Positions 1 through 64,000 of a DNA stretch of 64,000 nt are shown piece by piece (position 1 is the first letter of the stretch; the number at the start of each line of letters is the position of its first letter). This stretch comes from Cornus controversa. Its lineage: Eukaryota; Streptophyta; Magnoliopsida; Cornales; Cornaceae. The notes under the pieces were generated by a model. It saw nothing but the letters and a program-made list of their open reading frames with translations. It had not been told where the DNA came from and did no database searches. A program made the translations under genes and the position numbers. The stretch spans positions 55,137,836 through 55,201,835 of the forward strand of contig CM048849.1 of NCBI GenBank assembly GCA_026545225.1, given 5' to 3'.

Positions 1-760
1 AAGACACATCAATGTCCAAATCAGCAGCAATAGTACTTTTAACTTTTAAGTGCCCCACAGTTCATGGTTGGGGTTAATCTAAGTTGCTCCAAGTACTTGT
101 TTGCTAGGTAAGAAAATGTGGCTTGCTTGCTAGTGTGATCTCATTCTTAAACACTGTTCATTACTCTGTTTACTTGCATGTATCCTCCAGCCACAAGCTT
201 CCTTACACACTGCAGACACTGTATCACTATCATTTTTTGTGAATTTTATATCGAACTTTTCCTTGGTTACGTACTCCCCAAGTGCAAGCCTAAAATCGAG
301 CGGATGCAAATCTCATGCCAATCTCTAGTGGTTTATTACCCAAATCTCTTGAAGGCAAAAATTCTTGGTTGTTAGAAGGATAGGTTGGACAACACAATTC
401 TCATCCCCATCTGAATCAACTAGGCTTATCATCTCATCAGAGGGACTTCACTTCAGCAAAATCCAAATAGTTTTCATCAATCTCTTGATCATCATTTGCA
501 GCCTCAAAAGGCATGTCATTTCCTTCATCTACATGGTTCTCATTTGCTTGTTCAACATGGTCAGGGTTTTTTACCCATTTAGTTGTCGTGCAACAATGTA
601 GATATGGATTTCCTTGACTTCCTTGTATGGCTCATGAGCACACAACCTGTTAACTACATCTAGGTCAAACTTAATTTCTTTGAATCCCTCCCCACCATGT
701 ACATTGAGGATTAAATAAGCCTCACTAATCACCCCATATCCAAGCAGGTCTGCCATATCT
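1..760 (-). pseudogene. MULE (MuDR-type) transposase N-terminal fragment, runs off the left edge
   Basis: Reading the minus strand from 756, a segment beginning MADLLGYGVISEAY resembles the N-terminal domain of plant Mutator-like transposases. An acidic linker follows (about 600-430). Then comes a stretch matching the MuDR DNA-binding domain (Pfam DBD_Tnp_Mut): LALGEYVTKEKFDIKF, then KND and VCKEACGW (about 310-190). Further down, LANKYLEQLRL (about 110-60) matches the region after the WRC-type zinc motif. These segments are in different frames with stops between them, so the gene is broken. No terminal inverted repeat is visible because the element continues beyond position 1. This is a decayed cut-and-paste transposase with no expected activity. 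Family call is by motif resemblance only. Confidence 0.7.
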
Positions 761-1137
761 TGGGCTTCCTTGAGTGCTTTTTTGGTTTAAAAAAATATTA
801 TTCTTTATTTATTAGGTGTGATTTATCAATGATAGGAGTACTTAGAAGATGAAGGTTGGGTTTGAGTAGATTGAGGTGAAAAACGGGTCATCACAATTAA
901 TCCAATGAATAAATGGGTGCCATGTTTGAATTTTAAGAGTGAGCAAGCTCTGCTTAAATTAACTTGTTTTGAATACAAAATTTGCGAAAGGGCTATATCA
1001 CCAAGCTGCTTCTATTTACAATAGTCATTAAAAAAAAATTAAAAAATCCTAAAATAAAATTATAGTAGCTAGTCAAGTGTGACAATTTGATTTGGTAAAA
1101 CATGATCAAAAGAAAGAGAATATAAAGGCTTTAAACC
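761..1137. other. Intergenic, nothing recognised
   Basis: AT-rich DNA between the MULE fragment and the TDM1-like pseudogene. I see no coding frame, repeat border or RNA gene here. Confidence 0.5.
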
Positions 1138-1910
1138 ATAAGAGCTTCATCTGAAGATAGATGATTCGTATGCAAAATGATTTGAGCGTGCTATTCAGAT
1201 ATTCACTGAATTAGAATCAAACTCTAGTGTGAAGTGAAAGCCCATTCTTGGGGAAGAAGAGAGCGAGCCATAAGTAAATTCGATCTCTTCCCACATCCCT
1301 TGCGGAATATCTCAATTCAACCCAGGAACTCCAAAGCCTAAGCCAGCCTACTGTGGGAAATATGGAACACCACCACTACCAGGAATTTTGTGTAAAAGTA
1401 AGAAGAGTTGGGCAGATATGGTTGAAGAAGATGGACAAGAGTTATTAATGGAAATTCTGATTTTCCAGAAAATGCATGGGTTCACAAGAATCTTCATATT
1501 CTTTCCATACTCCAACTTCCAACATGATTAGTCAAACATATTTTCCACAGGATCAGATTGAGAATCTAAGCCAAAAGATTGAATCATTCAATTTGAAAGA
1601 TGGATATTATTATTATTATAGGCAACCTCAGAATGATCGTTCATCAAGGAATCAAACAGTGCAACGGACAGAGCAGATAGCTTATGTTTGCCACCATTGC
1701 CGAAGGAAGCCTTTAATTTTAAAAGTCATAACTCTTTGTTGTCTAATGCTTCATAAGATTTCATGAGAAGAAACAGATTACAGTTTTCCAGGACATAACT
1801 CCTGAAAGTCCACAACCTTTTGAATTTGATTTTATATTACACAAAAAAAAGAAAGAGAACATAGTGGTGTTCCTTGTGTTATTGCTGCATGTTCTGTACA
1901 TACAAGAGTA
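1138..1910 (+). pseudogene. Degraded partial copy of the TDM1/POLLENLESS3-like gene (last exon plus 3' UTR)
   Basis: The stretch is a diverged copy of the last exon of the intact gene at 34445-38163 in the same orientation. Matching blocks include AGAGCTTCATCTGAAGATAG (1140 vs 36596), the NLSQKIESFNLKDGYY coding block (1560-1615 vs 37858-37906) and the 3' UTR around CCTTGTGTTATTGCTGCATG (1872 vs 38278). It lacks an internal part corresponding roughly to 36756-37534, joined near CTTG/CAGAATATCT, and has smaller indels and frame breaks. Everything that matches lies inside one exon, so the copy cannot be classed as processed or segmental. It ends tail-to-tail with the zinc-finger exon at 2006. 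Non-functional. Confidence 0.85.
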
Positions 1911-2005
1911 ATCGGTATTATTCACATCTAAAACCAGTAATGTATATATGCAACATTTTACTTGAAGCAAGTAACAAAATAAAAGTACTGTACATGTACT
2001 ACTAT

Positions 2006-2254
2006 TTAGACAAGTTTCTTGTAGCACTTGTCTCTGTGCTCCAACATTTCTTTCGGATCATCAAAGCCATTGCCACAATGTGGGCAAAAAGCATTTATGT
2101 AATGGAAAGGGTCTGGGAGGTGGTTCTTACTCTCTTTTGATGCCTTAAACTTGTAATGTCCCTCCACCTTTTTTGAAGAATAGAAGAGTTTCTCCAATCC
2201 CTTGGCTTCGCAAGCAAAACACTTGAAGGTCGGAGGATTCTGGTAACTGAGACC
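2006..2254 (-). CDS. Last exon of the chimeric gene: zinc-finger tail
   Basis: Acceptor is ATGCAG|GGTCTC, in phase 0 with the preceding exon, and the stop is TAA at 2008-2006. The 82 residues contain FKCFAC (CxxC) with later histidines, then a C-x2-C-x12-H-x3-C pattern starting at CPHCGNGF and ending EHRDKC. This is a plausible C2HC finger. It is not part of OLA1. I do not recognise the parent protein of this tail. Confidence 0.6.
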   Translation of the reverse strand, partial: GLSYQNPPTFKCFACEAKGLEKLFYSSKKVEGHYKFKASKESKNHLPDPFHYINAFCPHCGNGFDDPKEMLEHRDKCYKKLV

Positions 2255-5200
2255 CTGCATAACGAAGATGTCCATCATCAACAACAGAGAGTAACAAGTG
2301 TTACTTTTCACAGCAGCAACTTGCAACAACTTACTCTGGCAAACAGCGGTGAGTAGACTGCACGGGGTTGGGAGCAGTTGCTAGTCAACATTTGTATGAT
2401 AGTACGCTTGATCTTCAAACAAAAAAATAGAAATTTTGTAATATAAGAATTCAAAATGATGTCCATTGCACTACACGTAATGATTTTATCATTTTAAGAA
2501 ACTAGTAAAATACGCAAGGGCTTCGCAACTGAAAACCTTTTTAAAGGACAATATGAAATGAAAACAACTTTTTTTCCATATATGACTATCAAATTATTAC
2601 TCTGTAAATATAAAATAAAGTCTCAAGTCTTAGTTTCCATTCTATGTTTGGAAACAATGTCCACGTATAGCATGTTTATATCAAATAAACCTTCAAAACA
2701 TATTATTTTGAGCTGACATTACATTTTTTATGAATAAGATGCGGAAGCCAAAGATGTTAATATAGAAAATGTATGGGAGAATTTGTAAAATTCAAAACTA
2801 GATAGTAATTTTGTTTCCAGATGTGCATAGAACACTTAAGTTTATTCACACAGCATCATATAGCCAAATAGACAGTTAAAACTACTATTTCCTCCTTTAT
2901 GGATTTCTTTCTATCAAAGAGTTATGTGGTTTTTTGGATGATAACAAGAACTTAATTTTCTGACACCATAAAGCTCTTCCTAGTTATGTGCTTGCAAAAT
3001 TACAAGAAATATGACCATTTTAGCTTCCAGTTACAGAGCAATAGTAAACAACACGTTTAGTGAGTTGCAGAGCATCAATTTCACTGAAAACAAGAAAACA
3101 CTACCAGCAATGTGTTTATATGAGTAAAAGTGGCTGTGAAAGCAATGCTGGACAATAGGATGAATGGCTTTTTTGATTGTGAAGTAACATCTGGATTGGT
3201 ATTGTAGTAAACTTAAGGAATACAGAGAGAAGTGTCCTAAAACAGAAAGCTAAGAGCATGAGCTTCACAAGATAATGAGAAAATAAAAAAATGAATCAGC
3301 AAGAAAATCCAAGCAATGCTTGCATATAGCTTAATAAAATAAGGGAAAAGAAAAAGGGAAAAAAAAATCAACTAAAATAATACCTCATCAGGGCCAGCAA
3401 TGAAAAAACTTATGGCATTAATGGCTGAGAAGCCCGTCTTTATGATCTTCGGAAGGGCACTGTAACGAAGTAAATCTAAGTTTTTTTTTTTTTTTTTGGT
3501 AATGAAGTAAATCTAAGTTAGCCAAGCAATTTATAAACTACACAACTAGCTTTTAACTAACCTTTTTACATTGTCTGAAATACTAATATAAAATTTTAAC
3601 TAACCTTTGTACATTGTTCTCCTCGCAATACTTTGCTGCTTCATCCGACAGCATATCAGCAATATTTCTCTCTAACGTGCAGCTGAAAGGGAAATGCTCG
3701 CCCCCATGCTCCTGCACCCTAGAATATCAAAGAAAAATGATATTAACTTCATTGAAACCCATACAGTTGGTAGAACTAATTAGCTGTAGTACTCGCTGAA
3801 TGTCCAATTGAAACAGATACAAAACTTCAGTCCTAATAGCTTAGAGAGAGACAGAAACACTCCTGTCAAATATGTGTGAGGCAACACAATTTTAAAACCT
3901 CAGCTGAGGGTCTACAACTTGGAAGCTTTTCAATTGATTTGAGGACCCACAAATTCTAGGATTTGGGTTACACGAAATATATCTATAGATCATGAAATTT
4001 ATCTATATATACATGCATATATTTTTTTTTCAACCATTGTAATTAGCGTCTTGCTATTTACACAGCACGTCCCAATAAACGAGATGTGTTATGGACAGAA
4101 CAGTTCCAGAAGAATCAGACCAGTTGTATCCCATAAAAAAAGGCAGTTTGATACTATACACTACTCGGGTGAAGGCATATGCTAAAAATCAATGGAAACT
4201 TATTTTGTGCAGTTTCAGTTTTATGTCAATGAAGAAGTAAAATAATAGGTCACATGGATAAATGGAAAAGGGAAAATGGCAATGCTAAATTGGAATATTA
4301 AAGAAAAGAAAAGATACTCAAATTATTACTTGCAAATCAAGAATAATCATAAAGTTCGTTAGGTCAATAGAACTTAGTTGGCAAATTTCATTCAAAACCT
4401 ACAGTCTATATGTTTGTATTTTAGCTTTTAATTAGTTTCCAAAAGGTAGTTAATTAGTTGAGATCCTTCTGTCTAAGGGCAAAAGTGGAATTCAAAGCAT
4501 TGAGTAAGTACAAAAAGGTAATTACAACTTTTGATCATGCACTCACCAAATTAATGTTCATGATTAGTATCTAAATTACATGTTTTGATCTATTGATCAA
4601 AGAAGATCAAGCGAAACCTGCAGGAATGAGGTTCAAATAGGTTTTAATTTGGCTTTGGTTGGTACTTGTTCTAATGTTATTCATTATCATTTTCCTCATT
4701 TTTGGGAGTCGAAGAAATAGTAAAATGAACATTACTTTTTTATCCCTATTATTAGCTCTTGCATTATAAATTGTTTATTAGTACTTCTTACAAAACATCA
4801 GCTTAATTTCCTCATTTTTGGGAGTTGAGGTGTGATAAGTGCACAAAACATGTTATTTTATATATCAAAATAAGTCTTTAATTACTCTTTTACTTTATTT
4901 AAATATTCTTATCTTTGCATTTTGTGTTTTATAGGGGTTGATTTCCAAATAAGAAGAAAAGCAGCAGAAAAGGCCTAAAAAGGATATATATAGCCAAAGA
5001 TAAACATCAGAAGAATTGTAGAAGAGATGGTATTCTATGCAATCTACTTCACAAGAGGTCTCAAGTTCAAAACTTTGCAAAATACTTTTTACGTCTGCAG
5101 TCCAGAATTCAAATTAAAGATATGGAGATCAAATATTAGATTTTTAAATTCAAAATTTTGTATTTTGAATTTTTGTTTTTGAATTTTGAATTTTGTATTT

Positions 5201-8200
5201 CAAATTTGTATTTTGAATTTTGTATTTTAAATTTTTCCCACCTAAACCATTCCCCTCTAACTCTATAAATAGGGGGTCTTAGGGGATGGTGAAGGGAGTT
5301 AGAAATTGTAGAGAAATTATAGAAAAAAATAGTGTATTTATTTTATTGATTCAATGATGAGTAGTAGTTTCATTTATATTTGTTTGTTTTTTATTAATAT
5401 GCAAGCGTAAACATCCTTCTCAAGGGAGTGATGAAGCCACCATGGCTGAAGTATAGGTAAGTTGTTTTATTTTCTTGTCTACTTTTTCCTCCCAAGAGCA
5501 TTCTTCTACTCTTCTATTCTGGATTTTATTTTCTAAAAGTAGAGGAAGGATTCTTCGTGTTTGCCAAATAATGGTAATTCGAAGAATGCCTACCTCTGTT
5601 TACCTAGCCAATGTGCATCAGATTAAGTAAAAGAATGTCTCTCTCATATATAATCAAGTCATTCTTTTTTATTCCATATTTTCCTTCATCTTTCCAAGTT
5701 CTAATTGGATTGGTGAAGTGTATTGGTTATTGGAGGAAAAACTAGATAAGAATATAAAAAAAAAACTTTATTTATATGGATCCATGGTGGTGAATTCTCT
5801 TTCCTTGAGATTTTTTCCATCATTTGATCTAAGACATTTAATATTAGTTTTTATTATTAAATAAAAAATCAGAATTTTATTTTTTTAAATATTCATTTTT
5901 TCATCTCAAGAGAATTAGGTTTTGAAGTTTAGACTTGTTATTGATTCTCACTTGAGAGTGGTTCGACCCTGCTTACTACTATACAGTTTTTAGTAAAGTT
6001 TTTGCAGGTTTTATTATTTTTTGTACGAAGTGTAGAAAAGCAACGACAAACATCCATTATTCTACACTCGTCAAATGGCGCCGTTGCCGGGGAAGAATTT
6101 CCACTATTTTACACTCGTCAAATGGCGCCGTTGCCAAATCAAGTTTGAGAATTCGAAGCCCAAATATTCAAGACTACAATTTTTTTGGGAGCCCACCCTA
6201 ACTTTCTTTCCCTCCCTTTTATTTTTATTTATTATAGTTTTTGTTTCTTTTATTATTATTATTTTTTCTTCTTGAAAAAAAAAAAAAACAAAAAAGAAAA
6301 AAAAAATATAATATTTTTATATATATATTTTTTCCATGACAAGTTCTTATGATGCACTTCTTCTATAGATGCCACCATTCGTTGCTCTTCCAAAGGAAAT
6401 AATAACGTCATCCAGGTTCTTATGATGAATTGCTTCTGTTGATGCCACCATCACACATTCTTAGAAGAGGAACAATAGCTGTCATCCAGGTAAGTACCTA
6501 ATTCTTTTACATCATTTTTCTTTTCTTTTTAGATTAAGAAAACATAATTTTTTTTTAGGTTGATAACTTTCACATGCGAACTGTAGGATAGAATAACTTA
6601 GAAATATCCCTAAGGTCACACTTTCTTCATTTTTTTTTTATTTTTTTTTTTGTTCTTTTTTTTTATAAAAAAAAAAAGAAGAAGAAAGATCACACACTCA
6701 CTCATTTTTTATTTTTATTTTTATTGCTTATTTTGTTTGTACATCTTTAAATTAACATTTTTTTGTGAATTTTAATTTAGGATTTTTGTAGTAATGCTCT
6801 TTTTATTATTTAAAAATATTTATAAAAGTAGAGCTAACTCTTGGTAACTCCAGTGAGCACCTTCCAACTTCACAATGTCTAGGAAAGTTCTGTCTAAGGA
6901 GTGTGGACGTACCGTCATTAAGCAGGCCAAGCGCCTCTCCACACTTTCCTGGGAACTTTCCTGGTTGTGTTGTTGGCAGACCTTAACTGGTAATCCTCGA
7001 GTTACTTTAATAAACAAAAAAAACAAAAATTGTAGGAGTTGTAATTTTATTTATTTATTTTTTATTTGTTGAAAAAAATAAGAAACAAAAATTGCATTTT
7101 TTCATGCATAGTATTGAACTTTTCATGTGATTACTAATGCTTCATTTTTGTTTAATGAAAAGTTAAAGTAAATCAATTCATTCTGATTAAGGTAATATTC
7201 TTTCAACCTTCTATTTGTGCTTAATCGTTATTTTGTCCAACATTGAGGACACTATTGAGTTTAGGTTTGGGGGTATGACATTAAATTTCTAAATTTTCAG
7301 AAAAAGCGTTGAATTTGCAATTTTTTTGAAAAATGTTTTGTGATAATCGTAATTTTCACACTATGATTTGATTTTTTTTATATTAAATGTGTATAAATTT
7401 TAAAAATAAAATCTTTAACCTTTAGTGCATTAATAAGTTCATAAAAGTTAAGATTTTATCCTATCTTTCAGTTAGAACAATTTCATGAATTTCTAAAACT
7501 CAGAAGAAAAAAAAAATTCACTAAAGCCCCGTAATACGATTCGAAATTGATAAGTGATTGCATGTTAAAGATTTGACGAATAAAAGTGGAGATTTAACCC
7601 AGTGAGGTATTGTACCATTCTTTTTATTTTGAGGGTTATATGCTAATTACTCTATTTTTTCTTGAAATCCACATAATTTTGTTGATTAGTCTCATTATTT
7701 CATTCTTTTGGTCAGATATTAAGAATTCACCATATTATGCCACATAATTTGTTTTTTAAGCTCATGTATGTTGAAGAACTATACATATCCCTTAGAAATG
7801 ATTTTTGGCCATCTTTCATTATTTGAGCCTTTCAAATTTTTTTCTTAGTTATGAATTACCACTTGTTAACCAGTTGAACTTTTTGCCCATTCTTTCTTTT
7901 ATAACCATATTTTTTGTTACGGTTTTTCGAGAATGAATGTGATAATCAGTGAAGCTTTTTGGTCTAGCCTTTCTTTTATAACTATTTTTAGGTTTCCGAG
8001 AATGGATGTGATCAATGTACAAGAGGGTGAAGAAAAAAAAAAGAGAAGAAAAAAAAAAAAAAAAAGGAGGGAGTATAATTGTTGATTAGATTTTGAGAAG
8101 TGTATATAAAAAGAAGTGAAATAGAAAGTATCCAATTGACAAAATTTTGGAAGAAAAAGTTGAAAGTAATATGCTCTAAGTGAGTTAGTTCTTCCCAAAC

Positions 8201-11200
8201 ATTCTCGAATACACCTTACCATTATCATTATCACTTTTTTTTATCTTCCTTTTACCTAAAGTTACATCCTAATAAAAGTCCTTTTTGATCTTAAGGATAG
8301 TATAGTTCGGATATGGACATGACTGAGTATATTGTTGTGTGGTATAAATTCTTAATATTTGATATTCCTTTCATGAGACCAATGTATTTTCTTGAAAAAT
8401 TCGTTCTTTGTTGAAAATATGTGAGGTAATTTGCATTTGTTCTACATTATTCTACTCACATATACTTGAGTGCAAAATTAGCCAATCTCTTAGTGTTCAA
8501 TTTTGAGTGAAATATCATAAGTGAGATTTGAAATCAAAGCTAATTTTCTAAGAAAATCTAAAATGCATTTGCTTTAAAATTGAGAAGTATATTATTGGTG
8601 GCTATTCACACACACACTCTGAGTCAAGAATAGTAATGAAAATTTTTAACTTTTGAATAGTATTTAATCTTTTCTTTTAATTTTTTATTTCGCACTAAAG
8701 TAGAATGATTGAGTTATTCTTGATTTATACACATTAATAGAAAAAAAAAAAATCTTTGAGTGTTAATTACCATTTTTTGATGTTTGTGGGTATCATTATT
8801 GAAACCCTCACGAGGCTATAGCTCGTCCACTAGGGGTAACCTAGGGGTTTAAGGCCTTATTGCATATGGTAAATGCAATCGAAACAGCCTGCGAAAGTGG
8901 CACATCTTTAGTTAGGAGTTAAATAAAAGTAGCAGTTTTGTGCTCTAATATCTTTTGCTTGTATTTGCTAGAGGACTAGCAAAAGCTCGTTTGGGGGTAA
9001 TTTGATAAGTGCACAAAACATGTTATTTTATATATCAAAATAAGTCTTTAATTACTCTTTTACTTTATTTAAATATTCTTATCTTTGCATTTTGTGTTTT
9101 ATAGGGGTTGATTTCCAAATAAGAAGAAAAGCAGCAGAAAAGGCCTAAAAAGGATATATATAGCCAAAGATAAACATCAGAAGAATTGTAGAAGAGATGG
9201 TATTCTATGCAATCTACTTCACAAGAGGTCTCAAGTTCAAAACTTTGCAAAATACTTTTTACGTCTGCAGTCCAGAATTCAAATTAAAGATATGGAGATC
9301 AAATATTAGATTTTTAAATTCAAAATTTTGTATTTTGAATTTTTGTTTTTGAATTTTGAATTTTGTATTTCAAATTTGTATTTTGAATTTTGTATTTTAA
9401 ATTTTTCCCACCTAAACCATTCCCCTCTAACTCTATAAATAGGGGGTCTTAGGGGATGGTGAAGGGAGTTAGAAATTGTAGAGAAATTATAGAAAAAAAT
9501 AGTGTATTTATTTTATTGATTCAATGATGAGTAGTAGTTTCATTTATATTTGTTTGTTTTTTATTAATATGCAAGCGTAAACATCCTTCTCAAGGGAGTG
9601 ATGAAGCCACCATGGCTGAAGTATAGGTAAGTTGTTTTATTTTCTTGTCTACTTTTTCCTCCCAAGAGCATTCTTCTACTCTTCTATTCTGGATTTTATT
9701 TTCTAAAAGTAGAGGAAGGATTCTTCGTGTTTGCCAAATAATGGTAATTCGAAGAATGCCTACCTCTGTTTACCTAGCCAATGTGCATCAGATTAAGTAA
9801 AAGAATGTCTCTCTCATATATAATCAAGTCATTCTTTTTTATTCCATATTTTCCTTCATCTTTCCAAGTTCTAATTGGATTGGTGAAGTGTATTGGTTAT
9901 TGGAGGAAAAACTAGATAAGAATATAAAAAAAAAACTTTATTTATATGGATCCATGGTGGTGAATTCTCTTTCCTTGAGATTTTTTCCATCATTTGATCT
10001 AAGACATTTAATATTAGTTTTTATTATTAAATAAAAAATCAGAATTTTATTTTTTTAAATATTCATTTTTTCATCTCAAGAGAATTAGGTTTTGAAGTTT
10101 AGACTTGTTATTGATTCTCACTTGAGAGTGGTTCGACCCTGCTTACTACTATACAGTTTTTAGTAAAGTTTTTGCAGGTTTTATTATTTTTTGTACGAAG
10201 TGTAGAAAAGCAACGACAAACATCCATTATTCTACACTCGTCAAATGGCGCCGTTGCCGGGGAAGAATTTCCACTATTTTACACTCGTCAAATGGCGCCG
10301 TTGCCAAATCAAGTTTGAGAATTCGAAGCCCAAATATTCAAGACTACAATTTTTTTGGGAGCCCACCCTAACTTTCTTTCCCTCCCTTTTATTTTTATTT
10401 ATTATAGTTTTTGTTTCTTTTATTATTATTATTTTTTCTTCTTGAAAAAAAAAAAAAACAAAAAAGAAAAAAAAAATATAATATTTTTATATATATATTT
10501 TTTCCATGACAAGTTCTTATGATGCACTTCTTCTATAGATGCCACCATTCGTTGCTCTTCCAAAGGAAATAATAACGTCATCCAGGTTCTTATGATGAAT
10601 TGCTTCTGTTGATGCCACCATCACACATTCTTAGAAGAGGAACAATAGCTGTCATCCAGGTAAGTACCTAATTCTTTTACATCATTTTTCTTTTCTTTTT
10701 AGATTAAGAAAACATAATTTTTTTTTAGGTTGATAACTTTCACATGCGAACTGTAGGATAGAATAACTTAGAAATATCCCTAAGGTCACACTTTCTTCAT
10801 TTTTTTTTTATTTTTTTTTTTGTTCTTTTTTTTTATAAAAAAAAAAAGAAGAAGAAAGATCACACACTCACTCATTTTTTATTTTTATTTTTATTGCTTA
10901 TTTTGTTTGTACATCTTTAAATTAACATTTTTTTGTGAATTTTAATTTAGGATTTTTGTAGTAATGCTCTTTTTATTATTTAAAAATATTTATAAAAGTA
11001 GAGCTAACTCTTGGTAACTCCAGTGAGCACCTTCCAACTTCACAATGTCTAGGAAAGTTCTGTCTAAGGAGTGTGGACGTACCGTCATTAAGCAGGCCAA
11101 GCGCCTCTCCACACTTTCCTGGGAACTTTCCTGGTTGTGTTGTTGGCAGACCTTAACTGGTAATCCTCGAGTTACTTTAATAAACAAAAAAAACAAAAAT

Positions 11201-14200
11201 TGTAGGAGTTGTAATTTTATTTATTTATTTTTTATTTGTTGAAAAAAATAAGAAACAAAAATTGCATTTTTTCATGCATAGTATTGAACTTTTCATGTGA
11301 TTACTAATGCTTCATTTTTGTTTAATGAAAAGTTAAAGTAAATCAATTCATTCTGATTAAGGTAATATTCTTTCAACCTTCTATTTGTGCTTAATCGTTA
11401 TTTTGTCCAACATTGAGGACACTATTGAGTTTAGGTTTGGGGGTATGACATTAAATTTCTAAATTTTCAGAAAAAGCGTTGAATTTGCAATTTTTTTGAA
11501 AAATGTTTTGTGATAATCGTAATTTTCACACTATGATTTGATTTTTTTTATATTAAATGTGTATAAATTTTAAAAATAAAATCTTTAACCTTTAGTGCAT
11601 TAATAAGTTCATAAAAGTTAAGATTTTATCCTATCTTTCAGTTAGAACAATTTCATGAATTTCTAAAACTCAGAAGAAAAAAAAAATTCACTAAAGCCCC
11701 GTAATACGATTCGAAATTGATAAGTGATTGCATGTTAAAGATTTGACGAATAAAAGTGGAGATTTAACCCAGTGAGGTATTGTACCATTCTTTTTATTTT
11801 GAGGGTTATATGCTAATTACTCTATTTTTTCTTGAAATCCACATAATTTTGTTGATTAGTCTCATTATTTCATTCTTTTGGTCAGATATTAAGAATTCAC
11901 CATATTATGCCACATAATTTGTTTTTTAAGCTCATGTATGTTGAAGAACTATACATATCCCTTAGAAATGATTTTTGGCCATCTTTCATTATTTGAGCCT
12001 TTCAAATTTTTTTCTTAGTTATGAATTACCACTTGTTAACCAGTTGAACTTTTTGCCCATTCTTTCTTTTATAACCATATTTTTTGTTACGGTTTTTCGA
12101 GAATGAATGTGATAATCAGTGAAGCTTTTTGGTCTAGCCTTTCTTTTATAACTATTTTTAGGTTTCCGAGAATGGATGTGATCAATGTACAAGAGGGTGA
12201 AGAAAAAAAAAAGAGAAGAAAAAAAAAAAAAAAAAGGAGGGAGTATAATTGTTGATTAGATTTTGAGAAGTGTATATAAAAAGAAGTGAAATAGAAAGTA
12301 TCCAATTGACAAAATTTTGGAAGAAAAAGTTGAAAGTAATATGCTCTAAGTGAGTTAGTTCTTCCCAAACATTCTCGAATACACCTTACCATTATCATTA
12401 TCACTTTTTTTTATCTTCCTTTTACCTAAAGTTACATCCTAATAAAAGTCCTTTTTGATCTTAAGGATAGTATAGTTCGAATATGGACATGACTGAGTAT
12501 ATTGTTGTGTGGTATAAATTCTTAATATTTGATATTCCTTTCATGAGACCAATGTATTTTCTTGAAAAATTCGTTCTTTGTTGAAAATATGTGAGGTAAT
12601 TTGCATTTGTTCTACATTATTCTACTCACATATACTTGAGTGCAAAATTAGCCAATCTCTTAGTGTTCAATTTTGAGTGAAATATCATAAGTGAGATTTG
12701 AAATCAAAGCTAATTTTCTAAGAAAATCTAAAATGCATTTGCTTTAAAATTGAGAAGTATATTATTGGTGGCTATTCACACACACACTCTGAGTCAAGAA
12801 TAGTAATGAAAATTTTTAACTTTTGAATAGTATTTAATCTTTTCTTTTAATTTTTTATTTCGCACTAAAGTAGAATGATTGAGTTATTCTTGATTTATAC
12901 ACATTAATAGAAAAAAAAAAATCTTTGAGTGTTAATTACCATTTTTTGATGTTTGTGGGTATCATTATTGAAACCCTCACGAGGCTATAGCTCGTCCACT
13001 AGGGGTAACCTAGGGGTTTAAGGCCTTATTGCATATGGTAAATGCAATCGAAACAGCCTGCGAAAGTGGCACATCTTTAGTTAGGAGTTAAATAAAAGTA
13101 GCAGTTTTGTGCTCTAATATCTTTTGCTTGTATTTGCTAGAGGACTAGCAAAAGCTCGTTTGGGGGTAATTTGATAAGTGCACAAAACATGTTATTTTAT
13201 ATATCAAAATAAGTCTTTAATTACTCTTTTACTTTATTTAAATATTCTTATCTTTGCATTTTGTGTTTTATAGGGGTTGATTTCCAAATAAGAAGAAAAG
13301 CAGCAGAAAAGGCCTAAAAAGGATATATATAGCCAAAGATAAACATCAGAAGAATTGTAGAAGAGATGGTATTCTATGCAATCTACTTCACAAGAGGTCT
13401 CAAGTTCAAAACTTTGCAAAATACTTTTTACGTCTGCAGTCCAGAATTCAAATTAAAGATATGGAGATCAAATATTAGATTTTTAAATTCAAAATTTTGT
13501 ATTTTGAATTTTTGTTTTTGAATTTTGAATTTTGTATTTCAAATTTGTATTTTGAATTTTGTATTTTAAATTTTTCCCACCTAAACCATTCCCCTCTAAC
13601 TCTATAAATAGGGGGTCTTAGGGGATGGTGAAGGGAGTTAGAAATTGTAGAGAAATTATAGAAAAAAATAGTGTATTTATTTTATTGATTCAATGATGAG
13701 TAGTAGTTTCATTTATATTTGTTTGTTTTTTATTAATATGCAAGCGTAAACATCCTTCTCAAGGGAGTGATGAAGCCACCATGGCTGAAGTATAGGTAAG
13801 TTGTTTTATTTTCTTGTCTACTTTTTCCTCCCAAGAGCATTCTTCTACTCTTCTATTCTGGATTTTATTTTCTAAAAGTAGAGGAAGGATTCTTCGTGTT
13901 TGCCAAATAATGGTAATTCGAAGAATGCCTACCTCTGTTTACCTAGCCAATGTGCATCAGATTAAGTAAAAGAATGTCTCTCTCATATATAATCAAGTCA
14001 TTCTTTTTTATTCCATATTTTCCTTCATCTTTCCAAGTTCTAATTGGATTGGTGAAGTGTATTGGTTATTGGAGGAAAAACTAGATAAGAATATAAAAAA
14101 AAAACTTTATTTATATGGATCCATGGTGGTGAATTCTCTTTCCTTGAGATTTTTTCCATCATTTGATCTAAGACATTTAATATTAGTTTTTATTATTAAA

Positions 14201-17200
14201 TAAAAAATCAGAATTTTATTTTTTTAAATATTCATTTTTTCATCTCAAGAGAATTAGGTTTTGAAGTTTAGACTTGTTATTGATTCTCACTTGAGAGTGG
14301 TTCGACCCTGCTTACTACTATACAGTTTTTAGTAAAGTTTTTGCAGGTTTTATTATTTTTTGTACGAAGTGTAGAAAAGCAACGACAAACATCCATTATT
14401 CTACACTCGTCAAGGTGCATGTCTAATTCTCTTTAAATGTGCAGTACCAATTCCATTTCTTTTTTAATCAATTGAAATTTGGGTTGAAATTGTGGTATTT
14501 GCTGCCTGATCCAGGTACATGCATATCAAAATGTCCTGAGATATGAACTTCTTTAATTAGGATGTGTTTTTTCTCTTTAAAACTGCAGGTAACTTAAAGA
14601 TATATTTGTTGAAAATGGGTTTTCACTATGAACAGGTATCATGAGGCATACTAAGAAGGGAAGATGTACTATGGGTTCAATGACAAGTGGGTCTCAAAAG
14701 TTGCTACAACCACCACCTCATCGAGGTCTACCCAATTCCAGTCAACAACAGAGTGCAGCAATGCATACTCAACAAGAAAATCATCACACCAGCTATATGC
14801 AAACTCAAGAACAGAATCAGCGCACTATCTATATGCAAACTCAGCAGCAGAATCAGCGCATTAAGAAGGGAAGATGTACTTTGGGTTCAATGACAAGTGG
14901 GTCTCAAGAGTTACTACAACCACCACCTCATCAAGGACTACCCAATTCCAGTCAACAGCAGAGTGCAGTGATTCATACTCAACAAGAAAATTATCACATT
15001 AACTATATGCAAACTCAAGAACAGAATCAACGCACTTTCTCTATGCAAACTCAACAAATGTTATCTACAAACAGTCAGTCAAGCTCCACTCAACAACAGA
15101 ATCAGCACACCAATTATATACAAACTCAGCAGCAGAATCAACGCCCTTTCTCTACAAACAATCAGTCAAGCTCCAGTCAACAACATCCCGTTTCATCTCA
15201 TGATTTTACTAGTGCAGGTATTATAGTTATATCAATGTGTGTGCCTATTTTTATTTCATTTGGTCAATAACTTTCACAATAATAAACATAATCATTTCTA
15301 TATATTTGTATATAGAATCATCTAGAATGAAACGGAAAACTCGAGGACCCACATTGTGCACTGACATATGGGGAATGCCTCTTACACAACGTATTCTTGT
15401 CCCTTTTAATGCTTGGGGTCAGCCCATGGAGACATGTTGCCCCTTACTTTTACTGATATACCAGATCTGCTAAAAGAGGACGTTTGGGACCTAGTTTTGG
15501 TATGATTTATGAATTTATTTCCTTTTCTTTATATTATTAATGATGTTAACATTGACTATAATTTATTTGAATTTAACGTAGCACAAGTTTGACATTCCAG
15601 ACCTTGCGAAAATGTGGGTGTTACAGTCGACTGGTAGGAAGTGGAAGGATTTCAAGTCTCGATTAAAGAAGAAGCACTACAGAACGCATGATATCAATGT
15701 GGAGCAAATCACATATTGTGATCTTCAAGTTATACCTGAGCAATGGGGCTCTCTAGTTGACTTTTGGAACTCAAGCAAGGGGCAGGTAAGTATGCTGCAT
15801 TTTTTCAAGTGATGAATATGGCAAGTACCATTGGGATAAACCATTCCTTGTGGTAGAGTTTTCCACTTCTCTTTTATGCTTCTCTTATAAATTCTTTGGC
15901 ATCCTCTTCTGAAACAATTAATTTGCTTTCTTAATTTGTCTTTGTTTGATGATTTTAGAAGCGAAGTCATACAAATATAGTCAATCGTTCCAAGCAAGTC
16001 AACACCCATGTAGCAGGGTCGAAAAGCTTTGCTCGTTTACGTGAGGAGGAGGTACATTTTAATTTTCAGCTGCATATGTGAGTCTTGTTAATTTTCAGCT
16101 GCATACGTTATCCTCATATAATTATTTATATGAGGATAGCGTAAGAGAAGGCCAAATGGAGATGAACCGACGCGGGCTGATATGTATATACTTACACACA
16201 CACACGGAAGGATGGGCAGCCTATGGATGAAGAATCCGCAAAAATTATTGTATGTTAATTCTATAGTTTTTTGTTATTATTAGTCTTTTATTTGATTTTG
16301 TAAAGCATAATTATATAGGTGATTGATTTTGCAGGAGAAGCTTAATGAACTTTCAAGTCAGCAACCAGAAGTTTCACAAACCACTGTTACTAAAGATGAC
16401 ATTTTCTCCAAGGCAATGGGCCAAGAAAGACGCGGCCATGTTCGCACATATGGATTAGGTCCATCCCCACCAGAACTTTGGGGCGAAACTCCTACTCGTC
16501 TTAAGACAATGAGGATGGCTTCGGATGTAAGAAGGGCTGCAGATGAAGAGGTGCGCAATCTAAAGGAGCAAATGCAGACAATGACGCAAATGGTAATCAA
16601 ATTGCAGCAACAGATGGATTCTAGGGATAACCATAACCAACAATTTGCCCCAAGTCAACCTTATCGTACTCGACCTGAGCCTACTGATCCCCATTCGGTA
16701 ATGTTGTAATCATAGTTGGTTTATATTCTAAGTGCTATAGTATTAATATGTTCATTTTTACAGATTAATATTTATAATTTTTAGATATAGTGTTCCTTTA
16801 GTTAACTGTATACTCTCATAGGTTTGTGATGAAGCTGGCACTTCTCATGCTTCACAAAATCCCAAAGCATCATCCTCTTCATCTTCTCGTTTACCTTCAT
16901 CACAGGTAATGTTCATATGGTTATTGAAGTCTGGCATATCAGTATCTTAAAATAACTTGGATTTGTGCTTTGTTTATTTTAAAACAAGCTTTAAATTAAA
17001 CTATTGTACTTAATGTTGCAACTTTCAAGACTATCCAAATACACACAAGCCATTCATTAAAGTAGATAAAGGCAATATTTGGAAATTATTGTACTTGCTC
17101 CTTGTTTGTTGTTTCTGAGTTGGCAAACTTTTAGCTAAGAACTGCAGTGGCCAATGAAGCTTATGGTTCTTTTTGTTAAACTCAATGACGGTCACTTCTC

Positions 17201-17964
17201 TCTTGATTTATATCAAAATTTTCTATTTTCTGTTCAGTTTAATTTGAATGTTCACAGTGTATGTGATTCTTCTATAAAATTTTCTATTTTCCTGTTTATA
17301 TCGAATTAATTCTAATATTTTATCTCTATTTGATTTGTATAGGGTATGAGGGAAGTTCTTTTGTTAAGCCCCCGAACACTTGATGTAGTAATTGTCGCTC
17401 GAGGACTGATTTTGAGCAATATACAAAAGTGAGGGGAGAGAGAAACTCAATAACTATGTAAGAAAAATACAGAACATACCACCAATCATGAATCTTGGAG
17501 AAAAATACAGAACATGTTTTTCTCTGATAGTCTTTCTCATTCAAGTTCACCTGCACATCAAGAATATAAATAATTAAAGTCAAATTCCAACCCACACCAC
17601 AACGGAAATACCTTGCAACAAGACATCAATTAAAAAAAAAATCAAATACAAGAACTGGAAGCAGATATACCTTGTCTGCCAAAGGAATTTTTGACCGATC
17701 CAGATTGAAGTCAAACAAATTGTTCTTAGCCTATTGAAGAAATACATTTAATGTTAATCATAGCCATTTAATTGTAATCATAGACATTAATTAAAAAAAA
17801 TGAAATACAAGAACGGCTGATATACCTTGTCTGCCAAAAGAATTATTGGACGAGTGAGATTGAAGGCAAAGATCTTCTTAACCTATAGAAGAGATAATCA
17901 AGAAGAGCACAAATCTCTATTCAAAAATAAGATAATCATTAATTAATAAATATACCTTCATCAT
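2006..17964 (-). CDS. Chimeric seven-exon gene: OLA1 (Obg-like ATPase) middle segment fused to a C2HC zinc-finger tail
   Basis: Exons on the minus strand: 17964-17956, 17882-17826, 17730-17671, 17550-17483, 3718-3605, 3459-3384 and 2254-2006. All introns have GT-AG ends. Lengths 9+57+60+68+114+76+249 = 633 nt, giving an uninterrupted frame of 210 codons. Exons 4-6 encode VNLNEKDYQRK, WVQEHGGE, DEAAKYCEEN and LPKIIKTGFSAIN through to AGPDE. This is the OLA1/YchF region from the altered G4 motif (NxxE) to the start of the TGS domain, in the family order and with the expected split Trp codon. The P-loop and switch regions and most of TGS are absent, so ATPase activity is not expected. Exons 1-3 are unrelated to OLA1. 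Exon 7 adds two CxxC zinc motifs. Intron 4 is about 13.8 kb and filled with transposons. It may be a young chimeric gene or an expressed pseudogene. I infer the joined model and have no transcript evidence. Confidence 0.6.
2255..3383 (-). other. Intron 6 of the chimeric gene
   Basis: About 1.1 kb of AT-rich DNA between AGPDE and the zinc-finger exon. I see no coding remnant of the missing TGS domain and no clear transposon border. In OLA1 the next residues should be VKCWQ, and these are not found here. Confidence 0.45.
3384..3459 (-). CDS. OLA1-derived exon (LPKIIKTGFSAIN ... AGPDE)
   Basis: Minus-strand exon bounded by TTACAG and GTATTA. With the AG from the preceding exon it reads SALPKIIKTGFSAIN, then AISFFIAGPDE, which matches the conserved entry to the OLA1 TGS domain. 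It is phase 0 at its 3' end. Confidence 0.8.
3463..3518. repeat. Poly-T tract flanked by a 15-bp direct repeat
   Basis: A run of about 19 T lies between two copies of GAAGTAAATCTAAGT (about 3466 and 3505), inside the 145-bp intron 5. The layout resembles a target-site duplication around the stub of a poly-A-tailed retroposon insertion, or local slippage. Confidence 0.5.
3605..3718 (-). CDS. OLA1-derived exon (VQEHGGE ... CEENNVQ)
   Basis: Bounded by ATTCTAG|G and CAAAG|GTTAGT. It encodes VQEHGGEHFPFSC, then LERNIADM, then DEAAKYCEENNVQ. It matches OLA1 closely, with one residue fewer than the family in the segment after GGE. The first G completes the Trp codon begun in the exon at 17483. Confidence 0.85.
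3719..4832 (-). other. Intron 4, 3'-proximal part (pre-insertion host DNA)
   Basis: Non-coding AT-rich sequence between the OLA1 exon and the retroelement array. The phrase CCTCATTTTTGGGAGT occurs twice (about 4694 and 4811). Nothing else is recognised. Confidence 0.5.
4833..6073 (+). repeat. LTR 1 of the array
   Basis: TG...CA-bounded, 1241 bp. It contains a TATA-like CTATAAATAG (about 5262-5271) after a long run of short repeated TTTTGAATTTTG-like words. Confidence 0.9.
6074..6133 (+). promoter_or_regulatory. Primer binding site, present twice in tandem
   Basis: ATGGCGCCGTTGCC occurs directly after the LTR end and again about 47 bp later. Each copy is preceded by ACACTCGTCAA, so the LTR end plus primer site is partly duplicated. 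The same arrangement is repeated at 10244-10303. It is complementary to the 3' end of plant tRNA-Asp. Confidence 0.75.
6074..9002 (+). mobile_element. Internal region 1 of the array (no coding capacity seen)
   Basis: About 2.9 kb, with long T and A runs and a short direct repeat around GATGCCACCAT (about 6368 and 6440). The small frames here consist of low-complexity sequence and match no retroelement protein. Confidence 0.8.
9003..10243 (+). repeat. LTR 2 of the array (shared middle LTR)
   Basis: Copy of LTR 1 at an offset of 4170 bp. It serves as the 3' end of the first unit and the 5' end of the second. Confidence 0.9.
10244..13171 (+). mobile_element. Internal region 2 of the array
   Basis: Near-identical second copy of the 2.9-kb internal region, again starting with the doubled tRNA-Asp primer site and ending in a G-rich polypurine tract. 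Confidence 0.85.
13172..14412 (+). repeat. LTR 3 of the array
   Basis: Third LTR copy, followed directly by the AGGTG target duplication and host sequence. Confidence 0.9.
14641..17432 (+). pseudogene. CACTA (En/Spm)-type Transposase_24-like gene, decayed
   Basis: Exon-like blocks with GT-AG borders: 14641-15217 (Gln-rich), 15316-15499, 15582-15785, 15959-16051, about 16138-16251, 16335-16697, 16822-16905 and 17343-17432. Diagnostic phrases are RGPTLCTDIW, FNAWGQP, MLPLTFTDIPD, DIPDLAKMWVLQS, KWKDFKSRLKKKHYRTHD, RKDGQPMDEESAKI, a coiled coil about EEVRNLKEQMQTM, and REVLLLSPRTL. This is the usual order in plant transposase Ptta/En/Spm proteins, which accompany the CACTA TnpD-type enzyme. The frame shifts within the second exon between GQP and GDMLPL, and an AC-repeat expansion near 16190 moves the frame again, so a full protein is unlikely. 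No CACTA terminal repeats were found. It lies inside intron 4 of the minus-strand chimeric gene. Confidence 0.75.
14651..15070 (+). repeat. In-frame 210-bp tandem duplication in a Gln-rich exon
   Basis: The segment starting TAAGAAGGGAAGATGTACT at about 14652 recurs at 14862, an offset of 210 bp (70 codons), with a few differences. Within each unit a decapeptide like YMQTQQQNQR repeats further. The product would be a low-complexity Gln/Asn-rich N-terminus. Confidence 0.85.
17483..17550 (-). CDS. OLA1-derived exon (VNLNEKDYQRK ... KIHDW)
   Basis: Acceptor is GTGCAG|GTGAAC. It encodes VNLNEKDYQRK, then SKIHD and the first two bases of Trp, the OLA1 G4 region. The donor is either GATTG|GTGGTA or, three bases later, GGTG|GTATGT. 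Both keep the frame, the second adding one Trp and fitting the donor consensus better. Confidence 0.75.
17671..17882 (-). CDS. Two tandemly duplicated short exons of the chimeric gene
   Basis: Exon 2 (17882-17826, VKKIFAFNLTRP then LADK) and exon 3 (17730-17671, AKNNLFDFNLDRS then LADK) are similar in sequence and both end GCAGACAAG|GTATAT. Flanking intron words such as AAATACAAGAAC are shared too. Both are phase 0, so duplication keeps the frame. The source of this exon is unknown. Confidence 0.6.
17956..17964 (-). CDS. First coding exon (ATG ATG AAG) of the chimeric gene
   Basis: ATGATGAAG|GTATAT is preceded on the minus strand by a GA-rich leader (about 17965-18045), typical of plant 5' UTRs. 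The start is inferred. It is the only in-frame ATG between that leader and exon 2. Confidence 0.45.
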
Positions 17965-18250
17965 TGCAACCTTCTTGCTCTCTCTCTCTATAAAATTCTC
18001 TCTCTAGTCTCTCTCTCTAAAATTCTCTGTCTCGTCTCTCGCTCCGAGCTCTCTGTGGAAAAATTACGCGCCTCTGTGCTCTTATTCAAATATTTGTAGA
18101 ATATTGGATGGACTGGGCTCGAGATTTAACTGCAGGCCCAGTCCATCAACTTAACCCAAAAGTTGGGTTTGACTTCAGAGGAAAACTGGATGGGGGTAAG
18201 GGTAAGGGTAAGGGCCGGGTCTAGTGTTGAACTAAGTGGGCATGTTTAGG
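17965..18250 (-). promoter_or_regulatory. GA-rich leader and probable upstream region of the chimeric gene
   Basis: AGAGAGAG blocks on the minus strand at about 17970-18040. Upstream lie GGCCCAGTCCA words (18110-18150) and a GGTAAG repeat at 18196-18212. No clear TATA box was found. Confidence 0.35.
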
Positions 18251-20329
18251 GCCCGTTTGGTTCATGTTTTGTTTTGTTTTGTTTCAAATTATTATATATG
18301 TTTTTAAATATTCTCATAAATAAATAAACCAATCAAAAAAAAATGTGATTTGAAATGACATAATTATTTATAACAATTTTCAAAAAACTATTACCCAAAT
18401 AATATTTTGAATTTATCTTCTTTCTTTTTTTGGTTATATGTAAACAAGAATCATTCTTAGTTCTTACGGTACTAAATGAATGAAATGTATCTAAAAAAAT
18501 TCAAAGTAAAAAAAGTGTAGTCTAGAAGCACCTTATTGGTCAAATAGACCTAATTAGCTGTTTCATTGCTTTTCTCACAACTTTTACAAGTGACTAGTTG
18601 GTTTCACACTCGATAGAAGGCTGAAAAGAATGTAGTTTGTGCAAAATGTGCTAACACAAGGGCAACATAAACATGGAAATGAATACCGGGAAAAGGTTTA
18701 TGGCAAAGCTATTTGGAAGACAAGCATGAAAAAAAGTAAGAATTAGAAACTGACAACTGCTACTTCATGTAACAGGAACTTCTGGTCTAAATTACTTTTT
18801 AGTTTTTAAAAAGTCAAAGGTCATGGTTAACTAGTGCCGTGGAAAAGAAAATTTTATGTGTTCCTCAACTATACTAGTATATACAAGATGCATCATCCAA
18901 CGTCTCAGATAGCTTCAAGCCTATGTTACATGAATTGGGCACATGTCTTAACTATGCATATGTGTCTAAGTGTTGAATTTATCATATACCCAAATCAAAG
19001 GACATGGAACACAAACTAAATTTTCATTTCTTCTTTTATGTTTCCTTTTATTTCGTAAGGTAATATAGTAATTTTATGTACCACAGAGCATTCAATATGA
19101 CACTTCCTCATTTTGAAGCTATAATAAAAGGAACACTATACAAAAGTCTTACCTACAATCATATAGCATACTAAAATCACAATATCTGCTTGCTAGCTGC
19201 ACATCCAACTAGATAAGTCAAACACATTTCAGTATATCACATATCCATATTTAGGTGATATATCCGAAACAGGTATCCATATTTAGGTGTGATATATTTA
19301 GTTGCTTTCACACACACTCTAATATTGGTATATTGTAATCAATTTTCCTTCAAAATCTTATATAGAGATATTTATCAAAATGGTGGCCACAGAAAGGATA
19401 GAAAAGCTTGGTATGGACTGAATACATCACTCTTCAAAATTAAACAACTAATGAAGTGATGTTACTTGGTTGTTATTTTACATCCATTCCCGTGAACATG
19501 AATATGCATCAGTGTGTGTACTAGATATGCGCGCGCGCGCGCGCGCACACACACATATATATATATATATTCACAGGGCTAGTAAATCAAATAGATCAGG
19601 TTGGGTACAGAGGAATTATGCCTACTTATTGTGTCCATACCTGAAATTTCAAAAAGTTCTAAGTTTTCCATATAGGTAAAGTGGTAAACTGGTCCAAACA
19701 TAGACTTGTGTGAAAATTTGGGTGTGAAGTTAGATGAAACATAAGGTACCAAGATTTATTGCATCAGAACTCGACTAAGACCCATGTTTTTCTAAAGTAA
19801 CACCAGTATGAACATAGTTTATCCAAGTTGGCCAGGCAGCTTACCATACGTTTTCATATAAGGTCAGCAGATACCACAAAGTCAAAAAAATTGATGTTGA
19901 CAGCATAAAAACCTATAACCCAAACTTTTAACTATCTTATTATTTTTGTTCAGGGGCCTTACATATGTTCAAAAAGATTTAAAAATCTCTATTTATAAGA
20001 AATATTTGAATTTGGTTTTAATATTAGTTTTAACCAAGCAACTTAAAATTTTTAGTTTTATTATTTTACTCTCTTAATAACAACAAATGATCCAGCAGTC
20101 ATGCTTATTGAATTCTTGTCCAAATTCCACATTTATATTAGTAAATCATGGATTTGGATGCCTACTTAACAAATGATCTAAAGTTTTAGTTCATATACTT
20201 CCATTATCCTTCTAGTTTTTTCAATTGTCATTGCCACGGTTACTTGAAAGCTTCTAGACATCATATCCAGCTTTGACGTTTCCTTCCCTCCCAAATAGAG
20301 GTGGTTTTGACTTGTAAGAAGTTATAGAT
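18251..20329. other. Intergenic, no gene recognised
   Basis: AT-rich. GGGCCCGTTTGGTTCATG at about 18251 looks like a hAT/MITE-type end, but no partner end was found. The remaining sequence shows no coding signal. Confidence 0.4.
19528..19570. repeat. Compound (GC)n(AC)n(AT)n microsatellite
   Basis: Alternating purine-pyrimidine run of GCGC, then ACAC, then ATAT repeats over about 40 bp. Confidence 0.95.
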
Positions 20330-20422
20330 AGTATGAAGGCAAAGGCTGACAGGGATGAATGCTCTCCTTATGCAGCCATGCCTGCAGCACAAGATGTTGC
20401 ACAACTGGTCACTGACTGCTGA
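20330..20422 (+). pseudogene. Fragment of ribosomal protein S14 (uS11)
   Basis: The plus strand reads MKAKADRDECSPYAAMPAAQ, then DVAQL, and stops soon after. This matches the highly conserved cytosolic RPS14 segment [20 protein letters not shown] followed by DVAQ. Only about 25 codons are recognisable, and the flanks do not continue the protein. A relic scrap, perhaps from a retrocopy. Confidence 0.75.
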
Positions 20423-22540
20423 AATAACCAAGCCAGAGGTGGAAGTCAAATATCTGAACTCCAGTACCTTCTTTTGAAATGCAAGCTTGTAGTTTTGTAA
20501 TAAAACTTTTTTTGGAAGAGGGAAGAATAATGAGGTGCTCTTTGTACCATTGGATGTTAGTCATAGTTTAGAATGCTGAGGATTCCAATTTTGGAAATGA
20601 GTAGGCTTCACTTCACTAGCTAAGAATTCCCAATTTCAATTTTATTTAATCTTTTCCAGCAGTATTAATACCACAACCTTAGTTTTGTATCATCAAAAGT
20701 TTAACTCTATAGACATTGTGAATGGGATAAAAAAGGAGGTTTATTGCATTAAAATCTTTGGGGGGTTTTTGGATGATTTGGTGTATGATTTTGGACCTAT
20801 GCAATTTAGTGTAGTGGTATAATTGTTTTGGGTATTTCATTAATTACATGTCACAAGTAACCAAATTTGTTCTTTGACATTCCTGAATTCTGGATGAAAT
20901 GGTTTGTGCAAAAATTTACAAAGAAGTGTGTCTTTCTCAGAAGTCATAAACAACACCAAAAATGCATTTATGGCCATTATGATGTGAAAAATGCAAAATC
21001 GGCCAAAATTGATCACAATCTCTGCAGGTTAGGTTATAATTGTCTAGGTTGATTTTGTCACAAAATTGCCATAGGGGAAGACTGTGACGTATATTTTTGT
21101 AATTGACAATCTTTGGTGCAAAACCAAACATGATCGAGTTGTATTCTTTGAGTTATATTTTTGTTATTGATAATGTAATTGAAGTCTCAGAGTAAGCATG
21201 AAGTTCTTCACCAACCATGCAAGGGTTCGTCAAAAGATGAAGCTTGAATCTTTGAGAAAATCCATCAAGGGTTTGAACAAGGATTCGATCGATTGAAGTT
21301 TCAAGATGGTTCCGAATGTATGAGGACATTGTTGATTATATATGAAAGTCACATAGTTCAGGTAAAGTGGTGAGAACACATATATTTCAAATCGGAAGGT
21401 TTTAACCTTGAAAAGAGGGACTTTTAAGCAATTTAGTAAAAACTTTAAGGTTGGACCGGTCCAAGGGGTCTCGGTATCTCAAATTGAGATGTCCATAGGG
21501 TTGGACCGGTCCAAGTGAAGCTCGGCCAGGTCCATGATGTCTGGTTTGCGGGAATTAGCCTATTTTGTTCAGATTTGACTCGGATTTGACCCAAAACTTT
21601 CCTAAAACGGGGGGACTTGTTTCCTATTAGTTTTCAACTTATTTCTCAAGGAAAATTAAGATTTTTAATCTCTATAAAAATCACATATGGTTTCTCTCTC
21701 ATTAAGCTTTTAGTTGAATAGAAATTTATATTTTAGAGAGAGAAAGTGTTGAGATATTTTTCTAGCAAATGATTTTTCCATCAAATTCTTTATTTATATT
21801 TGTGAGAGCACACACATATTCACAGAGTGATTTAGGGTGTCTCTATTTGCTTGATCAGCTGTTCGAAGACTGCATTGAAGATTTCTTCATGATCAAGTTA
21901 CTGAATTGGTTTCTTCGACGACTGTTTTGTTGGTGAAGAAGGAGAAGAATATCGTGCTATGAAGGGGATAGAATACTTACTTTGAGTGTTTGTATTCTTC
22001 CAGTTATCCTTTTGAGAGGATTTTGACGTTAACTGAGAACTACGGCAATTGGACGAGGTAGTCGCAAGACTAAGTCTGAGTTATTCAGCATCAAAGTTCT
22101 TGTCAAATTGGAGTGGGTGTGAGTCTGGGACAGAGTTTGTTGTACTTTGTTTCAACGATAGTGAATTTGCTTCTCTAGGGCTACAAAGCATCACTTGTGG
22201 TTTTCCCCCGATCTGGGTTTTTTCACATATATCTGGTGCATTCTTTACTTTACTGCACTTTATTTTATTTACTTACTTTGTTAGATTGTTAAGAATTTTA
22301 ATTGGACTTAAAATTAAATAATCTGAAAGATTAAGCAAAAATGAGTAAACCTAATCACCTCTCTCTAGGTTTTAAATCTAACTTTCGCGGGCGTGATTGT
22401 GGCTGAGTGTGTCAATTAAAATTACCATTTCACAATAGAACGAATTCTTTGCAGAATATGACTATCGAAAAGGTGTCTAACCACATAAACTGTGTTATGA
22501 TTGTGTTGAATTTATAGGACTAATTTTAATTAAATTAAAA
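20423..22540. other. Unresolved repetitive-looking region, possible decayed LTR
   Basis: Contains two copies of TTGGACCGGTCCAA (about 21452 and 21500), a TATA-like CTCTATAAAAATCAC, and a phrase like CCTAATCACCTCTCTCTAGG (about 22350). These resemble LTR/leader sequence of plant Copia elements. No protein domain or paired LTR was found, so the assignment is weak. Confidence 0.3.
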
Positions 22541-23599
22541 AAAAAGAGTTTGCTGAATTTTATTTCTATTTTAAGTAATTAAAGCAAGAAAATCTATAGA
22601 GTGTAGAGAATAGGAGATGAGTTTAGGGTTATTGACTTCATCACTAACTTCATAATCAATGGTCAATTGAACTAACTATGAGGAATTATACCATGCATAA
22701 GTGGTATCAGTGGCTACAAGCTCACTTTCAACGGTTAAGGGGATAACATATAATTAAAGTTAAGTCATGGACTATCTTCAATTGGCATGAACCATGTGCC
22801 TATTTACTCTACTCTACTCTAGGGTGCAGTATGGTTCATCTTCTCTAGGCATAATCCATCAAAACTTTAACTATACATTCAATTAATATTATTGTGTAAT
22901 AATCACTCTCATAATCACAGAAAACAAAAGAGATTGAGTTCAATCACAACAATTAAGTATCTAAGACAAGATAAGAAATCATTGAAACTGAATATTAAGA
23001 CTTTATTGCTCAATTCTTTAAATAATAGAATGTTCTAAATTACACAATCTATGCATGAATAAGAAAATTACCAATAGTTAGAACAATCAAACCATTGATG
23101 TTTAGTTAGGGCTACATCAAAACCCTAGTGGATGAACTAACCATAGAAGAGAATGCTTCAACGGTTGAGGAAGAAGGCATCATCTCCATGGAAGTAATGT
23201 TACACCTTATTCTCCAATGATTCTTCATTCTAAAAGTTCTTCAAAGCTGCTGCCAATGGTTCCCAATACAGTCTCAATTCGTCACTTTTAACAGCCAAAA
23301 GAATATGAAGTGTCCCCACCTGATTAAGAGACAATTAGGGTTTCCCGCAGACCCTAATTAGGTGAATTTTCCTACAGAACTTTGGCCGAACGTTTGATGC
23401 TCCCAAAGTCCGATTCACGGAATTTTTGTGAAATACAAAAAGATCTCGAATCGAATTTTGTTCAAAACGCTCAAGAATTGGGTCATTTTAATAGTCGAAA
23501 ATAAAAGTTACGAGTAGTTTACCAAAACGGGATTAAAATTGTGTTTGGCGTAGAATTGGGCCTCAGCCTGTAATCTCCTTAAGCAGTTATATGCTATTA
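22541..23599. other. Non-coding, possibly old LTR-type sequence
   Basis: Phrases such as AAAACCCTAGTGGATGAAC resemble plant LTRs, but no ends, primer site or coding block could be defined. Confidence 0.25.
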
Positions 23600-24525
23600 G
23601 CACGCGTTGTTTCCCATCATACCCACCTTTGGCCACTAATATCATCACCATGAAACCCCAAAACTTATCTTCTGTTACAACATAAAAATCTATTTCTAGT
23701 TCTTTTTACATTCCTTGTACTTGGTGTGATTTAAAGTCCTCGGTTTACATGCAGGTCCTCCATTTCTGTGAATATAGACTAGAGAAGTTAACCACAACCC
23801 CATCTTGGCTATGAAACTTTGTCCAGATCCCAGAAGCCAAAGCCACCCTTTATAGGCAAATATGCACCTATTGCTTCAAATTTCTTGAGCCCGACAACCA
23901 TCTATGGACCAAAATCGTGGAAAGCACAAAAATCATAAAAAACAATCACAACCCATTTTTTTAAAATCACTTTCTTGTTTCAATTAGAACTTGGTTCTGT
24001 TCCAAATTTACAATACCGGTTACCATCGACTTTAAGGGTAACCCAAATAAAACACTAATTGAACACACGACGCAGAACAATTGCTTCCCAGGGGTTACCC
24101 ATTACCCATCCCGGTACTACTCCCAGCTAAACAGGCTTAACTTTAGTTTCGATGGGTTCACAGCCATCACAACTTTAAAAAACATTGTGTCATAGAAGGG
24201 TAATGAACATACATGTAACACTTCACCTTCACTTGACTAGGAGATGTGGGATCATGACACTCGTAACCTGCCAATGTGGTACTTCGCCCAATGCCTTGCA
24301 CCCGCCCACATACATCGTCACAATTCACCCACTTGGGGGCCAACTTTCCAGTTGGCACACTTCTGGCTGAGCTCTAGCTCTGATATCACACTGTCACATT
24401 CCCAAATTTAAATATCAAAAACCCTCGTCCAGTACTTGAATTTGGTGTGGGACTTGAAAACAGCATCCATCATAGCATAAAACATAAACAAGCTTTACTT
24501 TCAATATTTTCATTAGTGTCTTTAA
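23600..24525 (-). mobile_element. Fossil Ty3/Gypsy 5' end on the minus strand: LTR end, primer site, leader
   Basis: On the minus strand an LTR tail (about 24525-24392, ending GGGAATGTGACA) is followed by GTGTGATATCAGAGC, which resembles the tRNA-Met primer site TGGTATCAGAGC, then an untranslated leader. The LTR tail is a diverged inverted copy of 26020-26152. No polyprotein follows. Truncated and old. The lower limit is uncertain. Confidence 0.6.
24081..24155 (-). other. 5S rRNA-like segment in the fossil leader
   Basis: The minus strand reads GTTAAGCCTGTTTAGCTGGG, then AGTAGTACCGGGATGGGT, and later CCCCTGGGAAG. This follows the 3' half of plant 5S rRNA (GTTAAGCGTGCTTGGGCGAG, AGTAGTACTAGGATGGGTGA, CTCCTGGGAAG), including the A-box and C-box promoter region, with a short insertion after GGATGGGT. 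It is not a functional 5S gene because the 5' half is missing. Confidence 0.7.
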
Positions 24526-24859
24526 GAAATAATGCATATATTGTGTATGGTTAGCTATGAAAGTGTAGGTCTTTTATATGCAAGCATATATAGGTTCTAT
24601 AGGTATATATGTATGGACACATTTGCATTAATTTTTGATAAAGACAATGTTTACATGATGTTTAACATAGTTCATTATAGATCACATGCTCTTTGTATCT
24701 TTTATTCATTAATATTCACATCAGTAGTGATAAATATTTTGAAATTCATGTATAAACTGCATATGTTAGCTATATGGTCATGTTTACATTATATTAATAT
24801 ACAAGTGTGTGACTGTTGATATTGGTATATCTATATGGCTCAAAGGGTGAAAGAATAGT
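24526..24859. other. AT-rich spacer between oppositely oriented Gypsy fossils
   Basis: TATATG-rich sequence with no recognised feature. Confidence 0.4.
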
Positions 24860-26152
24860 TGTATGGTGAATTTTGAGAGTATGGCTGAAACTTTCATTTT
24901 GTTTTGTCATATATTATCACAAGAAAAGTTAGCTCATCGATTTATTGGACCCTTTGAAATCACAGAAAGAGTTGGAGAAGTGGCGTATAGATTGGCTTTA
25001 CCTTCCAGTCTAGCAGGAGTTCATAATGTTTTTCATGTCTCTATGTTGAGGAAATATTTGAGAGATGAGACTGAAGTCATTGAGAGTGGCGAGGTGGAGT
25101 TATGTCATGATAATATACGGAGATACCTATTCGCATTGTGGACGATATGGTAAAGCAGTTAAGACGGACAGAGATACCATTAGTGAAGGCATAATGGAAT
25201 CATCATGATGAGAAGGAGGCTTCATGGAAGTTAGAGTTAGAGATGATGAAAATATACACAAAGCTTTTCGAGTAAGGTACGCAAATTTTGAGAACGAATT
25301 TTCTTTTTAGAAAGGTAAAATGTAATATCCTCAAATTTTTATTTTATAAATATTTATATTCTTTTGGGGAAAGAATGTAAACTTTAGAAAGTTAAAGGAA
25401 TGAAGGGAATTAGCTAAGGAATAAAGCACAACTGTTGGTTACACTTTATAGGTGTCCTTGTGCATGATTTAAACCTGCCACGTAGGGGAGTATTTTGACT
25501 GACTTAGTTTTACATAGTAGAAAGAAAGAAATAAGGAAAAGGAAACAAAAAGAGAACAGAGCAGTTCTTGACTAGTACCTGAGGAACCAAGAGAGAGTTA
25601 AAAGAAGAAGAAGAGGAAAAGAGAGAGGGGTCTCGACCAAAAGAGAAAGGAAGATGAGAAGGGAATTTTAATTCAAGGCAAGTTGATTCTTGCCCAATTT
25701 CTTATATATATAGGAAAATAAGGCAATGTTAATTTTTTGAGCAATGATAGTATATAGCGATTCTTCTTCTGAGCTTGTGAGCTCATCCTATTATTATTTT
25801 TCAAGTATCCATTGATGGAGGCATTGTATAGAGATATGGAGACCATCTACATTTATTATTTTTCTAGTATCCGTTGATAGAGGCACGGTATAGAGAGATG
25901 GAGACCTTCAACATTTATACCCTTATATTTAGTATAATTTTGGTGTATCTAGTTGATACCCATGACATGAGAATAAGAGTTTGATGTAATTTTTGTATAG
26001 ATGGTCTGGATGATTATCTTTTATTTTGTGCTAATGTAAATATTGAAAGTAAGGTTGGTTTATGTTTTATTCTATGATAGATGTTTTCAAATTCCGCACC
26101 AAATTTAAGTATTAGACGAGGATTTCCGGTGTTTAAATTTTGGGATGTGACA
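24860..26152 (+). mobile_element. Fossil Ty3/Gypsy chromovirus (Tekay/Del-like) 3' end with LTR
   Basis: Plus-strand sequence about 24920-25100 encodes the integrase C-terminal end typical of Tekay/Del elements (AHRFIGPFEITERVG, YRLALP, GVHNVFHVSMLRKYL). It is followed by the usual spacer and an LTR at 25321-26152 (TGTAATATCC...GATGTGACA). Only the 3' end of the element remains and the polyprotein is missing or broken. Old, by the divergence from the inverted LTR piece at 24392-24525. Confidence 0.8.
25321..26152 (+). repeat. 3' LTR of the Tekay-like fossil
   Basis: Starts TGTAATATCCTC, directly after the AACGAATTTTCTTTTTAG stretch typical of this lineage, and ends GGGATGTGACA. About 830 bp. 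Confidence 0.7.
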
Positions 26153-28407
26153 ACAATCGTTTAAGTAACTCGGTAACTTGACTTGGTCCTATTTCTATCA
26201 CGTTGTGAACCAACGCATCATGATCAGTAGATTCAAATATATTCCTTGTTCTCTCTCTATTGTTTTTGGTCTTGTTTTCGGAGGGGTTTGGTGAGGGATT
26301 TGAGTTTATTAGGACGAAAGGTGAGGGTGAGGAAGAGGAATGTGAGATTAAAGTGATCTGCACCGGTGATTTGGGTGGTGGTTGAGGGGTGGTAGTGGTG
26401 GGAAAGATGAGATTCAAGAGGATTTTTTATTTAGGGTACCTTACAGAATTTAGAAAGTCATTCAATAATTCAGTCATTGAGATAGATTGTGTTAAAACAC
26501 AAGTTGGAAAGGAGTCTTTAGGAAGATCAATTGAGAATGTACAGGCAAAAATTGAAGTTATATATGAAGGGTGATTATGTGGATCAATCTCATATAGCTG
26601 TTGATAGTTTTATCCATTACACCATTGAGGATGGTCTTGGTGATGCGTTAATTAACTCTATTGACATGGGTCTCTCACCATTTCATGTCTTGATATTACT
26701 TGTAATTTGAATTATCAATTTGAAAATATAACTAGTGAATAGAATTTTTGCATTATAATGTAGCTCCAAAATTCTATATTCATTTTATTATGGTAACATT
26801 TGAAACTTGAAACAAAATAACCAACAAGGTGATAGTAATGATGGAATTGAAATAATGGAACATGCTTATTCTTATTTAAATATTAATCCTTTTGATTTGG
26901 CTATGTTGATTTGAAAATTTGTAATTACTATCTCATACTATATGTTTATTTGACAATTGATCGACTCTTTGAATGGAGTCACTGTAATAGTCTTTTCCTA
27001 CATCAACAACACTCCAGATTATGGCTCTACTTGTTTTTTGTGGAAGTTGGAAGTGTGACAATTGAGTGGTTTTTTTTAATAGAAACTAGAAAATTTGGAA
27101 ATTGTTCTTATCGTGTTGTGATTTTCATAGGACTGCCTCCTCAAAGAAAAGAAGTTTTTTTCCCGTTCCGTTGAGAGATTAGAGAATTTTGCATTGCTGA
27201 AGCTTAGTGTACTCAGACCTTTGTTTTTGCATTGCCAATATGTAACATTCGATGTGAATGCTTGACCATTAACATCTCATTTATAAAAAGACCAGGGTTT
27301 GAACTCTAGCTTGTTTGTATTTCTTTTTTTTTTTTTTTCCTCATTTGAAATATAGTGTTTAGTGTACTCAGACCTTTGTTTTTACTTTGGCCAAAAAAAT
27401 AATAAGAAGAAGAAGAATATAGAATTATGAAATGGACTTACATAATTACATATGACATTAACGATAATTAATGATAGGAAGTTGCAGCCCTTAAACTCTC
27501 ATCGCCAATCACGCACTAAAAATTAGAAATAGCAGGGTGTCTTAATTTTTTTTTTCTTTATTTGGATAAATGAATGAATTCAATGATTTAAGTGTCAAAA
27601 ACTAATTGTCTATTGAATTTGTATTTCAAAATTCAATGAAATATTAGATTAGAGATAGGAGAGATGTATTTTATTGCAATAATATTGTAATTAGAACCCA
27701 TATATTATATACATAGGTATGGACTTCAAATAATTACTTCAACTTTGTTATAAAATTATTGTTAAAATTTGAACTTGAATTTTCATTCTAGATTTATGCT
27801 ATTATCCTTAAGAATGATTGAGCGCAAATTTCTTCATTTCTTCTTAATTGTCAACTCTTCAATATTTATTCATCATCACAGATCCATAACACAATGCTCG
27901 GGCAAAGCTGAGAAGCATCAATCATTCAAAGAACTTAGAAAGGGTGAAATCTGCGAGTACATCTTTAAGAAGAGTTTTTCTATCATGATCATTTTTTGAT
28001 TTCTCTTTTTGTGAATGTCTTTCTTGAAAATTGAAATTCTTTTTTTTTTTTCACTTTTCTTTCATGGAGTTAATTTTAAGAGGGAATTTCATTCGCATTG
28101 TAACTTCATATCCTGATGGTGAAATGTCTTCAAAGAAAGATTGCAGCCGTGTTTGTTATGTTATTTCAACATAATTTGAAACTAATATCAACCAGATTTA
28201 GTAACTGTCTCGACCTCTTAGTAGTTGTTGCGACCTACTCAACCCGGGCCAACATCCCAGATGAATTGTCAATTTCGGTAATGGCCCTTCTAAATAAAGG
28301 AATACCTTTTGTGGTTTAATGTACCCATGCTTAAGTCGATGAGATCATGGGATTTTTTAAAAATTTATGTGAATGAGATATACACAAGAACTGTTGTTGT
28401 AAACTTT
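26153..28407. other. Intergenic, no gene recognised
   Basis: A Pro/Ser-rich minus-strand frame (26417-26133) overlaps the LTR end and matches nothing I know. A 33-bp phrase starting TTAGTGTACTCAGACC recurs at 27206 and 27358, flanking about 150 bp. No RNA gene was seen. Confidence 0.4.
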
Positions 28408-28424
28408 AATAAAGGAATACCTTT

Positions 28425-28590
28425 TTGTAGAATCGTTTGAATGGTATAGAATTGTACGATTCTATGATCTGACTCAGCGATTGTATTAGGATTCTACTCT
28501 CTACTCCAGGTACGATTTTCTTATGATTCAGATCGTTTTTTAATTGTATGATTCTATGATCTAAATCGTGATTTTGATAACCACGGAAAG
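28425..28590. repeat. Short-repeat element with ACGATTCTATGATCT direct repeats
   Basis: TGTACGATTCTATGATCT (about 28454) and TGTATGATTCTATGATCT (about 28544) lie in a block ending TTTGATAACCACGG. The phrase AATAAAGGAATACCTTTT lies at 28293 and 28410. Probably a degraded MITE. Ends not certain. Confidence 0.4.
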
Positions 28591-28811
28591 AGCCAAAAGA
28601 TTTTAATTTTTCTATGGGCGATTCAACAACAAACATTGTTGCGTTGTTAATGCAATCATCAGCAAGGATGTCTGGGGTTCCGTTTCCTAGTGGCAAGGAA
28701 ACAATAAGAATAATGGTGGGGGGAAACGGGAGCTTTTATTTTGCAACCATTCTGAAGTATACACTTGGTCATTCGATGGAAGGATCGTTGTTGGTCAGAC
28801 AGATTTGAAAA

Positions 28812-29015
28812 CTTTTTAGTTGATATACTTGGTTGTGCTTTTTGTTTTTGGGCATGGTAGAATACTATCTTGCAGGATTGTTTTTATAGTTTGTGGTTCC
28901 ATTGTTGATACCTTAGCTTTTTAGTAGATATACTTGGTTGTGCTTCTGTTTTTGGTATGAATACTATATTTGCAGGGATTGTTTTTTATGCTTGGTCGTT
29001 CAATTGGTGACACCA
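28812..29015. repeat. Imperfect tandem duplication, unit about 106 bp
   Basis: ATATACTTGGTTGTGCTT, then AATACTAT, GCAGGATTG and a GATACC/GACACC ending occur in the same order at 28822 and 28928. Confidence 0.75.
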
Positions 29016-31590
29016 GTAATAGTTCTTTTGTTAATCAAGAGTGCTCGTGGTTCACTCGTCGTATGTTTGCATACGTGTGCGTGTATCACTGTACGTGTAT
29101 ATAGTGTGTGTATACGTGTTCTGAATCTCTTTTATATAACTAAGTATTATACCTCTTTTGCCACACAAAATGAAAATGAAAAAAAGTAATGAATTTAAAA
29201 GAACCGATTACAGAAATACTCGTGTAATTAATAATAACACGTAAACACAATGCGTGCACCCCTTTGTCATTACAACAATTGGTAGGTGAGAATTCTAGTT
29301 TTATAGTGGATATTTGCTGCTGTGTACAAGAATTTATGTTTTAAAAAAAAATGCATGTAAACAAAGTGAATGTTGTCATAAAAAATTACAAGTTAATTCC
29401 ACTTTTGCACTCTAAAGACAAATAAATTCTAAAAAAGATTCATAAGACAATGCAATCAAATTTTTCATAACGAATTATCAGATTTGGACTGCGAACGGGT
29501 TATCACAATGAATGTTTCAATCCATATATGTGTTATCAAATCGGATTCGGATCTAAATCTACATATAACATATAGGGGTGTCAATTTTTCCCTTCCTATT
29601 TGGAATGCTCTTAATAGGAATAGGGATAGGCATGATTTTTTTAAGAACACCCGTCTCGCCTCTATTACATACACACACACATATATAAATAGTGAAATAA
29701 TTGTATACAGTGTGTCATTTCCTTTATTATTATATTACTTATATAAATATAGTATACTATCTGGCAGCCACTAAGGTTTATTCTCTTCAGTTAAAAATGA
29801 TTTTCAAATTTCATTCCTTGATCTGACTGAATAACAAAACAAGAAAAAGGAGTTAGAGAGAACTAAAAAATTATTTGAAGCCTTAGAGATCTCCCAGCGA
29901 CAATTTTATTCCGGTAATGCCGTGAAAGTACTCTCTTTATCTTTTGTACATAATAGATCTATAATAAAATTTTCCTTGAAGACCAGAACTATTTCTATCT
30001 CTATCTACATATATATGTATGTTTGTGTCATTTTATTTGGTCTTATATATTGGGGTTTATTCACAGCAAATAAAACAAATGATTTTAAGGATTCTGCTAT
30101 TCCCCTCTCTAAACGGGGCGTACCACAAATCTGTTAGGATTCTTAATGGGAGATGAATTGAGTATTTCCTTAACGGGATGGGCCGTTGTCATCCCTAATA
30201 ACATACTAACCTTATTTCAACATGACACAAATGAATTAATACGAATAATTTGTAAAGCAACCTTAACCCTTGAGCAAGCGCACACCCACATTGAAGTTAG
30301 GTAAACACTTCTGCCACTATTCCATCACTCTCTTTTGTTTATATAGGACGCAACAATAATATTTAATCTACAATACTGAAAGTTTGGTTCATTTATTAAA
30401 AAAAGTTTAAAACATTAATTAAATTACAATAATATTTCCTCCCTCATTTTGAATATAACAAACAAACGTTATAAATTATATTATAACTAAATCAATAACA
30501 CAATTTTCATTATCTTGAAATCAAATAAAAGCATTAATCTCACTCAAATAATAGAGTATCGAAAACAAACATTAAGTATACATCTCATTAAATTAGAGTA
30601 TTTTTTAGATTATCGTCAATATCACTCAACATTAATACAATATTAACATTCTAATATATATTAATGTTGAAGTATTATTGACAAAAAATAAAGGAGTGGT
30701 ATAACTTATATTACTTTAACTAATATGTTATACTATATATCTCGGGATACTAAAGAAACAATTAATTTTATAAAATTAGATATTCAGATTAAATCGTTTA
30801 AAATCATCAATTAATCTAACTGAGTTTTTAAACACATGATTAACTAATTAGAATTTGAGAAAATATAAGAAAATGGTCTAACTTACATTACTTATAACTA
30901 TTATATGATATTACTATATATTTCGGGATACTATAACTATTATATGATAAGTTATTACTTATAACTTTTATGAGCAAAGATCGGCTCCAATCCCAATGAC
31001 AATTGGATGTTATGTATTCACATAGAGTGAATAAGAAATAGAAAGAGGACATTAGAATGGAGATACAAGAGATATACATACATACATATATATATATACA
31101 AACATATATATATACATACATATATATATCAACGGCAAAAAAAACATTCCTGAAAAGGTGAAAATTTGGTCGAATTGTTGGAAACGAGATCCGCGCTTTT
31201 AGGATAATCATCAGTCAGTTCCATTTAGTTATCTTCCGAATTTGTGAGATAGATATAAGTATGTATCGTAAAGTTAGGAATAAAACGTGTATAAGTATGC
31301 TATGTAGATCATTTACATTTCAACTGGGAATTTCTATTAATTGATGTATAAATCATGCAAGCTAGTGTAGATCTTTGGTTGTACATTTGAATTGTAATTG
31401 TTATATTAATTTTCAATTCAATTTTATCTCATCTTAAAATTGATTTATTGTTATTAATCTCATACACTGTTGCTCTTTGTAAATAAGCATTTATACAATA
31501 TATAACATGTTGGAAGATAAAATAATCTTATGTTTCATTTTTTTATAGTAGTGGGACGATTACATAATGCTCACATGCAAGCAAGGTCGT
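29016..31590. other. Gene-poor AT-rich region
   Basis: Only short simple repeats (for example ATACATAC/ATAT near 31075-31130) and a diverged duplicate phrase ACTATATATCTCGGGATACT (30733 and 30914) were seen. No gene or RNA was recognised. Confidence 0.45.
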
Positions 31591-31596
31591 GTTCGT

Positions 31597-32760
31597 AAAA
31601 TGTACCAAGACATGAAGCGATAGATTCAAGAAAGACTATCATTTTTTCATCCAGTACCACCCGAGGAAAACGAATGTTGTAACTGATGCGCTTAGTCGCC
31701 GACCCTATGCTAGTCTATCTTCCCTATTCGAAGTAGAGTGGAATAACTTGAGCAGTATTGATAACTTAGCTGATGCCTTTGTAGCATATGTGGTGGTTAC
31801 ACCTGCGATCATACGAAGGGTAGTTACAGAGTAGCTTACTGACCCACAGTATATAGAGAAGGTGACTGAGTTGAAATATGTAGAGGTACCATTTTATATA
31901 GTGGGTAGAGATGGATGATTGAGGTACAATGGGCGATTAGTGGTTCCTCACAATGATGACTTAAGGAGGGCAGTGATGAGTGAGGCCCACAGTTTTCAGT
32001 TTTCGGTACACCCGAGAGGGGATAAAATGTACCAAGACATGAAGCGATAGTTTTGGTGGGCAGGCATGAAGAGGGACATAGCTATATTCGTCTCTAAGTG
32101 CAGCACTTGTCAGATGATCAATATTAATCACCAGAGACTGCCGGGGTCTTTGCAACCACTGCCTATACTAGAGTGAAAGTGGGAGAGCATCTCTATGGAT
32201 TTCACAGTGGGACTTCCCACCTCACAACGGAATTATGATGCTACTTGGGTGATAGTGGACAGGTTGACAAAATCAGCACATTTCTTGCCAGTTCGCTCAA
32301 GTTACATCTCAAAGTAATACGTGAAGCTTTACATTATAGAGATAGTGAAGCTTTATGACGTGCCTTTATCCATTATATCGGACAGGGATTCGAATTTTGT
32401 ATTAGGGTTTTGGGAGAGTTTTCAGCAGGCTATGGGTACAGTTTTGCATCTCAATACAGCCTATCACCCTTAGACCGATGGTCAGACTGAGAGGGTAAAT
32501 CAAAATTTGGAGGATATGTGGCGAGCACGTGTACTCGACTTCAAGGGTAATTGGGAAAGTTACTTGCCGCTAGTTGAGTTTGCCTATAACAATAGTTATC
32601 AAAAGACTATTGGTATGACACCATTTGAGGCTCTGTATGAGTGCCCATGTAAGTCGTCGGTATGTTGGTTGGATGTTGGAGAGAACAGATATTTGAGTCC
32701 TGAATTCATTAAAGACACATCCGAGAAAGTCACTATTACACAATTGACACTGTTGGGAAT
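31597..32760 (+). mobile_element. Fossil Ty3/Gypsy RNase H-integrase fragment (Tekay-like)
   Basis: The plus strand retains order and wording of the Tekay lineage: end of RNase H (VTDALSRRPYA), integrase zinc-binding region (HPRGDKMYQDMKR, FWWAGMKRDI, CSTCQ) and the catalytic core (SMDFTVGLP, IVDRLTKSAHFLPV, SIISDRDSNF, ERVNQNLEDMWRA, FAYNNSYQ). There are no LTRs at its ends. The fragment is broken in several places (roughly half a dozen or more). The phrase ATGTACCAAGACATGAAGCG occurs both at 31600 and at 32028, showing a local rearrangement. Non-functional and old. Confidence 0.85.
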
Positions 32761-32789
32761 TAATATAACTGAATTTTAAATTAAGAAGC

Positions 32790-32960
32790 ACGAACATTTC
32801 ACCAAAGGTGTTGTACTCGTGTGGAACACTCAGAACACTATGTCAGACATTTCGTAAATGTGTCCTAATTTTTTTTTTATAATATTTTTCGAACATTATT
32901 TAGACACTCATCGAACACGTGTCAGACACTTTATAGTAGTGATGTGTTCAAGTATTTTAA
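32790..32960. repeat. GACAC-rich repeat relic
   Basis: Alternating GTCAGACA, GAACACGTGTCAGACAC and GTGTTC words, related in composition to the blocks at 41303, 45249 and 52826. The edge with the Gypsy fossil is unclear. Confidence 0.4.
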
Positions 32961-33086
32961 AAAGAATTTATAAGTGGCAAAGTTATGACGAAGAATCGGA
33001 GCTAAATATATGTAAAATAATAACAAATGAACAAAAAAATTAAATATATTATATTATTATTTTATAGTTACAATGACCGCTTCCTA

Positions 33087-33500
33087 AACTATGAAGCACT
33101 GATACTTTTTCAGAGGCCTCGTGGTAGTATTGGATACGTATTTGGTACGGATACGGCTAGGATATAACTAGATAAGTATCGGATACACTCAGGAAGTATC
33201 CATTTTTTTAAAATAATTTTTTTATTTTCGAATACAGCAGGATACTCGAGGATACGTGGTGGATACTTCTTGAATACGTTTGAATTTTTTTTTTTTTGTT
33301 TTAAAGATGGTAGCCATATTATAATATTAAAAAGTTTAGTTAAAATGTGGAGCTTAATTTGTAATAAATCAAAAGATCTTTAAGTTAAAACTTAATTTGT
33401 GTTATATATATATATATATATATATATATGTCGTATTCCGTTGTACTTTAATTTTATGTTTTAAAAATTTGCCGTACTGTAGGATCCGTGCTTCATAGTT
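33087..33500. mobile_element. Non-autonomous TIR element with GGATACG-type internal repeats
   Basis: Begins AACTATGAAGCACTGATAC and ends with the inverted GATCCGTGCTTCATAGTT, so it has terminal inverted repeats of about 13-20 bp. The interior is full of GGATACG, GATACTC and TACGGATACGG words and an (AT)n run (33406-33428). No coding sequence. Superfamily unknown. Confidence 0.65.
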
Positions 33501-34200
33501 GCTAGATTTTAAAAGTAGATAAAAAAGGTAAACGTTTTCAGTGCATTATCATGGAGCAAGCCATTTATATATATTTTTTATTCATACAACAACAATATAC
33601 CCTTTCATAAAACACACATCATTTTCTTCTTCTTTCATTCAATACCAATCCACGAACTCTGGACCTAAAGCTTAAGAATCAACTCCTAAGCCAAAGAGAG
33701 AGAAGAGGACCAGTGTAACATTTTCACATCATTAATGCATTTTTTATTTAAAATTGTTGTGGGTGTTACAGTGTCGATTTAAGCGAAATAAAAGTATTGA
33801 ACCCAAATGTGCACCAAGAGGATACTGATTTCATTCGCACTGCATTTTTTTCATCTGTTTTATTTCAAAAGAAATAACACATACAATTGACCTTCAAAAA
33901 CACACACTCCACAATTATTTAAAAAATATAATTGAACACTCGGTAATTTTTTAGTTTATTTATTAAAAAAGAGTAAGTGAAAAGGTGGAATGTGAGTTTT
34001 ATCCCCGTTTAGACAAATAAATGCCAAATAGTGGTTGGTGTAATTTAGTATTAAAAAAAAGGAAAAACAATGTGGAAAAAAAAACTCCGAAAAATACCAA
34101 TAATTAGTAAAGGCACAGCCACAGGCCCACAGGTAATCTCGGTTGGAAAAGGTACGTGCGACTCGCACACGCGAAGTATAAGACGTCTCGATTCCGAACG
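33501..34200. other. Intergenic upstream of the TDM1-like gene
   Basis: AT-rich. No coding or RNA feature seen. Confidence 0.4.
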
Positions 34201-34203
34201 GAT

Positions 34204-34302
34204 ACTTATATAACGGCTAGTTTTCCCCTTTCTTTCTCCACTATCGCTTTTCGTTTTCCTTTCACTACACAACTCATCACTCGCTCTCTCTCTCTCTCTC
34301 TC
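34204..34302 (+). promoter_or_regulatory. TATA-like box and CT-repeat leader of the TDM1-like gene
   Basis: ACTTATATAACGG (about 34204) lies about 240 bp before the start codon. A (TC)n tract follows at about 34282-34303, typical of plant 5' UTRs. Confidence 0.55.
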
Positions 34303-34354
34303 TAACTCAATTTCAGAAAATTTCCGGCTAGAGAAAGTGGTTTTCCGACACTTA

Positions 34355-34411
34355 ATGCATTTTCTTGGTCACCCAAGAAACGGGTTTGGAGGTCTATATC
34401 GAAAGGAGTGA
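34355..34411 (+). CDS. Upstream ORF, 18 codons, in the TDM1-like leader
   Basis: ATG at 34355 opens MHFLGHPRNGFGGLYRKE and ends TGA at 34409-34411, 33 bp before the main ATG. If the mRNA starts near the TATA-like box, this uORF is in the leader and could lower translation of the main frame. Conservation is unknown. Confidence 0.4.
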   Translation: MHFLGHPRNGFGGLYRKE

Positions 34412-34444
34412 TTGATCACCAAATTGTTATCAAGAAAAGTCAAA

Positions 34445-37400
34445 ATGTGGACGGCCGACAAGAATTCTCCGGCGATGGGTTTCTCGACGCCTCCTCCGAC
34501 GCGGAAGTCGAAGCGGATGCCTCCAATGATGCCGGCGTCGGAGAAGAAGTGGTCCTCGCCTCAGGCCAAAGCTGATCTTTTCCATGTCATTCACAAGGTG
34601 CCCGCCGGGGATTCTCCGTACGTCAGGGCCAAACATGTTCAGGTAATAGAATTTTCAGGTCTGTAATGAATTACATTAAAAGTTTTTTGTATGTTTTTGG
34701 TCGGTCTGGGAATCTCATGTGAGTAACAATGCGGTCTTTGTGTTTTCCAAGAATTTCAATTTTCTCTGTTCATTTGTTCGCTGTTATTTTTGTATTTCCA
34801 TGTTTTCGCTCTCTCTAGAATGTTCTTTATCTCTATGATTTTTTATGCTCAATTATTTTGTGTTTGTTTACCATCTGCTTTTGATGTTTCAAGCTGCCCC
34901 TTCTGGTATTTTCTTGCTATTCTTGTATGAAATTATTTTACTGGAAAATTATGTTTTCTTGAGCCTTTGAAATGGAAAGATTTGTAAAACACCCTGAATT
35001 TCTGTTAGACTTTGTTGATTTTTTAGTCATATAGATTGCCCATTTACACTTTATTGTAATGATTGATTAAATTCATAGGTTTTTGCATCGTTTTACTTGT
35101 TTGAGTTATTGATCTTCACCTCGTCTTTATTGCAGTTGAAAAACTTTTTTTATTATAACAGATTAAATTACTCCACTTTATTCTTCAGCCAAAACATAAG
35201 TGATTATTCCTCTATTTCTTCATGTTTACATGCATGGTTTTGACACTTCAATTTTCAAATAACAGTTGATAGAAAAGGATCCAAGTAGGGCCATTTCCCT
35301 GTTCTGGGCTGCTATAAATTCTGGGGATCGAGTTGATAGTGCCTTGAAAGACATGGCAGTTGTGATGAAACAACTGGATCGATCCGATGAGGCAATTGAG
35401 GCAATTAAATCTTTCCGTCATCTATGCCCCCATGAATCTCAGGAATCTCTTGACAACGTTCTTGTTGAACTTTACAAGGTAAAGCACCAGTTGTCTTGAA
35501 CACATATCTACTACGTTTTATTTCCTGCAAATTACTAGATTTTTTTATTTTCAGTATAGCATTAGCAATAAGTCTGGATAGAAATAATTTTATTTTGGGC
35601 TTTTATGCGGATATGTGTATGAATTTAGTCAATTTTCTCTGCAAGGCAAAGCAAAAGTCCTTTTGAAAACCCATATATTTTGTTTTCCATACTATGCAAA
35701 TTAATAGATTTTTTATATTCAGTATAGATCAGCAACAATCTGGATATAAGTAATTTTATTTTGGGTATTTATGCTGATATGTGAGGTAATAATTAGAGTG
35801 AGTCATTATTCTCCTTGCCTAAGCTTTGTTAGCTAAAATATGTAAAAAGGTTGTAGAGATGGGTAGAGCTATGGCATAAAAACAAGTCACACCGTTTAGG
35901 GAGGAAATCAGAGAATGATAATAATTGAAGGTTTATTGTTTATTTTTTTATCTTTTCTGAATTTTCCATTTCATTTTCTCTGATAAAGACTATGGACCAT
36001 AGATTTTCAATTTTTCCAATAATAGGGATATTCTCTTGTTATTGAAGCATGTTTGTGAGTGTCCATGTGCATGTTTTTGTAGAGATCTGCTAGGATCGAA
36101 GAACAGATTGAAATGCTTCAACTCAAATTGAAGCACATTGAAGAAGGTATAGCATTTGGTGGGAAGAGGACAAAGACAGCTAGGTCTCAAGGGAAGAAGA
36201 TACATGTCACAATTGAACAGGAGTACTCAAGGTGGACACTGCATTGATTTATCTTTTCTGAACGCTTATTTCTTATTCTTTTCAAAGTTTTCTGACTTAC
36301 AGCCTTCTCCAAATGCAGGATATTGGGAAACTTGGCCTGGGCCTACTTGCAGCAAAATAATTATAAATCTGCTGAAGAGCTTTATAGGTATGTTCTTTAT
36401 GTAATACGTACTAAGAAGTTTACATACATACGTAGCATTAAGTTTGTCAAAAGAAGGGTACTTTCTCATAGAAAATATTTTGATGCAGAAAAGCACTTTC
36501 TCTTGAACCGGATAAAAACAAGCAGTGCAATCTGGCTATCTGCTTGATGCACATGAACAGGATGACAGAAGCTAAATTTTTGCTTCAAGCCATAAGAGCT
36601 TCATCTGAAGATAGACAGATGGATGATTCGTATGCTAAATCATATGAGCGTGCTATTCAGATATTCACTGAATTAGAATCACACTCCAGTGTGAAGCCCA
36701 TTGCTGGGAAAGAAGAGTGCCATAAGGAAATTCTAACTCTTCCCACATCACTTACTTGTTCTGACAATGGAATTTCAAAAGTTGCATCATATGGATCAAG
36801 AAATGGTTCACTGTCTTCTCCAAAGACTTCATTTGCCGATAAATTGAAAGGATGTTACACTAGAAACCAATATGAAAGAAGGGCAGCTGATTTTGGCAGC
36901 AGAAGCAAGGACAACAGGATTAATATGGATGGAAGAGAAGTAGGTTCTACTGGCAAGAATGTGTTTGCTTCTCCACTTCCTGCTAGGGAAATTCCTAAAG
37001 TTCCATTTACACAACCCAGATGTTCATGGTCATTCAGTAATGGAAATCAGAGGAGGGCGTTGGTGGGAGATGATGCAGTTGGCTGTAATCGTAAATTATC
37101 ATTTGAGCAATCTACCCAACCAGGTTCCACGAATGGACTGCCAAAAGCAGTATTGCAGAATTTAAAAAGTTGTTCACCGTCTACTAGTCAAGATTGGAGA
37201 AAGCGGGCATGGGGAACTAGTGCTGAAGTGAACAATGAATCTGTTCTACAGCCTATTGTTTTTGGAGACTTGAAGATGAATTCATGGGGACCTAGTGTTG
37301 AAGTGAACAATGAATCTGTTCTACAGCCTATGGTTTTTGGAAACTTGAAGATGAATTCATGGGGAACTGGTGGGCAGAAGAAATTGGCAATGAAAGAGAG

Positions 37401-38163
37401 TAATTCGCCTATGGAATCAGCTGTTGATATTAATTATACGAGAGCAACGGAAGCTTCCTCTGATGGAGATTGGGATCGGAGTTCCAAAAATACTATTGCA
37501 GGTGGTGTGGGGTTGACAGACACAGTTGAACCTTTTGCAGAATATCTGAATTCAACCCAGGAACTCCAGAGCCTAAGCCAGCCTACTGCAGGAAATCTGG
37601 AACACCCCCAGGAATTCTCTCTGTGCAAAAGTAAGCAGAGTTGGGCAGATATGGTTGAAGAAGATGAACAAGAGTTATTAATTGGAAATTCTGATTTTCC
37701 AGAAAATACATGGGTTCACCACCCATCTCAAGAATCATCATATTCTTTTCATACTCCGAGCAAGTGTTCTGATGATTGGAATGGTGGAGAAGAATTTAAT
37801 GATGAAAATTTGAATTCCAACGTTATTAGTCAAACATATTATCCACAGGATCAGATTGAGAATCTAAGCCAAAAGATTGAATCATTCAATTTGAAAGATG
37901 GATATTATAGCCAACCTCAGAATGATGCTTCATCAAGGAATCAAACAGCGCGACGTTCTTTGTGTTTTGATCAGAACAAGAAACCAGACAGAGCAGATAG
38001 CTTCTGTTCATCACCATTGCCGAAGAAGGCCTTGAATTTTGAAGGTCATAACTCTTTGCTGTCTAATGAAAGGGAGAGCACTTCGGGGAGTGGTATAAGA
38101 TTGATGAGGAGAAACAGATTGCAGGTTTTCCGGGACATAACTCCTGAAAGTCCACGACCTTGA
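34445..38163 (+). CDS. TDM1: TPR protein of the POLLENLESS3/TDM1 (MS5) family
   Basis: Five exons: 34445-34642, 35266-35478, 36083-36231, 36319-36387 and 36489-38163. Together they are 2304 nt, giving 767 aa, with GT-AG borders throughout. In Arabidopsis TDM1/MS5/POLLENLESS3 ends meiosis after the second division by acting with the APC/C. Related members act in sulfur-deficiency responses. Residues about 40-250 form the conserved helical TPR region: KADLFHVIHKVPAGDSPYVR, DPSRAISLFWAAINSGDRVD, a coiled coil about EEQIEMLQLKLKHIEEG, then ILGNLAWAYLQQNNYKSAEE. The N-terminus has FSTPPPTR, a minimal CDK site at Thr15, at nearly the position of the regulatory Thr16 in Arabidopsis TDM1. The long, poorly conserved Ser/Asn-rich tail ends in a basic RLMRRNRLQVFRDITPESP, again a T-P site. 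The start is the ATG at 34445; no better upstream ATG is in frame. Paralogue versus orthologue rests on synteny. Confidence 0.88.
37210..37372 (+). repeat. Tandem repeat inside the TDM1-like tail
   Basis: A unit of about 84 bp, encoding EVNNESVLQP, then VFG, LKMNSWG, occurs twice in frame (from about 37226 and 37301), adding about 28 residues of tail. Confidence 0.85.
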
Positions 38164-38499
38164 ACTTGATTTTCTATTAGACAGAAAAACAAAAACGCAA
38201 TTCAATGCCAACTTCATTGGTATTACCTGTTTTAGTTTGTTCTGATTTCTGATTCACTTGCCTTTTTATTTGGTGTTCCTTGTGTTATTGCTGCATGTTT
38301 TGTACATATATATGTGAGTAATACATATATTCATTTACTTTAATGAAGATCATCATATTGAATTCTTATATTTCACTGATTTTGATGTTCCAGTAAACTC
38401 TTTACTTCATTAACATTGTTATTGTAGATTGTAATTAATAATGTAGTGAATTGATTCAAAGCTAGATTGATGAAGAAAGTAAAACCGTCTAGGAGGGGG
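38164..38499 (+). other. 3' UTR and downstream flank of the TDM1-like gene
   Basis: CCTTGTGTTATTGCTGCATG at about 38278 is also present in the 5'-truncated copy at 1872, so it probably belongs to the transcribed end. No strong AATAAA was seen. Confidence 0.45.
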
Positions 38500-38500
38500 G

Positions 38501-38756
38501 GAGAGATGGTGCACCTACTTTATTGTTAAAGCAACACTCACTGATGATAGAAATAATGCTGCTATGAATAGTTAGATGTATGTTAAAACTGCTGTACCAA
38601 TAAGAGTACCTTAAGAATAGTATTGGGGGAGAGATGGTGCACCTACTTTATTATTAAAGCAACACTCACTGATGATAGAAATAATGCTGCTATGAATATT
38701 TAGATGTATGTTAAAACTGCTGTACCAATACCTCACCTTAAGAATAATATTGGGTC
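38501..38756. repeat. 128-bp tandem duplication
   Basis: GAGAGATGGTGCACCTACTT begins two adjacent units (38501 and 38629) that stay nearly identical through GTTAAAACTGCTGTACCAAT and AAGAATA. A recent local duplication in the intergenic spacer. Confidence 0.95.
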
Positions 38757-39061
38757 AAACAAAGAGCCAAACATGGGAATCTAAGCAGATATATAGACAG
38801 TGCAAGGGTCTAATTTCAGTAAACACAAAATGTGTCATGTAAGAGTGTATGTATCTTTATTACAACTATTTTATTTTCATTTGGTATAGTGTTTCTTTCA
38901 TTTGTTTATAAAAATGGCCTACTATGGTAGGCCCTATAGCATTGACTGGAAAGTCTTGTACCTTCGAAAAAATCCAGAGAAATTAAAGTGACTCCATAAT
39001 AGTCCTCTTCAAAAAATGTCATTCCAAGAAAGAAACACATCAACAATCAAACCCAAATCAC

Positions 39062-39072
39062 CTATTTATATA
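39062..39072 (+). promoter_or_regulatory. TATA box for the 39187 gene
   Basis: CTATTTATATACCC lies about 120 bp before the ATG, followed by pyrimidine-rich leader sequence. Good spacing for a plant core promoter. Confidence 0.55.
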
Positions 39073-39186
39073 CCCATGACTCTCTTCCCATCTCCAATCA
39101 TAAGCTTTCCATTCTAATCATCCCTGTTCTTCTTAGTCTTCAACCTCTACTATCTCTAGCAATTGTAAGTACTTGTTCACAAAGCA

Positions 39187-39645
39187 ATGAGAAGCAGAGG
39201 ACACAAGCAGAGCAAGTTGAGGCAATACATTGGTGCACCCGCCAGATTTCTATGCAAGGCTAGAGACTTTTACGTTGAGAGCATGGTCAGTTTCGATGGA
39301 AAGGTAGGCTATGGCAATGTGATGGGCTGTCCAGCTCCGCAAATGGCCAACTTACCTAAGAAGTTTTTGAGAAAGAAAGATGATGATGATATTAGGGAGC
39401 TTTTTCGAACTGTATCTATGACGAAGGTGGAGTTGGACAGCCATCGGCAACCAGGTTGGCGACAGCCGGTGGTGGGTCCGAACGGCATAGGGAGGAGTTA
39501 TAGTGTTGGGTTAGGAAAGATTGGAACAATTGATGAAGACAAGCCTTGTGATTTTGCGGAGGAAGAAATTAGCATGAAGAGTGATTTCTTGTTTCCAAGA
39601 AGCAGGAGCTATGCTGTTACAAAGAGGAATGTTGGATATTATTAA
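39187..39645 (+). CDS. Small basic plant-specific protein, function unknown
   Basis: Single-exon frame of 152 aa with its own TATA-like box and a pyrimidine-rich leader. The N-terminus is basic (MRSRGHKQSKLRQYIGAP). The motif ARFLCKARDFYVESM with a later GYGNVMGCP belongs to a family of short, uncharacterised plant proteins whose members share an APxRxLxKARDxYVxxM-like core. Further on are DDDIRELFRTVS and a C-terminal Ser/Arg segment. No signal peptide, membrane span or catalytic motif is seen. A GA microsatellite follows the stop. The coding call is based on the intact frame, promoter layout and remembered family motif. No function is proposed. Confidence 0.75.
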   Translation: MRSRGHKQSKLRQYIGAPARFLCKARDFYVESMVSFDGKVGYGNVMGCPAPQMANLPKKFLRKKDDDDIRELFRTVSMTKVELDSHRQPGWRQPVVGPNGIGRSYSVGLGKIGTIDEDKPCDFAEEEISMKSDFLFPRSRSYAVTKRNVGYY

Positions 39646-39907
39646 ATCCTTTTGAGAGAGAGAGAGAGAGAGCATCATAGTTGCATATTGTTTTTCTTTT
39701 CCATCGTAATGGAGGTGTGATTGATCAATTTAAATTGAAAATTTATTTGTTTTGATTATTATTCTTTTCCCTCTGCTGAAAAGAAACCATACAACTGGGG
39801 GGAGATTTTCTTCTCTGTATGTTATTCTTTTATTAAGCTATATATGCCATTTGTGATCAATCTATTGAGTCAAATGTAAATTAGTGATCAACTGTTATTT
39901 GTTTTAC

Positions 39908-40467
39908 TTTGCCATTTCTGCATAGATTGCACGGGAATCACCAACATTGGATACAATTAGCTTCTCCCAATGATCAAAATTGCTGTAACAGCAGCTGTTG
40001 AACCTCCTCGTGAACCAACAATGTTCTCCAAAATATCATCATCATCTGTAACTTTATATGCCCTTCTGACGGCAGAATGTGGGTTTGTCCAGAAATCAGG
40101 CTAATCATGGACAATTAGGACAAAAGTTCCATATTAATAAAGGAAAACAAAATCAACAACACCACTAAAACAGTGTCCAAACCTCACTCAGTATATTATC
40201 AAACAGGTGGCTTTGCAAATATTCTGCGACATCACGACCAGAGTGACCATCGAAAATTGCATAGAGCCCCAATTCACGACCATCGATTTTCTTATTTTTC
40301 ACCACGAAATAGTCTTCCATCTTCTTATTTTTCACCACGAAATAGTCTTCCATCCATTGACCCATTTTCCTTTTGACTAGATGAAATCCATGGGTGACAT
40401 GCCCATTTAAGTGCTGCTTCTCATCATTTTCTCCATCTTCTGTGTACAAATCTTGTCCAACTTCTTC
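39908..40467 (-). pseudogene. Truncated protein phosphatase 2C (PP2C) pseudogene
   Basis: Exon 40467-40183 encodes HGFHLVKRKMGQWMEDYFVV, then LGLYAIFDGHSGRDVAEYLQ and SHLFDNILSE, the N-terminal part of plant PP2C with the metal-binding DGHSG. A GT-AG intron leads to exon 40100-39908 (PDFWTNPHSAVRRAYKVTDD, GSRGGSTAAVTAILI). In that exon the reading frame is lost after AILI and resumes in another frame as EKLIVSNVGDSRAIYAEMAK before a stop. The first exon also has an in-frame 33-bp duplication (MEDYFVVKNKK twice). The rest of the catalytic domain is absent, so no active phosphatase is expected. Confidence 0.85.
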
Positions 40468-40499
40468 CTGAAATATATATATATATATACACACACACA

Positions 40500-41594
40500 T
40501 ATTAGATTTCACTTCATTTCATGAATGGTGAAATTACACTATTATATTTAAATTTCAAAGTAAATGTGGTAAAATGAAAAAAAAAAAATGTACTGGAGAA
40601 GATTTTAATTCTTATCTCCAACCAAGCCTTGTGAACCCTAGTTAATTCTTGCATGGACTTGCATAATCCATGACAATGTTAGCCCTTGAAAAAGAATTAA
40701 GAAGATTGCGTAATTGAAAGAGTTGAATCCATCTTATTGGACACTTGATTTTTGGGCCAATTTTTCTTTTTCTTGACAGACGAGAAAGTTTTTGTACTTT
40801 AAATTAAACAAGGAAAGAATCCACAGAGGAACGTCCTTGCTATACACAAATTCAGGGGGTGGCCAAGTGTCATATTTCTATAGGCTATATATTTTGTAGG
40901 GCCTATCTAGTGAGATTCCCTTGGTCCCTTCTTAGGTCCGCTACTGCATAAATTCAATATCATACGTTGGAAAGAATTGAATATCTTATGTTGCTTAAAT
41001 TGTTGAATAAAAAGAAGATCTAATTGATACGGCTATTTAACCGAGTCGAACCTATTTCATTACTGGTATTACTTGTTCAATAGCCTTGGTGATAGAGTCG
41101 GAACTGAACTATACTCTACTAAAGGGGATGTTTAACAGTGCTTAACCTTTGTATGGCAAAAAAGTGACACGTGCTACTATAAGGTTGGAATGAAATTGTA
41201 TTCAAAGGAGAAAATGAGTGCATGAATTCATGTTAAAAATAGATGCTATCTAAGAAGCATCAAACTTTCTCCTTTCTGAAATTTGAATGTTTATTTTCTG
41301 GTTAAACACGGGTAGCACACAGCATGGACATGACTGAGACACGGTATGAACACGAGAAAGAAATTCTCTTAACGAGGCAGTGATAAAAGAGCAAGCAGAA
41401 TTATATCCTTCCAAACAGCTCTAAAGCTTAAGATCAAAAATGTATTCACAATACAACAACACCCACAAACCATTCACATCAACTATGTCAATCTATTTAG
41501 TGATAGGAGCAACATCACTCACCGATAAAGAGCCAACAAAATACAAAACTTAACAGAATACCAGATCCAAACAAACTGAAATTACAAAAGTACG
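40500..41594. other. Intergenic between PP2C pseudogene and beta-tubulin 3' end
   Basis: No gene seen. Contains the GACACG-type repeat scrap listed at 41303-41372. The tubulin 3' UTR probably covers the last 100-200 bp. Confidence 0.4.
41303..41372. repeat. GACACG-type repeat scrap
   Basis: AAACACGGGTAGCACACAGC, then TGGACATGACTGAGACACGG, then GAACACGAG. Similar word pattern to the blocks at 45249 and 33087. Confidence 0.4.
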
Positions 41595-44500
41595 TCATTC
41601 GGCAACTTCCTCTTCTTCCTCCTCATACTCGTCATCATCAGCAGTAGCATCCTGGTATTGCTGGTACTCGGCCACAAGATCATTCATGTTACTCTCAGCC
41701 TCAGTAAACTCCATCTCATCCATTCCCTCGCCGGTGTACCAGTGCAAGAAAGCCTTTCGCCTGAACATTGCTGTGAATTGCTCACTTACCCTTCTGAACA
41801 TCTCCTGAATCGAAGTTGAATTACCGATGAAAGTAGAGGCCATCTTCAGACCCTTTGGCGGGATGTCACACACACTAGACTTAACATTGTTGGGTATCCA
41901 CTCAACAAAGTAGGAGGAATTCTTGTTCTGGACATTTATCATCTGTTCATCTACCTCTTTTGTACTCATCTTACCACGAAACATGGCTGAAGCAGTTAAG
42001 TAGCGGCCATGACGTGGGTCGGCAGCACACATCATGTTCTTAGCATCCCACATCTGTTGGGTCAGTTCAGGGACAGTGAGATTCCGGTACTGCTGGGAAC
42101 CTCTGGAGGTTAAAGGAGCAAACCCAACCATGAAGAAGTGAAGACGTGGAAATGGAATAAGGTTAACCGCGAGCTTGCGAAGGTCAGAATTCAGCTGCCC
42201 AGGGAACCGAAGACAGCATGTGACACCGCTCATGGTGGCAGAGATCAGATGGTTGAGATCACCAACTGCAATCAGTCGGGGCATGTTAAAATTTGGCATA
42301 AGAATGAAACCATGTCCCTCCAAATATCCAAATCATTAGGGTTAAGACTTGAGATCTCCCATATCACAAAAAAGGACTGAAGAGCTTATGATTATTTTTA
42401 TTAAATGTCCATTCAATTTTTTCATGTTTTTGTAACTTGTAGATGTGAAAAGTAAAATAAAGAGAGATATATGAGCAACCACTTATAAAGTGAAATACCA
42501 GAAATGAAGGGAACCCATTCGACCTCGTTTTAACCACCAGCACTGAAAGTGACTCGTAAGCAACCCAATTCTAGAATTCACTTGCAATATGGAATCAAAT
42601 GTCTTTCAATAGGGGATAACTAATCTTTGGAAAAAACATAAATAAATGTGATAAAAGCTAACCCCTGTGCATGACTAGCCTGATTGGAAGGCAAGCCACA
42701 TGATTGGTTAATTGTCTGTTTCCTACATTGTTTTAATTAAATATGGATAGGAGAACCAAAATTCTTTCCAATAACTCTACAATTGTTCAGCATATAAGGC
42801 AACAAATTTGAACTTACAAGTGGGGGTCGCAAGCTTGAGAGTACGGAAGCAGATGTCATACAGAGCCTCATTGTCCAGAACCATACATTCATCAGCATTT
42901 TCAACAAGTTGATGAACAGAAAGGGTGGCATTGTACGGTTCAACAACTGTATCAGATACTTTGGGAGAAGGAAACACTGAAAAAGTCAACATCATGCGAT
43001 CCGGATACTCCTCCCTGATCTTGGAAATGAGAAGGGTGCCCATTCCAGAACCAGTTCCTCCACCCAGAGAATGACAAACTTGGAATCCTGTCAAGAAAAT
43101 AAATTCAGTGCATTCAAAAAAAGAGGCATTACTATATTGTGATTTACAGATAAGATGGAATACACAAGAGAAACAGTTTTACCTATAATTCCATTTTTAT
43201 ACAAAATATACTTTATATTGTTAAAAGAAAACTAGAATGAGAAGCTTAGTGAAAAAAAAAAGAAAAAAAAACTAGAAGTGAGAAGCTCATAAGTATAATG
43301 TTGCTCATGTCAGGCAGATCAAAATCCTCTGATCAACAATACAAACAAAAGAACCAATATGGATCTCCAACATACTCTAAATTGTTCTACTTTCCTACTT
43401 AAAATAGATCTGCAGAAGCAATCAACTGATTTAGCCTACAAATTTATGATATACAATTATATAAAGGTGTAACTGTTTCTCAAAGCAAATCGTAATTTTC
43501 AAGGATTACCGTACATGCTCTAGAGAGCTGACAGGATTGCCACTTAGGTCTTCTCTATGTTGAATAATGTCTTTAAAGAAAATGTATATGGGTGGCAATA
43601 TCATGCCCTGAATTATACATTTACTGGAAAGAATTATCAAATGCAATAAACAAAAACAAATTCAGATCATGAGAAAACTGAACAAAATACAAATCTGTCT
43701 AAGAAAATGACAAGCTATCATGTGAGATAGAACAATTCATTCAAAGCTGAAAAGATGAATCAGCAACTAAGCTTTGAATCATTGGCATACATAAATCAGC
43801 ATAAAGAAGAACAAATTTACATTGATTTCCAATGTAAATTGACGACAAACCACAGGGAAACAAATGTCTCAGCAACAATTTGAAGTGGAAGTGTGGACCA
43901 TTATCACAATGCAGGATCAGATCAATACCAAACGCTTAATACAGAACAAGTTTTGAAAAATATGACATTATACAAGAACATTTTTTTTTTTATAAGTAAA
44001 CATCATACAAGACCAATTGAAACCTTAATTTCCATCTAGCAGCATGAAATTATCACTTCATCGTTAAACCATTATCAGAGCCCAACAATAAAAACCTATG
44101 AAAACCAAGAAAACCACAAATGAAGGAAGCAATTTCCGTTGGCCACAAACAATCACAATTCTCTCAGTAAATCCTCCAATTCTCTAACAAATACAAGGCA
44201 AGCAACAAAGAAAACAGACCCCTAAACTTTCAAAGTAATGTAAATTCGGATCCAAACAAACCCAATCAAATAACCAAAGCCTACAATCCAACAACCAAAG
44301 AGGATACACTCCTCACATATACATCAAAGCAACAAAACCAACAGATAAAACAAGCCCATATTTCCACATAATGTCATATCTAATCAATCCAAACACAAAA
44401 TACATTAATCCCAAATCAACTCTACAATAACAAAACACAAATAACAACTATGCCTACAAAGGCAAGCTCTAATTTAAATATTAAAGCATAGGAAACAAAA

Positions 44501-44964
44501 GAAAAACAATTTACATATTCAAACACATACATGTTTAATGAATTTGTATTTGAACAAGTTTCTATATTACCTTGCAAGCAATCACAATTCTCAGCCTCCT
44601 TCCTGACGACATCAAGAACGGAATCTATCAGCTCAGCTCCTTCCGTGTAATGACCTTTGGCCCAGTTGTTGCCCGCACCGGACTGGCCGAAAACGAAGTT
44701 ATCGGGGCGAAAGATCTGACCGAAGGGTCCAGATCGGACGGAGTCCATGGTGCCAGGCTCGAGATCCATGAGGACGGCGCGGGGGACGTATCGGCCACCA
44801 CTGGCTTCATTGTAGTAGACATTGATGCGCTCGAGCTGAAGCTCAGAGTCGCCGTTGTACCTTCCGGAGTAATCGATGCCGTGCTCGTCGCAGATCACTT
44901 CCCAGAACTTAGCTCCGATCTGGTTGCCACATTGGCCTCCCTGGATGTGGAGAATTTCTCTCAT
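41595..44964 (-). CDS. TUB: Beta-tubulin
   Basis: Three exons (44964-44571, 43087-42818, 42265-41595) total 1335 nt, giving 444 aa, the normal length. It forms the alpha/beta-tubulin dimer of microtubules and binds exchangeable GTP. The protein starts MREI, the tetrapeptide used in tubulin mRNA autoregulation. It has [35 protein letters not shown], the GTP-binding loop [10 protein letters not shown] at about residue 140, [20 protein letters not shown], and an acidic tail ending [11 protein letters not shown]. Intron phases (after Gly132 codon position 1 and in the TPT-F-GDL codon) are as in plant TUB genes. Introns are 1483 and 552 bp. Its position between the TDM1-like and ERT2-like genes matches Arabidopsis TUB9. 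No defects seen. Confidence 0.97.
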
Positions 44965-45126
44965 TTTGACAAAAAAATGTTTTGACAGAAAGTTTAGGGC
45001 TTTTCTTCGGTTGGAGGAAATGGAAAGATCTGATAGGTTTAGAGAGAGAGAGAGAGAGGTTGAGGATGAACGGAGGACCGGGAATGGAGGGAATCGGGGA
45101 CGAAAAGGGAAGGATGATGTTTTATA
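44965..45126 (-). promoter_or_regulatory. TATA box and leader of the beta-tubulin gene
   Basis: Minus-strand CTATAAAACATC (about 45126-45115) lies about 155 bp before the ATG. A GA-repeat leader (about 45055-45040) follows. Confidence 0.6.
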
Positions 45127-45248
45127 GTAGGTGTAGTTTCGACTGTGACCCGTTGTTTTGGGATGTTTGTTGAATATGTCCATTTTTTTTAATTTGGGTT
45201 TTTTTTTATTTATTTATTGAAACAATAACATTAGTTGATATTTTTAAG

Positions 45249-45342
45249 GAGTGTCCGACACGTGTTCGAGAAGTGTCCGAGTGTCTGAATAGTGTCCTAT
45301 ACGAACACAGTACCCTTATACGAAGTGTCCGTGCTTTCTAGA
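45249..45342. repeat. GACAC/GTGTCC repeat relic
   Basis: AGTGTCCGACACGTGTTCGA, then AAGTGTCCGAGTGTCTG, ending AAGTGTCCGTGCTTTCTAG. On the minus strand it begins AGAAAGCACGGACAC, close to the terminus of the element at 33087 (GAAGCACNGATAC). Confidence 0.55.
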
Positions 45343-45345
45343 AAA

Positions 45346-45970
45346 TAAACCATAAAATTACCGTGTTCAAAAGAAAAAAAAAAAAAAATCATCTTGCTAC
45401 TAATTATATATATTTGATGCACAGACGAATTATAGGTTGAATTTTACATTCCTCTTTCCCTTCTGTTTTAGAATTTTGCTACACAATGCATTTGATTAGC
45501 CTCCTGAAATTTTGTTAGGAATGTTGTGGGAAAACCTCATTTTGTTAGTTTGGATAGTAGAAAAAAAAAAAATTCTACATATTAAAATTATCCTTATGAT
45601 TTTAAATATTAAAAAAATTAATAAATTTATGTTAAATAATTTTGATATATTTCTACCCAATTGTTTATATTTATTTTTAGCAAATAAATTTGATCTTTTT
45701 TTATCCAAATGTTTATATTTATTTTTAACAAAAAAATAGACCATGCAAGTTATCAAGAACTTATAAAAGAGTATTTAAAGTTAAAATTTAATGTAAGTCA
45801 AATAAAAGATTATTTATTATTCAAAACTAAAAGTCACAATATAATAGTGATACTTCAATGCTAATATACATCTTCTTGTTATATTAGTAAAATTATTAAT
45901 AATGGTAATTTAGCTTAGAAAGAAAATTATTAGAAATAGTCATCTAGTTTTAAAAGGTAACTCTTTTTTT
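45346..45970. other. Intergenic, AT-rich, nothing recognised
   Basis: Low-complexity TTTATATTTATTTTTA repeats around 45640-45735. No gene seen. Confidence 0.45.
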
Positions 45971-46278
45971 TAGAAAAAATTACACTGACCTCCCCTGTAA
46001 ATAGATGAAATAACAATGCACCCCCTTATTAGTGTACTTTTTTGTAACACTGACCTTTTCTGTCAGCTTTTCATATACGAAAATTGTTGACATCATGATA
46101 TTTTTGACCTGAAAATTCTAAAATAATACCTTAGATATTTGAAATGATGGTAATACCCTCATTTGACATAATATTTGTGTACAATTTTGTCCTTTTATGC
46201 ATAAACAACTTCTGTCTTGTACTTCACAAATTGAATTCACAAAAATCTTTATATATAGTTATTTTTGTTTGTCACTCA

Positions 46279-46282
<4 letters not shown>

Positions 46283-46315
<33 letters not shown>

Positions 46316-46345
46316 AATCTATATATATGTATGTATGTGTATTAA
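46283..46345. repeat. (AT)n / TATG microsatellite
   Basis: A run of about 14 AT units followed by GTATGTATGTGT. Confidence 0.9.
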
Positions 46346-46696
46346 TAAGCATATAAATGCATTAATGCGTATATCACAATGAATCCAAGCACAAATAGCA
46401 CTTTGTATCCATATGCCACACACCCATTAAATATATCGACCAACTATACCGCCATATGTCAACTAATAGATTAACACCACCAATTTGAAGACTAAACACA
46501 TAGCACGCCCATTTATATGCATACCTGTTTATATAACCGATGATACCTCCACTTGTCAATTGCAAATCTAGTACTAAAGTTTAAATTTGCAAATACAATG
46601 ACCCAAAAGGAATCTCATGCTTACTAACAATGAATTGGCAACCACCGTCGTCCAAGACACTGTAATATCCATTCAATCCTATTGTATACGAGATTA

Positions 46697-46718
46697 TGTG
46701 TGTGTATGTATGTATATG

Positions 46719-46750
<32 letters not shown>

Positions 46751-46835
46751 TACGTATATGTGTTCTAGACAACCGTTTCACTAAGCAATTACGCACACAT
46801 ATAATATACACACACACACATATATGCATATATAA
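46697..46835. repeat. TG/TA/CA microsatellite, self-complementary
   Basis: TGTGTATGTATG, then (TA)n, then (CA)n. The TG and CA arms can pair, so the run can form a hairpin. Confidence 0.85.
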
Positions 46836-47599
46836 CACACTACAATTGTCAATTGTTCTGTGATACAACTTGCAGCATTAGGTTTTTTTTTTTTGTTCTG
46901 ATTTGCTTTGTAATGCTTCAGAGACCACTAAATTGACCTAGAAACCAATACTGAAACCACCAATGTATGGATATTCTCAATCTTTGAACGTGCACAACCA
47001 GTCCACCGCTGAGGAAAACAAGGCTACTGTCGCAAGGACTCCATCGACAACCTTCATGTTCCATATGAAGCTCATGATCTCGAAGACATCAGCATTGGCA
47101 AAAAAGACGGCATCGACGTCGACGTTGCATCTTCCGATGCCATCTATGATGATGGCAACTCTGATCTGCCCGTTCAGCAATATAGATTTGATTTTCAGAA
47201 TTTTAATTTTAATCAAAATTATTTCAATTGATATTGAAAAGAGTTTGCAATTTTCAGAATTTCAATGGAGAAATTAGAGAGAGAGAGATTTTACAAACAC
47301 TCTGTTCACAATTTTCAGAGATTTAACCGAGAAATATAGAGAGAGAAAGTGAGAGATTTAGCCAAGGGATGATAGTCAAAACTTTTGGAAGTTGTGAAGA
47401 GTATATATGTCTTTTTACAAAAATAATTTTCTTTCCAATAAAACAATTATAAAATTACATGAAAGTACATGGGCATATTTGTCATTTTATCAATTTCGTC
47501 ATCCGACAACAGTGACAGGGGTGCAGTGTTATTTTTGAAAACACAAGGGGGTATTTGTTATTTCACCTATTAACAGGGGAGATCAGTGTAATTTTTTCT

Positions 47600-48713
47600 T
47601 TTTTTTAATATGTATAAAATATAAAGAATTGAGAATTCCATTCTAATTAAAGAGTTGTAACTCTTGAGAATTTCAAAAGTAAACATGTTCGGATTATTCA
47701 ACTTCTTATATTAAAATTTTAAAACATTATTTAATTAATAAAATTATAAAAAATGTATAAAAAAAATAAGAAAGCTACATACGTATGTATAGATATAATA
47801 TAGCTTAATGTTAAAGCTAATATAGCTAATATTAATGAGAGATAACATGTTATCGTAGGAAAGTTACATTGAAGAAAAGTTATAATAACTCATCACTTTT
47901 GTGAAATCTGTGAAGAGTGAAGAGAAACAAGAGGGCATAATAGTTTCTTTTCCTTTTCCTTTTCCTTTCTCGCTACTTCTAACTAACCAAATGGATCCTA
48001 AATGAATAAGGATTTGGGGCTCATCGGGTTAGTCAAAATTTATTTTCATGTGAGTGATGTGGTGAGTCCCACCATAACATCATGTGGTGAGACCACCACT
48101 CTATTCACATAAAACCATTCTCGAATGAATTCGATTCGAACTCCATATCATTACTCTAACCTAATTTGTCCCTAGACAGAGTCTTAAAATTCGAATTTCA
48201 ACAATTTTCGAAACAACAAAATAACAGTCCGCTTTTGCCATCTCAAAGGGTATAGTGGGGTCCATCATTTATTGCAAGTGAGTTCATAATATCCTTGCAA
48301 AGGAGTCAGCTAGGGATGTCAACCGGGAAGGTTAGAATGGGGCACCCAATCTCAAACTTGTTCCACAAATAAAAATGTCTTTCCAAAGGTGTCCCTCATA
48401 TATATATATATATATATATATATTAAGAAATACAATACAAACTTGAATGACTTTATGATAAATTTTATATAAAAAAATTAAGTATAGATAGATACTTTAA
48501 AATGATAATAACAAAAATGTTGTTAAAATTACCTTTCAAAAAAAAATTGTTAAATTTAAAATTATCATAAAAATTATAATTAATAAAAAAATATTTATTT
48601 ATATATTTATTATTAATTGAGACAGATTTGGGACTTAACTGATTTTAAAATCTTTTTCCAAATTTGCTCATAACCCAATTGATATGATTCCAAAACTGTC
48701 CTATTAGAAACGA
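47600..48713. other. Intergenic with an imperfect foldback and an (AT)n run
   Basis: CATGTGAGTGATGTGGTGAG (48049) and the inverted CCACCACTCTATTCACAT (48095) form an imperfect hairpin, perhaps a degraded MITE. (AT)n at 48401-48422. No gene. Confidence 0.4.
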
Positions 48714-48853
48714 GATTGGTTAAATTGATATCCTTCAATTTGGCTATGTTGGGTGGTATATCACTTTTTTTAATTTTTAAATAGATTGGTTAAATTGATA
48801 TCCTTCCATTTGACTATGTTGGGTGGTATATCACTTTTTTTTTTTTTTTTTAA
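48714..48853. repeat. 70-bp tandem duplication
   Basis: GATTGGTTAAATTGATATCC and TATGTTGGGTGGTATATCAC repeat at an offset of 70 bp with two or three differences. Confidence 0.9.
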
Positions 48854-50804
48854 ATATTCTCCAAGCTAACATGTTTTACCGTTGCAATTCATCAAGACAA
48901 CGTTTATTTGTAAGACTAAAATTTTTGGATTGGATTAAAGCATTCACTCTTATCCAGGGGTTAGCAAAATGATCCACCCGTTATGTTTGGGATGGTTTTG
49001 GAGATGTTTAATAAAGTTTAGGCAAGAAATGGAATGAGGGAGTAAGCCCTATTTATATTGCAAAATTACCATCATACCTTTGTATTTTACAAAAGAATAT
49101 ACTAAAATATACTAATTGAGTTGTTATCAAATATGGTAGTATGGTACTTGAATTTTTTAATTCTCTTATATTTACTTTTCGTGTTAACTTAACTTTCAAT
49201 GTCGGATTTCTTTTCATTAATAATTTAAGAGGACATAGAAAATATTTTTTAAAGAAAAAATAATTGAGTGAGGGAGGGCGTGACAAGGTTCTCGTTTCCT
49301 GTGAAATGATTTTGTTCAAGAATAAAAGATATTTATGCTAAATTAGAACAATAAAAAAGTGCCTACGTATTCCTCGAAACTTGTCCCGTTGTCATTTCTA
49401 CACTTACGGTGTGTTTGGATCATTTTCTTTGTGGACAAATCATTGAATAAATTGTCCACATATCTATAACCAAAATTAACACATGTACCCAGAATATTCC
49501 CTCTGAGAGAGATACCAAGAAAAAAGAAAGATGTTATTGCCCAATTTGAAGAGTCCCAACTCAGATTCTCAGAAGTCAGAAGTCCTGACTCCTGAGCAAG
49601 TGAGCAGGCTATATGGATCAGGTAGGCTAGATTGGGATAGGCCATATTTAACCGATAACCCAATCTATAATTGCCTACATTCCGGGCCTTGAGGCCTAAG
49701 ACCCAAAGTGTATGTATGTGTGTGTGTGTATATATATATATATAGGCTTTAACCCACCCAACTGATAGAAATTAGCTGAAAGACGGATTGGACTGGCCCA
49801 TTCTTGCAACTATAGAAAGTGGAAAACAGACACCATAACATGATAACAATTACAATTAAAACAAAAAATATTTACAAAGAAAATGTCAATTATAATTATC
49901 GATTTCCATAACAATTAAATTATACTGCTTAGTTACATATTAAGTTATAATAGCATAATTGGTATCAGTTGCATAAACAATTACATGTAGATTACATATA
50001 TATATATATATATATATAGACACATGGGACATTACAAATGAGTTGTTAATTTATAACAAATATAATAAATATTTAATGTGACATGGGGAGCATTGTTACG
50101 AAGAGGTAATTTTTAAATTATTATTATTATTATTTTGTAAGTAAGCAATGCATATCTATTTTTCTCTCCATTCGGAGCTTGAATTAGAAATTATACCACC
50201 TAGGCCAAAGATCACGTGATGAAGAGACAAAAGTTGGACATAATTGGGACTCACGTGATACTAGAGACAATATTACATTACTAAAAAAAAAATACATGAT
50301 ATGGTATTGGCAGTCAAATGACTTGCAAAAAATGGTTATTAAATAATCAGTGTTAAATTCCTTTTAATTCCAGTTAGGATAAATTACACTTAGAGAGGTT
50401 TGTCTAAAAATTTACAATAACTTTTCTATCAACCACTTTTGTCCAACTCTGTTACTGAAGTATATAATTAATTTAATTTGAATATATACTTTAAATTAAA
50501 TGAAACAATTTTATAAAAACAAATTTTAAATTGCGGATATCAACAAACCTTACTGTTAAGCAATGCAAAGGAAAGATCAATTTAGTAATTTTTTTTCTTG
50601 GGCAAATATTACTAAGACTACTTGAAGTTTAATATATTGATATGCGGTTACGTAAATTTTCATCACCAACACTTTCGGTCAAGTTTTTCATTTTTTTAAT
50701 ATGTGAAATATCTTGATTTTTCCTACTTATTTTAATGTATTTTAATATAAAAATATCATAATAGGAAAATGACCACATTACCCTTTATAATAATATGCAT
50801 TGGA
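48854..50804. other. Intergenic, no gene recognised
   Basis: AT-rich with (TG)n(TA)n near 49714-49744 and (AT)n near 49997-50018. No coding evidence. Confidence 0.45.
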
Positions 50805-51090
50805 ACCTAATTTTTTATTTTATGTTAATATTATTATTTATGGAAATAAATAATTATATATATTATAGTGTATATATTAGATGAATAGAGAAAAAGAAAG
50901 AGAAATTTAATTACTTTTTTATTTTTTGTTAACATTATTATTTATGAAAATAAATAATTATATATATATTATAGTATATTGTATATATATAGATAGAGAA
51001 AAAGAAAGATGAATTTAATTACTTTAATTTTATGTTAACATTATTATTTATGAAAATAAATAATTATATGTATCTATATATATATATATA
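50805..51090. repeat. Triplicated AT-rich segment, unit about 105 bp
   Basis: TTATTATTTATGGAAATAAA at 50829 recurs as TTATTATTTATGAAAATAAA at about 50935 and 51041, each followed by TAATTATAT. The first two copies are followed by AGAGAAAAAGAAAGA. Confidence 0.85.
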
Positions 51091-51212
51091 TATATATATT
51101 CAAATGGATATTTTGGTCCATTAGACAAGGTTAAATGGATAAATTTAGTATTCCAATGAGTTAAGTCAGAAGTCAAATGACAGCATGGTCATTTCACCAT
51201 CAAAAAGTGCTC

Positions 51213-51556
51213 TAACACGGTATGCAACAATGGAATGGAATGTCAATATTACCTTTTTTGATCCATTCTTTTATTTGGTAAGAAAAACTAAGGTGAGAAT
51301 GATCATTCCATGTCATTCTTTTGGAATGAAAAAGAATGAAAATTCATTTCTTTATTCAACTTATGGAATGGTCATTCCATTCCCAATAAACATTAAAAGA
51401 ATAAAATCTAGTTACCAAAAATACTGTAATCATCATTACATTTCTGTATCATTTCATGTTTGAAACCAAATAATAGAATGAGAATGACAATTTCATTTCA
51501 TTCTCACTTTAATGAAATGCTCATTTCATTCCATTGTTGTGTACCAAACGCAACAT
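51213..51556. mobile_element. MITE-like foldback element
   Basis: Left AACACGGTATGCAACAATGG and right CCATTGTTGTGTACCAAACG are imperfect inverted repeats. The interior is built of GGAATGG/CCATTCC words and is self-complementary. No coding sequence. Superfamily uncertain. Confidence 0.65.
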
Positions 51557-52825
51557 TAGGATTAGTTTGATATGCAAAAATGAAATAGAATTAGTAGAAG
51601 AAAGTGTATGTAAGTCACAAACTATACAAATGTTGGTAATAAAAATTTATAAAATTATATTTGCGTATCAATACATCAAATCTCAATGTATGTGCGATAT
51701 ACTTTCTCTTTCTTCTTTTACCGCGTATGGTGTATCATCATGAGAAGCACATGTTTCGCATGTTACAAGTACTGTTTACTTGTCCTTTAGACCAACTTTT
51801 TTGATTCTAGAAAAGGCCAGGAAAGCACGCTCAGCGGGACCCACAAACTAGCTGGCTTCACTTAAGTCACACTCCATACCCACTTAGCTGGCCATTTCTT
51901 ATCATATAGTTTTATCATTTCATTTTCATTTTTGTTGTTTGTCTTCAATCTTTTAAGTAACACGCACACACACACTATTGGTTGATACTGTACTTTATAT
52001 CTTTGTGATATATTGAAAAAAAAGTTCCTCAATAGTGGGACCCACGTAAGAAATATCTTCGCTTTCTTGAATAATGATATTTGAATGTGCATTCTAATTT
52101 TATTCAATACACCTTTTGTGTAAATATGAAAAGTTTTTATGTTATATGAAATAAATATGTTATATGAGTGTTCATATCAGTTTTGCATTAATATTGCGTC
52201 ATTCATATTATATGTTACCTCAAGATATTACATATGAATATATTTATCACCATCATCTTTCTTATTTTTATTACATAAAAATGTGATCCACAACAAGAAT
52301 TTGATTTTTTAATTTTTTTAACTGTTAGATTAATTCTTTTTAAATTGTTGTTTATTACTTTATTTCATATAAATTTTAGTTGATTTCTTTGTCAGTTATC
52401 TTTTAAGTAAATAATTTTTTCTTCTCTAATTAGTGCATGGTTGAATCTAAGTTGAATATTACCTGTCTATTTTTTTATTTATGGATGATATATATAGTAT
52501 TTTTTCACGCGTTGATTATTAATACCCTTCTACCAACTTTTGTCATTTCGTGTAAAAACAAAATGTGTGTCTTTGTTGAGTATCCACCGTACATTTGTCT
52601 CAGAGTAGTGACATCTGGACCCAAATGATTAAAAAAAGGCCGTGTTGACCAATCATGACTCCTTAACTTAGCAACAAAAAACGGAAAAACAAATAAAATT
52701 AGCCGTTAATATTGACGGCCGATCAATCAATTCATTTAAATATATTTACCAAACACAACACAAAAAGAACATATTTCAAAAATTATTGTAAGCACTTCTT
52801 TTACTTTACTTAAGATAAAACATGG
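51557..52825. other. Intergenic, no gene recognised
   Basis: AT-rich; nothing supported. Confidence 0.45.
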
Positions 52826-53210
52826 ACTCTTCGGGGAAATGATCGTATTCGTGTCAAAATTTTTTAAGACATTTCTTGAATACGTGTTAACTATTCAACT
52901 ATTTAAAAGAAAAAATTATATGTGACTAAATTATGATTAAAAGTTTAAACTAAATAGATGTAGATGATTAAATAAGTTTAATTTTTTAATCTATTTTAGT
53001 TTATTTGTCTATTTTTATTTATAAGTTTGTTTGATTCTTAATTATTTGATGATAAATTGAAGTATTTCTGTAATATAATTTTTTTTGTTGAATAATTCAT
53101 ATATTAAATTATTATTTTATAGTCATATTCTCGTTATGTCAATATTTTTTTTAAAATTTTTTATATCACTGTATTCGTGTCATACTCGTGTTTCGTGCCG
53201 GAGTGCTTAC
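52826..53210. repeat. Probable relic of the GTATTCGTGTC / GACACG family
   Basis: Left edge has CGTATTCGTGTCAAAA. Right edge has TGTATTCGTGTCATACTCGT then TTTCGTGCCGGAGTGCTTAC. The AT-rich centre has no coding sequence. The right edge read inverted begins GTAAGCACTCCGGCACG, like the GAAGCACNGA terminus at 33087. Confidence 0.45.
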
Positions 53211-53222
53211 TTCCCAAGTTAG

Positions 53223-53223
<1 letters not shown>

Positions 53224-53262
<39 letters not shown>
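53224..53262. repeat. (AT)n microsatellite
   Basis: About 18 AT units. Confidence 0.95.
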
Positions 53263-54150
53263 TATCCCTCTTGTCTTTTCTATCTCTTATTATTTTTATT
53301 CATCTATTAAACAGTAGATTATGCTATGCATTCAAGTTGTTAGTTAAATATTGATTACTAGCTTTGCTAATAAGGCATGTTGATTTTAAGGCCAAATTCA
53401 AATTCGCACGTGGTACATTAACTTTGTGCACCATATTTTGTATCAATTTGTTTGTCATTGAATAGGAATATAAGTTTTACAAAGTTGAAAGAAACTTGAA
53501 CTAAATAAATATAATATTTGTTAGGTAATATTATAAAATTTAGGTTTTTCATTTGACAATACTAGTGACTATGCGTTTTAGTAACATAGAAATAGAATTA
53601 AGATGATCATTTGAAAAGAAAAACCATCTTTGATAAATAAAAATATATTACAAAAATAATCAAAAAATATATATATTTTTTTAAACAAGAACACGTTGAC
53701 CTTGTATCACACGACATCGTCAACTAATCTTATACAGCTCACATATTCTTTTAAAATAGGTAAAATTTTCAACAATTATAATAACAAACAACCTTTTCTC
53801 AGCTAGAGTTAAAATTAAAACCATTAAGTGTTTGAGCGAACTTATATCGAAAAAATAGAAAATAAAAGATAAAACCTATCTCAATTTTTTTTCCATATAT
53901 ATTATATATATCTTAGATTTTGTACATATGTCCTTTTCGGACTTCAGAAAATAAAATTACGGAGACGAAACGGATATAACTGTCAGAACCCATATCTGTC
54001 ACTTCTCAAGAAATAGAGAGAGCACGATTTATGCATTAATTTCCTGTCCAGCTCTCTCACGCGTCCATTGACTCTCTTTATCTCTCTACATTCTCTCTCT
54101 TGATATTTCGCAGGAGTTTCAGTTTTAACACCATCTTCTGTTACATTTTA
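53263..54150. other. Intergenic / upstream of the ERT2-like gene
   Basis: AT-rich. Pyrimidine-rich CTCTCTC stretches from about 54050 probably mark the start of the transcribed leader. Confidence 0.4.
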
Positions 54151-54388
54151 TACCTACCTATATAGATGTATAATCACGGTGTTTTTCTTCAATTCTTCTT
54201 ATTCAATTCTTCCATATACATCTTATCTTTCTCTCTCTAATTTCATTGTGGGTTTATTTATAAACACATATATAGTATATAATCTTCCATGAAGATCTTG
54301 AGATTTTCAATTAATCACTTGAACCCATTTTGTCGATTGCGCTTCTGATTTCGTTGCTTTGATTGCTATATCGAATGCGATAAAGATC
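54151..54388 (+). promoter_or_regulatory. ERT2-like leader with three possible upstream ORFs
   Basis: ATGs at 54167 (24 codons, MYNHGVFLQFFLFNSSIYI...), 54289 (MKILRFSINHLNPFCRLRF, stop at 54346-54348) and 54375 (ATGCGATAA) all end before the main start at 54389. Whether they are transcribed depends on the start site. Confidence 0.4.
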
Positions 54389-55759
54389 ATGCCTTTTCCA
54401 TGGAAGAAAGGCAAGCGCACGCGAATCACTCAATTGGTGGCTGGTCATCTCAAATCGCCTAAACGTGGAGGTTCGCTCGTCGTCGAGACCGGTTTTCCGA
54501 CCTCTCTCATCGATCTCTTCGTCAAGAATCGAGACCGCTTGAAGAAGAAGAAGAAAAATAGGTACGAAAACTCCGATCCGATCCCTAATCAACCCTTACC
54601 GTCTCGTGAATCTTTTCCGGTCACGCCGAGGTCTAGTTTTTCCGGTGCTGAATTCACGAACCCTAAAGGGAGTCCTTCGAGTCAAGTTGGTAACGGAGTT
54701 GTGGTTAGGGATTTGAATAAACCGAGTGTTGTGGTTGGGGGTGATGATATTGAAGGTGGTGGTCGTGAAGTTGCAGATGCGAATGGGGTTTTCATGGCGG
54801 TTTTCAAGATTTCTCTCGTGGTGCTTTTGGCTTTGGGGACGAAGAGGTTTGCTGTTGGGATCACCATGTCGGCTTTTTTGCTAATTTTTCTAGAGTTTGC
54901 CGGCAGACATGGATGCAAATTATTGAAACCGTGTTCTAATGCACAGAAGAGATTGAATTCTCTGATCCAATGGCTTCTTCGATTTTTCGGAATCAAACAG
55001 GAGAAGTTTGTAAAGGAAGAAGAAGAGATTAGGGTTTTGGAGGCGCCAGTTGAACAAGAAAGAGTTGTTTTTCACGAATTGAGTGATCCATTTGAAGAAA
55101 TTCAAGTTGTACAACCTATTTCTGTTTCTGTGCCTCCAATTAAGGAAATACAATGTGTGAAAGACGAATTTGAAGGTGAGAAGAAAGGGGGATTTGAAGA
55201 ATTGGATTTAAAAAAAGAGATTGCCAAGAAAGAAGAGGTTTTTATAGGTGATGTTTCACATCGACGTTCTCGTCGTTCCAAGTTAAAATCGAAGATTAAG
55301 AAACTTGTTCCGAAGAAGTTTCGTAATTCGAAGAAGAAAGGACAGTATTTGAAAAGTGAAGAAGGTAGTTGTGCGGCAGATGATATGCTAGCAATGTCTG
55401 AAACACAAGAACTGGAAGAATATAGTGATAGATTGTCGTGGTTATCGAGTGGATTGGGTGATCTGGAAGATGATGATGATGATGATGTGATTAGTGATTC
55501 TACTGAAGTGGTGTCGCGGAGCGAGGAGAGAAGGGAAACAGAGAGGAATTCAGGAACAGAGAGGAATTTATGGTATCTGATTCTCTTTCTGATAGTTCTT
55601 GTTGGGCTTGTTGGAGGTCGGCTAATGGCGCTTGTGCTTACTGTGTCATCGTGTTTGATGCTGAAACCGGCTGGAGCACTATGGAGATCTGAAAAGAAGC
55701 CCCTGTTCAGGTCTCCTGTCCAAAAATCTACATACGATTTCAATTGCCCTTGTATATAG
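54389..55759 (+). CDS. ERT2-like protein (ethylene-regulated nuclear protein family)
   Basis: Intronless frame of 456 aa starting MPFPWKKGKRTRITQLVA. The N-terminus is basic with GGSLVVETGFPTSLIDLFVK, a signature of plant proteins annotated as ethylene-responsive nuclear protein ERT2-like. There are two adjacent hydrophobic segments at about residues 138-175 (FKISLVVLLALG and TMSAFLLIFLEF). A Glu-rich middle follows, then a strongly basic stretch (HRRSRRSKLKSKIKKLVPKK, about 288-310) that could be a nuclear signal, a DDDDDD acidic run, and a C-terminal hydrophobic pair (LWYLILFLIVLVGLVGG, LMALVLTVSS). The hydrophobic segments suggest membrane association, which sits oddly with the nuclear label. 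The actual function is unknown. Location next to the tubulin gene matches Arabidopsis At4g20880 as I remember it. Confidence 0.8.
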   Translation: MPFPWKKGKRTRITQLVAGHLKSPKRGGSLVVETGFPTSLIDLFVKNRDRLKKKKKNRYENSDPIPNQPLPSRESFPVTPRSSFSGAEFTNPKGSPSSQVGNGVVVRDLNKPSVVVGGDDIEGGGREVADANGVFMAVFKISLVVLLALGTKRFAVGITMSAFLLIFLEFAGRHGCKLLKPCSNAQKRLNSLIQWLLRFFGIKQEKFVKEEEEIRVLEAPVEQERVVFHELSDPFEEIQVVQPISVSVPPIKEIQCVKDEFEGEKKGGFEELDLKKEIAKKEEVFIGDVSHRRSRRSKLKSKIKKLVPKKFRNSKKKGQYLKSEEGSCAADDMLAMSETQELEEYSDRLSWLSSGLGDLEDDDDDDVISDSTEVVSRSEERRETERNSGTERNLWYLILFLIVLVGLVGGRLMALVLTVSSCLMLKPAGALWRSEKKPLFRSPVQKSTYDFNCPCI

Positions 55760-56096
55760 ATGCCCTTTTTCTTTTATATTCATGTTGTTGTTTTGCTTCT
55801 TATGAAGTGTTCTTTCAGCTTAAAATTATATCCTGAAAGTTTAAAATGGCAGAAGATTCAACCTATGGTTGGCAAATCCGACTTTGCGGTGTTGTATTAT
55901 GAACTGCACAATTTGTTGTAGATGCAAAAGTTATAATCCCTGAGATGATACTTTTTATTTTGTCCTTGTGATTTAACTGTTCAATTCAGATTATATGTAC
56001 AACAATGGAAATGGAAGTTTTCCCTTTTATTTTATAATATTAAGCCCATTATTCACATTTCAACTAATCCCTTTAATCAATTGCTTCATTTTGATA

Positions 56097-56211
56097 TGAA
56101 TTGCATGAAAAATTTGTCCCAAGTTCGTTCTATATGGTTGTTATGAGATTGTTCAATATTGCATGAAAAATTTGTCCCAAGTTCTATATGGCTGTTATGA
56201 GATTGTTCAAG
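56097..56211. repeat. Tandem duplication of about 60 bp
   Basis: TTGCATGAAAAATTTGTCCC and GTTATGAGATTGTTCAA repeat at about 56101 and 56159. The second unit is 4 bp shorter. Confidence 0.9.
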
Positions 56212-57360
56212 TGATTCCAACTCCAGAAACTGTGGGGGCATTCTTGGATGAATATATTTTTCTAAAATTTGATTTCCCTTGTTGCTCTCTTTGTTGCCAA
56301 AAGATGAAGGAAGAGAATTGGGAGCGTGGAATTTTGATGTCCCTCGTTGCTCTATTTGTTGTCATATGAGGGGTTCGCTAAAATGAAGATTCATGCTTGA
56401 AGTTGCAGATGTAAGTCTTTTCTCTCCAGTTTCTTTTCCTTTTTTTGTTGTTCTTTTCCTCCCATTATCTAATGTCTTTTTTCTCAAGAGAGAGAAGTCA
56501 TCATATGGTAGTATACTGGGGTTTTGCAGAACTATTGTTGAAACTAGGCATAAGAGAGAGGAAAAAAGCTATCCATAACGTTTCTTATCCATTCACCCAT
56601 CCTTATTGTTTAGAGACTTTCTTCTGCTCAAATATCTATAGATTAGGTTATCACTCTTTATCTCTATAACATTAGCCCATTGTCCTGTAAGAGTGGAAAT
56701 CATCAACCAAAGATCAAATTTTGAATCACTCATGCTAGCACTAAGCAGATTTTCACAAGCTATGAGTCTTTCCTAACCCCTCTTATCTGTTTTAACAGCT
56801 CAGTCCTTCTCAAGAGATCAATTAGAGATCCAAAGTGCTCAATATTTGGTTGGATAAAGAAAAAAGTCACCTCATTCAGCTTAGTTTGTCATGTCTTTCG
56901 ATGGACTGAACAAACTTAAAATTTTCTGAGTACATGTCTATCAGAACTGTGCCGAAAAAAGCATATTGTTTTGGAGGATATGTTGTGTGTTAGTTATAAG
57001 TGGAGAAACACACTTCAACATTGATTAACAGTACAATAACAATAAGACATTGTAACCATTCACTTTCATTGTTATAAGCATGTTGATCTGTGTAATGAAG
57101 TTCAGTCACATATTGAATTATATAAATTGCTTTGGTCATATATATGTTATAATTCTCGACTTTAATAACTCTTAAGCCTGTTTTAGTGAAAAACTTAATT
57201 GTTGACACACATATATTAAACCTTCGTAGAACAGATACAGCATAAATTTGTAGTACAACAGAACACATTTTAGATAAATATAACAAGATTTGCAGGAAGC
57301 TGAATAGCATTCCAAGCTTCAATATCGACGACTTGCACACAATAAATCAAGAAACTACAT
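56212..57360. other. Intergenic, no gene recognised
   Basis: No conserved frame seen. The phrase CTTTTTTCTCAAGAGAGAGA and similar simple sequence only. Confidence 0.4.
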
Positions 57361-57433
57361 AACAGAAAACAGAGACGATGGCATATCTATTGCCACATAA
57401 AGAAATTGAAGTCTTCATGGACTCATTACTCAT

Positions 57434-58229
57434 CTAGAATGCTGATTGAAGGCGATCAATTATGCTCTTATCCACTTGGAAAGCCTTTGCAAGAACATCA
57501 TCAGAAATGGAAGGGTTTGATCCGAAAACAACATTTGCTATAGTGTTGACACCAGGGTTCTGGCTGCTCAAGCCGGAGATTGAGACTGCATTTCCATGTC
57601 CCAGATTTCGCTGGAAGTGAACAAGTCCTACTGGGAAGACAAACACATCACCCTTTTGAAGGACCTTTGAGATGAACCGGTTTTCTGGGTTGGTGGTCAC
57701 AAAACCTACCTCAAGGCTGCCTTCTAATACTGTCAGTACCTCTGTGGCACGAGGATGCGTATGAGGAGGGATAACACCCAATGGTGCATAGTCTATGCGT
57801 GCCACTGAGATTCCGAGGGTGTTAAGGCCGGGTAATTGAGCGACAGTGACAGGGGTAACCCTAGAACCAAGGGGGTTCGATGTGTTGCCAGCTACATGGA
57901 GACCACTGAAGGAGAAATGATCAGCTTGTACAAGCTTAGGATCCTTGCAAGCATGACCATTTATTCGAGCTGCACAGTTCACAAAATAAATAAGAAAAAA
58001 AAACATACAATTTTGAAGAATTTATTCATCAAAGTAAATAGTTAGAATTATTGAAAGTTATGATTCAAAATAAAGTTGTTTATAGTATGCAATGTTGTAT
58101 GTAATTTGGTTCCTGACCTGAGCTAGTTAGGTCTGCTACGCAGAAATCTTGCAAGGGACTGGGCTCAAAGGCAGTGACCAGAGCAAATGAAAAAGCTAGC
58201 AAACTCAACAAGAAAATGTAGTTTGCCAT
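57434..58229 (-). CDS. Germin-like protein 1 of the cluster
   Basis: Two exons (58229-58118 and 57969-57434) separated by a 148-bp GT-AG intron; 648 nt, 215 aa, the usual germin-like length. Germins are secreted Mn-binding cupins of the cell wall; some have superoxide dismutase or oxalate oxidase activity. A signal peptide ([20 protein letters not shown]) precedes [10 protein letters not shown]. Cys30 and Cys45 fit the conserved disulphide. Box 1 is [12 protein letters not shown], giving His107, His109 and Glu114. Box 2 is [16 protein letters not shown], giving His155. All four metal ligands are present. Asn66 (NTS) is a likely glycosylation site. The start has a TATA box about 80 bp upstream. 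Which enzyme activity it has cannot be read from the sequence. Confidence 0.95.
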
Positions 58230-58306
58230 CTAAATCTTCAAGATAAGCTATTCAATTAGAGTAGTTTATCCAGTTTGAGGTGCAAAACTAGCATTTCATG
58301 CAATTC

Positions 58307-58314
58307 TTATATAG
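58307..58314 (-). promoter_or_regulatory. TATA box of germin-like 1
   Basis: Minus-strand TCTCTATATAAGAA, about 80 bp before the ATG. Confidence 0.65.
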
Positions 58315-58537
58315 AGATGGTGGAAGTAGCTGATATGCAATAATCAAATGAAGAAGGAAGAAGAAGTTATCACTAAGGATAATTTGCCGTCTAATATACA
58401 AATTAATGCAGTTACATGAAAACTATGACATAATATGCGTCTCTGTATTCCAAATCTCCAGTAATTTTTCTTATCTTCCAGAAATGATTCATTTGCCATA
58501 TTATGTTAAGCATGTCATTCCAAATCTGTGTGATACT

Positions 58538-58777
58538 AAAATATACGGTCCCAATATATATATTAACAAAATCAGGTAAGTTTAAGCAAGATATATAATA
58601 AATGCACTATAAGAATCAAATTGTGGTTACTATAGCAACCATTTTAACACCTTCATAGTTCTATATATATATATGGTTGTTATAGTAACCACAATTTGAT
58701 TCTTATAGTGCATTTATTATATATCTTGCTTAAACTTACCTGATTTTGTTAATATATATATTGGGACCGTATATTTT
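58538..58777. mobile_element. Near-perfect foldback (104-bp arms, 32-bp loop)
   Basis: Left arm 58538-58641 (AAAATATACGGTCCCAATAT ... TATAGCAACCA) and right arm 58674-58777 are reverse complements over 104 positions with about one mismatch. The loop is AT-rich. The short flanks GATACT and GATATA hint at a target duplication. No coding sequence. Probably a recent MITE; a transcript would form a long hairpin. Confidence 0.9.
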
Positions 58778-59114
58778 GATATATAAGCATTTTGTACGAA
58801 GTCTGGTCCCAAATTGGGTTTGTTAGATTAATTATCATAGTACTTGTTTAATAAGTTATTCTTGCAGATCATTTTGTGAGAAAGGTGACAATCAGTGACA
58901 GGATAAACAAGTCATATTGGTCTCAAGTGTTAATCTTAGGCTATTAACAAGTCAGGTCTATACCTGGTTATTATGTAAACATTTTTTGAAGAATTTCTGA
59001 CAGCATATTATGTCTTAAATATTTAGAAGATAATATATTTAAAAAAGTACAAACTATGAATTTTGTTCCTCTCCATTTATTTGAATCTTGCCGGTAAGAA
59101 CCACAATCCTATTT

Positions 59115-59400
59115 CATTCTACTTGGTTCATCATCATCATTATCATCATTGCCTTAATCCCATTTAGATGGGGTCGGTCACATGAATTTTCTCTCTCCAA
59201 TCTCTTCTATTATTTGTCATTTATCCTAACATATTTAACTTTTTAAAGTCATTTTTAATCACATTGTTATTTTTGGTTGCCCTCTCCGTCTCTTACCTTG
59301 TATAACACCTAGTCTTCCTTGTTTCACCGGCACGTCTTCGATATATGTGTCCAAACCATTTAAGTCCACTCTCTCTAATTTTTTCACCAATGGGTGCTAC
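59115..59400 (-). mobile_element. RTE-type LINE 3' fragment
   Basis: The minus strand encodes PIGEKIRESGLKWFGHIYRR, the typical end of plant RTE-like reverse transcriptases. It is followed by the 3' part with GACCCCATCTAAATGGGATT and a terminal (GAT)n tail (ATGATGATAATGATGATGAT). 5'-truncated, as usual for LINEs. It interrupts a spacer that is continuous in the neighbouring germin unit (compare 61234-61385). Confidence 0.85.
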
Positions 59401-60467
59401 TAATGCACAAAGTCAGAAACTATGTTCTGTCACAAAGCTTGTTGCAAACTGATTTCAAAGACTGGTTATCAAATAATTTTGTGGTCCAGTTTATCTTCAC
59501 TAGATGTATGCTAGATTCATTACAAGAAGTTACATACAGAACTTGTGAAAACAAAAAAGTCCCCAACATACCTTACCAAAAACAAAAAGAGCCCCCAACA
59601 CATAACATCGGGACTATTCTTGTAATCTAATAGTAATGTTCATTTCTTTGTTGGGTGCCCATTGGTAGAATATTAGAGAAGAATGCAATTTATGATACCT
59701 TGATATTAGATGAGGAGGAGGTGTTTTGACTCTCTATGTTAATTGAAAAAGTCCATTAAGTTTCCCAAACTTTTTGAGCACAAAAATTGTAGTTTCATTT
59801 AGTTATAACCATAAAAATTACAGATGGCATTGAAGCTAAGTTGTTTAATTACAAAGGAGTTTGAGATTAGTCAATTTTCAGCATCTGCAATATTTCATAT
59901 TGAAAAAGTTTAAGATGTTAGAGAGGCTTTTGTTTTTGGTCCAACGCGTTTGAATACAGAACCTTGTCTACTCTAATACTATGTTGACAATCATCTACTC
60001 TAAAAATATGTGTAACTTTAATATTTAAATACTCTAACACCAAAATCATTTGCGGTGTAGGCATTGCTATGAGCCCCTAAAGCAGCAGAAACCAAAAGCG
60101 ACTGTGTAAAAGAACAGCGGCAACAGACTGAACTGACTTTGAACATGCACTTAAAGAATATTGTAATTAAATTTCTGTATTTGCTTAACATTTAGGTAGA
60201 TGAAGTCAACGAATGAAGGATGAAAGATTAGATAAAATAGCATATAAATGAACAGAATGGATCTCCAAGAAGTCCAATAACAAGTTGAATCAATATTAAC
60301 TACACAACAGAAAAGTTGAAATTAATATTAATTTTGCAGTCCAATAGAACACCTTTCCATATAGAATTGCAGATAGTAACAACACAAAATGCATTACAAA
60401 AGCCACGCAAAGGAACATGCAATCGCCACAAAATCAAAAACTTCTTCATGAAGTTGTTGATGATCAT
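59401..60467. other. Spacer between germin-like 1 and the broken copy
   Basis: Diverged copy of the spacer at 61340-62300: shared phrases include CAGAAACTAT (59413 and 61364), TATGAGCCCCT (60069 and 61649) and AGATAAAATAGCATATAAATGA (60231 and 61764). No gene. Confidence 0.6.
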
Positions 60468-60856
60468 CTAGAATGTTGATTGAAGTTGATCAATGACTTT
60501 CTTGTCCACCTGGAAAGCCTTTGCAAGAACATCACCAGAGACGGATGAGTTTGATCCGAACACGGCATTGGCTACAGTGATGACACCAGGATTCTGGCTG
60601 CTCAAAGCGGAGAGCGAAACAGCACTCCTGTGTCCCACATTTCTTTGGAAGTGAGGAAGTCCTACTGGGAAGACAAACACATCACCCTTTTGAAGGACTT
60701 TTGAGATGAACCGGTTTTCTGGGTGGTTGGAGGTCACAAAACCAACCTCAAGGCTGCCATCTAGTACTGTCAGTATCTCGGTGGCACGAGGGTGCATGTG
60801 AGGAGGAATAAGACCCCACGGTGCATAGTCTAAGCGTGCCAAAGCAATGCCTTCTA
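60468..60856 (-). pseudogene. Germin-like copy 2, lacking the first half
   Basis: The minus strand retains the second exon from [21 protein letters not shown] to the stop, including both metal boxes ([12 protein letters not shown] and [16 protein letters not shown]). It lacks exon 1, the signal peptide, the intron and the first third of exon 2. Upstream of GIALA the sequence switches to DNA homologous to 63680-63780, which lies upstream of intact copy 3. The joint carries ATGCC, common to both parental sites. No secretion signal remains, so it is a pseudogene or at most a cytosolic cupin fragment, even though a 149-codon frame is open. Confidence 0.9.
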
Positions 60857-62300
60857 ATAGGTTGGCATACAAATTTCCGCCTCCACACACCGATTTAGGC
60901 TTAATAGAGTATAACATTCTAAGAAAATAGAGAATTATGTCAGAAGAGTGATAGCTCCATGCTATGGTTTTTTGTTTTTTTTTCTTTTGAAATATCTGAT
61001 TGTTGAAGCAGTAAAAACTGTTGTTTTATGTTCAATGAAGAACAAGAAATACATTCTTTTTTACACTGGTGATCACAATTTTGATAACAACTAATTTTTA
61101 ATATTATCATTTAGAAGACAATTTATTTCCAAACAGTACCGAGCTAGTATGGATTACAACTAAGTATATATTTTGTTTCTCTCAAGTACAATAATAGGCC
61201 GGCATGAGATATTTCGAAACATTAGAGAGTATGGATTTAATTTGTCTCTCCATTTATTTAAATATTGCCCTGTAAGCACCATATTATATTATATATTGTA
61301 CTTGATTGATCGATTCAAGTTTAGTTTCAGCAGTAACGGTGATACCTTTCATACACAAACTCAGAAACTATTTTCTGTCACTATTTTCAATTGTTTGTGC
61401 TTAATTTAAAAAATTCTTGTCAAAAACACACACTTGGACTTAAAAGCTACCAAACAATTGAAAAGTTTCATTGGCAAGTGAATATCTTTTGAATGTATGA
61501 GTCCCACAGCATGTCTAAATGCACCTTCATATAAGAACTTTGAGAATTGTCCATTTCAGTATCTGCAATATATCTCACTCTCTTTATATGAAAGTCAAAT
61601 TTGGATCTGAACTGCATTTGGTGGACTAGGCATTTAGATTATAGAATTATGAGCCCCTGAGGTAGCAGAAACTGAAATCCATTCTTTAAAAGAATAGCAA
61701 CAGGCAGTGAACTGGCTAGCCTTTGAACATAGATGTGTCAACATTTAAGTAGATGAAAGGTTAGATAAAATAGCATATAAATGATTGTTTACACCATTTT
61801 TAACCATCCTTAATTGTAGTAACTGAAAGTTGTAATTCTAGTCATTCTAAAGCTATATGTGGGTTGGAGTGCACAAAATAGGAGTTTCATGGTTGAGTAG
61901 CCAAACAAAGAAATTTTAGTCACATTATGTTTCAACAATGTGTAGATGAATTAGTGGATCATGTTGTATTGTTGATTTATGTTATAATTCTTCACTTTAA
62001 TCATTAATCACTCTGTTTTACGTGGACAATTTGCTTCTAAATTTTCATATGTTAAAACCGAAAATCAACAGAATGAATCTCTAAGAAGTCCCAAAAAAAA
62101 AAGTTGAATCAATATTAATTCCCAAAAGAAAAGTTGAAATATATATTAATTTTCCAGTCCAATATATAGAACACCTTTCAATATAGAATTTGTGAATAGT
62201 AACAATACAAACATGCATTACAAAAGCTAGCCACACAAAAGCAAATAAAATCACCACACAATCAAAATGAATTCTTCATCATGAACTTGTTGCTGATTCT
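60857..62300. other. Spacer between germin copies 2 and 3
   Basis: 60857-60990 is homologous to 63690-63830. The rest matches 59000-60460 without the LINE. No gene. Confidence 0.55.
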
Positions 62301-63107
62301 TTAGAATGTTGATTGAAGTTGATCAATGACTTTCTTGTCCACCTGGAAAGCCTTTGCAAGAACATCACCAGAGACAGATGGATTTGATCCAAACACAGCA
62401 TTGGCGACAGTGATGACACCAGGATTTTGGCTGCTCAACGCAGAGAGTGAAACAGCATTTCCATATCCTACATTCCTTTGGAAGTGAGGAAGTCCTATTG
62501 GGAAGACAAACACATCACCCTTTTGAAGGACTTTTGAGATGAGTCGGTTTTCTGGGTTGGAGGTCACAAAACCAACCTCAAGGCTGCCTTCTAATACTGT
62601 CAGTATCTCGGTGGCACGAGGGTGCATGTGAGGAGGAATAAGTCCCTGTGGTGCATAGTCTAAGCGTGCCAAAGCGATGCCAAGGGTGTTCAGGCCAGGT
62701 ACTTGTGCCACTGTAACTGGTGTCACCCTAGAGCCAAGGGGGTTCGAGGTGTTGCCAGCGACATGGAGGCCACTGAAGGAGAAATGACTAGCTTGAGCAA
62801 GCTTAGAGTCCAAGCAGACAAGACCATTTACTCTTGCTGTAAAGTTGCACAAACAAATGAGAGACAAATGCCAAATCTAAGACTTCAATTGGATACAAGG
62901 CAAATATGAAACTGAATGATATATAATGTAATATATATATAGCTGACATAAAGTTAAAACATATGGTAATAAGTAATTAATAACAATGTCCCAACCTGAA
63001 CCAGAAGGATCTGCAACACAGAAATCCTGCAAAGGGCTTGGCTCAAAGGCAACTGACAGAGTGCAAGTGATAGCCAGTAAAGTTAATAGCAGAATGTGGT
63101 TTGCCAT
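62301..63107 (-). CDS. Germin-like protein 3 of the cluster
   Basis: Two exons (63107-62996 and 62836-62301) with a 159-bp GT-AG intron; 648 nt, 215 aa. Signal peptide [20 protein letters not shown], then [10 protein letters not shown]. Conserved Cys pair at Cys30 and Cys45. Box 1 is [12 protein letters not shown] and box 2 is [16 protein letters not shown], keeping the His107, His109, Glu114 and His155 metal ligands. Closely similar to copy 1 and very close to the remaining part of copy 2, so copies 2 and 3 are the younger duplicates. Secreted cell-wall cupin; the precise activity is unknown. Confidence 0.95.
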
Positions 63108-63218
63108 TTTACACTGCCTTGACGCTCATGTACTGAATAATTATAGCAAAGAAGTTGATACTCAAAACCAAATTGCTCAGAGGTGTTGAGGATGTGCAAA
63201 AAAAGCTGTATATGATCT

Positions 63219-63232
63219 CTCTATATATAGAA
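63219..63232 (-). promoter_or_regulatory. TATA box of germin-like 3
   Basis: CTATATATAG, about 115 bp before the ATG, reads the same on both strands. Spacing fits a leader of about 85 nt. Confidence 0.65.
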
Positions 63233-64000
63233 GGTGGAAGTGTTTGGTGTTTTTTGGATTTTATTAAGAAGAAGTCTATAACTGAATAATCTGCCATCTG
63301 AAATCCAGATACATGTCAGAAGATCCAGCACCTTTAAGCCTAGCCGGCCAGCATGAAATAGTCACCAATGCTGATGTGTTAAACATATGAATCCAATTCA
63401 GTGTACGTATTAAAATATAATGCTCCAGTCCAAGAAACTTACTTGGTCAAAATATCAACATCTTGGACACCTACATATTGGAAGAATGCAATACATAATT
63501 TCTGCAGCTTCCCTCCATTATAACTTGTTATTCTTAAGCTAGCCTAGGCTTAATACCATTGTACAGTTACTAGAAACATCTCATTAAGAGGGGAATTATC
63601 CTAACCTTAATGATCCAGGAGCACAAATAACTGGGATTTTGTGTGTGTTGGGGCTTGAATTTTCCTTTGGAACTATAGCTACAAATGCCTTCTCATAGGT
63701 TGGCATACTATTTTACACCTCGAGGTATGGATTTTGCCTTAATATAAAATGCCCAAAAAATAGAATATTATGTCAGAACAATGATAGCACCATTATATCA
63801 TGTTTTGAAAATATTTAACTTTTGAAGCAGTGAAATTTTTTTCATGTTATAATGATGAAAAAGATATATATATATTTCTGATTGTACCTGATGGATTCAC
63901 TGATTTGTGGAACCTGTAGGCTGTAGATAATACAAACTAGCCCAAACACATGCTTCAGCATCTCTATTCTTGACGTAAAATGCCATGGCATCTTCAAAAT
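63233..64000. other. Upstream region of germin-like 3, homologous in part to 60857-60990
   Basis: ATGCCTTCTCATAGGTTGGC at 63687 matches ATGCCTTCTAATAGGTTGGC at 60849. No gene recognised up to the window end. Confidence 0.55.

Follow-up and report, generated by a model that had tools for sequence, protein, structure and literature searches.

Does a minus-strand reading frame that joins a slice of the ATPase OLA1 to new 5' exons and a zinc-finger tail belong to a new chimeric gene, built by exon capture as the original prediction proposed, or is it what is left of a decaying copy? This question is raised by a locus in a window of 64,000 nucleotides of Cornus controversa (the whole stretch of DNA analysed here, C5:55137836-55201835), and the genome searched for relatives of its parts comprised 772 Mb in 61 contigs. 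The signs lean to a gene fossil over a working new gene. We consider it probable that the locus consists of a decayed, partial and inverted OLA1 duplicate lying beside an older zinc-finger element, from which no functional fusion protein would be expected.

The seven-exon model

The seven exons described in the original prediction are all present (Table 1). All six introns follow the GT-AG rule, and the exons total 633 nt, corresponding to 210 codons and a stop codon with no internal stops. The acceptor at 2254 is canonical and the zinc-finger exon has a phase compatible with exon 6; thus, the OLA1 piece and the zinc-finger exon could, as far as the letters go, be spliced into a single reading frame. 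For exons 1-3, and for linking the three parts, the evidence consists of consensus splice sites and the open frame. Among the 74 AG sites found 3' of exon 6, the eight with the longest frame-0 openings were compared: six of these, including 2254, enter the zinc-finger frame at differing points, and the other two open different frames (2033, 90 codons; 3249, 72 codons).

Table 1. Coordinates of the candidate exons and of the surrounding features, in window positions.
Feature	Position	Strand	Description
Exon 1	17964-17956 (9 nt)	-	Sequence ATGATGAAG; no relatives found
Exon 2	17882-17826 (57 nt)	-	Tandem duplicate with exon 3, flanking intron included
Exon 3	17730-17671 (60 nt)	-	Second copy of the exon 2 unit
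Exon 4	17550-17483 (68 nt)	-	Copy of OLA1 coding exon 7; G4 motif NLNE retained
Exon 5	3718-3605 (114 nt)	-	Copy of OLA1 coding exon 8; net 3-nt deletion
Exon 6	3459-3384 (76 nt)	-	Copy of OLA1 coding exon 9; last residues GPDE
Exon 7 (zinc-finger exon)	2254-2006 (249 nt)	-	82 codons and stop
Segment holding the zinc-finger exon	1905-2368	-	464 bases; unique in the genome at the DNA level
Homology to parent OLA1 (C5:55066453-55074061)	2455-17602	-	In blocks, broken by transposons and missing stretches
LTR-internal-LTR-internal-LTR array	4833-14413		LTRs at 4833-6074, 9003-10244 and 13172-14413
Older transposon-like repeat	~4643-17419		94-97% like pieces of C9:33913049-33916935
Plant En/Spm transposase fragment (Transposase_24)	16323-16709	+	PF03004, E 1.6e-6, 28.8 bits (cut-off 28.7)

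Origin of the OLA1 slice

The 86 residues encoded by exons 4-6 matched residues 229-314 of Arabidopsis OLA1 (7y9i, E 3.8e-35) and residues 230-315 of rice YchF1 (5ee0, E 3.8e-32), plant OLA1 being the closest among four solved structures, and on these alignments the OLA1 homology is certain. In addition, the NLNE of exon 4 fits the form (N/T)(M/L/V)xE, which PMC8959515 gives for the G4 motif of the YchF type. A tblastn search with Arabidopsis OLA1 (identical to 7y9i) located the full gene that the original prediction suggested looking for: the parent OLA1 lies on the plus strand at C5:55051950-55074465, its 12 coding exons accounting for residues 1-394. About 66 kb from it on the same contig, and on the opposite strand, the window copy corresponds to parent exons 7-9 with none earlier, and its start falls inside parent intron 6. 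The splice positions of exons 4-6 are those of the parent, apart from a 3-nt insertion at the exon-4 donor, and the order and phases of the slice were thus correctly recognised. An alternative exon-4 donor 3 nt downstream (17480) is also in frame, making two same-phase donors possible.

The predicted absence of the nucleotide-binding P-loop was borne out, since OLA1 residues before 212 found no match in the window by tblastn (E up to 1), the P-loop (G1) and G3 motifs included. Likewise, the window copy does not encode a complete TGS domain: parent exons 10-12, with the remainder of TGS, are missing, as had been anticipated. The window lacks the stretches that would hold parent exons 10 and 11, and parent exon 12 lies just beyond the end of homology at 2455. 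The intron pieces flanking exons 10 and 11 are still there; therefore, at least these two exons appear to have been lost after the copying.

The retained part was also altered. A 17-base run, ATGTTCTGTATTTTTCT, in the middle of exon 4 (17515-17499) recurs downstream in the exon's own intron (17477-17461); the exact run is absent from the parent gene, where a version with one mismatch stands in the intron. Relative to the parent, this part of exon 4 shows a net gain of 3 nt, and the stretch 17499-17515 looks like a local templated overwrite from the adjacent intron. Further, the sequence FFTAGPDE, common to Arabidopsis, rice and human OLA1, reads FFIAGPDE in the window slice. Residues 229-314 make up an incomplete G domain, and the proposed preservation of an OLA1 surface is not supported.

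The Pfam model of the YchF C-terminal domain matched four places in the genome, namely two in the parent, one on C3 that belongs to a more distant YchF-type gene, and one in a relic at C5:56.74 Mb that contains a stop. A second local OLA1 fragment consists of intron pieces only.

The 13.7-kb intron

The 13.7-kb intron between exons 4 and 5 is mostly made up of transposons. Its three-LTR array is enclosed as a whole by the target-site duplication AGGTG (4828-4832 and 14414-14418), and the two overlapping LTR-internal-LTR units share 99.96% identity over 5412 bases. Identity of the three LTRs along all 1242 bases suggests that the intron grew to its present size recently. The family to which these LTRs belong is abundant (44 matches from 40 scored of 1990 candidates), and three LTRs of the same family at 4.07 kb spacing in C5:51033354-51042734 suggest a second three-LTR array at 51.03-51.04 Mb. 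Directly after the first LTR stands the primer-site-like sequence TGGCGCCGTTGCCGG, which we take to resemble a tRNA-Asp primer site; one internal region of the array was scanned, for open frames only.

The array is nested within the older repeat that carries the Transposase_24 fragment, and the C9:33913049-33916935 copy of this repeat, aligned in three pieces, has 6 bases where the window holds the array. That a transposase fragment is present in the intron could be taken to favour the idea that an En/Spm-like or other capturing element brought in the OLA1 exons. However, colinear OLA1 homology continues on either side of the repeat, which argues that the repeat entered the OLA1 copy and was not its carrier; we therefore rejected capture by a transposon, and regard it as very improbable.

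Within the transposon-like repeat, we also observed a Q/N-rich open reading frame of 209 codons at 14641-15270 (plus strand) containing a 210-base tandem repeat, which had no Pfam match at E 0.01.

The zinc-finger exon and its neighbourhood

At E <= 0.001, both the DNA of 1905-2368 and the 82-residue exon as protein matched only themselves in the genome. A search at E up to 10 with the longer zinc-finger frame also matched C9:37218557-37218778 (E 0.0025); the reciprocal search recovered the window (E 0.0019), and a search from the C9 relative found a third one, containing a stop, at C9:37129295-37129465. The window and C9 sequences share 27 of 66 residues, with identity at all five Cys and at four of five His (P 0.0009), and their Smith-Waterman score of 105 compares with a maximum of 63 in 5000 shuffles. 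The C9 relative (C9:37218563-37218802) is an 80-codon open frame beside a local duplication of ~40 bases and has no Pfam match over a cut-off.

The ligands follow the pattern C-x2-C-x12-H-x3-C in the second half of the exon, and C-x2-C with conserved histidines in the first half. The exon scored below the Pfam cut-offs of zf_UBZ (15.2 bits; cut-off 25.6), zf-C2H2_4 (14.6; 27) and zf-C2H2 (12.5; 25.2). In the PDB (E up to 10), seven among the eight matches listed are C2H2 zinc-finger chains, aligned over a short stretch. Bacterial and archaeal genomes gave 34 matches to the zinc-finger pattern and no confirmed relatives, and the segment had no match in the rest of the local sequence at low stringency. 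Judged from the C9 comparison, the zinc-finger exon is a real, old, ligand-conserving coding sequence, so this element of the original prediction now stands on firmer support than the letters alone had given it.

Concerning the arrangement of the locus, a second local copy (C5:55088830-55089458) has window position 1904 joined straight to about 2366-2369, with no zinc-finger segment. Past 1904, the window contains ~25 bases that resemble, as judged by eye, the 3' flank of the gene with an open frame at 36544-38163. Because the window keeps these flank bases, the second copy probably lost the zinc-finger segment and the window order would be the older one. The segment would accordingly have been in place before that loss, which, with the inverted local duplicate and the intron remnants around its lost exons, speaks against exon capture as the route. 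The opposite possibility, that the zinc-finger segment had been inserted here, was likewise discarded, as the segment itself holds the ~25 flank-like bases.

Window positions 770-1930 (plus strand) hold a stop-bearing fragment of the 36544-38163 gene, and a further copy, also with stops, is found at C5:55083501-55084979. The open frame at 36544-38163 has no Pfam match; its product presumably resembles POLLENLESS3-like proteins. Elsewhere in the window, three similar tandem open frames of 149-190 codons lie at 57434-62867 (minus strand), which we assume to be germin-like proteins from their appearance.

Decay or constraint on the OLA1 exons

With the overwritten stretch excluded, exons 4-6 differ from the parent at 26 of 237 bases (Ka 0.083, Ks 0.291, ratio 0.29); the ratio is 0.30 when all 85 ungapped codons are used (37/255 bases) and 0.33 for exons 5 and 6 alone. 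The 13 amino-acid changes are fewer than the neutral mean of 18.2 in 5000 simulations (P = 0.012), and 41% of the neutral simulations were likewise free of stops. No stop or frameshift occurs in the three OLA1 exons and their net length changes are all multiples of 3, compared with 7 of 31 intron indels. Yet the exon divergence (29/251) is no lower than that of the introns (161/1823) in the BLAST alignments of window and parent, a non-colinear block being excluded from the intron figure.

Using the relic at C5:56.74 Mb as an outgroup, nine of the 12 substitutions in exon 5 fall on the window side and one on the parent side, with two unassigned. Outside exon 5, only codon 64 is clearly a parent-side change (S in the parent, P in Arabidopsis and rice); at codon 2, the outgroup proteins differ (L in Arabidopsis, M in rice). 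Codon usage in exons 1-3, and likewise in exons 4-6, scored at the 95th percentile of 365 null ORFs; the training set included one out-of-frame piece (ola_e2, 168 nt), and a tubulin piece had been left out of it. The evidence for selection is therefore equivocal, and we read the OLA1 exons as having been under relaxed or past constraint, with no proof either way.

Alternative explanations

A working young chimeric gene, whose 210-residue protein, incapable of nucleotide binding, begins with exons 1-3, continues through the OLA1 slice and ends in the zinc-finger exon, would account for the open frame, the GT-AG introns, the parental splice sites, the low Ka/Ks with its deficit of amino-acid changes, the codon scores and the conserved zinc ligands. 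Duplication of a parental gene followed by fusion is, moreover, the main pattern in rice according to PMC9199173. We nevertheless consider this gene unlikely: the slice is an incomplete domain diverging no less than the introns, and the 13.7-kb intron with its recent transposons would have to be spliced out. For the proposed 5' end, querying the genome with the protein of exons 1-6 (E up to 10) gave no relative of exons 1-3 outside the window, the single weak match off C5 (C10, E 0.59) spanning residues 35-79, mostly OLA1. The DNA of 17600-18250 has five partial matches elsewhere (47-77 bases), all in the GA-rich leader and exon 1, and the 5' region gave one 28-base match to the rest of the local sequence at low stringency. 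The copies forming exons 2 and 3 differ alike in exon (11/57 substitutions) and intron (12/73). A specific form of such a gene, a translated chimera of half an OLA1 G domain and a plant double zinc finger outside the Pfam models, under weak purifying selection and with an intron filling with transposons, seems slightly more doubtful still. Of the original proposal of a new gene by exon capture, the slice, the frame and the zinc finger thus remain and the capture route is not supported; a new gene is possible and not favoured.

The zinc finger might instead be a small gene of its own, to which the OLA1 piece upstream is irrelevant. It could consist of one exon of 84-90 codons, which starts with an ATG at 2278, 2275 or 2260 and ends with the stop at 2006, or have different exons on its 5' side. 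Its frame is open upstream of the acceptor and contains these in-frame ATGs, so that the sequence does not oblige it to belong to the seven-exon gene. The stop-free run of 124 codons in all has P = 0.007 in a 550-base segment and 0.028 in 1905-3384, and exons 1-6 had no match in the 30 kb around the C9 relative. However, homology to that relative starts a few residues past the proposed acceptor, fitting an exon boundary, and the codon-usage score of 0.068 bits per codon (87th percentile of the 365 null ORFs) is exceeded by one antisense frame (0.103). We therefore hold an independent gene to be improbable.

The reading of a decayed OLA1 duplicate beside an older zinc-finger element is preferred because OLA1 over residues 1-394 sits on the same contig, because blockwise intron homology runs to 2455 with parent exons 10-12 in the missing stretches, because exon divergence is not below intron divergence, because most exon-5 substitutions fall on the window side, and because the adjacent partial copy of the 36544-38163 gene has stops and the second OLA1 fragment is intron-only. 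Counted against it are the intact frame of the OLA1 exons, the Ka/Ks of 0.29-0.33 with fewer amino-acid changes than under neutrality, the codon scores and the compatible phase of the zinc-finger exon.

Proposed history and significance

On this reading, OLA1 from intron 6 onward was copied locally, in inverted orientation, beside a locus with an older zinc-finger coding element. Such a copy, having no P-loop exons, would be unable to act as OLA1 and would drift. Internal deletions probably removed exons 10 and 11, while exon 12 was either truncated away or deleted. Exon 7 may have been partly overwritten with sequence from its intron, and nested transposon insertions enlarged the intron that separates exons 7 and 8. 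The three remaining exons presumably keep frame and splice sites because the copy is not very old, and perhaps also because it was under constraint for some of that time. The locus may be transcribed, although a functional fusion protein is not expected, and the zinc-finger exon would belong to a separate or ancestral gene. The duplication, the absence of the lost exons, the nesting of the insertions and the homology of the zinc finger are demonstrated by the sequences; the succession of events, the way in which exon 7 was overwritten and the absence of function are inferred.

Since one contig contains the parent together with a second local copy and a more distant relic, the locus offers a snapshot of partial duplicates dying or becoming new genes. 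Its zinc-finger exon hints at a small family of proteins below the cut-off of every Pfam model. If the fusion were expressed, a universally conserved ATPase domain would have been reused without its nucleotide-binding part; if not, the locus warns that an open frame over a decayed copy and a transposon-filled intron can mimic a gene.

Comparison with known systems

Our literature search found no paper joining Obg-like ATPase, chimeric gene, zinc finger and plant, and among the matches listed for OLA1/YchF pseudogenes or duplications, titles and starts of abstracts named no plant OLA1 copy. Compared with OLA1/YchF (7y9i, 5ee0), the window copy shares residues 229-314, the exon boundaries of the genome's own OLA1 and the G4 motif; it differs in having no P-loop, G2, G3, coiled-coil domain or complete TGS, and is changed at residues common to the Arabidopsis, rice and human proteins. 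The Cys/His spacing of the zinc-finger exon is like that of C2H2/C2HC fingers (zf-C2H2, zf_UBZ), whereas its scores lie below the Pfam cut-offs. The Oryza fusion genes described in PMC9199173 likewise place a fragment of a duplicated parent beside another coding segment in a compatible frame; in contrast, the window copy shows decay and is at most a candidate fusion. Finally, tandem LTR-retrotransposon structures are common in plants and an origin by single insertion has been proposed for them, according to PMC11899658. The array in the window, with its three LTRs, common internal regions and one flanking target-site duplication, fits such a single insertion.
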